Source: Owenia fusiformis (Eukaryota; Annelida; Polychaeta; Sabellida; Oweniidae). From it: DNA of 64,000 nucleotides. The notes under the pieces are model-generated. The model was not told the origin of the DNA. It ran no database searches and was given only the letters and a program-made list of their open reading frames with translations. Positions 1 to 64,000 of the stretch are shown in pieces (position 1 is the first letter of the stretch; each line of letters begins with the position of its first letter). The position numbers and the translations under genes were made by a program. Where the stretch lies: the NCBI GenBank assembly GCA_903813345.2, contig CAIIXF020000004.1:16417513-16481512 (forward strand), in the 5' to 3' direction.

Positions 1-112
1 ATGGGAACAGTTCCAAAATTCCTCAAAACAAAAATAAAATTCTGTAAAGACAACTGGAAACAATATTGCCAGTTGCTTACAAAATTCCAAAATATGCATA
101 ATTAGTATTTAC

Positions 113-3100
113 CTTTTTAGGAAGTACTTGAGTAGTAGCATTCTGTAGAATGTGGACCACATGTGTTTTCACCAGATTCAAGGCCTTTGATAAACATAGT
201 TTAAACCTGGCCATAAATGCTTGTGATTCTTTATAGTGAGGCTGAAAATACATGAAAACGACATGCTAGGCTGTCTGACTTGGTATGCTGGCTTAAATAC
301 TACAATAGTAAATCTCTTGAGACTGGAAAATGCCTTTTAAGCTTTTAAGGAAAATTAGTTTATGGATGTTTCATCATTCAAAAGTAATGACAGTTAACAA
401 AAATGTAGCCATAGCCAAATTGAAAAGAAGTCAGTTTACAACATACTACTGTATAATAGTACTTACATTCTGGTTTATGTATGCGATACACTCATCAAGT
501 CTCGACAACATGGGAACAAACGCTTCATTTGTTACTGTCAATGTAGGGGAACCCAGTTTCTGTAAAACCATCAGATATAAATGAATGTTTTATCAACAAC
601 ATATACAAGAACATTTTAGTCTTTCTAAGTCAATAAGATATAATAGTGTTGAATTTCCGCATCTACATTGAAAGTCAATATTCCTGTGATAAAAATTAGA
701 ACCCCTATTGAAAACAAAGAATCACTAATTTTAGTTCATACTTAAAATGCAAAATGAACGTAATGGACTCCAAAAGCAATGAATGACAGTCATCATCTAA
801 TGGATTTTGTACTTACACTTGATATCCTATCAAGTTCATTGAAGTAAGACAATTTGCTATCAATACTCTCTGCTGTATTAACAAGCTTTGTCTGCTCACT
901 TAGCAAGTCTTCGCAGGCCTCATGAAGGGTGTTGGTCTTGGTTGAAACAAACACATATTGTTTCTGGAGATTCTCCAAATGTTGTAATGCAACTGAGACT
1001 TCATCTAAGACTTGCTTGCATTGCATTCTGTACTCGGCTAACTGGTCAGTGAAATTTCTGGAAAATAGGGTTGAATGAATGTCATTTTGGTTATTTGTAA
1101 CTTGAAAAATATCTCCTTTTTTCTCCTGGATTTATTATTGTTTTCAAGGTGTTAGGAAACACTATTTGGGTATTCAAATGTTGACCTTCAGGTTTTTAAT
1201 GTCTCTTACAGAAATTGTTGATAATAGGGAATTTTACTAGACAGACTTAAAGGGTAATAGCTCCAATGACAAAATGATAATTCCATGATATAAATGGAGA
1301 AAGAGACTGAACAGCTTTGAAGACCAAATGATACGAGGGTAGTTCGAAAAATTTTGCACCAAAGCTTCTCAAGAGATGAGATTTTATCATATATATATTT
1401 GTGCAAAACTTTTTGAACAACCCTTGTATATCCAAGATATAAATGGAGAGGAGACCCACCTGTATGAAACTTCTTCATCTTGAAACATCCTATCTTCAAC
1501 ATCAGCAAACCAGGTAAAGAACTGCAACATAAAAAGAAGCGATGTTAAAGGACAACTGAAACAGCTTTTCTCAACTTGCAGCTACAAAAATGTGGTTTTC
1601 ACCATTGTAAGCCCAACGTAGAGTTCTTGCGATAGCCATTATAAAATACATGTTAAATAACTGCTAACGGTCATAGATAACGAAATAAAACTAACTGATC
1701 AATCAAATTGGCCCCCACGTGATTAGTAACGTCATATACAAAATATAGCTTTGGTTTATTGGTTCCTTAGTAATCACAACGTCACAGCAACCATAGGATT
1801 GTTGTGTAAACAAATAACAAAACATTTTGGCATTATGACGTCATGATCTAATGGACCAAAACGGGCCACGTGGGGACCAGTGAGAGATCACGTGGGGGCC
1901 AATAACGTCACAACCAATTTGAATATTGCTTATTAAGCAGCTATTAACGATCGTAAGAGTGAAATAATTTTCACACTACTGATGAGAAAACATGTCCAAA
2001 TAAATCTTTCAAAAAATTATATTGAAAAAAATTATACCATTTCATATCTGTTTTAATGGTTTTATATTTGTTCCAAATTATATGGGCGGGGAGTTTTACG
2101 GTATTCAGGAGCGCTCACTTTTTTTAACAGAATCAGCAATAATGCCTATATGCCATATATGAAAGTTACTCTTTTACATTAATATGACTTGGTATGCTAT
2201 GCCCCATATTCACTGAAAATTTCATGAAGATTGGTTTAGTACTTTTTGAGATATCTAACAAAATGTGTTCGTTTTTTGACAAAAAAATGTGTTGCTAATA
2301 AAAATCAACATCATTTTTTTAATCAATTTGAACAATTTTGACATAAACTTGTTTTAGAGATGAAAATTTGGAAGAAAATATGACAAGAAATAGAAAAAAA
2401 TATGGTATCTTTTAGACTTTTACGAGGTTCCTGAAAAATCCCACATTGATAAAAATCCAATTTTTGTCAAAAAAATGTCACATCCATAATGATACCTTTG
2501 GATATCATGAAAGGAATTTGAATTCAATGAAATTATATGTCTTAAATTATAGAAGAATGTCTTAGAAGTGGAAATAATAACACTTAACATGTTTTGATAT
2601 TGTCAAGTCATTGATCAAAGCTCCCTTTTCCATTGAGTAAGATGTGTCAAAAATGTTGTCACATCCATACGTGGCTACATTTTTTTACCCTTCAACATGT
2701 CTTTGATTTCCATGTTTTCGCATCATGAGCCTGGTGGACTTTATCCACTAAATGCAAATTGGTGAGAGGTAATCAAGTTATTTAATAATTATTCCAGAAT
2801 TTATGAGATTTGACAGCATGTCACATCCATAACATAGAATATTAAGTTAAGATAATCCTAAATTACTGTTCTAAAAATGATTTTGGTAATAAATGGTCAT
2901 ATTATTTTGATGAAATCAATACAAATTGACAAAAATAACCTCTTTTCATCTTTGAATTTCATGTAGTTATTTCTTCTAGTTTACTCCTGCCGTTAATTTA
3001 ATAGAAATATATGGCAAAAAGTGCTTTTTAGTATTAGTTCAAATATTTCTCAATATTCTATTTTATTGATGCAATGAACATGTATGTGTAGACACAATAA

Positions 3101-6100
3101 CAAAGTGAAATGGCTTTTTAATATAGCTTGTATTTATGTTATATAGGTAATTAATGTTTACACCGTGAATGACATGGATGTGACAGTTTTGACACCCTAC
3201 CCAGAGGGACATTGCTTATCTATCCAAGTGGTTTCACGCAATTAATCTCACTAGATGGTTATAGAGCTGTCTGTAGCATGTATCCCAATGTTTATGTGTG
3301 TGTTGATGTTTGAGATTCATACATTCATACAATTCATTAAATTTGAGATGAATGTCCATGTGTGGTCAACAGCATACTCTTTGCAACTTGCTATTCAGAT
3401 AAACAGTTAGTTTTTAGCATATACTGCTAGTTGGTTAGATAAAAAAGTCTACAAGATGGATGAAGAAGAGAAGTTTGTTAAGATTTAATTTTAGGAAAAG
3501 GCCATATCAAGAATCAATGTACATAATCTTCAAAATCCAGTGCAACAAAACAAAGGATTGCTTTACATTCTACACCAAGGTCATTTGCCTTGAGCAAATC
3601 ATGTGTATTACAGACAGCGCATCACCAAAAAGCTAGCTGCCTTGTCAAATATTAAAATGGCCCACAGGAAATTGAATTTCTGAGTTACCAAAGGGGTAAG
3701 AGAAGCTCTCAGATTCAATTATTAAACAGGTCGCCCCATTTGTCAATTCCCAACCCAATGGTCCAAATCCCATTGGTCCGATTCCCATTGGTTTGAATAC
3801 CAATCATCCAAATCCCATCCGTCCGAATCCTGCCTAGTAATTTAATATCAAAATAAAGATGCAAGAAATGTGTGAATATGGAATAGAATATCACGTTAGT
3901 GTGTGACTGATTATTGAATAAAATGGATTCCCCATTGGGCCTTGTTTATTGGTAAAATTATGTTTGTGTTTTACATTTTACTGCCACGTTAAGTCAGCTT
4001 AAGCTTTATTTCTGATTTAGGTTCCACAGAAAGTAACACATTCGCTCGTAAAACTGATTGTTTAAGAATGTTCAACAATTAAAATGAATGTGAAAATTAG
4101 ATGCGTTATTATCCAACATAAAAAACTCTCATTTTCGTGTTTGCTGTATCCCTTGACATATCTGAACATAGAGAAACGCTTTTCGTGTAGATTTGGTCAA
4201 CGGAATTGAATGCAGGTTTTAGATATGTTGAACTAAAACAGTATGCAAGTCTTAGTATCATGATATTTCCCTATGGTCCCTTGGAAAATTTCATATCAAC
4301 AATTGTTAATTTTAGGATCATAAGTTTCAGATGAATTGGATTCGGACGATTTGGGATTTGAATGATTGGGATTCAGGCGATTGGGATTAGGACGAATGGG
4401 ATTTGGACCATTGGGGTTGGGACCAAAGGTATTTGAATCATTGGGATTCGGACCAATGGTGTGTCTTCAATTAAACAAGCACCATCAAATGCTGGAATAA
4501 CAGCAATGGAGTTGCTGGGCACAGCCTTTTACAAGCCCGAGGTGACCTACCATAACACACCTGAATATTGAATCACAAATGATCAATACTCTAAAATAAA
4601 ATTTGAAAAGCTCTTAGAAAAACAAGAATAGACTCTGTTGAGACAAATAGATATATTCAAAAAACACTTTCTAACTTCTGGTACAATGCATCTCGTGAAC
4701 TCCCACTAGTTAAGAGAGTAAAGGAAAAGCAAGCTATTTCACTTATTCTGCCGTGTATAAGAAATTCAAAAGTCAACACCCAACCCAACCATAAAATTGG
4801 TCACTGCCACTTCATTAAGCCAAAAAAATGTTTGCACATGGAAAGCCTTGGTGCAGAATTGTCAATCGAAACACATCATTTTGGCAGCTAAATGGCAAAT
4901 CTGAAGCTGATTGTGCCTCTGCGTGAAGTGACCAAAGAAAGAATAGTCAGAGGACTATGGCATTATTTTTGCTTCTTTATTCATTAAATTCAAATATATT
5001 CGATATATGAAATATTTATATTCGCTAAATCATTTTTCCATTCGGTAAAAACGTTTATTTGTTTGTTACAGCAAATTAAGTTTTCAAAATAGCCAATCAC
5101 TTAATACTATGTGCATTAAATTACATATTTCATTCGTTAAATGATATTTTTGGCGTAAATTTTTATAGTTTTCCTTAAGAGTAACACATTATATGCACAA
5201 TATTGAATTTCTATTTTAACCCTACCGAAATAAGTTTGCCTATATTTACCAAATGGTTTATTTTTCTATGACATAGTTATTGCATTTTACCGAAAGCTAA
5301 TTTGCTATTTACCGAATGCAATAAAGTAATATTCGATAACTTGCGTTGTTGTTCGATATTTTGTCACGTGACTTCGAGATTTGCAAAATGGCCGCGCAGC
5401 TATTCTACATAGTACAAATATATCACGTGACTGAAAGTCTCGTAAATTATCGAAAAATAACGAAATTTATCGAATGTGGCATTCGGTATTTACCGAATAT
5501 AAATAAATTAAATACCGAATGTACAAATAATTAATTGAATTATACGTGCGTTAAGGAAAACAAATTGATTCGCTGCATCACACAAATACATGTATAAATA
5601 TCAAATGTGAATGTCAATATAAAGAACAAGTGAAACTATTTAGCGAATATAAATTGTACAGATTATTACATTTGATAAAATAAAAAACATTCGATAGATT
5701 GGGTAAAGGTTTGGTGAATTGTTTGTTTTATTTGGTATTTATGGAATATTAATGTACCGAATAAAGAAGCAGTTTAAATACCATAGAGGACAGAGATGCA
5801 AAAGAGGCTGATGAGTTCCTGAAAGATAGAAGGAAGGGGCAATGTTTTCTCTAGCAGAACATGGCCCATTTACACATCCCAGGGAGCAGGAAAAGCATAT
5901 TAAATCAAAGTAAAAAGCTATCAAAAATGTTAAGACCCAGTACATGTACATTCATCATTGCCCAATGGGATCTTGCTGAAGGAGAATATGTCAAAAATTT
6001 TGTCACATCCATGATAATTTCATTTATCAGGATATCCTCACAGTGGAATATTTATAAATCATGCAATGATATTTTTGATGATAAAAGGATCCTGAGTAAT

Positions 6101-9100
6101 ATTTTATTTCAAACTTTTAAGATATGCATGATAAAATTTGCATTTGGACTGATATTTGCATAATGTGTGCTTTGCACAAATAACAAATGTTAAAAACAAA
6201 TTTATTAAAGCAAAAGATATTATGGAAATATGTTTAAGTATTGAAATTTATCAGTAGTTAACATTATAATATGTATAAGTTAGGTCACTATGTAGCAGTT
6301 CCAGTCGTTTTTAGATTTGACATGTGTCAAATTTTTTTGTCACATCCATAATAGTCTACTGCATTGTGCTTACATTATGCCAGCCTTTGAAAAAGAGAAG
6401 CCTATTATCAAGACTTACATCAATAATCAGTTAAGCATTTATACCAGCTCATCATATAACATTATGTGCTTACATAAAATAAGGAAAAGGCATTTTATAC
6501 CATTACTATCTCAATTGTATTCCATTAATTTCCAATTTTCTGCTAGAATTGTTGTGATTCATTGCATATTTGACCGTTTTTAAGTCAGTAAAAAGGTGTA
6601 TCTAATATTTTATACTTAGCTTGATGCTAAAACAGCTAGTATTTTGTATTATGACTACCATAGAATAAGTTCTGGGCTGTCAAACTAAATAGTCACATCC
6701 AAGTGTAAATGTCACATCCATGGCACATTTTTTGACATGAGGTAGCATACATATCCATTGAGTAATTAAGTTGAAACTTGAAACTTAGGTGTATTATGGC
6801 TCAAATACAAAACTACATTGCTTTATAGATTGCCAAAGCCATCAAGACAAATTTTATGGCATTTGACATAGGGGTAGAAAGCCATTTTTTACCTATTGAA
6901 TTATTCAAAATTAAAAAAAATATACTTTTATAAGGATACCCTAAAAAAAACTTAATTGAGTATTATTGGACATACTCATACCATTGCCTTGGTACATCTA
7001 TTATGCAAAATACATTAAATATGCACATTATACAAAAGAAATTGTTTGAATTCATTATTTTCCTAATTTTTCATTATTTGAGATATAATATCATAAAAAA
7101 TGGTCAAACCTATTATCTGTAAAGAGGGCATTAGTTTTTCCATATATTCAAAGGTTCACTTATGATGAAAAAATAAAGATATTAGTTAAAATGAAGCATC
7201 TAAAATTCTACCCGTCTAACAAAAAACGCTCCTGAATACTGTAAAACTGCCCTATATACAAGTTACAGGTACATGCATTTAAACAATCCCTCAAGATTGG
7301 GTTTACTACTATAGAAGCTATGGATAGAATTGAAATACCCATAAAATAAAAAAGAATGATCTCTACCCAAAAATTGGGAAACAGAATGGCTCTGGATGAT
7401 TTATCATGTTATCCCGAAATCGTAAAAATACAGTACATGTAATTTTAACTCCATAAAAAATTAATTTTATAAATCTATGACACCTAGTGTAACCATTAAA
7501 AACAGATTTTGCTTCATAATACAAGTTGCCAACCTCCACCTACAAATGAAAGGGCCCCATTGTAGCCTGATTGTCATTGATCAATCAAATTTGATAGATT
7601 TTCACCAACCTGTTGGGCATTGTAGATCTTGTCTGTAGTGAGAGAAAGTTCTGAGAGTGTCTTACTGATGACATCACTATCGGCAGAAGGTTGGGTCAGC
7701 TTGTTGGGAATTTCTGCAACATCATGGAGTGGCAACTGAAATAAATACAATCATTCTATAATATAACAATAACATACACCTTTACTCATTCTTTGAAAGT
7801 TCTTTAGGTTGAAACAAGTATGTATATCAAAAGCTAAAATGGCTAGAAATACTGATGCTCCCACCCAGGTTCAGTTTTAAAATAAGTGCATTTATGAATG
7901 TTTACTAGCTTCTGGAAGGTACATGTAAATGGTGGTTTTAACAGAAGTTTACATTTAGTAACGTTTGAAATCTCGCTGATTTCTGCATGAGAGCTACTGG
8001 AAGTTCAGCCATTGTTAAGTTCATTCGGAAATCTCAGGTTGCTACTTCGTAAATTAACGTCAAAACCACCATTTTGATTTCTTGCTGGGAAATGTCCACT
8101 CAGGGATAAAGACAACTCCTGATTGACACAGAAGCAGACGTTCACAAACAGACTATGGAGATGGAGGGAACATTTGGAGATAAAAAATAAGCAGCTGAAT
8201 TCAGTATTTCAGTTTCAGCTGTCATGATAATCGAACGATTAACTTTGAAATAGGTAACTTTTACATTAGATCTGTGCTTATCAAGTTTGAAAAGTGAATT
8301 ATGTAGGTTTTGTTGATTGTTTACACTAAAACTGATAGAAAAATGATTATAGCATATGTATACATCTAATATTAAAGACACACATAGACATTTTACCTAT
8401 ATTTTAAAAAACCCCAAAAAGTAATAAATATGACAATGTGCTATAAAAAATGAGATAGAAATTATTGTGGCTCAGAAATAAAGAAAACATGATATGCCAT
8501 AGCCAGGATTCGAACCTGCAAAATCAAGGTTGCAAGACTGATTCCCTAACCACTCTGCCACAGCCTCAGCTCAACATTTAAGGTGCATTTTTAGTATTCA
8601 TCCTAAATTTCAGAAAAATGTTTTTCCTCTACACCACAATTATTAAATAGTAGTCAATAATCATGGTAATAATATTACAATACATGTCTGAGCCATTCTA
8701 AGCCAAATTCAGAATCAATGCTGTTAATCCAGTTTTCATTTTGAGAATCTACTTCCTGTCATGACTGTCAAAAAAACATGGCTTCCAAAACAAAATTCTT
8801 GCTTCCAATTTTCAAAATGATATATATTCATGGATCAGCTAATTTTGGCACCTGAAGCCATCCTAATAGAAAGGTAAGACTATTTTCTTGAAAAGTATTT
8901 CTTGATATCCCCAATTTCGGCCTCTGAAGTGTAAGAAAGTCACTTTAATAGTGAAATGTATCCAGTATCATGAAATAACACACAAAACACATTACTGTGC
9001 AATAATTAGGACCACCACACATGCGAGTCCAAGGGGTCTTACGGTGCCATGGTACTTAACAGGTAATGACAAAGCAGGCTGCATTTTTAGATGTTCTTTG

Positions 9101-12100
9101 AGCAAAGATAACAGAGTTCTGTTTTGACCCCCAGTTCCACGTGTCATTTACAGGACCAGGATCACAATGTACATGCTGAGAATGACCCCAAACATGCATC
9201 CTCTGATCACAGGGCTTCAGAATCCAGAATATATTCTTTCTTTTCAGTTCCTGCAATAAGCAGTTAGCATTTCCCTGATTAAGAACTCGCAATTTGATGC
9301 GCTGTCGCAATATTGCGACAGCAATCATGTTTACGTGATCGACGCATAATTAGATCTCGTGATTCAGTCTTGTTGGGCGCTTCCAAATTGATTATAGCAG
9401 GGAGAAAGAAGGAGGTACTGATTCTGGACACCTGCTTAGGAGGATGCTAAACATGATGAAGTAACTTTTTCAGCCCGCTGAAAATGTGACTGAATAATAG
9501 CTAAAAGTAGCCCCTCGAGAAAGGTCACTGGTTTCCTGATCAGAGATTGAGAAATGTCAAACACAATTTAAATTTTAGAAGAAAGCACAGATATTGGCCA
9601 GATCATTTTGTAGTAGGATCTCATAGGCTCAAAGAATAATTCACAAGATACGACACTAAATTGGAAAATTTCAAAAAAAGTGACCACCTTTTAAAAATGT
9701 TCCTTATACAAAATGGTACCTGCTTCCCTGTGACAGATTTTGCACTTATTTTTTAGCTGAGATCTTCATCTTTCTATTTCTACTTGTTTGGTTCAAGTAA
9801 ATTGCCTCTGAAACATTGCAAAAGTGACATATTTTGTAATTTTCAATGCATACTCCCGATAATTATCTATCATTGTGTGCTTTCCACACCATATCAAACT
9901 AATATTATCTAAAAATAATGTATGTAATAAGTTAATGAATGTTTCAGAGACTCTATTATCGCCCACTTGATTTTTTTGGAAATTCAAATTTTTCTAATTT
10001 ATTTAATATTTGGTCTTTCCTTGGTACTTCATGAACTTTGTGAAGTGGGTTGGGGGCTTAATACTTAATGCTTAATTAATAATGATTACCATAGCTAATT
10101 TCTTAATAAATATCATAACATATTTCCTGTACGCTAGTGCGTTTACACTCCCTGTCAACATCACATGGTCAATATGTAAATTATTATGAACATGTGACAA
10201 AATGGAAGCATGTATTTTTAGTGAAATATTTTCATACTTAGGATGTTTCTGTGAAGTACAGGTAAGATTGTAATTAATCATTTTCTAAACTAACATATAT
10301 TGCTGCATAAACATACACATTTGCTGTTAGTCAAATGAGGGACAACTTTTCCAAGAAGAAGAAGAAGGGTTTGTGAACAGAAGGTGAAGAATGGATTTGT
10401 TTTTTTTCCTCACGCGATTGATGTACAGTTGAACGTTGATATTCTAGGGATATAATTTGATGAATTTCTACTAATCAAGCATCTTTATGGGAAAAACTCA
10501 CATGTAGAAGGATGGACAGATCTGTTTTCTACAAAATCAGCATTGAATGACGGCTTGACATGCAGTAATTGTTATTTCAGAGCTGATTTCAGCCAGGGTA
10601 GACTTGCCTCAGTTTCAGTCCTTGTATAATGATATCTATCTTCCTTTTCAGGTAACCTGTCTCCTATGAGCAATGGGAATATTATTGACAGAAATGGAAC
10701 ATTCCCGGATCTGAGGCACAATCAGTACTGTCAACCCCCAAAGATTTTCTCGCGGGACAGATTTTTTAGACCCAGTGCCCAAAATTCGCGGGATTTTGCG
10801 GGACATCTACTAAATTCGCGGGATTTCGCGGGACATTTAAGGGATTTGCGTGATTGCGCTAATAGGCCAATTTTTATCAAGTTCGCGGGATTTCGCGGGA
10901 CCATTCGAGGGACAAACACCCTAATTGCGGGACAGTTAACAGGTTTACCACCAAAAACTTCATAGAGGGACAGATTTTTTAGACAAAGTGCCCTAAATTT
11001 GCGGGATTTCGCGGGACATCCACCTCAATTTGCAGGATGTCCCGGGACATGCGTGATTTGCGTGATTGGGACTAATGTAAGGCGTGTAAAAGTACTTAAA
11101 TCAAACTTTCAGATACTGATTAATCAAATATAATGCACCGTTACATTGTAACTTAAATAAACGTCAACACAATTTCACAAAATACGCATAGGAATATTAT
11201 TAAACTTTATTGTAATTTATCAAAAACAAAAACCATGCTTCAGGTGTGAGTACCGTAATCTAACACGAAATTCAAAAATTCGGAACAATACTTTGCACTT
11301 CTGGCGTCGTGACAAACTATGAAACGCTTACCCCCATAATGTTATATATTAAAATGTACCTATTCATATACTGTAGGCATGGGCTTTCAATTGAAAGCCC
11401 GTGATATAGGGGTTCGATTAATCTACATCATATTATAGGGAATGAGGTTACTTTTCTAGATAGGGTTTGTAGAAAAAACGGGTACCGGGTAGTAAATCCT
11501 CCATGCTGGGTTCAAACTTGGTACCCGGTCGAAAAAAACGGGTACCCAAAAAAACGAAATATACGAATATACAACATAATTAGATCATTAGAAAACGTGT
11601 AAGATTTGTTTTGAATTTACAAAAATGTATGTACATTTTAACTTCCTACAAAATTGAGCTAAGGCTCTTTTCTTCCTCTATCATCATGGTCATATTTCCA
11701 TTGGTAATGAAGGGGGGGGGGGGGGTGCGATCGCACCCCCTCCTGGCTACGCCAATGACAAGACAAATCAATCTTACTTTTCAATAGGTCGTATGTTGGT
11801 ACGTGAATTGTTTTGATTATGATTTAAATCTGTAAATAGCTATCATTGCTTTAGCAGAGAGGTGACGTGTGTTAATTTACATGATGCAACGTGTAAGATT
11901 ATTAATCACAATTTAAGTTATCCCAATTTTCGACAAAATGTCCACTGAATTGTAAATTGTTATGTCTTACAATGTCATAGGCGTAGCCAGGAGAGGGTGC
12001 GATGGTGCGATCGCACCCCCCCCCCATAACCAATGAAAATATGCAATGGGCCATGACGATAGAGGAAGAAAAGAAGAAGAAAATGTGCTTTTTAATTGAA

Positions 12101-13068
12101 GCTTCTAGCTCAATTTTGAAGGATGTTACATACATTTTTGTAAATGCAAAACAAATCTTACACGTTTTCTCATAATCTATAATTATGTTATATATTCGTA
12201 TTTTTCGTTTTTTGGGTAACCGATTTTTTGACCGGGCACCGGATACCAAGTTTGAACCCAGCATGGAGGATTTACTACCCAGTACCCTGTTATTTCTACA
12301 AACCCTTTCTAGATATCAGCGTCCATTTATTGTAACTCGCGTTTGCTAACATTTGCTCAGTTCTCAGATGAAGGACACACGGGTAGTAAAAAGGCCAACG
12401 TTGGAACTATTTGTGACCTACATCCCTATTGTCGTAATTAAAATGAAAGTTGAACCCTTCCTCTTTATTTTGATACCAAACAACAGCATGCTAGGTACTT
12501 AAAATTAGGTAAACTTAGCTTCTTATATAAGATAAGATAATCACAATATAGGGGATTGCAACAATTTCGGAAATTCGCGTAGGTCAAAGCCACATTTGCG
12601 GGACTTCGCGGGACAATGCGGGACACGCGAATTAGCCTAATTTTGATCAAATTCGCGGGATAATCCCGCCATTCGCGGGACACTTGACAGCTCTGCACAA
12701 TGTTCCATCAAGGACGTCTTTGGTTCCATGTTACATTCTTGGACACGTTCTTAAGTACGTGGCAGGTTATTATTTGAAAGCACGTCCTGGAATATGGTGA
12801 CACTTATGCCATTTTATTTTTAGAGCTAGCGGGCTTGAAAAATAAAACCGAGCCGCGAGCGAAAATCAAATTTTTTTTTCATTTTTTGAAAAACAACCCT
12901 ACAAACCTCAATTGGCATTGGTCGAGTGGACGATTGCGATGTCAATTCCATAATGGCGTCTCTCTGTGTGTCTGTTAGACTTGCTCTTGGCTCTTTTTGT
13001 GTCTCCCATGACGTTAACTTTTGCTGAACACTCCGCACTGACATTTTTTTCTTAAAATTGTCCGCCAT
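113..13068 (-). CDS. COG3: COG3, conserved oligomeric Golgi complex subunit 3 (5' part, six exons)
   Basis: COG3 is a lobe A subunit of the COG tethering complex, which handles retrograde vesicle traffic at the Golgi. Exons in reading order are 12907-13068 (start codon at 13068), 7610-7735, 1460-1521, 817-1057, 467-559 and 113-241. Every junction has AG/GT signals, and the phases join to an open frame of 271 codons. Recognition rests on the run ALQHLENLQKQYVFVSTKT with TLHEACEDLL and LSYFNELD in exon 4, SPTLTV and FVPML in exon 5, FKLCLSKAL in exon 6, and the N-terminal KLTSWE and LTDTQRDAI in exon 1, all close to animal COG3. The visible part is roughly the N-terminal third of a protein of about 830 residues in human; the rest lies left of base 1. 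The start MADNF is chosen because homology begins there and an upstream in-frame Met (MRVCHL, 13113) adds no family-like sequence. Splice sites are read by eye. Confidence 0.94.
1334..1426. mobile_element. Short mariner-like inverted-repeat element (MITE)
   Basis: A 93 bp element in a COG3 intron has 26 bp inverted ends: CGAGGGTAGTTCGAAAA on the left, and CAAGGGTTGTTCAAAAA on the right when reverse-complemented. Both then read TTTTGCAC. It is flanked by TA on each side (1332-1333 and 1427-1428), the target duplication expected of Tc1/mariner elements. It has no coding capacity, so it would be non-autonomous. Confidence 0.7.
3740..4460. repeat. Inverted pair of 15-bp tandem repeats
   Basis: The left arm (3750-3830) holds about five 15 bp units of the form CAATGGTCCAAATCC. 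The right arm (about 4336-4460) carries seven or more units in inverse orientation (GGATTTGGACCATTGG and variants). The two arms flank about 500 bp of ordinary AT-rich sequence that includes a cut-off match to nothing recognised. It is probably a small foldback element nested in the larger one. Confidence 0.65.
4970..5760. repeat. AT-rich block with repeated TTCGGTAAA / TTTACCGAA words
   Basis: This stretch of about 790 bp has many short words such as ttcggtaaa, taccgaat, ttcgataa and ttcgctaaa in both orientations (for example at 5041, 5283, 5483, 5495 and 5513). The words look like degraded copies of one 9-mer. No coding potential is seen. It may be an old foldback element, but its boundaries are not clear. 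Confidence 0.4.
8495..8568 (-). repeat. tRNA-like sequence, probable SINE head
   Basis: On the minus strand there is an A-box-like TGGCAGAGTGGTTAGG followed about 30 bases later by a B-box-like GGTTCGAATCC, the spacing of an RNA polymerase III internal promoter. The acceptor stem does not pair properly (GAGGCTG at the 5' side against CTATGGC at the 3' side) and the anticodon arm is weak, so it is not a functional tRNA gene. It lies in a COG3 intron and is best read as a tRNA-derived SINE or tRNA pseudogene. Confidence 0.5.
10735..11060. repeat. GCGGGAYTTCGCGGGAC repeat cluster
   Basis: The word TTCGCGGGATTTCGCGGGAC and shortened forms recur about eight times here. A second cluster in the same orientation lies at 12585-12690, and the foldback element 11455-12314 lies between them. 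The 99-codon frame over this stretch (10666-10965) is a by-product of the repeat (SRDFAGHL repeated). The block is GC-rich and CpG-rich against an AT-rich background. It may be the split halves of one repeat. Confidence 0.6.
11455..12314. mobile_element. Foldback element with arms of about 310-340 bp
   Basis: The left arm (11455-11760) begins TCTAGATAGGGTTTGTAGAA and the right arm (about 11975-12314) ends with its near complement. Matching landmarks in inverse order include CCTCCATGCTGGGTTCAAAC, the ACACGTTTTC and AACAAATCTTACACG segments, and TGCGATCGCACCCCC next to a G or C homopolymer and GGCGTAGCCAGG. A spacer of about 210 bp separates the arms. The arms differ by about 10 percent by eye. 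No coding capacity is present. Confidence 0.75.
12585..12690. repeat. Second GCGGGA-rich repeat cluster
   Basis: TTGCGGGACTTCGCGGGACA and ATTCGCGGGATAATCCCGCC occur here. The stretch from ACGCGAATTAGCCTAATTTT onward parallels the 10850-10910 region in the same orientation. This suggests the two clusters were once contiguous or are direct duplicates. Confidence 0.5.
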
Positions 13069-13498
13069 GTTGGCTTCGTCAGCAAGGGCTATATCTAAAT
13101 GACAAACTCTCAACTACAAGATTGTTGAGAAGTATTCTAAATAAATATTTTGTATTCATCATCTTCCACTCTTTAACATATAAATACAGTCTCCGAGTCT
13201 TTCGTCCAGTGCCATCCGTACCTCCTGTGCAGTAATTTAATTCAAAAATTTGTAAATTGATAGCATTAGCAAGTCTAAACAAATATCTGAATTAAATCCA
13301 TTTTATAATTTCGTCTGAGAGAGTTGGTAATTTAACATTTTGAAGTACCAGAATTTGCGGGAAATTTAAAACTTTTAATAACTTTAAATCCGATTAATTT
13401 TCAACTAAATTCTACGTTAATAAATGTGTAGAGACGGTCACGAAAATCAGAAAATGTGTATGTATTTTATCAACGCCAAAAAGATAATGGCCAGTAAG

Positions 13499-13811
13499 TC
13501 TCCATAGCATGTGTCATATATCATAATGAAGCATATCCAAAGTTACATTGATTTGCCAGGTAACATGGTTCAACTCACAAATGTGAAAAAGTTACAGGCA
13601 TTTCAAAATTTAGCATTTTTTCAAAATTTAATTTTACACCTGGGATTTTACACCTGGGACAATGCTTTTGAGATAGGGGTGTGGAATAAAATCCTCATAA
13701 AATGCCTGTAACTATTTCCCATTTGTGAGTTGAACTATGATTGTTGGCAAATCAATGTAACTTTGGTGTTTGGATAAGCTTTAAAATGATATATGACACA
13801 CACTATGGAGA
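13499..13811. mobile_element. Foldback MITE, arms about 125 bp
   Basis: TCTCCATAGCATGTGTCATA at the left pairs with TATGACACACACTATGGAGA at the right. The complementarity continues inward through TACATTGATTTGCCA, TTCAACTCACAAATG and AGTTACAGGCATTTTA. An internal direct repeat TTTACACCTGGGA sits at the loop. Just outside, 13838-13863 reads TACTTTTGGGACACCCTGTA, a sequence common at mariner-type termini, so the full element may be longer. The 66-codon frame inside is not a gene. Confidence 0.7.
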
Positions 13812-14404
13812 CAAAGCTATATGTCTGCCTAAGGGGATGCCATACTTTTGGGACACCCTGTATATAAGTCTGTAATAACACTGATTTAACTAATTTAACA
13901 GACAGAAATATATTAGTTTTACTTATAGTTTTATTTTATAATCTTTAAATTCATAAAAATGATATTTTAAGCATAATTTCATTGGACAGTTTTTATGAAC
14001 ACATTCTTTATTTATGACTCATAAATGTACAATTTTACTAATCTAGAATCTTAAATATTCTTATCTTCCTTAAGAGAATCCAATATATAGATGGCACTGG
14101 TGATTTAAACAGTTTATACAAATAACCAACATTACATGTATGCACATTGCGAAGCATACATTTTATTTGTGTCATTTACCAGTAATATAAGTACCATCTA
14201 ACATTTTTTGGCATCTCAGATTTTTCTCTCATTTGCATTGGAATGTATTCTGAATACTATATCAGTAGAACTATGTGTATATTAAAAAATACAATTTTCA
14301 ATCTATGACTGAGATACTTTTCCTATAATTGTAATAGCAAAGAAAGGCAAACTTTGAAACATGCAATAATTGTAAAAATATAAACAACTCTGATGTGAAC
14401 ACAT

Positions 14405-14600
14405 GCTAGGGTATAGCCAAGATCCAAAATAGGTGAGGCAAATTGGAATAGGTGAGGCAAACATTTAGCTAAAGAGGATATTGTACTTCCTCCTAATTTT
14501 CACATTTTTAATTGAAAAATGTTGAGACATATTTTTCTGTGAAATTTTGGAATCATGCAGTTGCCCTCCTACATCATAGGTAGCTACCCACATGCACACA
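14405..14600. repeat. Dispersed GGTGAGGCAAA repeat, copy 1
   Basis: AAAATAGGTGAGGCAAA with a second GGTGAGGCAAA after about 25 bp also occurs at 33625-33800, where TTTTGGTGAGGCAATGCCTC closes the element. A fragment lies at 18955-19045. Copies share an internal attttc/aaatgtt segment. The family is unassigned. Confidence 0.55.
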
Positions 14601-15844
14601 TCAAATTTTAAGTATAATCATGCCCACATATTTTTTACAGTTGTATTGTCTAAGTACTGGTGTATCAAACCATCTTCCAAATGTCAATATTTTCCAATGG
14701 TTCAATAAGTGCATTTAAAGGGGCTGTCCCTTTACTTCTGTCTGATCCTAAATTATTGCGAAATGTTTTAAATTCACAATAATCTGTAATTTGTAACATA
14801 TGCCATAAATCTTCTCTGTAAATATAAAGGCTTGAAAAATTGCTCACTGGGTGAGTTATTTTTTAAAGCTTTGTATTTTTCAGAAAAGATTTGCGTCAAA
14901 GTCTATTGATAGTACAAATCAATGAGGATTATAAATCATACACAATTTGGGGTAAGTGACTTAAGATGCCATAATTATAGACTGCCTTTAAAATAAGGAC
15001 TCTTTTTGATTTTCCATATGCATACCAACTTTTAATACTTTTACATCAAGACCTTAAAGAGTAAGTTACCATGTTTAATCAGTCTCGTGACCAGGTCCAA
15101 AATAGTACATTCATTTCACATTTGTCATCAATATTTGCAATGTTTTGTTACTATGTACTAGACTGCTACAGTATGTACTACAGAAATTCCCTACCCGTTC
15201 TACATACATGTTATACACATACATAGTCTATTAATCATCTAACATTATTGGAAAATAAAAGCCATAAATACAGGCAAAAATATGTGTCATTTTGAATGTA
15301 TATAACTTACTTATAATCATGGGAAGAACTTTGATTACAATGGCAAGATCAGTCCCAAAACATTTAAAAAATATTTACATGTACATCATGATTATTTACA
15401 TTTCCATCCCTATATATGCATTTAGAATGGCTAACCACTAGACCGTTACTGGTGCGCCTACCCCTTCTCTGGTATAACAGCTTGCCCCCAATTGTGGATA
15501 CCATAAATCATATTAATTTGAGTAAAATAAACAACTATATGTACATACATAATACAACACAAAAATAAAATATCTTTTATAAGTACTGGTACTTATAAGT
15601 GAAAAATAATACATTAATTGTATCAAGCTTTCAAGTGACACTACAATGCTTTCTTGCATTGTTATATTTGAGACATTATGCCATGCACCACCTCTAATTC
15701 ATGAATCTGATGAATGGGCATCAGGTAGTATGCTATATTTTATGTCATCTAAACCCCTCGATATTCCATCAAAGTGATGCTTTTTGTACAATAAATAGAT
15801 AACCCCTCCTACCAAGACCTACCTTTCATGACCCTCATATTATC

Positions 15845-16015
15845 CTTCACTGCATTCACATTATTCATGACTAACTTCACATTTTTCATGACTACTCTCA
15901 TACTATCAATGACTAACCATCACATTATTCATTTAATCATGACTTTTCTCAAGTTATCCACGACTACCTTCACATTATTCATTTAATCATGAATATTCTC
16001 AAATTCAATTCTCCT
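15845..16015. repeat. Degenerate tandem repeat of about 30 bp
   Basis: Units of the form TTCACATTATTCATGACTA recur five to six times with variation; CACATTATTCATTTAATCATGA occurs twice exactly. There is no coding potential. Confidence 0.55.
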
Positions 16016-16147
16016 AAGTGAAACACTTTATACTACTGTATACCAGAAGAAAAGTGGTCCACTTACACCGGTTTTACTGTGGTGTTTACTTTATAATATA
16101 TTACTACCCTGTGAATGTCCCTTTATGTAAATTACTAAAACTATTAA

Positions 16148-16611
16148 CAGTCAGCAGTAATCCACTCAAGTGTCGCCTGGTATGCGAACTCTAAGTGTCG
16201 CAAATAATGATGTACACAGATGAGCCTAGATGCGTAGCATGCTAACACGATAGAAAATCGAGACGTTTGCACGAAGAAAACAGCGACAATTTCACGTCAT
16301 TTTCACAGATGTTAGCCATTTTTCTTTTCATATTTTAGATGTTACGACCTAGTGTCTTTCCATCAGATTCAAGCTCCTGTGTATCCCCCTCGAAAAAAAA
16401 CTCACGAGTTGACAATTCGCTGTCAGGAGCCATTTATTTATTTTGTTGTGCTAATTAAATATGCGAACATGCGCAGATATAATGTAGAAATGAGGAAGTG
16501 GAAGGGATTGATCATTTTGTTTCTAATTCGGCTAATACAGCGAAAATAAGATTTTTTTAATGCGACGCACAACTGTCGTTTTTCAACACAAGAGTGGATT
16601 ACTGCTGACTG
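16148..16611. mobile_element. 464 bp MITE with CAGTCAGCAGTAATCCACTC ends
   Basis: The left end CAGTCAGCAGTAATCCACTC is matched at the right end by GAGTGGATTACTGCTGACTG, a perfect 20 bp inverted repeat. The flanks carry ATTAA on both sides (16143-16147 and 16612-16616), a credible 5 bp target duplication that contains TTAA. The interior has no convincing ORF; the 65-codon frame at 16352 is incidental. Confidence 0.8.
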
Positions 16612-18073
16612 ATTAACATATTAATCAATAAGTCTGTCTAGAGTTTTGTGTCCCAGATGCACCCCTTCTTTTAATAAATCTCCACTGTCCACTCTTAAAG
16701 GCAATTCTGTCTGTATAATTAACTACATACTATTAACCCATCAACATGCTTTTAATCGATGCTACTAAGCCCATGTATCAATGAATACTGATGAAGTGAT
16801 GTAATGAAGGGTGCAGAGATGTCTTATTAATTTGGTAAAAAGTAGCACAAATGTCTATTAAACAGATTAGATGCTGGAAGAAATAATGTCAATTCCATCA
16901 TTTAATATCTAAGATTTGGTGAATGATATTATATTTGAAATCTACATGCAAAATGAAATTTAGAAATGTGCTTTTATTTATTTATCTATATTGAATTATT
17001 TTTGAATTTTTAATCGAACAGATTCTAATTTTCTCTAATGATCATATTTCAAATTGTATAACTATCAATTTCAAAATGAAAAGGTTAGATGAAAATTGAT
17101 GCATGCACTAAATCTATTTATTACTTAACTTTAGGTACATTATTCCTTTAATTCTGTCTGCCATGTTATCTAACTCAAATTAGCAATTTGCTTGCAAACC
17201 TAGCAGTAACTAGCAACTGGCACCTAAGTAATTTGGTTTACAGTTAAAGGTCATCTTAATTCATTTATCTTTTAGAGAAAAAGAAGTTAAGGCGCTTTGT
17301 TCTATCTTAAAGTCATTTTGGGTCAATTAAGATTGTGCCTCTTTAATTAGAAATACTAAAATATGTCAACTTATCTAAAGGAGAACAAGACCCTGTGATA
17401 TGAACACCTTGTGATACGGAGTGTTTATTAAGGGTCCATGATCTCTTAAACTCATATAATGCCTTCAAAATAAGTCAACAATTAAATTAACAATTTGTGA
17501 ATGGGATATTCAAAGTTGATTTTGTGATTTGGCATTTTTTGGAGAAATATTCAGCAAATATTAATCACATGCCAAGTTTTGACCTATTTTTTGTTCTATT
17601 ATAAATTAAAATGAAATGATATTCTGATAGACTGCCTAAATGTCATCACATTCTTGTACTTGAGACAATGTACTTGAAATTCAATTTCAATTTATGATAC
17701 AATAATTATAATACAAATTCAAATTCAGTAATCATGGCTAAAATGCCCCATGCAAAATTTGAAAATGTTATGTTATCACCCAAATATTATTTCAAAAATG
17801 GTACATCTATACTATTACAGGTCATTGCTTTTACAGTTTCATCCAAAAAGTGTCTAAAATATGCAGTACTTTTCTGAAAAGCATCTTAAAGAATATCTAT
17901 CTGTAAAATCTTGGCAAGGCAGTAGCCTCATATGTTTGCCCCAAAAGGGTTAAAATGACTTGAGTTGACTTGTATTGAGTTGACTTGGGTTTGACTTAAC
18001 TTAGGTATGAGTTGATCTGTAATCTGAATTTGAACCTGGTCCCACTGTATACAACATCACAACAATAACGACC

Positions 18074-18325
18074 TTAATGTACTTTCAAATGTCCATTCAT
18101 TGGTTGATCTTGACCTTGACCTCCCGCTTGACCTTGTCCATTGTCTCCTTGTCCTTGTTCATGTGTGAAGAATGGCAAAAATAGCTTAGACACAGCAGTG
18201 TATATCTTCCCATGTATAAGAAACACAAATTGTTGTAAGAAGCCGTGTAGAAGACGGTAGTATGGGCCATAGAGTGGGTCAGATGGTCCAGGGCAGAGCA
18301 TGTTGTTCAGGTTCATTTCTAATGT
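18074..18325 (-). CDS. TMEM164: TMEM164 last exon, copy X (5X)
   Basis: This terminal exon encodes TLEMNLNNMLCPGPSDPLYG, then PYYR and HGKIYTAVSKLFLP, ending in a Gln/Gly-rich tail and NGHLKVH before the stop at 18074-18076. NLNNMLCP is exactly as in vertebrate TMEM164. The acceptor (TTCCAG before 18325) is in phase 0. Its counterpart 5Y ends NGHAKIH, so the C-terminal NGHxKxH was present before duplication. The tail GQGQDNGQGQ-like stretch is low complexity and absent from 5Y. Confidence 0.9.
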   Translation of the reverse strand, partial: TLEMNLNNMLCPGPSDPLYGPYYRLLHGFLQQFVFLIHGKIYTAVSKLFLPFFTHEQGQGDNGQGQAGGQGQDQPMNGHLKVH

Positions 18326-21300
18326 CTGGAACAATAGGGTAGAATTACAGTAAGACATGGCAACAACTGCTGACAGCTGTGAAAAAATGTATTGTTTAAC
18401 CACCTCATTGCTGATATTAAACAATATCAGGCAAAAATGGGACTGGAAAATGATTTTCTAAAAAAATATCAGAAATATCACTGGCTGTTATACAGTTAAC
18501 ACAACAATCATGTGATAAAATATATTATAATAGTCACTTAGTTCATTTCAAAACTGTAATAATCATAAAGTAAATAATACTTACAAAGGAAACTATCTGC
18601 AATGGTATAAAATGGTAAAGGTACAAGGCCCCCAAGGTCCACATGGTCCAAGACATATCTGTCAATGCCTCCACTTGAAATGGTCCTACAAGTAAATATC
18701 CATATTCTTTAAATATCTCAATAACAATCTTGAAAGATTAAGGATAGATGTAGCCACTGGATCCAAATATACAGGGCATGAGCATGAAAGTGCATCTAGT
18801 TGGGCTAGTCTTCTGAAACTTCTTGGAGTTGCTCCATGAATCCTAGTTTTAATGTGGTAATAAAGAACAATTCAAATATCATGCAGACAAAAAAGTTATG
18901 CAACATTATGTAGAGGTTAAAACTAAAAGGGGAGACCATATTTATTCAACACCCTGTAGATGAGGCAAATTTCAATGAGGCATCATTTTCAGTTTCAGTC
19001 TAAAATGACTCACCTAAATATTATGGTGAGGCAATAATGCCTTTCCTATCTTATAGCTTGCTATGCTCATAAAGACAAAACATGAAAATGTTAATATTTC
19101 AATTGTATCTTTTAGGAAGCCTGTTTGTAAGCATTTTTATCTTGAGTACAACTCTTTCCTGTTCACAGTAGTTGCATTTAATTCTGAATTATGGAATTTG
19201 AATATTTCAGGAAGTAAGCGTATGTAAGGCAAGAATGAAATATGAATAAATTCATCTTCAGGAAATAAAAATTTCAAGATTATATTACTTACTTTTAGTC
19301 ACAGTAATCATGTAAAATCTATAGTAAATGTGAATGTATTAAAGCATTTTTTAATTAATTAAATTTATTAGAGCATTTTTTAATTATGGATTTCGGATTT
19401 TCAGAAATTCTTAACTTAATAAAGTCTCCTGTTAATGCCCCAACCCCCTTGATTACTTAATTCAAAACAGCCAACCTTAGCCTGTTATTTACAGAAATTC
19501 TGAAATTAAAGGATATTCTGCTTAACATCTCTGTTGTAAAATATATCATGAGTTTCTTTAATTTGATCACAAAACACAATAAATTACAATATAGCACGAC
19601 AATCTTCTTGGAAATGAAGTACTCTTGGCAATTAAGCCTATTGTACGGATGAGAAAATATTTCCGAAATACGTGACTGATGACAACATTGTGTTATATTA
19701 CAACAGAATTGACATTTAGTTCAAGAGATATGGATATTAAAGATACCTTATAAATGTCTAACATGTCTAAACTAAGGCAAATAAATAAAGTACTTTGTCT
19801 TGAAGATTATTAGATGGCTGAAAAACATTTTCTCATTCAATATCTATAGAGTACTTAAGACTTTAATAATTACGTAGTTCTTGATTCCATGTTGGTTGTT
19901 ACAATGGCGTTGTTATGATATCAAATATTTATTATTGAATTATCTGCACACATGTTATTATGATTTTGTATTTCAACTTTAAACAGCTTGCTCTATTCCA
20001 AAACAAAACTTTAATAAAAAGATATAACAAGTACCATTAACAATTACTGGATATCAACATACTAACAAGTGGTACATTATCAATCATACAACTAAGTGGT
20101 TCACAGTGAATAGTACCACCAAGTGGAATACTAGCAATCATGCAGCAACTATATGGTATACTGTCAATAGTACCAAACACTAGTATACTATCAAAAGTAC
20201 CTCCAAATGGTATTCTATAAACAGTACCACCAAATAGTACACCTACAATTGACAAATGAACAGACTATCAGATAATTAATTATTAAGTGGGTTCTATTCT
20301 GACAAATATCACATATATAGACAATGATACAATTAGGAATTATTCAAATACACTTATAAATATCATAAGAACAATCTTAACATGAGACATTACAGTAAAA
20401 CCGGGAGTAAAACTATCATGTACCAGTTATGCATTGTATAACGTAACAGATAGGGAATTTTGTTATTTGTATTTTTATCAAATAATATTTCTCTGACCTC
20501 TTACAAGATACCCATTTCTATGAGAAAAATCATACATGCATTGGTTGGTACTGAGTAATAGTTTACACAAGTGAACCTGAATAATATAATTTTTCTGTTT
20601 AATTAAAAACTATTATATTGTTAAGGTTTAGCATTCAAATCATAAAAATCTGAATGAATAAAGGTGTCTCCTTAAATGTTCTTCTCACTTGTGCACCTTG
20701 AAAACTCTGATAAATTTTACTTTTTTAGAATTGTATCCTTTTAAAGGACAGGACATGTCAGTTACTCAAGTTGTAAGTGAAAATTCATTAAATTGTTTTA
20801 GATCCTGAAGTGAAGTATTAATGAAAGTATCAAATCTTAATGTAATCTTGAGACAAGGTAATAAATATGTACATGGTGTGTATGTCTGTAAAAATTCTAG
20901 GTGGTGTTTTAAAATAAATAAATTGATTTTTTACAATGTTTGACAGATACTGCATCAGATAAAACCTCATAACCTTTGTAAAAATCAAACTTTACTTTCT
21001 TACAAGGCAAATCTATCCTTACATCATACCTCATTTCCCAGTAGTCATTATTTCTTTTATGAAGATAATAGGGAGAGGGGTGGCTCAGAATATAAGAGAT
21101 CATTCTACTCAGCTCAGCCACCCTGTCAAATATACAGTAAAACCTTTGTTTAGGGAAAAGAAATGTTCTACTTGTAGACATGTGTTACATGAAAATGAAA
21201 ATCAATGAAACAATATTTGCTTCTTTTGAAAGCTTTCTTGTAGAAAGGTGTTCCCTTTAAACAGGTTTTACTGTTCATCAATATACTCATAGATTTTAAA

Positions 21301-24300
21301 TGTATTATGCTTAAAACTTTGGCGACAGCAACTTATCTTAGATTTCAAAAAAAGTTGCATAAGTACACTGTTATTCATACCAGGTCAAGAATATTACAGC
21401 TTACAGTGTATGCTTGATCAAATTTTATTACTTCTTCAAATTCATCTGCTTCTTTACACTTTCAACAGTTTTAGGGAATATGTGGTTCAAGCGTGGAATA
21501 ACATTATATTAAGCAGATATATGCGCAACTTGAACCATATCCAAAAAGGTTCTTGGAGAAAAAGGGAACAATCTAAATTCCTAGTAAATAGTGCATCTAT
21601 ATGTAGGCCGTATCAAATTTTGATGATGTATCATGAATCTTTTTATCAAAACTGATAAGCACCGAGGAAGAAAGAAAAAGCGAATGAGTTTATTCTTAGA
21701 AACTTTCAAAATACTAAATCCTGGGAACAGGAGAACTAGACCATGTCACATAATACATTTGTGATTTTGATCCAGCTGTTCCGTGCCTTTTCATTCATAT
21801 TTTTGTTTCATGGTGATAAATGATGTTGGTGAATTTAAAGCCCAAGCTTTGTGAATTATGAGAATTCTAAATTTAAGTTATAGATTGGTAATATTGGGTA
21901 CTGTATGTTTGGGCCAACACATTAGATCTTTGAGGAAGGGAGGTTAAACTTTAATTTCATATCACTGTATTTTTCTGAACCAGTTCGACCTAATATATCT
22001 GTTTGTTACAAAAGGCCTAAAATATAATATATAATATAAAGTTTGGAAATTAGCACATTCATACACAAGCTGAAAATATTGAATTTACCTATAATATTAG
22101 GTTTAAAATACTTTCTAAAATACTATTTCAAAAACATGACTTCCCAAAGATGTAATAGTTTTTAAGCCCTTGTTTGAAATATACATTACACCACACATAT
22201 GGAAGATATACATTTTAACAAACTTATAACAACAATTAATTATAATCATTACATAACTGACTGACAATGAATAGGTACATGCCACCATTGTATGGAATCA
22301 TTATAGGACACCATACTAGAATAGTACAAGTCACCGGTTTGCGACATTTCCTTTTTGAAGTGATATTTCATTACACTAAATCATAATATGACATCATTTA
22401 TCATTATGTAACTACATATCAATTACATGTCCATGAAAATTAAAGTTTATTTTACAATGCATCATAGGCATCATTTATCATCATATGCCATGTTATGACA
22501 ACATACTAATTTCACGTCTAACAGGTGTATGGAAAAGCATACTATATAAGGTCAAATGACATATTACACTTTATTGCATCTCAAACAACAATGCTAGTAG
22601 TTGAATCTATTGCATATTATATACATTTCAACCACAATGATTAACAGGTAATCAGTTACTGGGTTAATACCAGTAAATATTGGGCAACAATATAGATCTA
22701 AATTTAGTTCATTGGTAAGTTTAACACCTCTTCTTTCTTATAGACTGTGATATATAAAACAAATGAAAAAATGTGAGGAAAATTATCAAGTTTTGTTTTA
22801 TATCATGCAGGGTCAACTGTATTGTATTGCATTTTGTTTACCCCCATATTTTAGTGAGCAATTACCTCATTGGTATATTTCCATATTTTAAGCATTTTTC
22901 ACTCAAATACGGAGCCAGAAACCTCTCCTTCAAGGAGCCCTGTGTCCTTTTATATGCACCGATACACAGGTACATACACATCTAGAAGTTTCAAGATATT
23001 CACTTTTAAAAACAAAGACAACGCTTCACCAAATAACCATTTCTGAAGTCTCATGACAGACTTATATTTGTATGAACAAATCTCATTATGATGTCATGTC
23101 ACCAGTTGACCCTGCGCAAGATGTTCACAAGATGATACAGTACACTGGCAAATATTGAGACATGAAATTTCTTAAAATCCTGAAGATTTCTAATTCTCAA
23201 TGAATCTTGGCATGGCCATTTGTGGTATCAACTTCTTGGCCATTTTGTATGCTCTCCACTTGAGGAGGTAGGAAAATCTTGGCTATAGCTGTATATGTTT
23301 TCCCATGTATAGCTATGAGGACTCCCTGTAATGTCCCATGGTATATGCGATACCAAGGGCCATAAAATGGGTCAGATACAGCTGGGCAGATCATGCTGTT
23401 AATATTTACCCAGGAGACCTGAAAATATATTTCAAAATGATGTAATTATTACGAGATCTGGGAATATTTTGTTAAAATACAGGTATGTGGAAGTTTAACA
23501 AACAAAATATGATTCACTAAATCTTGAAGCTAGACATCTGGGTGGTTATTTCTGATTTCTTCACCATAAACAAATAAAAATAATTAATATTTCATGATTT
23601 TCCCTGAAAATTAAGACCACACAATAATGTGTGTAAGACTCATGGACTTACGTATGCTGCATACTGGATAGGGCACCAGTATATGAAATACAGAACTCCA
23701 CAGGTAAAGATCATCCAATTCATATCCTTTAAAGCCTCTGTCTTAAATGGTCCTGAAAAAATAAGGAAAACAAATCAACGAAATATTTCTAGTAATTTAT
23801 TGAGGAATAAAAAGGGTAAACTGATCACTTTCCCAAAATAGTATTAGATGTATCGTCCCTCCATTTTTTCTATTCATTTTTGGGATTATTATTTGAAAGC
23901 AGTATCTATTTTAAAGCACTTAGTTATAGGACTAGAAGACATATTTAGCTCTGGCACAAACTTGGGATGATTTTAACACCAATAGGCCATAGTCTTAAGG
24001 GAATATACCAGAATTTTACCTAAATGTAAAAGGTGAAAGATTAATTATTCTCTAAGCATAGAAGGCATATGTGAGTCTTATTTCAAAACCCTGTATGTAT
24101 TACCATCACTTATGACAGAGAGGGGATAAACAAAGGGGCTTCAATACACGCCCAGAACTTTATCTTACAGATATCCTTTTAGTTTCCTTAGTCTAGAAAT
24201 CACTGTTAACTTTAAAAATCAGGATACCCAGTAATAAAAGCACTCTGTTTAACATAAAATGTCAGTATCGAAATAAAGCACTATGTTTCACGTAGAAACC

Positions 24301-27300
24301 AAAATGGCAGAGTATAGAAAGCATTATGTTTGACATAGAAACTAATATGTCAGTATAGAAAGCACCATGTTTAATATAGAAACCAATATATCAGTATAAA
24401 AAGCACTACGTTTGACATAGAAACCAACATGTCATCAAAGAAGGCACTATGTTTGACATAGAAACAAATATGTCAGTATAGAAAGCACTATGTTTAACAT
24501 TACAAACCAATATGCCTGTATAGAAAGCACTATGTTTAACATAGAAACCGATATGTCAGTATAGAAAGCACTTTGTTCAACATAAGAAACCAATATGCCA
24601 GTATAGAAAGCACTATGTTTAATATAGAAACAGATATGTCAGTATAGAAAGCACTTTGTTTTACATAGAAACCAATATATCAGTATATAAAGCACTTTGT
24701 TCAACATTAGAAACCAATATGCCAGTATAGAAAGCACTATGTTTAACATTACAAACCAATATGCCTGTATAGAAAGCACTATGTTTAACATAGAAACCGA
24801 TATGTCAGTATAGAAAGCACTTTGTTAAACATAAGAAACCAATATGCCAGTATAGAAAGCACTATGTTTAATATAGAAACAGATATGTCAGTATAGAAAG
24901 TACTTTGTTTTACATAGAAACCTATATTTCAGTAAATAAAGCACTATGTTTAACATTAGAAACCAATATGCCAGTATAGCAAGCACTATGTTTAACATAG
25001 AAACCGATATGCCAGTATAGAAAGCACTTTGTTCAACATTAGAAACCAATATGCCAGTATAGAAAGCACTATGTTTAACATAGAAACAGATATGCCAATA
25101 CAGAAAGCACTGTGTTTAACATAGAAACAGATATGTCAGTATAGAAAGCACTTTGTTTAACATAGAAATCAAGGTACATAAGCACAGAACTACTTTTTGA
25201 AATACAGAACCCACTCTACTAAGCATAGAAACCAATCAGTATAAAAAGCACTCTGTTTGATAAAAAGAATCAAGATGCCAGTACAAAAAGCACCTAAGAT
25301 ATGTCAGCATTAGAAACAACTTTTTAATATAGAAACCATTCTTCTGCATTAAGCATTGAGACCAACTAGCATAGAAAACGACTTAGTTTCACAGTTTCAC
25401 AAAGAAACCAAGAAACAACCTATTTCTATAAGCAAAGGAACCTAAATCATTTAGTACAGGAACCACTCTATAAGCAATTATCTGTATTATAATCTACTCT
25501 CATACTGTTTATAGCATGATCAGATCATAGACATGATCTCGACACTCAAGATGGAAAAATTATGTTCTTTATGTTCTTTATATTCACAACGCTTCTTTAT
25601 ATTCACAACGCTTCCATTCCCATATTCAGTGATGCCTAAATTGTTCCTCAAGTACTGATGACCGAAAGACTAGCTATTATCTCTACAACATTGAAAGAAC
25701 ACTGAGCTCCCTGTTAAATCATTCAACTTTGAATTTGGGACATTCAACTCCATATTTCACTGAGAAGGTGAAAAACAACAGTTGAAAGAATAATGTCACA
25801 ATGGTATTTTTTCAAGGCATTAAAAATTTCAAAAATAATCAAAACTAAATGAGTTTAAGTGCTTATATACTATTCCTGTAATATGTGACACACCTAGAGA
25901 ACAATTACAAAATTTCAAAATGGGTTTAAGGATAGTATATGGATGAGGTGAGTTTTTCTATCTTAAGGAACAAACTAAATGTGATTAGGGACATAAACTA
26001 GTTACGCTAAAGGACACAAACTAAATATGATTAGGGACACTAACTAGATATGACAAGGGACAAAAATTAAATATGACTAGGGACACAAACTAAATATGAC
26101 TTGGGACATAAACTAAATATGATAAGGGACACTAAAAAATATGATAAGGGACACAAACTAAATACCAGAACAACGGCAACGCCAAAGCGTAGCGAATCCC
26201 ATCGAACAGAAATGGCTGGCATTTTTACAAACGAAATATATAGCAAATATCATAAAACAACACACCAGAAAGGCCACCATTTTCAAAATGGTTAGCCAAG
26301 TTGTCATCAGAAGAAATAATATGCTTTTAGTAGCCACCTATAAAATTTTTGAAAAATCGCACACATGTACTTGTGAAATAAGTAAAAAATGTAGAAATGA
26401 CAGCCATTTTTTAAAATGGCCGCCTACTATCCGAAGTGTCATGAGACAGTGTGCAAGGCTCGTGAGTATTCACATATCAAATATGAACAAAATCGTTTCA
26501 CTACTTTTCAAGTTATAGTAAAAACGTAAAAATGGTGGTCATTTTTCAAAATGGCCGCCTACTACCCAAAGTGTCATTAGACAGTGTGCCATGCTTATAG
26601 TATTCACATATAAAATATGAAACATACCAAATATGAACAAAATCGATGAACTACTTTTCAAGTTATAGTAAAAACGTAAAAATGGTGGTCATTTTTCAAA
26701 ATGGCCGCCTACTACCCAAAGTGTCATTAGACAGTGTGCCATGCTTATAGTATTCACATATAAAATATGAAACATACCAAATATGAACAAAATCGCTGAA
26801 CTACTTTTCGAGTTATAGTAAAATACGTTAAAATGGCAGCCATTTTTCAAAATGGCCACCTTCTACCAAAAGTGTCATTAGACAATGTGACATGTTTATA
26901 GCATTCACATACCAAATATGAACAAAATTGCTTCACTACTTTTCGAGTTATTGTAAAATACGTTAAAATGGCGGCCATTTTTCAAATTTTTTTCAAAATG
27001 GCTGCCTTCTACCAAAAGTGTCATAGGACAGTGTGCCATGCTTATAGTATTCACATACCAAATATGAACAAAATTGCTTCCCTACTTTTCGAGTTATAGT
27101 AAAATACGTTAAAATGACGGCCATTTTTCAAAATGGCCGCCTTCTACCAAAAGTGTCATAGGACAGTGTGCCATGCTTATAGTATTCACATACTAAATAT
27201 GAACAAAATCGCTCCACTACTTTTCGAGTTATAGTAAAATATGTTAAAATGGCGGCCATTTTTCTAAATTTTTTTCAAAATGGCCGCCTTCTACCAAAAG

Positions 27301-30300
27301 TGTCATAGGACAGTGTGCCATGCTTATAGTATTCACATACCAAATATGAACAAAATCGCTCCACTACTTTTCGAGTTACAGCAAAAATCGTAAAATAACG
27401 AGTAAAGGCCGCCATTTTTCAAGATGGCTGCCATGTGCTTTTTTAATATCTACATTTGTAGCTTTATTAATGTCCTTTATAATTTGTTTACACTTAAAAC
27501 ATATTGCTATTACAGTTTTACATATTGTACCTAAATTACTGTAAAATCGGCACTAAAATGGCCGCCATTTTGAAATGAGCGGCCATTTTGAAAATCGGCT
27601 TTCGAGCAGAACTTCTACCCCCATAGGGTATATGTGTACAAAATATGAACAAAATCGGGCCAACGGTATTTGAGTTATTGCCCGGACGGACGGACAGACG
27701 GACGGACGGAGGCGTTCCCTATATCCCTCCGAACTTCGTTCGATGGGATAATAATTAGGGACACTAACAAAATATGATAAGGGACACAACTAAATATGAT
27801 TAGGGACACAAACTAAATATGAGAAGTGATGCAATCATACATGATTAGGGAAATAAACTAAATATTAACATGGCAAGGGACAAAACTAAATATGATAAGG
27901 GACACTAACAAAATATGATAAGGGGCACAAACTAAATATGATTAGCTAGGGACGCAAACTAAATATGATTAGCTAGGGACACACACAAACTAAATATGAT
28001 TAGGGACACTAACTGTATATGATAAGGGACACAAACTAAATGTGATTAGGGACACTAACTGTATATGATAAGGGACATAAAACTAAATATAATGGTAAAG
28101 ATTAAAAGGTGGATTGGATCGAGTGGATTGGATTCATGTAAAAGGTGGATTGGATTGGCTATCTTCAAAATATGGATTTTCCTTTAAAAAATTATATTGA
28201 TCTCCATTTAGGAAGATTGGTGCTCTCTTCACTTGCACAATGTCAAATAATAGATGTAATATTATTTTGCTTGGGTGGGCTAGAAGGATGGCCTGGTACC
28301 CGCTTTCTGATACACGATCTTATTCATTCCAAGTGTAATTTGAGACATTTCATAAATCATAAGGCAGACTGGTTTGAAGATCCATATCCTCTGTTTTCAA
28401 TCCAAACTGAACATACCAGAAATATTTTGTGAACATTCACACATTAATTTGAATGACAGGTTTTCTTTTTCTAAAGATCTATTTCTTACAAAAGTTGATT
28501 TACAAGGGAAAGCTGTTAAATACTTAAGTGTGTCCATGAACTAATTGGAGTATGTATTTGTCATTGCTTTGTTCTGATTTCTCAAAAGGGACCTGTAATA
28601 ATGTAGAGGGAAATTGTTTAGAGGGAGATCAACAGAAATTTTTTAAGAAGAAATTCCACATTTTGAAGATTCCCGATCCAATCCACCTTTTACATGAATC
28701 CAATCCACTCGATCCAATCCACCTTTTAATCTCTACCAATATAATCAGCTAGGGACACAAACTAAATATGACCAGGGAAAAAACTAAATATGACTAGGGA
28801 GAAAACTAAATATGATTAGGGACACAGAAAAAATATGCTTAGGGACAAAACTTTACATGATTAGGGACACAAACTAAATATATGTTTAGCAACATGATAA
28901 ATATGTTTAAGGATGATCTTAGTATGGTCAATAATTTGAAGGACAATCTTAATTAATGGTGATTAATGTTAAGGGACAGGCAAAAGGACTAGACTAAAAT
29001 GCGTGGCTACTTTGCAAAGAAATTAATCTCAACTTTAAATTAGAGAATGAATATATATAATTCAAAGATTTAAAATACCGAAGTATGATCCCGCGCAATG
29101 ATGAAGCATTCTGATTGGCTTTTGGTATGATTAAACAACTCACAAGTTGGTAACCAAATTAATGTCAACCAATCAGATTGCAAAATGTGGCCATGTCTGC
29201 AAATCAAATCACAGCTTTGCAGTTATCCAAATTGAATTAGAGTGCAACCAATCAGATTGCAGCATATAGTTGTCAACCAATAAGATTCAAGGATCAAATA
29301 CACCACAAGTTGCTATTGGATATGTACTTCTAAATAGAGTTAAATTTACCAAAACCAACCAAATGTGAGTGCATGTAGAACAAGGTAAGAATGTGCATAT
29401 CAAAGCAAGGAAGGATGAGGGATTGAGGAATATGATCAAAATATCAATTCTTGGTTAATAATTTAACTAAAGGGGAGGGGGTTAAAGCTTATTTACCTAA
29501 AAAATCAAAAGGTTAAAATAAGCATTGTGGCAACATCTTATTTGACCATCAATTAGCTTTAAATGAGTTTCCAGGAGAGAAAAAAACAGACATTTAGAAA
29601 TGACCCATAAAGGTTTTTGAGATGAAATATCAAAGAATGATTGAAAAATTGATTGGAAGTTGACTGTTTTGTACCAAGCCTCTGATATTGCTCAATAATG
29701 TAGAAGGCATGGGGGAGTTACATGGACCTGACAGGTAGGCAGAGAGACTTCATGCAAAAGATAATCCAAGACACCTATAAATTAAGACATTTGACGTTTC
29801 GGCTGACTTGCGTAGAAATAAAGAAGGGAAAAAGCCAAATGTCAGTACAGTTCCTTGATATTTAGTGAATACGAAATCACAGATGTTTTCTAAAAATGGC
29901 AAAAAATCTAAAAAAAAATCTGAACTTGCTATCTACAGTCTATACTAATACTGTGCTATATGCATACATGTAACTAATATTAAGTACATTGTATGTGTTG
30001 AACAAAAAATGCAAAAAATAAGCGAAATGTATCAAACTTTTCAATTAGGTACTGTCTTTTTTAGGTTTATATTTTTAATTTCAGGTATAGTATGCAATGA
30101 AAGTCACAGCAAGGAGAAAACTAAGTGCTTCAATATAAACTGCGTATGAAATTAATTTGAAATGAGTTTAGTAGAAAATTGTTTACCACTTGAACAGTAT
30201 CTGACATTTCACAAAAATACAATTCAAAATTCCCAGTTTATATTTAAGAAATACAGGCAGTGAAAGTCAACTTTTGTTGTTTTTTGTTTCTGAATAATTT

Positions 30301-33300
30301 CAATAAAAATTGTATAATGGTGCGTATAAAGCTCAAAATGAAAACTCAGAACCATTGAACTATTTAAAATGTCAGGTATTGTTGGCTGTGATGAACAATG
30401 TCCAGCCTATCATGCCGCAACACCAGAAATATTAAAATGTTCCATGAAGGTTCAAGGAGGATTTGCAGATCCCATATATGGTATTTTTTAGATGACTGAA
30501 TATATTTTCATTATAAAATATTTAGAAATACATAATTTAGAGCTGTCACTAAGTTCAAGTTTAATTTTCCTAGATTGCCTTTTTACTCAACTTCATTGTT
30601 AGCATGTGAACCTTTTACACCTCCCTTGGTAAATATTGTTGGAACTCATGGGAGCAAATCCTCCTTTGCCTATATCTCTAGTTTCTAATAATGTAGTTCT
30701 AATTCTGTAACTCTAAATTCAGTTCACCCCATAATATCAAAAGTTCAGTATAATACCACTATAGTCATATAGCAATGCAACATATTAAGGTAGGCCTTGA
30801 TGGAGAAATTTGCAACTGCAGGCACATGTATTTTGAAGCAGCATGTAAAAATTCATGTTAATTAATTAGGACACTGTATAACTTGACTTTGCCTTAGATA
30901 TGTCAGAAATAATTTATGGCTTCGTCTAAAAGTGCTTGAATTATTTCCTTCAGGCCATTACATTAAGTGATTAATTAGACTTAAAGAGGAAACGTTGAAA
31001 AAATGTTGGCAAATGTCGGAGAGGTTATAGTGTGTTTTAAAGGTTGGATAGGAAATCAGTCTTATTCATATTGTGTCTGTATTTTCAGAGCCAAGGAAAC
31101 AATACATTACATGTTGTAATGTTAGCTATAGCCTTTCTGTTTGGACGATACAATACATTATAAGTTGTACTGTAGGCTATAGCCTGTATGTTTGGAAGAT
31201 ATACCCAGAAAACCCTCCTTAAAGATACAATACATTACAAGTTGTAAAGTTAGCTAAGCCTTCCTGTTTGGAAGATACAATACATTACATGTTGTACTAT
31301 AAGCTATAGCCTTTCTGTTTGGAGGATATACCCAGAAAACTCTGTTAAAAGATACAATTTATTACAAGTTGTACTGTTAGCTATAGCCTTCCTGTTTGGA
31401 AGATACAATACATTACAAGTTGTACTGTTAGCTATGGCCTTTCTGTTTGGAAGATACAATACATTACAAGTTGTACTGTTAGCTATGGCCTTTCTGTTTG
31501 GAAGATACAATACATTACAAGTTGTACTGTTAGCTATGGCCTTTCTGTTTGGAAGATACAATACATTACAAGTTGTACTGTTAACTATGGCCTTTCTGTT
31601 TGGAAGATACAATACATTACAAGTTGTACTGTTAGCTATGGCCTTTCTGTTTGGAAATACAATACATTACAAGTTGTACTGCTAGCTATGGCCTTTCTGT
31701 TTGGAAGATATACCCAGAAAACTCTGTTAAAAGATACAATACATTTCATGTTGTACTGTTAGCTATAGCCTTTCTGTTTGGAAGATACAATACATTACAT
31801 GTTGTACTTTAAGCTATAGCCTTCCTGTTTGGAAGATACAATACATTTCATGTTGTACTGTTAGCTATAGCCTTTCTGTTTGGAAGATATGCCCAGAAAA
31901 CTCTCTTAAAAGATACAATACATTACAGGTTATACTGTTAGCCATAGCCTTTCTGTTTGGAAGATATACCCAGAAATCCTCCTTTAACCTAAAAGTGTGT
32001 ATCCTTTATTATGTACAGGTACACAGATTCACAGGTACAGAAGCACAAACTGCAGCTACACAATTGAGGACTTAACTAAACCAAGCACCTTGAATAAATG
32101 TGAATACTGAGATGCATTGCAGATTTTTGGGTGAAGTGAGAATTGAACTGGCACCAGAGGAAACATGCTAAAGATCCAAACCGAGCTATCAAAATAGTCA
32201 CCACTCTTGGCCTACATTTTCTAAATAAATAAAAGAGCAAGAGGACAGATTTTATTTCATGAAACAGCCTAATTTATCAGTTAAATGGTTAAATTTGCGA
32301 ATGCCATTCCTTTTTTTGATTTCTAACTTCTGCAAATGAAATCTTCCATTCCTACCATATTTGACCCAATGTTAATGTAATAATGTAAGAGTGGTGGATT
32401 TATTGAAAATACTACTTCCAGCATTTTATCATATCCACCCTTCACTGCCACTTTAAGAGTTCTCTTAAGAAATGTGTTGAGCTTTTGATATAATTGGGGT
32501 GAGTTGAATTTTACTAGAAATAATGAGCTTGTTTATATAGAGTATTTACATCTACACTTGCAAGCTTACAAAAATAGTCCTAATACATAAAAATACATAT
32601 AAAATAATTAAAACCTAACATCGGTGTTCATTAAAAACATATTGAAAATAAAATAAATATTGAACAAAGTGTTTTGTCTAAATACAGATTGAGAAAAAAA
32701 TAAATAAGTCTATTCTGAAAAAAAGATTTCATCTACTTCGCCTTTTTATAAACTTGCAAATGTGTTTTTCGGAAATTGAAATGAGTAAAATTTTACTCAC
32801 ATTTGATTGGTTGGTAAATTTAGTGCTGTGTTGCATGCTGGGATACTGCTTCAGCAACTGGATATTTGCGCGTAAAAATGGCGGGAATTTTCTCGAAATC
32901 TATGTGAAATATAAGACTAATAATGAAAGTTATTCAGCAGATTATTCTCAAAACTTTATTTTATTTTTATTTTGCTAATAAATATAGAACTTTCATACAA
33001 AATAAATTCAATTATTTCCAAGCTATATTACATGAACTGTAAGCATACATAACTTAAAGGCAGAATCAGATCTACCGGGGTGACAAATTTCCAAGCAACA
33101 TGTACATTCGACATGTATGTATTTGTATGATGTATTTCTTATAATCTAAAATATAATATCTCCCAAATTATCCACAATATGTTATAAATTGATGAAGTTA
33201 TTCAAGATTCAAAGTGCAAAAATGGGGGGAGGGGAAAATGTTTAAATTCCCCGAAATAACATGGAAACCACAATTCATAGAAAAATTGACACAATATTGT

Positions 33301-36300
33301 AGAAATCTTTAGTTCTCTTCAAATAGACTTTGAGCTTTGAAAATCTTTAGAAAAAAGACTTTTTGATTTGTAACATTTTTTGTTTCAAGTTTACTTGCTA
33401 GATCTGATACTACCTTTAATACACATGCAACATTTTATTTTTAATATCTGTGAAATAGATTCTTTAGATCTGCCGTCCTCAAGAAATACATGACTGAATC
33501 TTAGTCACACTTGCACTTTTTGCCTAAGAAAACTGTTGCCATGGCAATCACTGTTGATGTCATACACAAGTAGAGTCATGTGCACAGCTCATTGGAAATT
33601 GCATCATTTCATTGTACTGGGGACGTAGCAATGATTTAAAATAGGTGAGGCAAATTTAAAAAATGAGGCAAAACTATAGCTTAAATAAGGCTGTTATGCT
33701 TCGGAAGAATAAATAATTTTAGATTTTCTGCAAAGAAATGTTAAAAATATTTTTCCGTAATATTTTGGTGAGGCAATGCCTCACCTGCCTCAGCCATGCT
33801 AATATGGTACATTGTAGATTTCTCATATGTAAACAATATATTTCTGGATAATGGACTGGTCGGGTGCAACAGCGTGACTGGTTAGAAAAATGAACAAAGT
33901 GTTTTCTTCATTTGAGACAATTCCTTGAACTGTGCATTAGAATTTCCCCTGACTGTGCATTAAGACTGAAATTGTGCATTAGAAAATCCCTTCCTGTGCA
34001 TTAGACATAAAACTTGGGCCATGCATTCAGCTAGTTAATATGTGAGGTGTATTATAATGATCAAGACCCCATTGTACAGAATAGATTTCTCCTTGCATAC
34101 AGGTTATGTTCCTCTTTCCATTAATATAAAGCCACAAGAAATAAAGATACTGCAAAGCAAACTAATTGATTGGCTTAATTAGTATAATCTATTTTAATTT
34201 GTAATTCATTATTAGTAATAAATAGAAGATTGGAAATATTTATTATATAAAGGAACTGGAACTAATTGAAACAAGTACCAGTTACTGGTAGCTCAAAATG
34301 AAACCAGCAAAACAACAGAAGACAATGCATTAACATGCAAAATGGCACCACCTGCCATTTGTTACAGATGCAGAACATGTGTGACATAACAAACTAGGCG
34401 TTGATATGACAAAATGTCACCACTGATAATTCATTGCAAATGTCACAACTTCTGAGCTTGTGCTATTTTGTTAAAGGCCCCATATAAAGTTTTAACCACT
34501 TTGGCTAAGTCCACCTAAATGGTATCATAATATTTTCAAACTTTACATAGGGCCTTTAAAGCTAGCTTCAAACGCTACTGGCAACTGGCATAAGTAACAA
34601 TTAGTTCAAATAACTAATACATCAAACATTATATAATACAATGATACAAAGCAATCGGCTTCACAAACAAACAAACAAACAATAAAAACAAACAAACATC
34701 TACAAACAAACAAATTAAATATTTTGATAACGAGATGCTTATGAAATTATAATATATCAGTTATATGTTACAATAATTCTACACATTGCATTCACTATAT
34801 CACAATGACATGTTTTCAGATACTATCAATAAATACATAATAATTATTTCATGAGATCAATACATCGGGTTTACAAAAAGAACTTACCCCCTATTCGCAT
34901 TAGGTAGAATGGGATGACGATAATCATGCCATGTTGAATCCAATATACTGCGGTTTCAAACGGCAACTAGAAATTACAACAATAAGCAATAGGTTTCATT
35001 TATTCATTTCCATGGTGACAAACAACTTATTAACTTAGACTATTACGAATTCTTTCAAGAGAACAATAAAATAAAATAATAATAAGACCGGTAAAGCACT
35101 TATAAAATTATGCCTTACAATAGGTAATTTTAGGAATGTAATATGTGCAGTATCTATATAATAGGTAATTTTAGTAACATAGTATCATGCCGTATCTACG
35201 GTATAACCTTATGAGTGTTTAATTTGGGTAATTTCAACTTTAAAATTACCTACTTTATAGGTTAATTTTACATGACACCGGTGGGTAAAGACTAAATATA
35301 AACAGTAAAACCCATCTAATGTGAATGCCTCTGGAACTGAAAGAAAGTGTTCACATTTCAAAGTTTTATAACCATGTATGTCAATGGGAGATAACATTTT
35401 TGGGACTGAGAAAAGTGTTTATATTGATGTGTTCAGATTAGAAACGTGTTTTGATATACAGGTTTAACTGTATCAATATTCTATTGGCCTCAAATATATA
35501 GAGATTCAAATGGTGCATCCACTACGGTACTCCTGGAAACTTTTTATACTACTGAAGTCGGCTTGTTTTGTGATTTTGAAATCTAGTTCTAATAATGAAT
35601 TTTTTAAATTTTGCAGATGTTTAATGTGTTAGAACTCCTGGAATTTTGCAGCTAATTTTATTTTTGTTAATTTTCATAAACTCAAAAATGTGTTTAGTAG
35701 ACTTAAGCACACAAGAACAGTTCTCTGACAAGTATTTTGGAACATGTTGTAGAAAAGGTCAAAGTGACATTTATGATATATTGTGTTCATCCAATATAAT
35801 TTATATCAATTTCATACAATGATAGTTTTTAGTTAAACCGATTTGATTAAATTCTTCACATATACAATCAAAAATACATTAGTGTCACCTAATTATGCTT
35901 TCTTTTTTATCTATTGCACGCAATGAGCTCATTTCATCAATCTCAATAACTACACCCTGGTTCCATTCTTTTCAAATCATGTATTCTACCCTTGCGTTGT
36001 TCGGACTATATTTGTGGATTACTGTATTTAGTGATTATGAGTTGTTAGCAGAAGCATGGTCTTTCAAGAACCTTTGGCAGAAGCAACTTGCAGATGTTAT
36101 TGTAACATACAGCAAAATCTGTCTGTGAATGCTACTTGGACTAACCAAAGTGTTTGTGTTGTGTTGGAAGGTGTTTACATTTCGAATTTTTTTAATGTGG
36201 AAGTCTATGGCAGCAAAATCATTTGAATTGAGAGGTGTTAGAGGGGTACATTAGGTTTTATAAGATTTTTTCATAGTAAGGCTCATTCATTAAACCTTTA

Positions 36301-39300
36301 GCATGCTGCCGGCATGGCTTTTAAAAACTTTTTCGCACCATTCTTCTGAACTTTCACTATTTCATGATTTATTCAGTGCCTTACGTGACTTCCTGTTGAC
36401 CTAGAAATAGCAATCTTTTGAAAAATATTTCCAAATTCAACAATTTAAACAGAGTTTTAGTCGTTTTTAGTGAAAAAATCGTACAAAATGGCAGCCAAAT
36501 ACGATCACAACGAAAATGTGGAGGAAATGGATTGTGATTTTGAGCTCTTTTAAAGGCTCTTGGAAGCCGATAATGGTCATCAAAAATAGAAACTAGAATA
36601 TTTTCTGAACTGAAAAGTTGAACATTCGATCGATATTAATTCACTTTTGGATTCTGACCAGACATTTTGCCTTTCACTTAAATTTCTCAAAAATCATAAT
36701 TTTACACCCCCTTGAAAAGAACAAAAAATAACTTTAATTAAACGACTGTTGACAACTGGACAAAGAAATCTTCTTTTTACTCACCAATCTTGTATTAACT
36801 ACTGGGAATATAAGGGCTAGAGTTGCTCCACTGAACATGTGCATATGCATCCTGAATAGAGCCATTGTAAGCTTGGTTGGAGGGGCGGCCAGGAGATATA
36901 TCTGAAAATACAAGATAGAGCCATTGTAAGCTTGGTTGGAGGGGCGGTCAGGAGATATATCTGAAAATACAAGATCGAGCCATTGTAAGCTTGGTTGGAG
37001 GGTTGGAGGGGCGGCCAGGAGATATATCTGAAAATACAAGATAGAGCCATTGTAAGCTTGGTTGGAGGGGCGGTCAGGAGATATATCTGAAAATACAAGA
37101 TAGAGCCATTGTAAGCTTGGTTGGAGGGGCGGTCAGGAGATATATCTGAAAATACAAGATAGAGCCATTGTAAAGTTGGTTGGAGGGGTGGCCAGGAGAT
37201 ATATCTGAAAATACAAGATAGAGCTATTGTAAGGTTGGTTGGAGGGGCGGCCAGGAGATATATCTGAAAATACAAGATAGAGCCATTGTAAGCTTGGTTG
37301 GAGGGGCGGTCAGGAGATATATCTGAAAATACAAGATAGAGCCATTGTAAAGTTGGTTGGAGGAGTGGCCAGGAGATATATCTGAAAATACAAGATAGAT
37401 ATTGTAAGCTTGGTTGGAGGGGCGGCCAGGAGATATATCTGAAAATACAAGATAGAGCCGTTGTAAGCTTGGATGGAGGGGCGGCCAGGAGATATATCTG
37501 AAAATACAAGATAGAGCTATTGTAAGCTTGGTTGGAGGGGCGGACAGGAGATATATCTGAAAATACAAGATAGAGATGGATATAAATATTATAAATATAC
37601 AAGTATCACTTTTTGTGCTGGGTAAAAAAGTGACCACATCAATGTATTTCATAATTTTGGCACTACAAGTGATGTTCTACCTTAGGCCAGGCATAAAAGT
37701 GATACCAATTTTTTCCCAAAAAAGTAACCAATCTGGGTATTTGTTCTTTTACGGGTGTAATATATAATCCTGTGTTAAGAGAAACCACCAATGAATATTT
37801 AGTACAGGGTATTATTTTATTTTGTTAACCAACCTGGATACAAGTGACAATGTGACATGGATTTAACAGCCAAATCAACCTCTTACTGGCCATCTTAAAC
37901 CCTAACTCTATACCAAACACCAAACAGTATAACACAAGGACTGCTTTTCTGCCCAGGGAGCTCTTCAACTTTTTACGAAAATCATGAGGTAGTGTCAATG
38001 ATTTGTAAGAGCACAGACATAGTGCAAATGAAATGATGATAAATACAGCAGATTCGGCAAGTTTTTGGTTAAATGGAATATAATTCCGACATTGTAATCC
38101 ACCGTTTCCTGGTAAGGTATAATCCACGCCACCGTACAACCAATCAAAAGTCTCCGTTTTATTCACTGCAGCCATTTTGTATCACAGATGAAAAATGATC
38201 AAATCCAGTTCTTAATTTGTTATTAACCAGTTCTTACTCATTCCATCTTAACCTGATGCTAAAATTTATGTTCTTTGTTTAAATCTCAATTCCCGATGAC
38301 TTCAGATCTCTTATACTACAAAACTTTTCACTTTTAGGATGGCTACATTTCTGTCTATCATAAGGCTAATCCTGTTCTCATTTAATTATTTCATAAACTA
38401 CTTATATCTGTCAGACGACAGCTACATATTAATTCATCTTGAACTTAATGAAATAACCCTCATGTTTTGCCTCGACACTACCATGCGGACAATGCATGCC
38501 TGTATGTTATTAACAAAATATATAATAAATAATACAGATGCTCCCATAATTTATTTATAATATCTATCTATCTTTCTACAATTCACCTCCTTGTGAAAAC
38601 CACCTGCACACTTGTATATTGAACAGTTAAATATTTGAAGAAATCTCATTAAAACTTTTAATAATTTCTATAATAAAATGCCCAACAAGGGCAAGATTAT
38701 ATATATATAAAGATTATTATTATATCAAGATTATTTCCAATCACACATTGTCTGTTACTTTTTCAATTTTTAGAATCTATGAAGGGTTTAATAAATGAAT
38801 TATTGACATGTTTGCAAGATTTCCATGATAAATGTATATAAAAATAGACTCAAAACAATCATTTACTAAATACACTCGCTAAACATATATCATGTATGAG
38901 GGTATTGTTCGCCTGTTATGTTTCTGATAATATTGTTTTTTCTCTATTGAGAAATAGTTTTCATAACAGGTCAGAGCAACATAACCATTATATAATATCA
39001 TACAACCCCAAAAATGTTGTTTATTCTACAGAAACGCAGTTCTATTGAGAGATATCACGGTTTCCCGATATTTGACCATATTTGGTCAAGATGATCTGTT
39101 TCGGGACATGGGATGGAAAGAATTGATATTGTGATGATATCTGACATAAAATCCTTTCCTAGAAATACATAAAAACATGTACAAATATGTACACTTCTCA
39201 GCAATAAAAAAGTGTTCATAGTGGATCCAAGATTTCAGGTTGATGGTAATGTTCATTTGCAAATTCCTACATCAATGCCCGCAAATCAAATGCATTATCA

Positions 39301-42300
39301 GTATGGTGTCCCAAAAGTACCATGTCCCGAGACAATTTTTACAGATCCATCCTGTATCATTTTTTGGACCATGAGACTTCATGTTACCTTTCCAATGGTA
39401 TGTTTTTGTTACTGCTTTAAAAGAAAGCAGCCTTAACCAATCAGGGGTCCATTTACAGAAATTACATGAAGTCAAGAATTCCTAAATCAGTTGTATCCAT
39501 GGATATAATGATATCGTAGTACAAGACAAATTACATGTAACTTATAGATAGGAATTTTAAACTTTGTGGAGGTTTCTGTTAATGACTCCCAGAATACTGA
39601 AAATATTGGTAGATTAAAATCTAGCTACCTTATCGAAATAGCATTCTGGTACTCATAGCATCTTTCTGTTTCACCTGAAACATGCTCTGATATTATGAGG
39701 CAAATTCTGTGATCTGAGCACATCAGATGGGAAGAGTTATAACTGTCAATAAGTGTGATTTATCATGATGTCGAAATAGAATTTTCTGAATTTTATGTTT
39801 TCATTAGTATCTGCCATTCATTTTACAATGCAACTCTCATAAAGGGCATGACAGCAACTTCTTGCGTCATTAAAGGCCCGGTCACACCGCCTAAACGTTG
39901 CTGGAGCGTTCCTTGAACGTTGAAAAAAATCATCAACGCTCGTAAACGTTCACCACCGTTTAACAAAAGTTGGCATCCGTTAAAGCAACGCTGTAAACGC
40001 TCGGCCAACGCGGATGTTTCTCGAGTGGCCATCCTAACGCTCCAAAAGTTTTGAGCTGCTCAAAATATTGCGAGCGTTGAAAAAGGGACAATTTTACGCC
40101 CTGGCAAAGTTTATCACCGCTCCACCAACGCCCAGTCAAAGTTTGGCACCGCTAGACGCAAGTTCGTGGACGCTTGAATCCGCTAGACCAACGCAGAAAT
40201 CTTAAACGCTGGACCACCGCTGCTTCGCCAGCGTTGCCCGGGTGGCGATTAAACGTTGCACAAATGTCGGTGGAGCGGTTGTTAGCGTTTTATCAGCGTA
40301 CATGGGGTTGTTGGAACGGTGTCGGACGTTGTCGCAGCATTCCATGGCGGCGATGAACTTTGCTTTGGCGTTGGTATAGAGGTGTCGGAGCGGGACCAGA
40401 ATTTGGCTATAAATACGTGGAGAAATGCACCACGAGCTCTTTTGGAATCGATCCGTTCAGCTCAGTAGTCAAACGCGATATGCTGCTAAACAATCGCTGC
40501 TGCTATTTATACCCCCGCCGAGGCAACGCCCTCATGCGCAGAACGCCGCTATACCAACGCTCGCATTACCGCTAAACAAACGCTAGCTACCGCTCGCAAC
40601 CGCTTAACAAACGCTAAGCCAACGCCCGTGTTTTTGTTTTTTTTCCCCATTTTGTGCGCGTTGACGAGCGTTGATGAATTTTTTCAACGTTCAAGGAACG
40701 GTCCAGCAACGTCCGGGCGGTGTGACCGGGCCTTTAGATCTCATCAAAACTGAAAAATAATGAGAGCCTAATATATAGTGAAACCTGTAAAGTGGCACAC
40801 CTCTAGAAGTGGAACACCTCTTGGTAGAACACTTCGAAATCCCAAGACTAACCAACTTAAATGTTAAATGAATCTCTATTTAAGTGGAATACCTTCCAAA
40901 TGAAAGATGTTTCACGGAGAGAGCTTTTACTGCACTAGACTCTAAAACTCAGGGTATTTTCTTGGAGTAGGTGCAATGAGATAAAAAATTATGCTTTTTT
41001 GTTGGGTAATGAAAGATTTTTTCAAGAGAGACAAATTATCTCACCATGTGAAATCTGTACTAAAAGCTAGTCTTGCTTCAATACTAGGGGGGGGGGGGTA
41101 CACAATCTAACTAGGAGCTACAGTAATGTGAGAATTAGCAATTCACTATTGGGAGGCATGAGAATATGATGTCCATTGTTAAACCCCTCTGCAGCAATGG
41201 AAAGCAGCATACAGATGAAGCAAATTAGTGGCTTGTAGAAAGCTAATTGGTTTTTCTTGATCATTGGGAATGTTTTATCAAAAACAGCAATTAACATAAA
41301 GCCAACTGAAATAATTTACATTGACATGTATGTACATGTATGTAGCTCTTAAGATCTTACAATTATCACAATCAAAAGTCAACATACTATTATGTATTTC
41401 ACAATCTGGGTACAGTGCATGTATGTTTTGGGCACTTTGACATCAGGAATAAGTTACCTTTAAATTACCCTTTCAATAGTTTAATTTCAGTAATTTTCAA
41501 ATTAGCTTCATCTACTGAAGTTGACTACTAATTGCTGCTAAACTAGAGACGCCGGGCACCAACAAAGGATATACATAGAGGTTATTTAATGGGAGGTTTT
41601 TGATAGGGTATATTTGAGGGAAATACAATATATCTACCCGGGGGACCATAGGGATATACAATAAAATACCATATTATATTATTTTTATCAATGTCTTATC
41701 TGTAAATATATGTCAAATGTTAAGTGATTTATTTGTGAGGTAAAATAACACATATGACCCAATATGAAGAACTCTTAAGTTAACTGAAGAACACAGAATG
41801 GTATTATTAGAGTTTGGAGTAGATAGCCCATATTCACCCATAGGGACATTACAATATACTCATAATAATAAATGTCTTGCTACCAGGACAGTTTGATAGA
41901 AATAACCAAATATAACTAAGAGTTCACCCAGTCTTGCTCAAGGTCATGCTCTCCCCCCCCCCCCTTCAAATATCCTTTATAATCTGGAGAAGAGTAGATA
42001 GGGAGGGTTAGAGGGTCCAGAGACTTGGTGCAAGACTCATGGCAATAGATGTGCCCCCTTTGTCTTTATCCTCGCAAATGACAGGTAAGATGGGCTAAAG
42101 TATTCACATGCAGTTCTCCAAAGGATGTTTTCTCAAGTGGGTGCAAAATTCTCATGTTCACAATTCAAACCAAAATTGGTCAAAATATGCCTATTTTTAC
42201 ATGATTTTTCTCATTATAAGTGGGTGCAAGTGGATTTTCAGGTGGGTGGAAGCCTGTTTTTAAAAATTCAGTTGGGTGCTAAGCCCACTTGCTTTAATGC

Positions 42301-45300
42301 TGGGGAGATCACTGAAGAGGCTTTCAGTTTAATGAAAGGGGGAAGACCATAAGAGCAAACTTTAACCCAAAATAAAAATATGTAAAGGCTATATGATGAG
42401 AGCTAAAGGTTTTGAATAAAGGGTTTATCCAAAGGAGAATATATTTATCCCCAAAAGGACTGCATGTATGGGATACATTTCTAACTCCTTTCCAACCCCC
42501 AAATATCTATAATGTCTTAGACACTCCAGTACAGTTGCCACAAAAAGTGTGGAGTCATGTTTTCAGTTTACTCAGGTTTTCAATCCTATTTAATAAAGTG
42601 AATCAGCATTTATAGGAAACTTTGAAACACTTATGTATACATATTTACCAAATACATGTTGAATGGAACCTCTAAGACCTTGGCATGGTCAATAGCTGAT
42701 GCATTGTTCAATTTAAAATGAACTTTATAAACATGATTGTTTAAGTATAAAGTCCAAATCGTAATAACAAGGCTTGAACTTAGGATGTTCTGCTATAACC
42801 TGATACATGTTCAAAATAATAACATCTTGACTAATAAAAGGCCGACATCAAGAAAGGAAATCCAGATGGAGATTGAAACTGCTCCTTAAGGAGAAAGTTC
42901 AGAGGGAGGTTGAAGTCAGTCTCCTCGGAGAAAAACCTCAAGATCAATTAATATGTACATGTACTATTAATATTAGATGAACTTGAGTTGTGTTATTGCC
43001 TATTATTACTATATACAATTATTGACCTCTCCAGAGGTTTACTGTCAAAATTATATCCCGAGACTGTAAACCGAGGTCGAGGTTTACAGTCGAGGGATAT
43101 AATTTTGACAGTAAACCGAATGGAGAGGTCTATAATTGTTTTGTTAGTCCGAAGAATATCTTAGATTTTTCTGACCCTTGAAGTTGACTTGAAGTTGGAT
43201 CCAGACCCTCGAGACGTTCATGTTGTATTTCAAACACAATATTCCTTACATCACTTTATGGAGTCAAATTACTCTCCTGGGCGAAGTCCACTAATTATTA
43301 GTCCACTATTATTAGTCTCTAAGAGACTAATAATATCCTCATCTTCAACATTTTTGAAACGGCTAGTGCTAGCGGCGGCCATTTTATCGTCTGATAATGA
43401 AGTCATTTTAGTGGAATGCTGGGAATATTATTCACCGGCAATGCATTGCGCGGTGTACAGTTAAAATTATTCACCGCTCGTTGACAAATCAAAATCGAGT
43501 ATTTCAACTGAGGTACTAACAAAAAGTATTATTCCCACCCTGGGCACAAAGTCTAGTAACAATAAACTACCCTCTGCCTAGTATAGACTATTTAAAGTTT
43601 AGTCATCCAACCCCAAAAATGGGAAGAAAAGAAATGCAAAGGTTCTGTTACTCAAAAATTCAATTTCTCAAAAAAATGAACCAGGCAGCTAAATTGGAAA
43701 ATTTAAGTAATTAAAGTGGAAGCCAAGAAGAGACAACCAAACACTGTATTTATATTGATAGCATCCAAATATTTGCAAAAAATATGCAAATATTTCCTTT
43801 ACAATCCTGATTTCATTTTCTAATAGACTTATGTGAGATACAGTTAATTAACAATGTTTATATTCTTGTAAAACTGATATCAAAACAAGTATTGTTTAAC
43901 CAAGAAATTATTCTCATAATGGAATATTAAGTCACAGTGACTCAATGATAACAACTGCAATATTATCATTGAGAATTCCAAACAATTTTAATGTATACAA
44001 TTCCACATAATTTGTCATTCTTTACTTTATAAACATCCGAAAATAAACTGCTTTTGAGACGTTTAAATGTATGATGATGGAATTCCAAGTTATTTACCCT
44101 TTTCTAAATTTCTATTTTGCTTTCCTGAGAGCTCCATCTTATGTCCTAGGCATGTTAAGAAATAAAGAATATATAATACATAAACTACCCTCAGGCCCGT
44201 AGTCAGCTTTTGCCAAGGGGGGCTCTTCAAAAAATCCCAGGGGGTTCCCATTTGACAAGCTGGCCAAAAACTGAACCTCAAAAATGCTCATAAGGGTGAA
44301 AAACTCCATCATTTTGAACGAATTTTTGCCAAGAAGGGGAGAGGGAGAGGGGGATAAACAACCTGATTTGCCTGGTTATGGGCCTGAACATTTATAATAG
44401 ATAGGCTGAATTGGTTTTTTGAATTGGTTTATGGGAGAGTGCTCTTTATTGAATTAAAAGTCTAGCTCTAATGTTGAGAGAACATGGTACAGTGCAATAT
44501 ACAGAATCAGGTCTTGCTGGTGCAACAACATCCAGGGATCAATAACTCCCCATCATTTGAGAAAATGGGCAATGCAGATTTAAAAGTTCATCCAACTCGA
44601 TTTTTTTAGTCTTTTAAATACACTTGCAAAAAGGCATGATCTCTGATTTTTTGCAAAATACAATTGATTGATGTATATTGAAGGAATGTTGAATCAATAT
44701 TACGGTCTTTTGTTCTCTTTTTTTTATCAGCACAGATGCTACCTTATATCATCACCCCTTGAAATGAAATACAATTCTACATTTCTCATGGGTGTACTAT
44801 GAAAACAAATCACAGAAATTGAGAAATTAAGAGATCTAACAAAGCAAACATAAATGACAAAGTTATATCAAATCTGCAAAAATAAAATAATTCATAATTT
44901 AAGCCTTTAAAAGTAAAATCTTGAAAATTATATTGATAGGGGGAATATCATATTGCAGATGGTTTGTATAAAAAGATCGATCAAAAATCCTTGTGTTGTT
45001 CTTCTATCATGAACTTGGCTATTTGAGATTTGTTATTTTGCTGAACAATCTTATTATTGATGCTGCCATGTATAAATTAAATGAAGCATCAACCAAACAT
45101 TTTATAGCAACCATTCCAAATATGGGCACACATTTATATCTCTTTGGCTTCTATAATTCTTTATTATGAAGATTTTTGTGCTCTTATTTGAAATAAGCTC
45201 CTTCCATAGCTGTAATTTGCCCACAATTTTTCTATTATATGCGACCAAATTTGGTATTCTATACATGATAAAAATTATTAATTATCAAATTAGCTGTAGA

Positions 45301-48300
45301 GATACAAAATTTACCATCATCCATTTGAGAACAATTTTTCAGTGCCCTTTCATCATATATCATAGATAGTACACATAGATATTTTGGGTATATCACCTGG
45401 CAAATAGCTTAACTGTATGTGTGATATATGCGAGCATCATTATAACATAGAGTATATTAGGATATAATACTTACGGAACTAATAACAACATAATGCTAGA
45501 TAATTAGCTGACCAGATGATTGAAAACCAGATGCAAAATTATTGAAAATCATAATCTTTACATGGAAACAGTTGCATGTAAATTTTATCACAACAGGCCA
45601 TTTAGGTATAATCTATATGATAGTACTTGGTAGAATTAACCCTTCTTGCATAACTGCTTATACACCCCATGCAGACAGATCGCCTAAAATTACATTCATA
45701 TGATGCGAGACTCAACATTCACCAGGAAAGTAGAAACATTTTGTCATCCATGAAGCAAATTAATTTTTTACTGCTTATACATGGTCAAGGACAGTCACAT
45801 TGAGTTCTATAAGTATGAGAATAGCATGATGTCTTGATATTTCAAGGTAACTCATTCAAAAAGTGATGGCAGTTATCGAACTTACGATGTAAAGATAAAA
45901 CCTGTCTAAGTGGAACATCTTTGGTGCCTCTAAAGTCTTCCACTTTTGAAGTGTTCTACTAGATTCATTTAAAACATAAAATATAAAACTATTTACCATT
46001 GTCATTTTCCTATGTTCCAATGCAACACATCTACCATAGTCCGTTGTCACATCTTACCATATGCCTTTGTCTTTGTTAATTATTTCAAATTCAGATTCCA
46101 TTGTCATTGACAATATCGAAGACGCTATTTTGTGGCGATTCACAACCCCATTTGATAGAAATTGGGATTTCATATAACATATCATCACACGAGCTTAGCA
46201 CATGCACAGAATTAGCGACGAAAAAGTCCCATGAAACGAGGACCAAGTGATCAAAGACTTGAAGCGACGGTTATGTCCGCCATTTGTGACAACGGTATCT
46301 GACTTTACCGTTGTCAGGCTATTCCGGTGTGCAGTTGTAAAATTAAAAAATTACATGTATCTCATGACACAATGACAACATGGAAAAATAGCAACCATTC
46401 ATTCGTTTGAAAGTCCAGGTGTAGAAATGTCATGATTTTTCACCATTATCATATTAAAGTTAGATGCATGATATATTAATACATACAAATTATTGAAGAT
46501 ACCAGCATTAAAGAATACAGAAATACCAATGATTAAATATTAAAACCAAAAAGAAATTTCAATTTATTTAAACTCCAATGGGATTATTACTCGTAAATAA
46601 TAGTTTCAATATGGCATCAGACAGCTAAATCGTGACTGATCACATGGTCTACAATTACACACCCATACCATATTCATATATCAAGGGAATATCTCGGAAT
46701 TGCAATAATGTTAGATAAAACATAAATTATTCATTGCCCCAATCACTATCTACTCTGTGTTATCATGTCCTTTGCAACATGGAATTTCTGGACTGTATTG
46801 TATACAAAAAGTATGCTTTAGAAATGCTATAGCTGATTCTTATTTTAGCGTGTTTTGCAAGTTATTAATGGGGCTAGATGGACTAGAAAATCCATATATT
46901 CTTAGGGGATTAACATTTTAATTACATTTAGCATCTCTTTTTGGTTTTAACTAAGAAGCAAGAGGTTCCTGGTCTTGATAAAACACACAAGTGTGATCAA
47001 TACACTTTAACCCAGTCTAATTGCAATTATGCACATTGACTTTGCCTTGACTCTTCCAAGTAGATATTGAATCTGGTAAACCAGAATGGTCCAGTTATAT
47101 TTTAGTCTTGCACAAGTCTGCCCCCAATTAATTTTCATACCCAGCATATGTACAAAGTAGTTAGGAGTGGCATACAACCACACAAGTAGTGGAATCTGGT
47201 AACCAGAAAAGTTCACTTTCTTTTTAGTTATTTATTAAAGCCTTGGTGATTCCCCCTCCCCATCATTTTCCATACCAAACATATGTAGAATAATAATAAT
47301 AATATACACCCACTTCATCTTGACTCTTTTGAGTAAATAATATTGATTATTGAGTCTGATAAACCAGAATGGTCTTGTTACATTTTGGTCTTGCACAAAG
47401 CCTCTCCCTTCTGTCACTCCATCAATCACATAGAACATGTGAATTAAGTAGGAGTGGTACACAAGGGCCTGATGCAAGACTATATAAGTTTTGCCAATTA
47501 CTCAGATTCACCAATAAAATATGACTTCATCTGGCAAATCTAATCATACTACAGATTATTTCTTTCATATGAAAGCTCTTGTTCTAATCAAACATGTTTT
47601 ATTCAATCCAATTCCTAATGTCTTCTCAGGCCCAAAATAATATGAATATATCTTATCGTAACTTAGGTCAAAAGCTGTTGTCACAGGGTATTATAGGGTT
47701 ATCTTCTTATAAGGTCATAAGGTGTTCTTTCTTTGTGTATTATGTCATTAGTTGTGATGATGCTGTTTGTTTCCTTGTACTTAACAATGTTCTAATATAT
47801 ATATTCTTTATTATTCTGGTCATGAAATTCAGACATTTGTTTCATCAAAGTCCTAATGGTTTTACCCTTGTTCAGTTGTGTTGAAAGAACTAAAAGAGGA
47901 TACAGTCTAGGGCTCTCGCTAGGCTTTAAGACTGGCGCGGCACTGCAATCCATGTAGCTTACTTATTGGCAAATATTGATTGTTTCCACAGTCTAAACTT
48001 GACTGACACAAAAATAGCATGTAAAGAGAACAACAATTTAACATAAATACATTTGAGTACACATACTATAATTTTCAACTGTCTACTTATTAAACATTAT
48101 TATCTGACTTCATGTTGACAGAAGTGAAGTTTGAATAAATGCAATTTAATAATTATCAGTTATCACCCGTATAATAAATGTTTGATTTAAACATGCCATT
48201 CAAAGGAATTCTAGGCAATAAAAATAACAAAATATTGCTTCTGGGACAAGATCAAACGACTGTTACATATTCTTTACCCTACCTATTTTGAAATTTTACA

Positions 48301-49874
48301 ATCAACAAAAGTATGCGTACCATATTTCAGCAGATATCGAAAAAAATCACGAAAATATTTTTTGATCGATAAAATTATGGAATATAAACTTGGAAGTGTT
48401 TTCTCTGAGGTCTGTGTGGAATATATTGATTATTTCAGGTTTTGCTGTGGATTCGATTTTAAATGCATCTTCATTTGCTTAACTACGAATTCTATTTGTA
48501 ATGTTTTGACTTCCCTGCTTCATAAAAACAAAATTATCAACATTTGCTCAACTCGAAAAATTCACTTCCAGTCTATCGTTATAAAGATGAGCTGAAAGTT
48601 GTTGTGAACACCTTTCAATACTCAAGTCTAAATATGGCTTTTCAAGGTTCAATAGACGACTTTGAATGGATCTGCATGCATAGTTCGAACATAGAATCAT
48701 CAGAGGTTTAAAACCATGAAATCGAAAAAAGATTTTTTTAACCATTTTGTCAGCTGTATGTTACAATGTGCCTTAAGGAAATGGGAATGACTTAAACAGC
48801 AACACAAATCTATAACGCTGTTAGTGCATATACTGTATGCAGTTGCCATGTGATTTTACTAAACCTACCGAAAAAATCAACTGGTCCATATCAAAAGTGG
48901 CCTGGCAAATGACCAGTGAACTGGCCCTTAGCTCAAGCCCAGGTTGTACCATGAAGGCAGTGATTTGATGGAAGGATTTATGCTAGAGCCTGCCAAAATC
49001 AAGAAACAAGAAATGTATTCTCACTACTCAGTTTCATTTATTTGATTTGGACCACTTGTTTCAATGATGAACCTTAAGGTAGGTCCAAGTATCACAATCT
49101 TGAAGAGTGCATAATACTCTTGATAATGTTTGAAAGTTTATTAGCAATCTATTCTCCCCTAGACTGGATTATATATACCCAAGTTTCCTACTTTGTTTTT
49201 CAACGGGGGTATATAAGTGAAGCAATTAATCTAAGACTACATATTATATATCACCGAGCTCGTAACTACAACTGCCTTACACCTGACATTCTCGTTTTCA
49301 AGAGGGTATGCAAATGGTCACAAACCACTTTTAAAGTAGGTAAATTGCAGACTTGCTAAAATGCCGCGGAGATCACTCTCTAACAAATCTCTATTCTGTT
49401 CATGTACTGCACGTTATATCTTTATTACTTATTTACACATAATCTATCACTCATTCTTGATACACAAATAAACAAGCTTAGAAGAAATAAACTACATAAA
49501 CAAAAATGATAAAAGCTTACCTGAACCATTGTGACTAGATGACAGGGATTGAGGATCCAAATCATTTGACGCGTGGCGAACTTGAACCCTAGTTCTATTC
49601 CATATGTCAAACACATTATTACTAACAATAGTCTTTTACTCCCTGCATTGAATCTTTCTGTGTATGGCACTTTGTCTGGTACTTGTAGCCGTGGGTATGC
49701 CCAGGCCATTTCAAGAATAGAAATCAAAATAAATACAGTCGTCTCAATTAGTTTTTGTTTTGGGCTAATGAAGTCCCTACACTCTGGCCCTCCTGTACCA
49801 GCTATCGAGTGATCAACTCCATCGTACGCCCATCCAAAATATCCAGTATCGTTTGGAGGATTTACAATAGCCAT
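18074..49874 (-). CDS. TMEM164: TMEM164-family locus with duplicated first and last exons
   Basis: TMEM164 is a multipass membrane protein reported in mammals to act as an acyltransferase that builds arachidonoyl ether phospholipids, using a conserved Cys in an NPCH motif. Here the minus strand carries first exons 1X (49521-49874) and 1Y (37834-38175). Next come a single exon 2 (36785-36901) and exon 3 (34888-34966), then pairs 4Y+5Y (23652-23752, 23197-23418) and 4X+5X (18585-18685, 18074-18325). Phases are 0, 0, 1, 0 throughout, so any first exon can join exons 2-3 and any last pair. 1X-2-3-4X-5X gives 300 residues and 1Y-2-3-4Y-5Y gives 286, against about 297 in human. This may be one gene with alternative promoters and 3' ends, or a nested duplicate whose second exons 2-3 were lost or missed. 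The choice cannot be made without transcripts. Confidence 0.88.
18585..18685 (-). CDS. TMEM164: TMEM164 exon 4, copy X (4X)
   Basis: A 101 bp exon encodes GPFQVEALTDMSWTMWTLGA then LYLYHFIPLQIVSF, a membrane segment aligning with the vertebrate stretch that ends FFYHFSVLQILGL. It has a TAG acceptor before 18685 and a GTAAGT donor after 18585. Entry is in phase 1 and exit in phase 0, identical in length and phase to 4Y. Confidence 0.88.
18686..23196. other. Stretch between exons 5Y and 4X, no further exon seen
   Basis: AT-rich sequence. Apart from the repeat at 20029-20250 and the dispersed GGTGAGGCAA fragment near 18955-19045, nothing was recognised. If 5Y is a terminal exon, its 3' UTR should occupy the right-hand part; no clear AATAAA (TTTATT on the plus strand) was found close to 23197. 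Confidence 0.4.
20029..20250. repeat. Degenerate repeat of 33-36 bp with AGTACCACCAAGTGG words
   Basis: Six or so units contain AGTACCACCAAGTGGAATAC or variants alternating with ATCAATC/GTCAATA. The 72-codon minus-strand frame over it (FGGT..SIP repeated) reflects the repeat. It lies in the stretch between 5Y and 4X. Confidence 0.5.
23197..23418 (-). CDS. TMEM164: TMEM164 last exon, copy Y (5Y)
   Basis: A terminal exon encodes VSWVNINSMICPAVSDPFYG then PWYR and HGKTYTAIAKIFLP, ending NGHAKIH before the stop at 23197-23199. SDPFYGPWYR matches vertebrate TMEM164 exactly, while NINSMICP is slightly diverged. Copy X shows the reverse pattern, so neither copy is simply the ancestral one. The acceptor TTTTCAG precedes 23418 in phase 0. 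The tail (PPQVESIQNGQEVDTT) differs from that of 5X. Confidence 0.9.
   Translation of the reverse strand, partial: VSWVNINSMICPAVSDPFYGPWYRIYHGTLQGVLIAIHGKTYTAIAKIFLPPQVESIQNGQEVDTTNGHAKIH
23652..23752 (-). CDS. TMEM164: TMEM164 exon 4, copy Y (4Y)
   Basis: A 101 bp exon encodes GPFKTEALKDMNWMIFTCGV then LYFIYWCPIQYAAY, a membrane segment. The acceptor (TTTTTCAG before 23752) and donor (GTAAGT after 23652) give phase 1 in and phase 0 out. By eye 16-17 of about 34 residues match 4X, so the duplication is old and both copies look constrained. Confidence 0.88.
24230..25260. repeat. 41-bp minisatellite, about 25 units
   Basis: Units of the form AGTATAGAAAGCACTATGTT then TAACATAGAAACCAATATGTC repeat with a 41 bp period (for example, the same word at 24351 and 24392). 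Block-wise copies near 24500-24760 and 24720-24900 are nearly identical, showing a higher-order duplication. Degenerate units continue to about 25450. It lies in the intron between exons 3 and 4Y. Confidence 0.85.
26166..27744. mobile_element. Insertion carrying tandem 135-150 bp AAAATGGCCGCC units
   Basis: The block starts with GCGAATCCCATCGAAC and ends with GTTCGATGGGATAAT, an inverted pair that marks its limits. From about 26395 to 27400 there are seven to eight units of 135-150 bp, each with TTTTTCAAAATGGCCGCC, an AAAGTGTCAT..GACAGTGTGCCATG core and TATGAACAAAATCG. Before the right end is a GGACGGACGGACAGACGGAC tract (27683-27710) followed by CCCTATATCCCTCCGAAC, a motif seen in many invertebrate repeats. 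No coding capacity was found. The superfamily is not assigned. Confidence 0.65.
28094..28737. mobile_element. 644 bp inverted-repeat element with 8-bp target duplication
   Basis: The termini GGTAAAGATTAAAAGGTGG and (reverse complement of the right end) GGTAGAGATTAAAAGGTGG extend as inverted repeats for about 65 bp, with GGATTGGATCGAGTGGATTG and ATTCATGTAAAAGGTGG inside. AATATAAT occurs immediately outside both ends (28086-28093 and 28738-28745). An 8 bp duplication fits hAT- or P-type transposition. Inside is a 95-codon open frame (28145-28432) with no recognised family. It could be residual or captured coding sequence. Confidence 0.8.
31085..31980. repeat. 51-bp minisatellite with composite units
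   Basis: GGAAGATACAATACATTACA then AGTTGTACTGTTAGCTATGG and CCTTTCTGTTT repeat at 51 bp (31386-31690, five to six near-identical units), flanked by longer composite units that add ATACCCAGAAAACTCTGTTA. The unit is a multiple of three and stop-free, so it reads as a 17-residue repeat on both strands (102 codons minus, 83 codons plus). There is no start context, splice signal or homology to suggest a protein. Confidence 0.85.
33625..33800. repeat. Dispersed GGTGAGGCAAA repeat, copy 2
   Basis: AAAATAGGTGAGGCAAATTT through TTTTGGTGAGGCAATGCCTC, bounded by GGGGACGTAGCAATG and CAGCCATGCTAATATG. Same family as 14405-14600. Confidence 0.5.
34888..34966 (-). CDS. TMEM164: TMEM164 exon 3 (single copy)
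   Basis: A 79 bp exon encodes LPFETAVYWIQHGMIIVIPF then YLMRIGG, matching the vertebrate [20 protein letters not shown] region. The acceptor TTTCTAG precedes 34966 and the donor GTAAGT follows 34888. It enters in phase 0 and leaves in phase 1, so its last base pairs with the GA that opens both 4X and 4Y to give Gly. No second copy was found. Confidence 0.9.
34967..36784. other. TMEM164 intron 2, with a dispersed AAACC..TGTGAA repeat
   Basis: 35300-35475 runs from ACAGTAAAACCCATCTAATG to ATATACAGGTTTAACTGTAT and looks like one of the short inverted-end repeats that also occur at 40775-40935, 45890-45965 and 61964-62369. Nothing else was recognised in this intron. Confidence 0.4.
36785..36901 (-). 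CDS. TMEM164: TMEM164 exon 2, acceptor-proximal copy
   Basis: A 117 bp exon of 39 codons: IYLLAAPPTKLTMALFRMHM then [19 protein letters not shown]. It matches the vertebrate segment ending [20 protein letters not shown]. The acceptor TGTATTTTCAG precedes 36901 and the donor GTGAGT follows 36785. It enters and leaves in phase 0. The first 45 or so bases of this exon, with the acceptor, are the unit of the adjoining 59 bp tandem array, so the true start used in vivo could be any of 12 acceptors. 36901 is chosen because it gives the family length. Confidence 0.88.
36854..37568 (-). repeat. 59-bp minisatellite carrying the exon 2 splice acceptor
   Basis: Twelve copies of TCTTGTATTTTCAG followed by ATATATCTCCTGGCCGCCCC then TCCAACCAAGCTTACAATGG place possible exon starts at 36901, 36960, 37027, 37086, 37145, 37204, 37263, 37322, 37381, 37438, 37497 and 37556. 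Spacing is 59 bp except 67 (an extra GGTTGGAG) and 57. The unit has no stop in any frame on the minus strand, which produces a 261-codon open frame (36817-37602) that is not a separate protein. The array is the duplicated intron 1/exon 2 junction of TMEM164. Confidence 0.92.
37834..38175 (-). CDS. TMEM164: TMEM164 first exon, copy Y (1Y)
   Basis: It encodes 114 residues from ATG at 38175: MAAVNKTETFDWLYGGVDYT, then GNGGLQCRNYIPFNQKLAES, a hydrophobic segment, LVFGIELGFKMASKRLIWLL, and NPCHIVTCIQ. DWLYGGVD and GNGG are as in vertebrate TMEM164, and the catalytic-type Cys of NPCH is residue 107. The donor GTTGGT follows 37834, a weaker match than the GTAAGC of 1X. Upstream sequence would have to supply its own promoter. 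Confidence 0.9.
39871..40736. mobile_element. 866 bp CpG-rich inverted-repeat element
   Basis: The ends AAGGCCCGGTCACACCGCC are perfect inverted repeats and continue as a near-perfect 70 bp match (GTTCCTTGAACGTTGAAAAA on both). TA flanks each side (39871-39872 and 40735-40736). The interior is GC- and CpG-rich with many AACGCT/AGCGTT words in both orientations. There is no transposase frame; frames of 60-71 codons are incidental. It is a non-autonomous element, and similar GGCCCGGTCACACCG ends occur in other invertebrate genomes. Confidence 0.85.
43016..43139. repeat. Near-perfect hairpin of about 55 bp arms
   Basis: CAATTATTGACCTCTCCAGA through TCCCGAGACTGTAAACC is mirrored by GGTTTACAGTCGAGGGATAT through GGAGAGGTCTATAATTG. 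The loop is only a few bases. Just downstream (43138-43510) is a second palindrome (AGTCTCTAAGAGACT at 43314-43328), so both may belong to one repeat ending near GAGGTACTAAC. Confidence 0.75.
44191..44387. mobile_element. 197 bp MITE with TCAGGCCCGTAGTCAG ends
   Basis: The left end TCAGGCCCGTAGTCAG and the reverse-complemented right end TCAGGCCCATAACCAG form inverted repeats. The interior has G-rich runs. It is not coding. Confidence 0.65.
47025..47480. repeat. Local duplication of about 235-240 bp, about two copies plus a fragment
   Basis: TTGACTCTT..AGTAGATATTGAATCTGGTAAACCAGAATGG (47047) is repeated as TTGACTCTTTTGAGTAAATA..CTGATAAACCAGAATGG (47320). Each copy is followed by TTTTAGTCTTGCACAA or TTTTGGTCTTGCACAA and then by GTAGGAGTGGTACACAAG-like text. 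A shorter third part (TCTGGTAACCAGAA, 47191) lies between. The two minus-strand frames here share the pattern because of the duplication. Confidence 0.55.
49521..49874 (-). CDS. TMEM164: TMEM164 first exon, copy X (1X)
   Basis: It encodes 118 residues from ATG at 49874: MAIVNPPNDTGYFGWAYDGV, then GTGGPECRDFISPKQKL, a membrane segment ETTVFILISILEMAWAY, and LTYGIELGFKFATRQMIW followed by ILNPCHLVTMVQ. GGPEC, GFKFAT and LNPCHLVTM are the closest matches in the window to vertebrate TMEM164. The NPCH Cys is residue 111. The strong donor GTAAGC follows 49521 in phase 0. The nearest exon 2 on the minus strand is the single copy at 36785-36901, reached by skipping 1Y. It is head-to-head with CLNS1A. 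Confidence 0.92.
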
Positions 49875-50537
49875 GATGTTAAATATCTTGTTCTTTGCTC
49901 TTTGTCCACTTGAGAAATGAATTGGATGAAAAAATCAATTTTTTCAAAAATTTTTGATCTTCCCGAGACCAATGTGAGCAATATATTGGTTTATATTGCA
50001 CTCAATTGATTATATATGTGCTCCTATACCACCATTGTAGCTATTCTAAGACATTACGGAAAGATAACTATCTCTTTTTCGGCAAAGTTAACATATTGAC
50101 CGACAAATTACAAAATTTGTTAAAATGAGCCGAAGAGCACTCGAAAATAAATCTTCCGCAAGTAATAATAGATAAAGTAACACGCATATAATTTGGAAAA
50201 TATCAATCATTCAAAATGCTCTCTAACTTCAATATAGATTTTTAAATCAGAAATCCATAGTTTAAATTATATATGAAGAATGATAGATCAGAATATTAGT
50301 TGAAAGTGAAAAAAATCACTCCGCAAAAACTACTTTATTCCCTCCGCACTGTGAATGACCTTGAATTTCATTGGTCAAAATTCAACACCGCCACATTTTG
50401 ACATCTGGAAAACGTGCATTTATCGCTCCGTTTCATTAACTGTTTACATCGCAACAACGCACCAAATAGCATCACTGATTAGCGTAACTGCCTGTGGAGT
50501 ATCATAGGTACATCTAGGCAAAATCGGAGAAGAAACC
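49875..50537. promoter_or_regulatory. Candidate bidirectional promoter, TMEM164 (1X) / CLNS1A
   Basis: The start codons of the two divergent genes are 663 bp apart and no repeat interrupts the interval. It contains an inverted CCAAT box (TTTCATTGGTCAAAA, about 50366-50380) and is less repeat-rich than its surroundings. No TATA box is clearly placed. The assignment comes from gene geometry, not a recognised core promoter. Confidence 0.5.
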
Positions 50538-53500
50538 ATGGTTGTGTTGACGAGTTTTCCTATTCCAAATGTGGGCATTGTTCATCAAGAAGAAAATTGT
50601 TCTTCTCAAGTTGATGATCATAACTTTGGGAATGGAACATTGTTTATCACTGAGAAGTGAGTATGAAAATGGATTTCCTTTCTCTATTCAGACTTGATAC
50701 CATCTTGCTGCCCTGTCAACCCTCACACATTAGGCGTGGCCGTCACGCATTTGCTGGAAAAATTGAAATCACGCATCAATTTAGTTCAACAGGTTAAACC
50801 TAGTCTGGGCCTTCTTTAGTATGTATCCAACAGGCCGAATATAATATTCGGTCTGTTATGATTGATATATTTCCTGTGGAAATCGCGATGATATTTTTTG
50901 CACATTAATTTCTCGTTTATTATAAGAATGTTCACCTTGAAAATTGGTGAATATGTTGACGAGATGTTCATCTTAAACTAGAAGCAAAACTATTTGTATA
51001 AGGCGGGTACAAGTTGATATAAAATAATGAAATGTTCAGACTCACCAAAACTTCAGGATGTGTTCATAAGTAGAGCGCGAAATCAATGTCAAGGACGTTT
51101 GAGTTCACGAGATCCAAACGAGATATGCAAATTTTGAACTTTGACAACACATGACCACTTGATTACCTCGGCCTTCTTCATGAATATTTCCGCTCTATTT
51201 ACTATAAATGAAGAAAATTAATCGGGATAATGATAATAAATGACTAGATCTAATAAATTCCTGCACAAATGGAATTTAGCAATACGCTTCCGTAATGTTG
51301 CTCCGTCCGCTCCACGTGTTATTTGTTTACAAATAGACTGACGTCACTGGCTAAATCTCGTTTATCGTGAGAATTGGCATTGCCAAAATGGCTTGACCTA
51401 ATCAATGGCTTCGCTACAAGAAGCGTCTGTACATTTTATGAATATCTTCAGTAAGAGGACAATATACGAAAAAATAATATTGTAAGTTCTTTATAAGGTA
51501 GATCTAATCATTTTATCATTAAACAAACTTATTTGTAACATTTATACAACACCACATTTTACAATAGGTGACTTACAGTCTGAATATTTATTCAGACGAA
51601 GGATACAGTCTAGGGCCTTCTTTCTTATCTGACATATCTTGTGACCCGCCCTAGGTTTAACCTCTGTGCCTATCCAGCCCTTGATGCAAAAAAAACTAAT
51701 TGTGGTCTATGCGAGCGCATGGAATTTCATGCGCATTTGATTAATAAGTGATTGTGAGAATTTGCAACAAATGAAAGCATAGCACGGAAGTTAAACCCAA
51801 TCACGGCAACAATAACATTCAGATTAATAAATGAAAGCAGTGGTATCACGATGCCCATGTCAAGCAGCGTGCCTACTAGGCACGCAGTTTGAAACTCTGA
51901 CAAACTGTGCGCATATTTCAAAATGTGAGATGGGGAGGACACGACTCCCAAAAAGAGCCAAAATACGAAAAATACAAGGTTAGTCTCGTTCTAAAGATTG
52001 TACCATTCTGTGAAGATGAACTTAATTTACTCATAGTACTCAATGTTTTTTTCGATGTAAACCTAGTTATCTCAATATAAGGGTCTTAAGTAACTTCTGT
52101 GTTCAAAATTTACAGTGTAAAGTTATATCTATGTCCTTTTGTGTATGCTAGAATATATAGGATCACTCCATCTGATTAAATCAGCAAAGTTTGTGTTCAA
52201 AACGATAATACGCCATAAACGTGATTTAAACACTTTTCTTGTCAAACTGCGCGCCTATATTCACATGTATTTCTCAAACTGCGTGCCTAATATTTCCAAA
52301 CTGCTTGTCCATCCAAGCTTGTTTTGTATTATTAGAAAACATAATCGCCATATAAGGCACATATGTGTCTAATAGTAGAACCCCATAATTGAAACACTAT
52401 GAGTCCATCCACCAAGATGGTGATCTGAAAATAAAAGTTTTTTTCGTTCCCAACTTAATTGTCACTTCTATTATACATTTTGACTTTCAATATGAAAATC
52501 TCATAAAATCTGACGATAAAGCAAAATTTCCAAAGCTACATGAAAAACACCTACATGTGCCTCTGTAGAAATTCCAATGATAATATGTAGTTTTAATAGT
52601 GTATGCGCACAGTTTGTAATTTCTGGCTAAAATAGGCGCGCAGTTTGTGATTTATTTCTTTTTAATCTCCTGATTATCTGTTTTATCTCGAAATATTTTG
52701 AATTATACATGATAAATGTGTAAGGAATTAAATACAAAACGAGTCTAAAGTATTTGTCATTTATGTTTAAAGTGCTAGATCGATTTACGTATAAATTCCC
52801 GTTAAATCAGTGACGAAAATGCCATTAATCTGCTTATGTTTCAAAACTTAGATTCATTTGCACATAGTTTTTGCTAGTATTTGCAAGATTTGTATATTCG
52901 CCACAGAATGAACGCATTGAACAAGAAAACAATGCAGGATAAATGTCTTTAAATTACGTTTCAAAATACAGACTCCAACTTAAATGATGCAATGTTCTTA
53001 GGCACGCAGTTTGTGATCGAAACAAACTGCGCGCCTAAGTAGGCGCGCAGCTTGACATGGGCACCGTGGGTATTGGGTTTAACTTGTTGAACTAGCATCA
53101 ATTTTGCGTTGCGTGTACGATAAAATGTCACGCAAATCACGCATTATGTTGATGTTTAAAAAATCTGATATTTATAAATCGCCGTTACGATATTATCATT
53201 ATCATATTATCGATGTGGTGCTATATATTGTAAAAAATCTAACAATGCCCCGGATTTTCACCTGATACCAAGGGTTTGTCCAGGAATGCCCCATGGCTCC
53301 TCTAGTTATATTACACAGGATGTCATCAACTAATTTGGAAGATGTGTCGGAGTAGGTGGTTTTTACAAGAAATGTCAGTATTTTCACAGTTTCTTTTAAT
53401 TGAAAAGAAGCTAATTTGCAGAGAAAATGAACTAGCACATGCAATATGACAGTGTCAATTGTGCGTCTGCATGAAATAGTCTGTATTTAGATTATCCAAA

Positions 53501-56500
53501 ATAATATAGAAGCCTTGGTTAAAATACTTAAAAACGTTAATGGAAAAATAATTATTCCGAGTGTACCATATTCACACCTTTTTCAGTATCATCATATTAG
53601 ATCATATCATAATAGCATTCCAACAAATTTTTTTATGGAGTAAGTTTCTATGATCATCCCACGATCTACAGTTCTGCTGTTCAGCAGGAGTATGCTTCCA
53701 TAGAGAAAACACAATGACGGCTATAAGTCCAGGAGGCAAATGCGAGACAAATGGCTTTCCAGCAGCCATGTACATGGATACAATCACCTCCTTAACATTT
53801 ATCCTTCCCTCATACTCCTGTAAATGCATTTGGCATTCCACTTTCAACATTCCATGTGTGTGGTTATGTACATGTAGCCTGTTGAAATTGGAACTCCCCA
53901 AATCACCTCAAAGAAACACTCTTACGCGCTAAGCAAGGAGATTTAGAAACAAATGTTATATGTGGCAAATGGTATCACAAGATATTTTAAGGTAGATATT
54001 TTATTTTGTGTTAATATTTTATTCTCATCTTAATTTCACTTTATGAGTATAGCTATAGCAGTAGGAACATAGATCTCTAAACTTTATGTCTTTGTTTTCA
54101 GCCAAGTATCATGGTTGAGTGCGGAAGGAACAGGATTTTCACTGGACTATGAACAGATTTCTCTCCATGCTGTATCACGCGACACAACAACATTTCCAGA
54201 AGAATGTCTCTACCTCATGATAGATGGAAAACTCACAGGTAAAAAGCATGAACTGATAATTTATCAGAGTCTCTATTTAAAGCCTGTAATATCTCTGTAA
54301 TTTAGATTTTGGTTATTAGAGAGCATGTAATTTTCAGAGATAATGTAACAGGCTCTGAAACTAATTAATAATAAATGAAATGTATCATTTTTATTATTAA
54401 TTTTTTTGTTTTCTCTAAAATTTAAAAGTATTCCAACTTCAACATAATTTTCTGTTCTGTCTACAAGCAATGTTAATAGAAGTTCTTGCCAATATCACCC
54501 TTCAAATATCAAAGAATCAAATTTCGAAAATGTCTGTTTCATCAGAAGACTGGTTACACTATTTCATTAGCTAATTCAATGTATTATTAGTAGATTTCAG
54601 TTTTAAGCTTTTGAAGCAACCCCTTATAATAATCCTCATTTTCTTGTAGATGACAGGGAAAGTGGGGAGGATGCTGAGGATGATGATGATGATGAGAGTG
54701 CAACTACTGATGTAAGATTCATACCACAGAACAAAGAAACCTGTGAGTATAACAAGGACATATTAGCAATGTTTGTCTATACACCCCCAAAATGCAATCT
54801 GATTTTCGATGCCGTTTCGGTGCCAAATTTCTGGACTGACTAGTCCGGTGGCAAATTTTGGTGTCCAAAGGTTTTGGTGCCGGAACGGTGCCGGAACAGT
54901 GCCAAATGTTTTCGATGCCGAAATGGCGCCGAATTATATTGGCTGTGTAGGTTTGCTGGCTAACAGCCATACATTTCAAGTGATTTCTAAGTCATCAGTC
55001 TCAATTATTATTATGTCACCAAACATGTCTTGACATATTGATATAGTCTCCAACTTCTTGTGGATTGAGTTTTGCATTTGTTCGACTTCGCTTCTCAAAA
55101 GAGAGCTTTGTCTTCATAGTAGTTTATATATACAGTTTATAACTAGACCCTGCGCATGATAGCATCTGGTTGTTAGAGTCTGTAACAAATGACAGGTGGA
55201 GACATTTTGCATGTTGATGCCTTTGTTATTATTATTATGTTTATTGCACTCAGTGACAGTAATTATGTCAGTCTTCTGGTGAGCTTATGGAATCATCCAA
55301 TCATTCATCCACTCATCCATTCATCCATGAACAAATGTTCATATTCATTTTATGGATGTCCATACTTGTAACTAACAGTAGGTCCCATCAACTTTATTGT
55401 CATCAAAATATCATAGCTATGCAATACAATGCATTTTGTGAGCCCCCCGAATTTTACCATTTGCATGTCGCCACCAGAATTGCTGACATATTGCTTTAGT
55501 ATCCAACTTTTTTTGTTGACAGTGTTCTGCATTTTGGCAGTTGGCATTCAGAATTTTGGTGTCTGTAATGAATGTAACAAATGGCAGGTAGTGACATTTT
55601 GCATGTTAACGCCTTGTTTTAATTATAACTTTATTTTAACATATTCATATGCCATACTTATATTTCAGTGGATACAATGTACAGAAATATGTGTGAGTGC
55701 CAAGCATTGCACCCAGACCCCGAGGATGTTTCTAGTGGAGATGAGGAATTAGGGGAGGAAGAAGAGGGAATGGAAGAGCCAGGAGAAGATGGAGATGTAG
55801 GACATGAACCATTCACAGGAAGTCTTGGTAGGATTTTTTTTTTTAAATTACTGTATTCTCACAAAAAACTGCATAGTGCATTCCAAACATGAGGAAAAAA
55901 CCTGGTGAAATATTTAGAAATTCTAATAACATCAAAACGCTTTTAAAGTTCTGATAGAAAATGAGTAAACTTGGCCTACCAGTATACATTCTCCTCGGAC
56001 CTATTTGTTGTCAAATTCAATATCAGGCCTTACAAAACATTAATTTTTATTTGTGACCAGAGGCAAACCTACAGAGTTTCTCCATAGATATTTCAATGCA
56101 GATATTTCTAACTTTCAGAGGGTTTTTACACAGCAGAGAACATTGGAGATGGGGATGGGGATATACAGTTGTCAATACAAGGACAGGCAACTCTAGCAAG
56201 ACTAGAAAACATGCTGGCCAATAGCCAAGCAAACATGCCTGTAAATGGTAAGTGCCACATAAACTATGGAGCATTATTTGAATTACATGTATATAACTTT
56301 TTTGCCTGTTTATGTAAGAACTTTTAGATGTTTAAAGCAATTTTTGAGATGAGGATGCCTTTAAATATCCATTCTTTCTGTTTATGGTGAAGTTCTCTAC
56401 AAACATTTAGCTCCCAGTTTTTATGAGGAAAATGGTTTTATTATGCCCATTTTAGGCTCATTGTTATTGTCTCCAACTTTATTACGGATTGTGCTTGGCA

Positions 56501-56858
56501 TTTGCTATTCGGAGTGTGTGGCATCTATACCAAAGAACAGGCAGTGACATTTTGCATGTTAATGCCTTGTGCTCCATTTCTGTGATCTTGATAGATTTAT
56601 ATGTGCTCTGTGGATTTCATTTCATACTTCTTAGATAATAAAACAGCCTTTCTCTTTTACCTAGTGAACAACTTTTTGTGACAGTGTATGGTGGTTGGCA
56701 TTCGGCATCTGAAACAAATAAAGGTGGTGCCATTTTGCATAGTACTATATATGCCTTGCAGAGACATCTTTTAATCAATTAAAATCCTTTTTGACATTCC
56801 AGGCACTGCCCCCACAGAATCTATGGAAACAGGACAATTTGAAGATGCCCAATCATAG
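50538..56858 (+). CDS. CLNS1A: CLNS1A, methylosome subunit pICln (complete, six exons)
   Basis: pICln binds Sm proteins and presents them to the PRMT5 methylosome, holding them in a 6S intermediate before SMN-directed snRNP assembly. Exons are 50538-50656, 54102-54238, 54650-54742, 55669-55827, 56119-56247 and 56803-56858, with canonical splice sites, adding to 693 nt, 230 residues (human about 237). The order is a PH-like domain (GNGTLFITE; WLSAEGTGFSLDYEQISLHA; VSRD), an acidic loop (DDDDDE), RFIPQNKETLDTMYRNMCEC, then QALHPDPED and a long acidic stretch (GDEELGEEEEGMEEPGED), EGFYTAEN, GQATLARLENML and the C-terminal GQFEDAQS. CECQALHPDPED and GQATLxRLExML are the family signatures. AATAAA at 56889-56894 is a candidate poly(A) signal 31 bases after the stop. 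The start is fixed by homology of MVVLTSF to MSFLKSF. Confidence 0.96.
50740..53160. mobile_element. Nested inverted-repeat insertions in CLNS1A intron 1
   Basis: Outer arms: CACGCATCAATTTAGTTCAACAGG with GTTAAACC at 50772-50805 pairs approximately with GGGTTTAACTTGTTGAACTAG at 53077-53097 and neighbouring TCACGCAAATCACGCAT. An inner segment is bounded by AGGTTAAACCTAG (50800) and its complement CTAGGTTTAACCT (51651-51663). Another element with CGCGCAGTTTG motifs occupies about 51790-53084. The layers overlap and the exact boundaries are uncertain. There is no coding frame. Confidence 0.5.
51790..53084. mobile_element. Element of about 1.3 kb with repeated GGCGCGCAGTTTG motif
   Basis: The left end carries GTTAAACCCAATCACGG then TGCCCATGTCAAGCAGCGTG and TAGGCACGCAGTTTG. 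The right end is its inverse: CAAACTGCGCGCCTAAGTAG, GGCGCGCAGCTTGACATGGG and ATTGGGTTTAAC. Between them, both orientations of GGCGCGCAGTTTG recur, about eleven in all (near 51861, 51880, 51900, 52243, 52277, 52299, 52603, 52635, 53002, 53025 and 53042). A 45 bp segment of the left arm has no partner on the right. No transposase is seen. Confidence 0.65.
53602..53932. other. Unassigned coding-like segment in CLNS1A intron 1
   Basis: Both strands are open over 200-300 bp. The minus frame (99 codons) includes AAGKPFVSHLPPGLIAVIVF then SLWKHTPAEQQNC, with somewhat protein-like composition and higher GC than the flanks. No splice sites or family could be assigned. It may be a decayed retroposed or transposon fragment. 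Confidence 0.25.
55047..56760. repeat. Dispersed intronic repeat of about 120 bp, four copies in CLNS1A introns
   Basis: Copies at 55047-55215, 55495-55612, 56465-56575 and 56670-56760 share GTCTCCAACTT, GTTTGGCATT-like words (TTGGCATTCGG), TGTAACAAATGRCAGGT and GACATTTTGCATGTTAATGC followed by CCTTG. A fifth copy lies at 60160-60275 in an intron of the next gene. All have the same orientation on the plus strand. Confidence 0.6.
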
Positions 56859-59835
56859 CAGTGTGACTTGTTATTATGTACAGATCACAATAAAATTGTA
56901 CATTGAAAGTAACGAGTGCTACAGGAAACTGTTGCCAACGAGGCACTGAATAGACAGAGATGCAATCATACTATTATATACAGTACCTGAATCTGATCTA
57001 AGACACCTTTGTGAGTCATGCGCTACTGGACACATTCTGAACACAGTTTGTCTTTGGGGAGATACTATTTGTTGGACTTTTAGAAACACAAAGGTACAAT
57101 TATATGTAAGTAAAACAAAATTAAATTAATTTGGGGATGTTATGCTACACACATACCTCTACATTATACAGAATGTCAGTTATAGTTTAAATAGTTCAAG
57201 AATTAACAGCTGAGCTGAATACTCAATTTTGATTTTTAAATTTGAAAAATGTTATTACTGTTTTTAAATGTTTAAAAGACAATGTTGTCACTCTGTAATC
57301 TTGTTCTTGTATATGCAAGATATTTTGCCAAAACCAAATCTTCCAACATATGGACGTTTGTGTTATAACAATGTACTCTAGAACTAAAAATGAATAAAAA
57401 TCTATTTTTGTATATTTAGAATCACGTGTTAATTGCTTTACCCATAAATGCATGCAACTGGTGCACACATCAAAAGAAATTAGGAAAACAGTAACTTTCA
57501 TCAAGGGCTGTACATTATGTATGTATTCTGCTTTATCGAAACATAATTTTGATGCAAAATTCTGAATTAAAAATTTTTGGATGTAATCTTGCTTCAAGCC
57601 CTCTTCACCCCATCATGATAAACCATGACATCTCATTTCTTCTCAGCGCCCTGAGTTTCAGGTGAAACAGAAAGATGCTTGAGTATCAGAATGTCTTAAC
57701 CCCTTCTCAAATGAGAAGTTGGTAGTAGGTCCAGAGACTTAATGCAGGATTGTATGTAACATTTATCAATTCAAATAAGTATTCCCTTCAATGGAGTCTT
57801 TTCCATGTAGCTTTCTGTAGATCTGCATTTTTAACCATTAAAGACTAACATTTTCTTCTTTTTGATGGCATATTTGAATTTTGTGTGTAATTTTTTATCA
57901 AAACAACTTTGATTTATATAGTTATTTACCTTTATTTAAATTCTAAAGATTTTCAAGTTTTATGAAAAATATCATATAGATAGATCCTAATGGAGTGTTA
58001 AGTTGATCCAAACTGGAATTACTTCTTAAATCAAGAAATTAAGTGACTCTTGCCATAGGCTGCCATATATATTCTAGCCCTACCAACACCCATGATGCCA
58101 TCCATTTTTCCATTTATATGGAAATAGTTCAATTGAATTGAAAAGAGGCTTTCTGATGCAACCCATTCTTATGATCTTAAAAAGAAACTTCTGATGGTAT
58201 ATGCGCATGTGGCTACATGTATGTGCCAACTTGCTTATCTGTCATAATAATCATTAAATGTGAATATCATATTTTTTTCAATGAAATCATTTGATTTCAT
58301 GTGTTTAAGTCAATCGTAAGAATTGCTTTTCCACTTAACCTTTACAAACGATTGGGAATTAATAATTTAAAAATAGATTTTTGGAATATTATATTACATA
58401 ATTCTCAGTATGAAATATATTAAATTCCATGGCAGAGCTTTCCTTTCAAAGGTCAAGTTACAATTTAACATGTTTATAATCCTAGCTTTCAATTTGTTTA
58501 CTTGATCACTTTAGGGAAATGGATTGCAAGTTTTAAGTTTCGACTTTTGTTCTTGTAACCATAGCGAGGAACTATGGAAACATTTTTTGATGTGATGAAG
58601 TAACCGTGTGACAAATTGTAGGATATAGTATAGACTTTATCAACAAACCTAAAAATTGAATCAAAAACAATTTGTATATTTTATTGTTTTTTATAAGCTG
58701 CATAGTGTGCACACATTGTGTTAATGTTTGATTTCCATTAATAATTGCATTTAAAATCATCGGCTTATTGTACATGTTAAGTTTACACATTAAAGGGACA
58801 TGTTCAGTCTATCATGGGGAGATATGCCGAGAACTCAGTACTCCCATTCTGATACTCTGACCATCTCTGCTATGCACAAAAATTCTAGAAGGAAACTGAG
58901 AGAAGGCTGTGATATCTCACGATGCAGTACTCCTGGCTTCTTAGTATTAAATGAGCACAAATACTACTCGTATGAGTATTAATGTAATGCATGTTTTCTT
59001 ACTAAATGCGATGTCTTGCTACAAGTCTCTGTGACCCCCTCTCTCGAAAGCCCATGACTTGACTAAAACCTTTTCGCACTTATAGTGGGGGGGGGGTCAC
59101 AAGGGCTTGTAGCAAGACTATAAAATTAAGTACTCATATTGTAACTGAAGCTAGACTGTACATGTAAATGCATATTCATATTATAAGTGACAAAATAGTT
59201 CTTATCCCATTGATTTTTCAGTACTAAATGAACACTCTACCCAATTGGGAGTTCTAAATCCTGAAATTTAAGACACTTAAGTAATAAATATAAGAAGACT
59301 AGTGCTCAATATTTATTTATGGAATGCTTATAACAACTAGCAAGTCAGTTATAAATACTTGATATAAAGTATATGACTTGTTAATGCTATACATTTATAT
59401 AACCATTATACTTAAGTTCTACATTAATGGTTTAACCAAAATGTGACAGTTTGTGTTTGCCCAGGCTAGACGACTTATTCAGCTTATGATACAGATGTTA
59501 TATGAAAATTTAATCTTGGGCTTTTCCTTTACAGAGAAACACATTCTGAGTTTTCTTATTGAAAGAAAAATACATATACATATGTTTGATCCAGAGACAC
59601 ATTCTAAATAAATTAACTCTAATTCTGAAATATCGTAGCAAAGATTGATTCTTAAGTTACTGCAAAAAATGAGAACTAATTTAAGAAATTTTCACCTAAA
59701 TTAGTACTTATTTATTTTGGTTCTAGGCCTACAGAGAGAGAAATCTTATGTATCCTGCACCAGGATATAATCACTGTTTAAGGTCTGCACTATTATAGCT
59801 TTTCTTCAGTATTCCATCCATTTATGATTATGAAC
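56859..59835. other. CLNS1A 3' UTR and convergent intergenic region
   Basis: AATAAA at 56889 and a second run AATGAATAAAAA near 57388 are candidate poly(A) signals for CLNS1A. A small inverted-repeat element lies at 59013-59119. The minus-strand 124-codon frame at 57223-57597 has no family resemblance and is antisense to the candidate 3' UTR. Confidence 0.5.
59013..59119. mobile_element. 107 bp MITE with GTCTTGCTACAAG ends
   Basis: GTCTTGCTACAAGTCTCTGTGACCCCC at the left is mirrored by GGGGGTCACAAGGGCTTGTAGCAAGAC at the right. Related ends (GTCTTGCACAA..TGATGCAAGAC) occur at 47388-47482, and single ends near 42026 and 57745. Confidence 0.65.
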
Positions 59836-61912
59836 TTAAAACTTTTTTGGTTCCCTATACATTCCCTTGATAAGGTCCTTTAGTTTGTCATATCTCTGTT
59901 TTGGATTTAAATTCTTAGACCCTTCATATTCACGACTTAAGTCAGTGAATTTTCCCTTTAGAATGTCAATGTTTCGTTTTATCTGCGGAATTTCGATGTC
60001 CATAAGCTGAATCTCTCGTTCTAGATCTTTGGATGATTTACCTGAAAATACAATTGAGACTTTAACAAAAATATTTTTATTTCATGGAATTATTATGCAA
60101 TATTCAAAGGCACATATCTTGTTTTTATGTCATCATTAGAAATGGTGTCATATTGTTGTAGTCTCAAGGTTTTTTTGTGGATGGTGTTCCATGGACAATG
60201 GTTGGCATTCGGCAGTTGGTGTCTGTAACAATTAGCAGGTGGCAACATTTAGTATGTTACTGTATGCCTTGTTACTAGTATGTATTACTCATAAGGCCAA
60301 TTATAAGTTATCCTCTGAACTAGTGAGCTTGTTATATTGAATTTGTAATGAAACTGGGGAGATTGCTCTAGACACAACCCAATCAAAGATATTTTCTTTG
60401 AACTCTAGTTTCAAAGATGCTTGAGAATTTCTATGCAACCATTTAGAAACAGAATTATCACAATATCAGATTACATGGCAGAATATTTGGAATCCAGATT
60501 TGACTTGGTTAATCTTAAAGCAAACTTTTGCCCACCATTTTGGATGAGACTAACTCCACTTAGTTTCATCCTGCTGCCTTACCCCTGATTCAAGCCATTT
60601 CACAGTAAACATGATACCACATGTGTGTATCTATCCATTGTAAGTCTTTAATTGATTAAAAACAGATTCAGACAGAGACAAACTGCATGATTTAAATCAA
60701 TAATTTGGAAAGGCTGTTTCAATTGAAATGATCATTGATTTTTTCAATTGAATCAAAATGTTGCATCTGACATTTGCATGCTTTTAGATTATGTTTTGTA
60801 TAAGGGAGGTTAAAGCTACACGTTTTATGAAAAAGTGTATCTGAATGTGTAATATAATTATCGACCTCCAAGGATTACTGTCCTATCTCAATGACAGAAA
60901 TAAAGGGGACCTAATCAGAACTTTTTTCCTTGGGCCTTTGTACTCAAGCAGCCAATTGCAAGTAAATACAAATAAGGAGATCACCTCCCCATAGAAGACT
61001 ATAATTCTTCACATCCACAGACAGGTTCTCTCAAAAATTTGAAACTTAACCTCCCTATTCATGAATGTTCAGACAGATCAGCAGATAGAGAGTTGCAGCT
61101 TGTTATGCAGTAAAATCATTTTTGATCATGTAGAATATATCTCATTAATCCAGAGATATTAAATCACCTTTTCAATTTAATATTCCAATTATTTGCAACT
61201 ATTGATAACAGATTGTGATAGTTTAATTTTGAGTGTGAAACTGTCAATTCATTCAAAATCTATATATTTATTTATCAAATGAAATATTTTTAAATGATCC
61301 ATCTTGATCCATCAATGTATTTCATGCACCCAAATGAATATATTGGTAGAAAACAAAAATGACCATTTAATGACAAATAAATTGAGAAAGCATTATGGGC
61401 AACAATGAAAAACATACTAAACTTTTGTATAACAAATGAAACATAAAAACACATTTAATTTAAATTTACTTTGATCCAGCTAACATTTATGGTCTCATTG
61501 GAGCTTAAACAACAAAATTACCCACCTAGATAAAACTCCTCCTCATTCATAATTTCATTCTCTGATTCGGCAAATTCTTTACAGGCAGCTGTCAATCTTC
61601 CAATCTTCCCGCCCCCTGACCCACTTTGCACACCAGACTCCGCCTTATTAGGCAACCCTTTGAATTTTTCAGCTTTTTCACATTCCTCAATAGCATCTTT
61701 TATCATCCCTTTCATCAGTTCGTATCTTGTCATGAAATCTTTGGATTTTGATGATTCATATTTTTCCCCAAGGGTATCCTTGATGTGGGTCCATTTTGCA
61801 AGCTCGCTGGCATTAGTTTGTTTAAATCTACGTTTACGTTTGTGCACGCTAACAAGGTCATTTTTGCCACCATCACTACCACCCCCAGTGGATTTCTTCC
61901 CTTTGCCAAGCC
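59836..61912 (-). CDS. Unrecognised lysine-rich protein, last two exons
   Basis: Exon 61526-61912 joins exon 59836-60041 through G/GT (phase 1), with TTTCAG and TTTTCAG acceptors and a GTGGGT donor. Together they give about 197 C-terminal residues ending REPKKF. The first exon begins with a Gly/Ser/Lys-rich stretch (GLGKGKKSTGGGSDGGKND), then a basic KRKRRFK that could be a nuclear signal, then a helical charged region. Two segments resemble each other: KYESSKSKDFMTRYELMKGM and EYEGSKNLNPKQRYDKLKDL, each followed by IK. Between them is DLEREIQLMDIEIPQIKRNI, likely coiled coil. The 5' exons lie beyond the window or were not seen. No family is assigned. It is convergent with CLNS1A. Confidence 0.8.
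60160..60275. repeat. Fifth copy of the intronic TTGGCATTCGG repeat
   Basis: TAGTCTCAAGGTTTTTTTGTGG, TTGGCATTCGGCAGTTGGTG, TGTAACAATTAGCAGGTGGC and ATGCCTTGTTAC parallel the copies in CLNS1A. It sits in the intron of the unrecognised gene. Confidence 0.6.
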
Positions 61913-61963
61913 CTGAAAGTATATGAAATTCATAGGTATATAAATATGCATGTACATGATAGA

Positions 61964-62369
61964 TACAGTAAAATCTGTATGAGTGGACAGCCAAATCTGA
62001 ACATTTGAAAATAGGTAAGCAGCTTTTCCAGCTTCAAGAAAGTTATGTTGTCAATACTGCAACTGAAAATAGGTGTTCCACTCGGAAGGTGTTCTACCAT
62101 TTTGATTGATAACTGGTATTCTGCTTCTAGAGGTGTTTAATTGAAAGAGATGTCTGAAAAAATAATGTTCATCTTATTATCTTCTTAAATTGACCTTATA
62201 AATAATTTCAAGATAATGAACTTTGAAATGGGGTATACTTTATGCAGTAGGCAACATAACCAACAAGGGTGCACCTATCTGTCTATAGTTATTTGGAGAT
62301 GTTTTTGAAAAGTTCCACCTATGGAGGTGTTCCACCCCAAGGTGTTCAACAAAACAAGTTTTACTGTAT
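61964..62369. repeat. Repeat with TACAGTAAAA inverted ends and GGTGTTCCAC words
   Basis: It is bounded by TACAGTAAAATCTGTATGAG and TTTTACTGTA. Inside, AGGTGTTCCACTCGGAAGGT and GGAGGTGTTCCACCCCAAGG recur. Related text occurs at 40775-40935, 45890-45965 and 35300-35475. Confidence 0.5.
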
Positions 62370-62480
62370 ATCCTTCAATTAGGAGGAAAGATCTAATCAC
62401 ATTTATTCACAGTTTAAAGTTTCTAATGTTACCCTTAAATTACACAATACTGTATCAGAAAATTGGCAAGACAAGGGGGT

Positions 62481-62876
62481 TTAGAGTCCATTGCACTGCT
62501 TCATTTCATCAGTAGAACTGCAAGAATAAGAAATTTGGAGACCATTGTGCAATAATATATGGAAAAGTATTTCATAATGTACATGAATGACATTTGTATA
62601 TTTCAGATTTTTTAGTTTTTTGTGCAATAAGCCTGTGCCACCTTGTAATTTGAAGAATTTCAGCCATGTTAATCTTATTGAAAATAACATGGCAGAGAAA
62701 CATCCAAATATAAGAGGCCACACACTTTATAAGCCAAACCAGAAGCAATCCAAGATATACAAATGTCATTCATGTACATTATGAATATACTTTTCCATAT
62801 ATTATTGCACAATGGTCTCCCAATTTCTTATTTTTGCCGTTCTACTGACGAAATGAAGCTGTGAAATGGACTCTAA
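62481..62876. mobile_element. 396 bp foldback element, arms about 120 bp
   Basis: TTAGAGTCCATTGCACTGCT through ACATGAATGACATTTGTATA at the left is mirrored at 62753-62876, with about 90 percent identity by eye. The loop of about 150 bp contains ATGTTAATCTTATTGAAAAT. Three frames of 65-80 codons here are by-products of the inverted repeat. Confidence 0.8.
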
Positions 62877-64000
62877 TGCTCCCTTTAATTTAAATTAATG
62901 TGTTGCAGTTGAATATGTGCTTGAAAATGGGACCAGTTTTTTTTATTATGTTTTATACAAGTGATTTATCATGCAAAATATGAAAAACCAACAAAATTAT
63001 ATATTTTGATAGGGTTGCCATAGAAACCAAAAACAAAACTAATAAGTTATAACCTTGACTTCCAGCCAGTAAGATAGCAGCCCTTGCAAATTGAAATATT
63101 CCCATAAGGTATTGAGTAAATATACTTTTAGTCCTATCAACCCTATCCCAATAGAACTGTGGGCCTCAAAGTCACAACAGAGAAAATACGTTCTACACTG
63201 ACTTAAGAATTTGTGGAAAAAGTTCAAACCCATTTTAAAATTAAGTGAGTTGAATATGAGCCTTTAAATACAAATGTTATTTCAATTTAATAAAGATTTA
63301 ACCTTTAACATACACACCCCCATGAAAAATAACAGAAACAGGAATGTAAGGAGAAAGCTAATAAATCATTAAAATCACACTAGGCCAAAGGCAGTATTTT
63401 GTAAACTTCAACTAAAAATAATAAACAAACCAGATGTATTTTTTCAGGTAATTTACTACAAGTACAGTTTAGTATTGATGCAAGGGTAGCTATCTATTTT
63501 TGGCATTTATAGTGGGCTGTATAGCAAGGTTGGTCGGGGTCGGGAGCTGGGGATAATTTTATTGCTTTAATATAACCATATCATCATCCTACATTAGAAT
63601 CCACTCAGTCTAACATCAATTTCTGGTGCGAAAGTTGTCATTTTTGAGTTTTACCCCCCTTGACGACAAATTCTTGGGGGTACTATGACAAATGCTTATA
63701 ACTAAAGAAGTATTTATTTGATCATCTTCATTTTTGGCATGGGTAATGAACAGGTATGTAAAAGTAAAATTTGAAAATTTCATACAAATCGGGTGATTAA
63801 TCCATTCTAAAGATAATAATTCAGGTATTTTCAAGGGTCAATTTCAACATTTTCTGAATGTCGCCATGAAGTAAAAATGACATTATGACCCAATGACATA
63901 TTTATTGAATGTTTTTAGGCTTTAGAAAATAATTTGACTATATAAACTAAAATAAAAACATGAGAATTGTACCATATTGATAATTCTTCATCGCCATCCA
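62877..64000. other. Right edge, nothing recognised
   Basis: AT-rich sequence without exon, repeat or RNA gene that could be supported. It probably lies in an intron or upstream of the lysine-rich gene. Confidence 0.4.

Follow-up and report, generated by a model that had tools for sequence, protein, structure and literature searches.

Does a minisatellite that has multiplied a splice acceptor tune the splicing of the gene in which it lies, or is it removed with the intron as a harmless by-product? The question is raised by the TMEM164 locus of the annelid Owenia fusiformis, contained in the 64,000-nucleotide stretch of DNA analysed here (the window). An earlier note on this DNA had proposed that the intron 1/exon 2 junction of the gene has expanded into an array of tandem 3′ splice sites and that copy number would act on splice choice and on protein length.

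A minisatellite built from the intron 1/exon 2 junction

TRF places a tandem array where one had been claimed, at 36856-37575 (period 59, 12.1 copies, 92% matches, score 1221), in a window with a GC content of 33.5%. On the minus strand the array contains 12 exact occurrences of TGTATTTTCAG, in agreement with the proposed number of tandem 3′ splice sites, and the first exon bases after them are 37556, 37497, 37438, 37381, 37322, 37263, 37204, 37145, 37086, 37027, 36960 and 36901 (minus strand). Consecutive acceptors are spaced 59 nt apart, save for one spacing of 57 nt and one of 67 nt, and all 12 AGs are intact. Since this 11-mer occurs 2680 times in the 498 Mb of the genome (556 times for the mirror pattern), its 12 occurrences in 720 bp are far from chance. 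The 59-bp unit consists of the last 13 nt of the intron and the first 46 nt of TMEM164 exon 2, and the last array copy continues into exon 2. The TRF result, the acceptor positions and the match to the TMEM164 profile PF14808 described below together uphold the view that the junction has been expanded into an array of acceptors.

36856..37575, minus strand: junction minisatellite ('mirage', see below), 12.1 copies of 59 bp, from TRF and acceptor positions

When exon 2 together with one unit was searched against the genome, no match was found outside the TMEM164 locus, and the same search recovered no second haplotype from the assembly.

The gene that carries the array

The TMEM164 gene model comprises the following exons.

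37834..38175, minus strand: first coding exon 1A, phase 0 end at CAG/GTTGGT
49521..49874, minus strand: alternative first coding exon 1B, phase 0 end at CAG/GTAAGC, 44% identical to 1A
36785..36901, minus strand: exon 2 with its inferred authentic acceptor, from tblastn, the PF14808 match and the open frame
34888..34966, minus strand: exon 3 (LPFETAVYWIQHGMIIVIPFYLMRIG), found by motif search
23652..23752, minus strand: exon 4A, from open-frame joins
23197..23418, minus strand: last exon 5A, from open-frame joins
18585..18685, minus strand: alternative exon 4B, from open-frame joins
18074..18325, minus strand: alternative last exon 5B, from open-frame joins

Joined exons 1A, 2, 4A and 5A, with exon 3 left out, match PF14808 with 60.2 bits against a cut-off of 25 (E 2.6e-16), and the alignment crosses the join at 36901 with 113 residues on 112 profile positions. 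Exons 1, 4 and 5 are present in two copies, and exons 2 and 3 were found once. Both candidate first exons stop in phase 0 at ...Q/GT, and each of the four exon combinations gives one open frame of 286 to 300 residues. Judged from these joins, TMEM164 appears to be a single gene whose forms begin and end differently and have exons 2 and 3 in common, and the array would therefore sit at an acceptor needed by every form. The exon arrangement (18074-49874) would permit four protein forms, and the donor of exon 1A (GTTGGT) is weaker-looking than that of 1B (GTAAGC).

Apart from exon 2 itself and its partial repeats, a tblastn search of the window for a second exon 2 that might serve 1B returned nothing better than weak matches with E of at least 0.1. 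In the genome, where eight candidates were scored, only exons 1A, 1B and 2 fell below E 0.05, with five weak matches besides. Because a second exon 2 was not found, 1A and 1B are treated here as alternative first exons of one gene. A Pfam search for exon 3, which covered 23701-36801 in three minus-strand frames and 37700-49600 in one, gave no TMEM164 match; a motif search over the minus strand recovered the exon. A whole-genome family search for TMEM164 with exon-by-exon scoring likewise returned nothing, though the gene is present; this procedure is too weak, and its absence results carry little weight. Scans of the window with Rfam (gathering thresholds) and for tRNAs were empty.

Splice signals within the units

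Ahead of all 11 downstream acceptors lies a CTTAC or TTTAC (yTnAy), with its A at −26, or at −24 after the shortened unit. CTTAC conforms to the animal branchpoint consensus and is a putative branchpoint. In the last copy the sequence that contains this branchpoint-like site is exon. The first acceptor instead has TTTAT at −27 and −36, in the true intron. The units thus look, from their motifs, like near-complete 3′ splice sites. In 2 of the 11 cases (37497 and 37204) the branchpoint-like site is followed by an extra AG, 17 nt ahead of the acceptor, so not every copy of the array is an ideal acceptor.

The longest invariant run in the unit covers 27 of 59 columns (counted circularly) and extends from the acceptor core through exon base 12. 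Column shuffling gives P 0.009 for such a run, in a single test on one array that was selected once the alignment had been inspected. This invariant core could mean that the sites have been kept for a reason, against pure drift.

Reading frames through the upstream acceptors

Entry at 36901 yields IYLLAAPPTKLTMALFRMH. Frames through the upstream acceptors were computed with exon 1A, and 1B has equal phase. The offsets of 126, 303, 480 and 537 nt upstream of 36901 that the earlier note had assigned to 37027, 37204, 37381 and 37438 are correct on recomputation, and these 4 of the 11 upstream acceptors are in frame. They had been expected to add 42, 101, 160 or 179 residues, respectively. The first of these extensions stands, since 37027 is open through exon 2, as had been stated, and is the sole upstream acceptor of which this is true; the other three fail, since entry at 37204, 37381 or 37438 is in frame yet meets a stop inside exon 2.

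36902..37027, minus strand: only upstream extension open in frame, +126 nt or 42 residues, from frame computation

The remaining seven acceptors do shift the frame, and every one of them also reaches a stop in exon 2, with the result that a premature stop follows 10 of the 11 upstream acceptors. The unit had further been described as stop-free in all three frames. This holds for the consensus unit, but not for 6 of the 11 upstream units, in which CTGACC or AATAGC variants create TGA or TAG in one frame. The earlier frame argument was thus mostly wrong. Compared with the real exon, the upstream copies carry 9 nonsynonymous, 1 synonymous and 2 frameshifting indel changes (each distinct change counted), and all possible single changes of the 15 exon-2 codons in the unit divide into 96 nonsynonymous and 39 synonymous. 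The array copies look free of coding constraint and are not kept as coding sequence.

Comparison with known systems

Tandem duplications of this kind have a name. The 'mirages' of amphioxus are minisatellite-like tandem duplications of intron-exon boundaries (PMC3087553), with cases described in Adh3 and the globins BflGb6 and BflGb9 (PMC3087553) and in Adh, troponin C and PGBD5 (PMC3902484). In the BflGb6 mirage the intron end and the start of exon 2 are repeated, with units of 150-160 bp that number 6 in one haplotype and 3 in another, and the Adh3 data together with globin RT-PCR suggest regular splicing at amphioxus mirages (PMC3087553). As far as the accessible text of these papers goes, the TMEM164 array is alike in being a minisatellite-like duplication of an intron-exon boundary in which many repeats carry splice signals, and across the arrays of either genome acceptor as well as donor boundaries are affected. 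It differs from BflGb6 in its shorter units (59 bp) and their greater number (12, each with an intact acceptor), and from these mirages in general in its host, an annelid rather than a cephalochordate. The genome itself points away from amphioxus, with apparently 12 chromosomes and with muscle myosin exons whose best matches are scallop entries (357.9 bits, against about 342 for vertebrate myosin-6/7 and 303 for the insect entry 7kog); searches for GFP and hemerythrin gave no match and are uninformative. The TMEM164 array has tandem units of minisatellite length, a unit that spans the boundary with the real exon at the edge, and a protein-coding gene as its site. It is probably a member of this known class, a striking one but probably harmless.

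Other systems offer partial parallels, to the extent that the available portions of the reports describe them. The minisatellite of human IFI6 (6-16) supplies multiple splice donor sites whose use in mRNA has been reported (Turri et al., 1995). Like the TMEM164 array, it presents a single transcript with a choice of several equivalent splice sites; in IFI6 these are donors used in mRNA, whereas the TMEM164 sites are predicted acceptors. In duplicated human genes, variable internal tandem repeats have been found on exon-intron boundaries by comparison of paralogues, with transcript support; they too are of minisatellite length and may alter splicing, although the accessible text describes no array of complete acceptors (PMC2812944). 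Finally, intron gain by tandem duplication of AG/GT proto-splice sites (mentioned in PMC3087553; see also PMC4974935) shares with the present case the multiplication of splice signals by tandem duplication and differs in that at TMEM164 an existing intron has been lengthened and no new intron is seen. Intronic minisatellites are the subject of an earthworm paper and a C. elegans paper, as far as their accessible text goes. A partial search of the literature found no acceptor minisatellite array outside amphioxus.

Further junction arrays in the same genome

The genome was scanned for three TTTTCAG at spacings of 37-67, which gave 1600 matches against 310 for the mirror pattern, and for three CAGGTAAG at spacings of 38-68, which gave 411 against 64; both counts are of matches, not of arrays. 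Twelve further arrays were fetched, a non-random set: 5 were picked by eye among the first 100 of the 1600 acceptor-scan matches, and the 7 with the donor pattern represent every distinct locus among the first 100 of the 411 donor-scan matches. Four of the 12 lie on junctions of exons above the Pfam cut-off, and 3 more plausibly lie on junctions. The four are as follows (L numbers denote the fetched loci, and coordinates refer to positions within each fetched piece).

L010, 1892-2508, minus strand: array of 43-bp units with 14 acceptors, preceding a Sushi exon that only just exceeds the cut-off (21.0 bits, cut-off 20.7; E 4.7e-4)
L011, 1813-3190: array of 40-bp units, about 34 in number, ahead of an exon for a SMUG1-like uracil-DNA glycosylase (PF03167, E 1.2e-5 for two joined exons)
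L031, 1222-1540, minus strand: array of 52-bp units (99% alike) with six donors, following an exon for a CTDNEP1-like (NIF) phosphatase (PF03031, E 2.7e-33 for three joined exons)
L034, 1435-2801: long array, its 30/60-bp units containing many donors, that follows an exon for an XPNPEP3-like (M24) peptidase (PF00557, E 3.1e-7) and runs up to the edge of the fetched piece

The Pfam families are the search results, and by sequence resemblance we take the three named relatives to be SMUG1, CTDNEP1 and XPNPEP3. In L010 all 14 AGs are intact, and one further copy of the exon start, without an AG, lies at the outer edge. In L011 (84% matches), the AG is kept in 17 of the 33 parsed units and lost in 16, which suggests that spare splice sites decay with age. 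In the CTDNEP1-like gene, AAGTGTT was read by eye on both the exon and the intron side of the unit.

The plausible junction arrays without Pfam support are L009, L032 (best match below the cut-off) and L035 (no match). At L033 an exon resembling phenylalanyl-tRNA synthetase (PF01409, E 3.2e-4) has the array downstream of it, without being clearly repeated there, and no recognised exon was found at the arrays of L012, L013, L036 and L037. An enrichment of mirages at junctions was considered and dropped, because TTTTCAG is itself common at acceptors, so that arrays at junctions need not mean enrichment.

Some of these loci are unusual in other respects. At L009, 2767-3111, there are seven 49-bp units that each close with a GT donor; TTTTCAG precedes 6 of the 7, and the intervening 26 nt resemble a tiny exon with both splice sites. 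The same piece holds 78-bp repeats (3975-5131, minus strand; 14.9 copies) in an open frame of 600 residues; this minisatellite is coding, and its unit encodes 26 residues. L012 (1495-4940) consists of a 49-bp unit in 70 copies, many of which contain TTTTCAG, and has no recognised exon at the edge. The acceptor-scan matches listed also include many members of an apparent dispersed repeat family, as well as other arrays.

Origin of the array and choice between explanations

The repeated segment has a short direct repeat at both of its ends.

37570..37575, minus strand: CTCTAT direct repeat, intron side, from comparison of unit boundaries
36856..36861, minus strand: CTCTAT direct repeat, exon side, from comparison of unit boundaries

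CTCTAT is the longest word common to the two 30-nt boundary stretches, and a unit bounded in this way suggests an origin by tandem duplication. The 59-bp junction segment was probably first duplicated between the two CTCTAT repeats, and slippage or unequal exchange would then have amplified it to 12 copies. Each unit brings with it a pyrimidine tract and an AG, and the exonic CTTAC/TTTAC about 26 nt ahead of the next AG is a presumptive branchpoint. In this manner the array itself supplies 11 of the 12 acceptors with a branchpoint-like site, while the most upstream one retains those of the intron. The most exon-proximal acceptor, 36901, would be the working site, with its entry giving an uninterrupted TMEM164 protein; the upstream acceptors would be little used, or used and then lost to premature stops, and the array would behave mostly as intron. 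Given near-identical acceptors, exclusive use of 36901 is not guaranteed.

Arrays with a period between 20 and 300 and three or more copies occupy 4082 bp, or 6.38%, of the window, and minisatellites this dense would be expected to land on junctions. The expected number of array overlaps over the 12 TMEM164 junctions is 0.77, or 0.63 leaving out the TMEM164 array. Because 0.77 overlaps are expected by chance, one junction array, if harmless, is ordinary for such DNA, and because dense minisatellites can land on junctions, no special function is needed. Further minisatellites lie in TMEM164 intron 3 (24275-31976), with periods of 41, 23, about 135 and 51 bp.

From the sequence we consider it likely, though well short of certain, that the array is a by-product minisatellite of the mirage kind, removed with the intron, and that 36901 is the working acceptor. 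A splice-tuning repeat, as envisaged in the earlier note, would have the acceptors compete and copy number set the choice, with upstream use leading to premature stops and decay and with a 42-residue variant arising from 37027. The shared pyrimidines, AG and branchpoint-like site of all 12 acceptors, the 27-column invariant core spanning the acceptor and the open frame from 37027 are consistent with this, and precedents of a kind exist in the human IFI6 minisatellite, with several splice donors reported in real use, and in the human tandem repeats at exon-intron boundaries for which alternative transcripts are described (PMC2812944). Nevertheless we do not favour it and regard it as unlikely, since amphioxus mirages are reported to leave regular splicing intact (PMC3087553), 10 of the 11 upstream choices are unproductive, and in L011, a more diverged array, roughly every second AG has been lost (17 of 33 kept). 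A broader proposal would make splice-junction minisatellites a recurrent genome-wide class in a second animal lineage, at acceptors and donors, with TMEM164 copy number tuning a twelve-acceptor competition, repeat length setting the productive share of the mRNA, and the arrays feeding intron growth and gain; as a whole we judge it decidedly improbable.

We give very little credence to an assembly error in copy number, by which the array would not have 12 units or would be a false expansion of one junction. One amphioxus mirage was indeed misassembled in a draft genome (PMC3087553), but the TMEM164 units are told apart by substitutions and two indels, as clean copies would not be, and comparable arrays are present at other junctions of the genome. 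Scarcely credible, finally, is a main transcript in which the whole array is exonic and the protein carries a repeat tract. The stop-free consensus unit would allow it, and the most upstream acceptor, nearest the 5′ splice site and with TTTAT sites of its own, could serve as its entry; however, entry at that acceptor, 37556, runs into a stop that lies 442 nt short of the exon 2 end, the Pfam match through the 36901 join (113 residues on 112 positions) leaves no room for an insert, and the changes in the copies are unconstrained. The reading of the array as a by-product removed with the intron is thus the one that we retain.

Implications

What is new here is that mirage-type arrays appear to recur in a second, apparently unrelated genome. 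In the accessible literature, mirages have so far been described from a few amphioxus genes; two quick partial scans of the Owenia genome have given five Pfam-supported junction arrays, TMEM164 included, and three plausible ones. This suggests that any genome in which minisatellites form often may give rise to mirages, and that a gene can cope with a dozen near-equivalent splice sites. The arrays constitute a natural series of near-identical competing acceptors and donors for testing spliceosome choice, and they offer a present-day view of a proposed route of intron gain. They also carry a warning for annotation, in that junction arrays could give false long exons.

Elsewhere in the window, at about 39743-40879, similar translated ends occur on opposite strands (GPVTPPKRCWSVP and GPVTPPGRCWTVP), which suggests an inverted-repeat mobile element.
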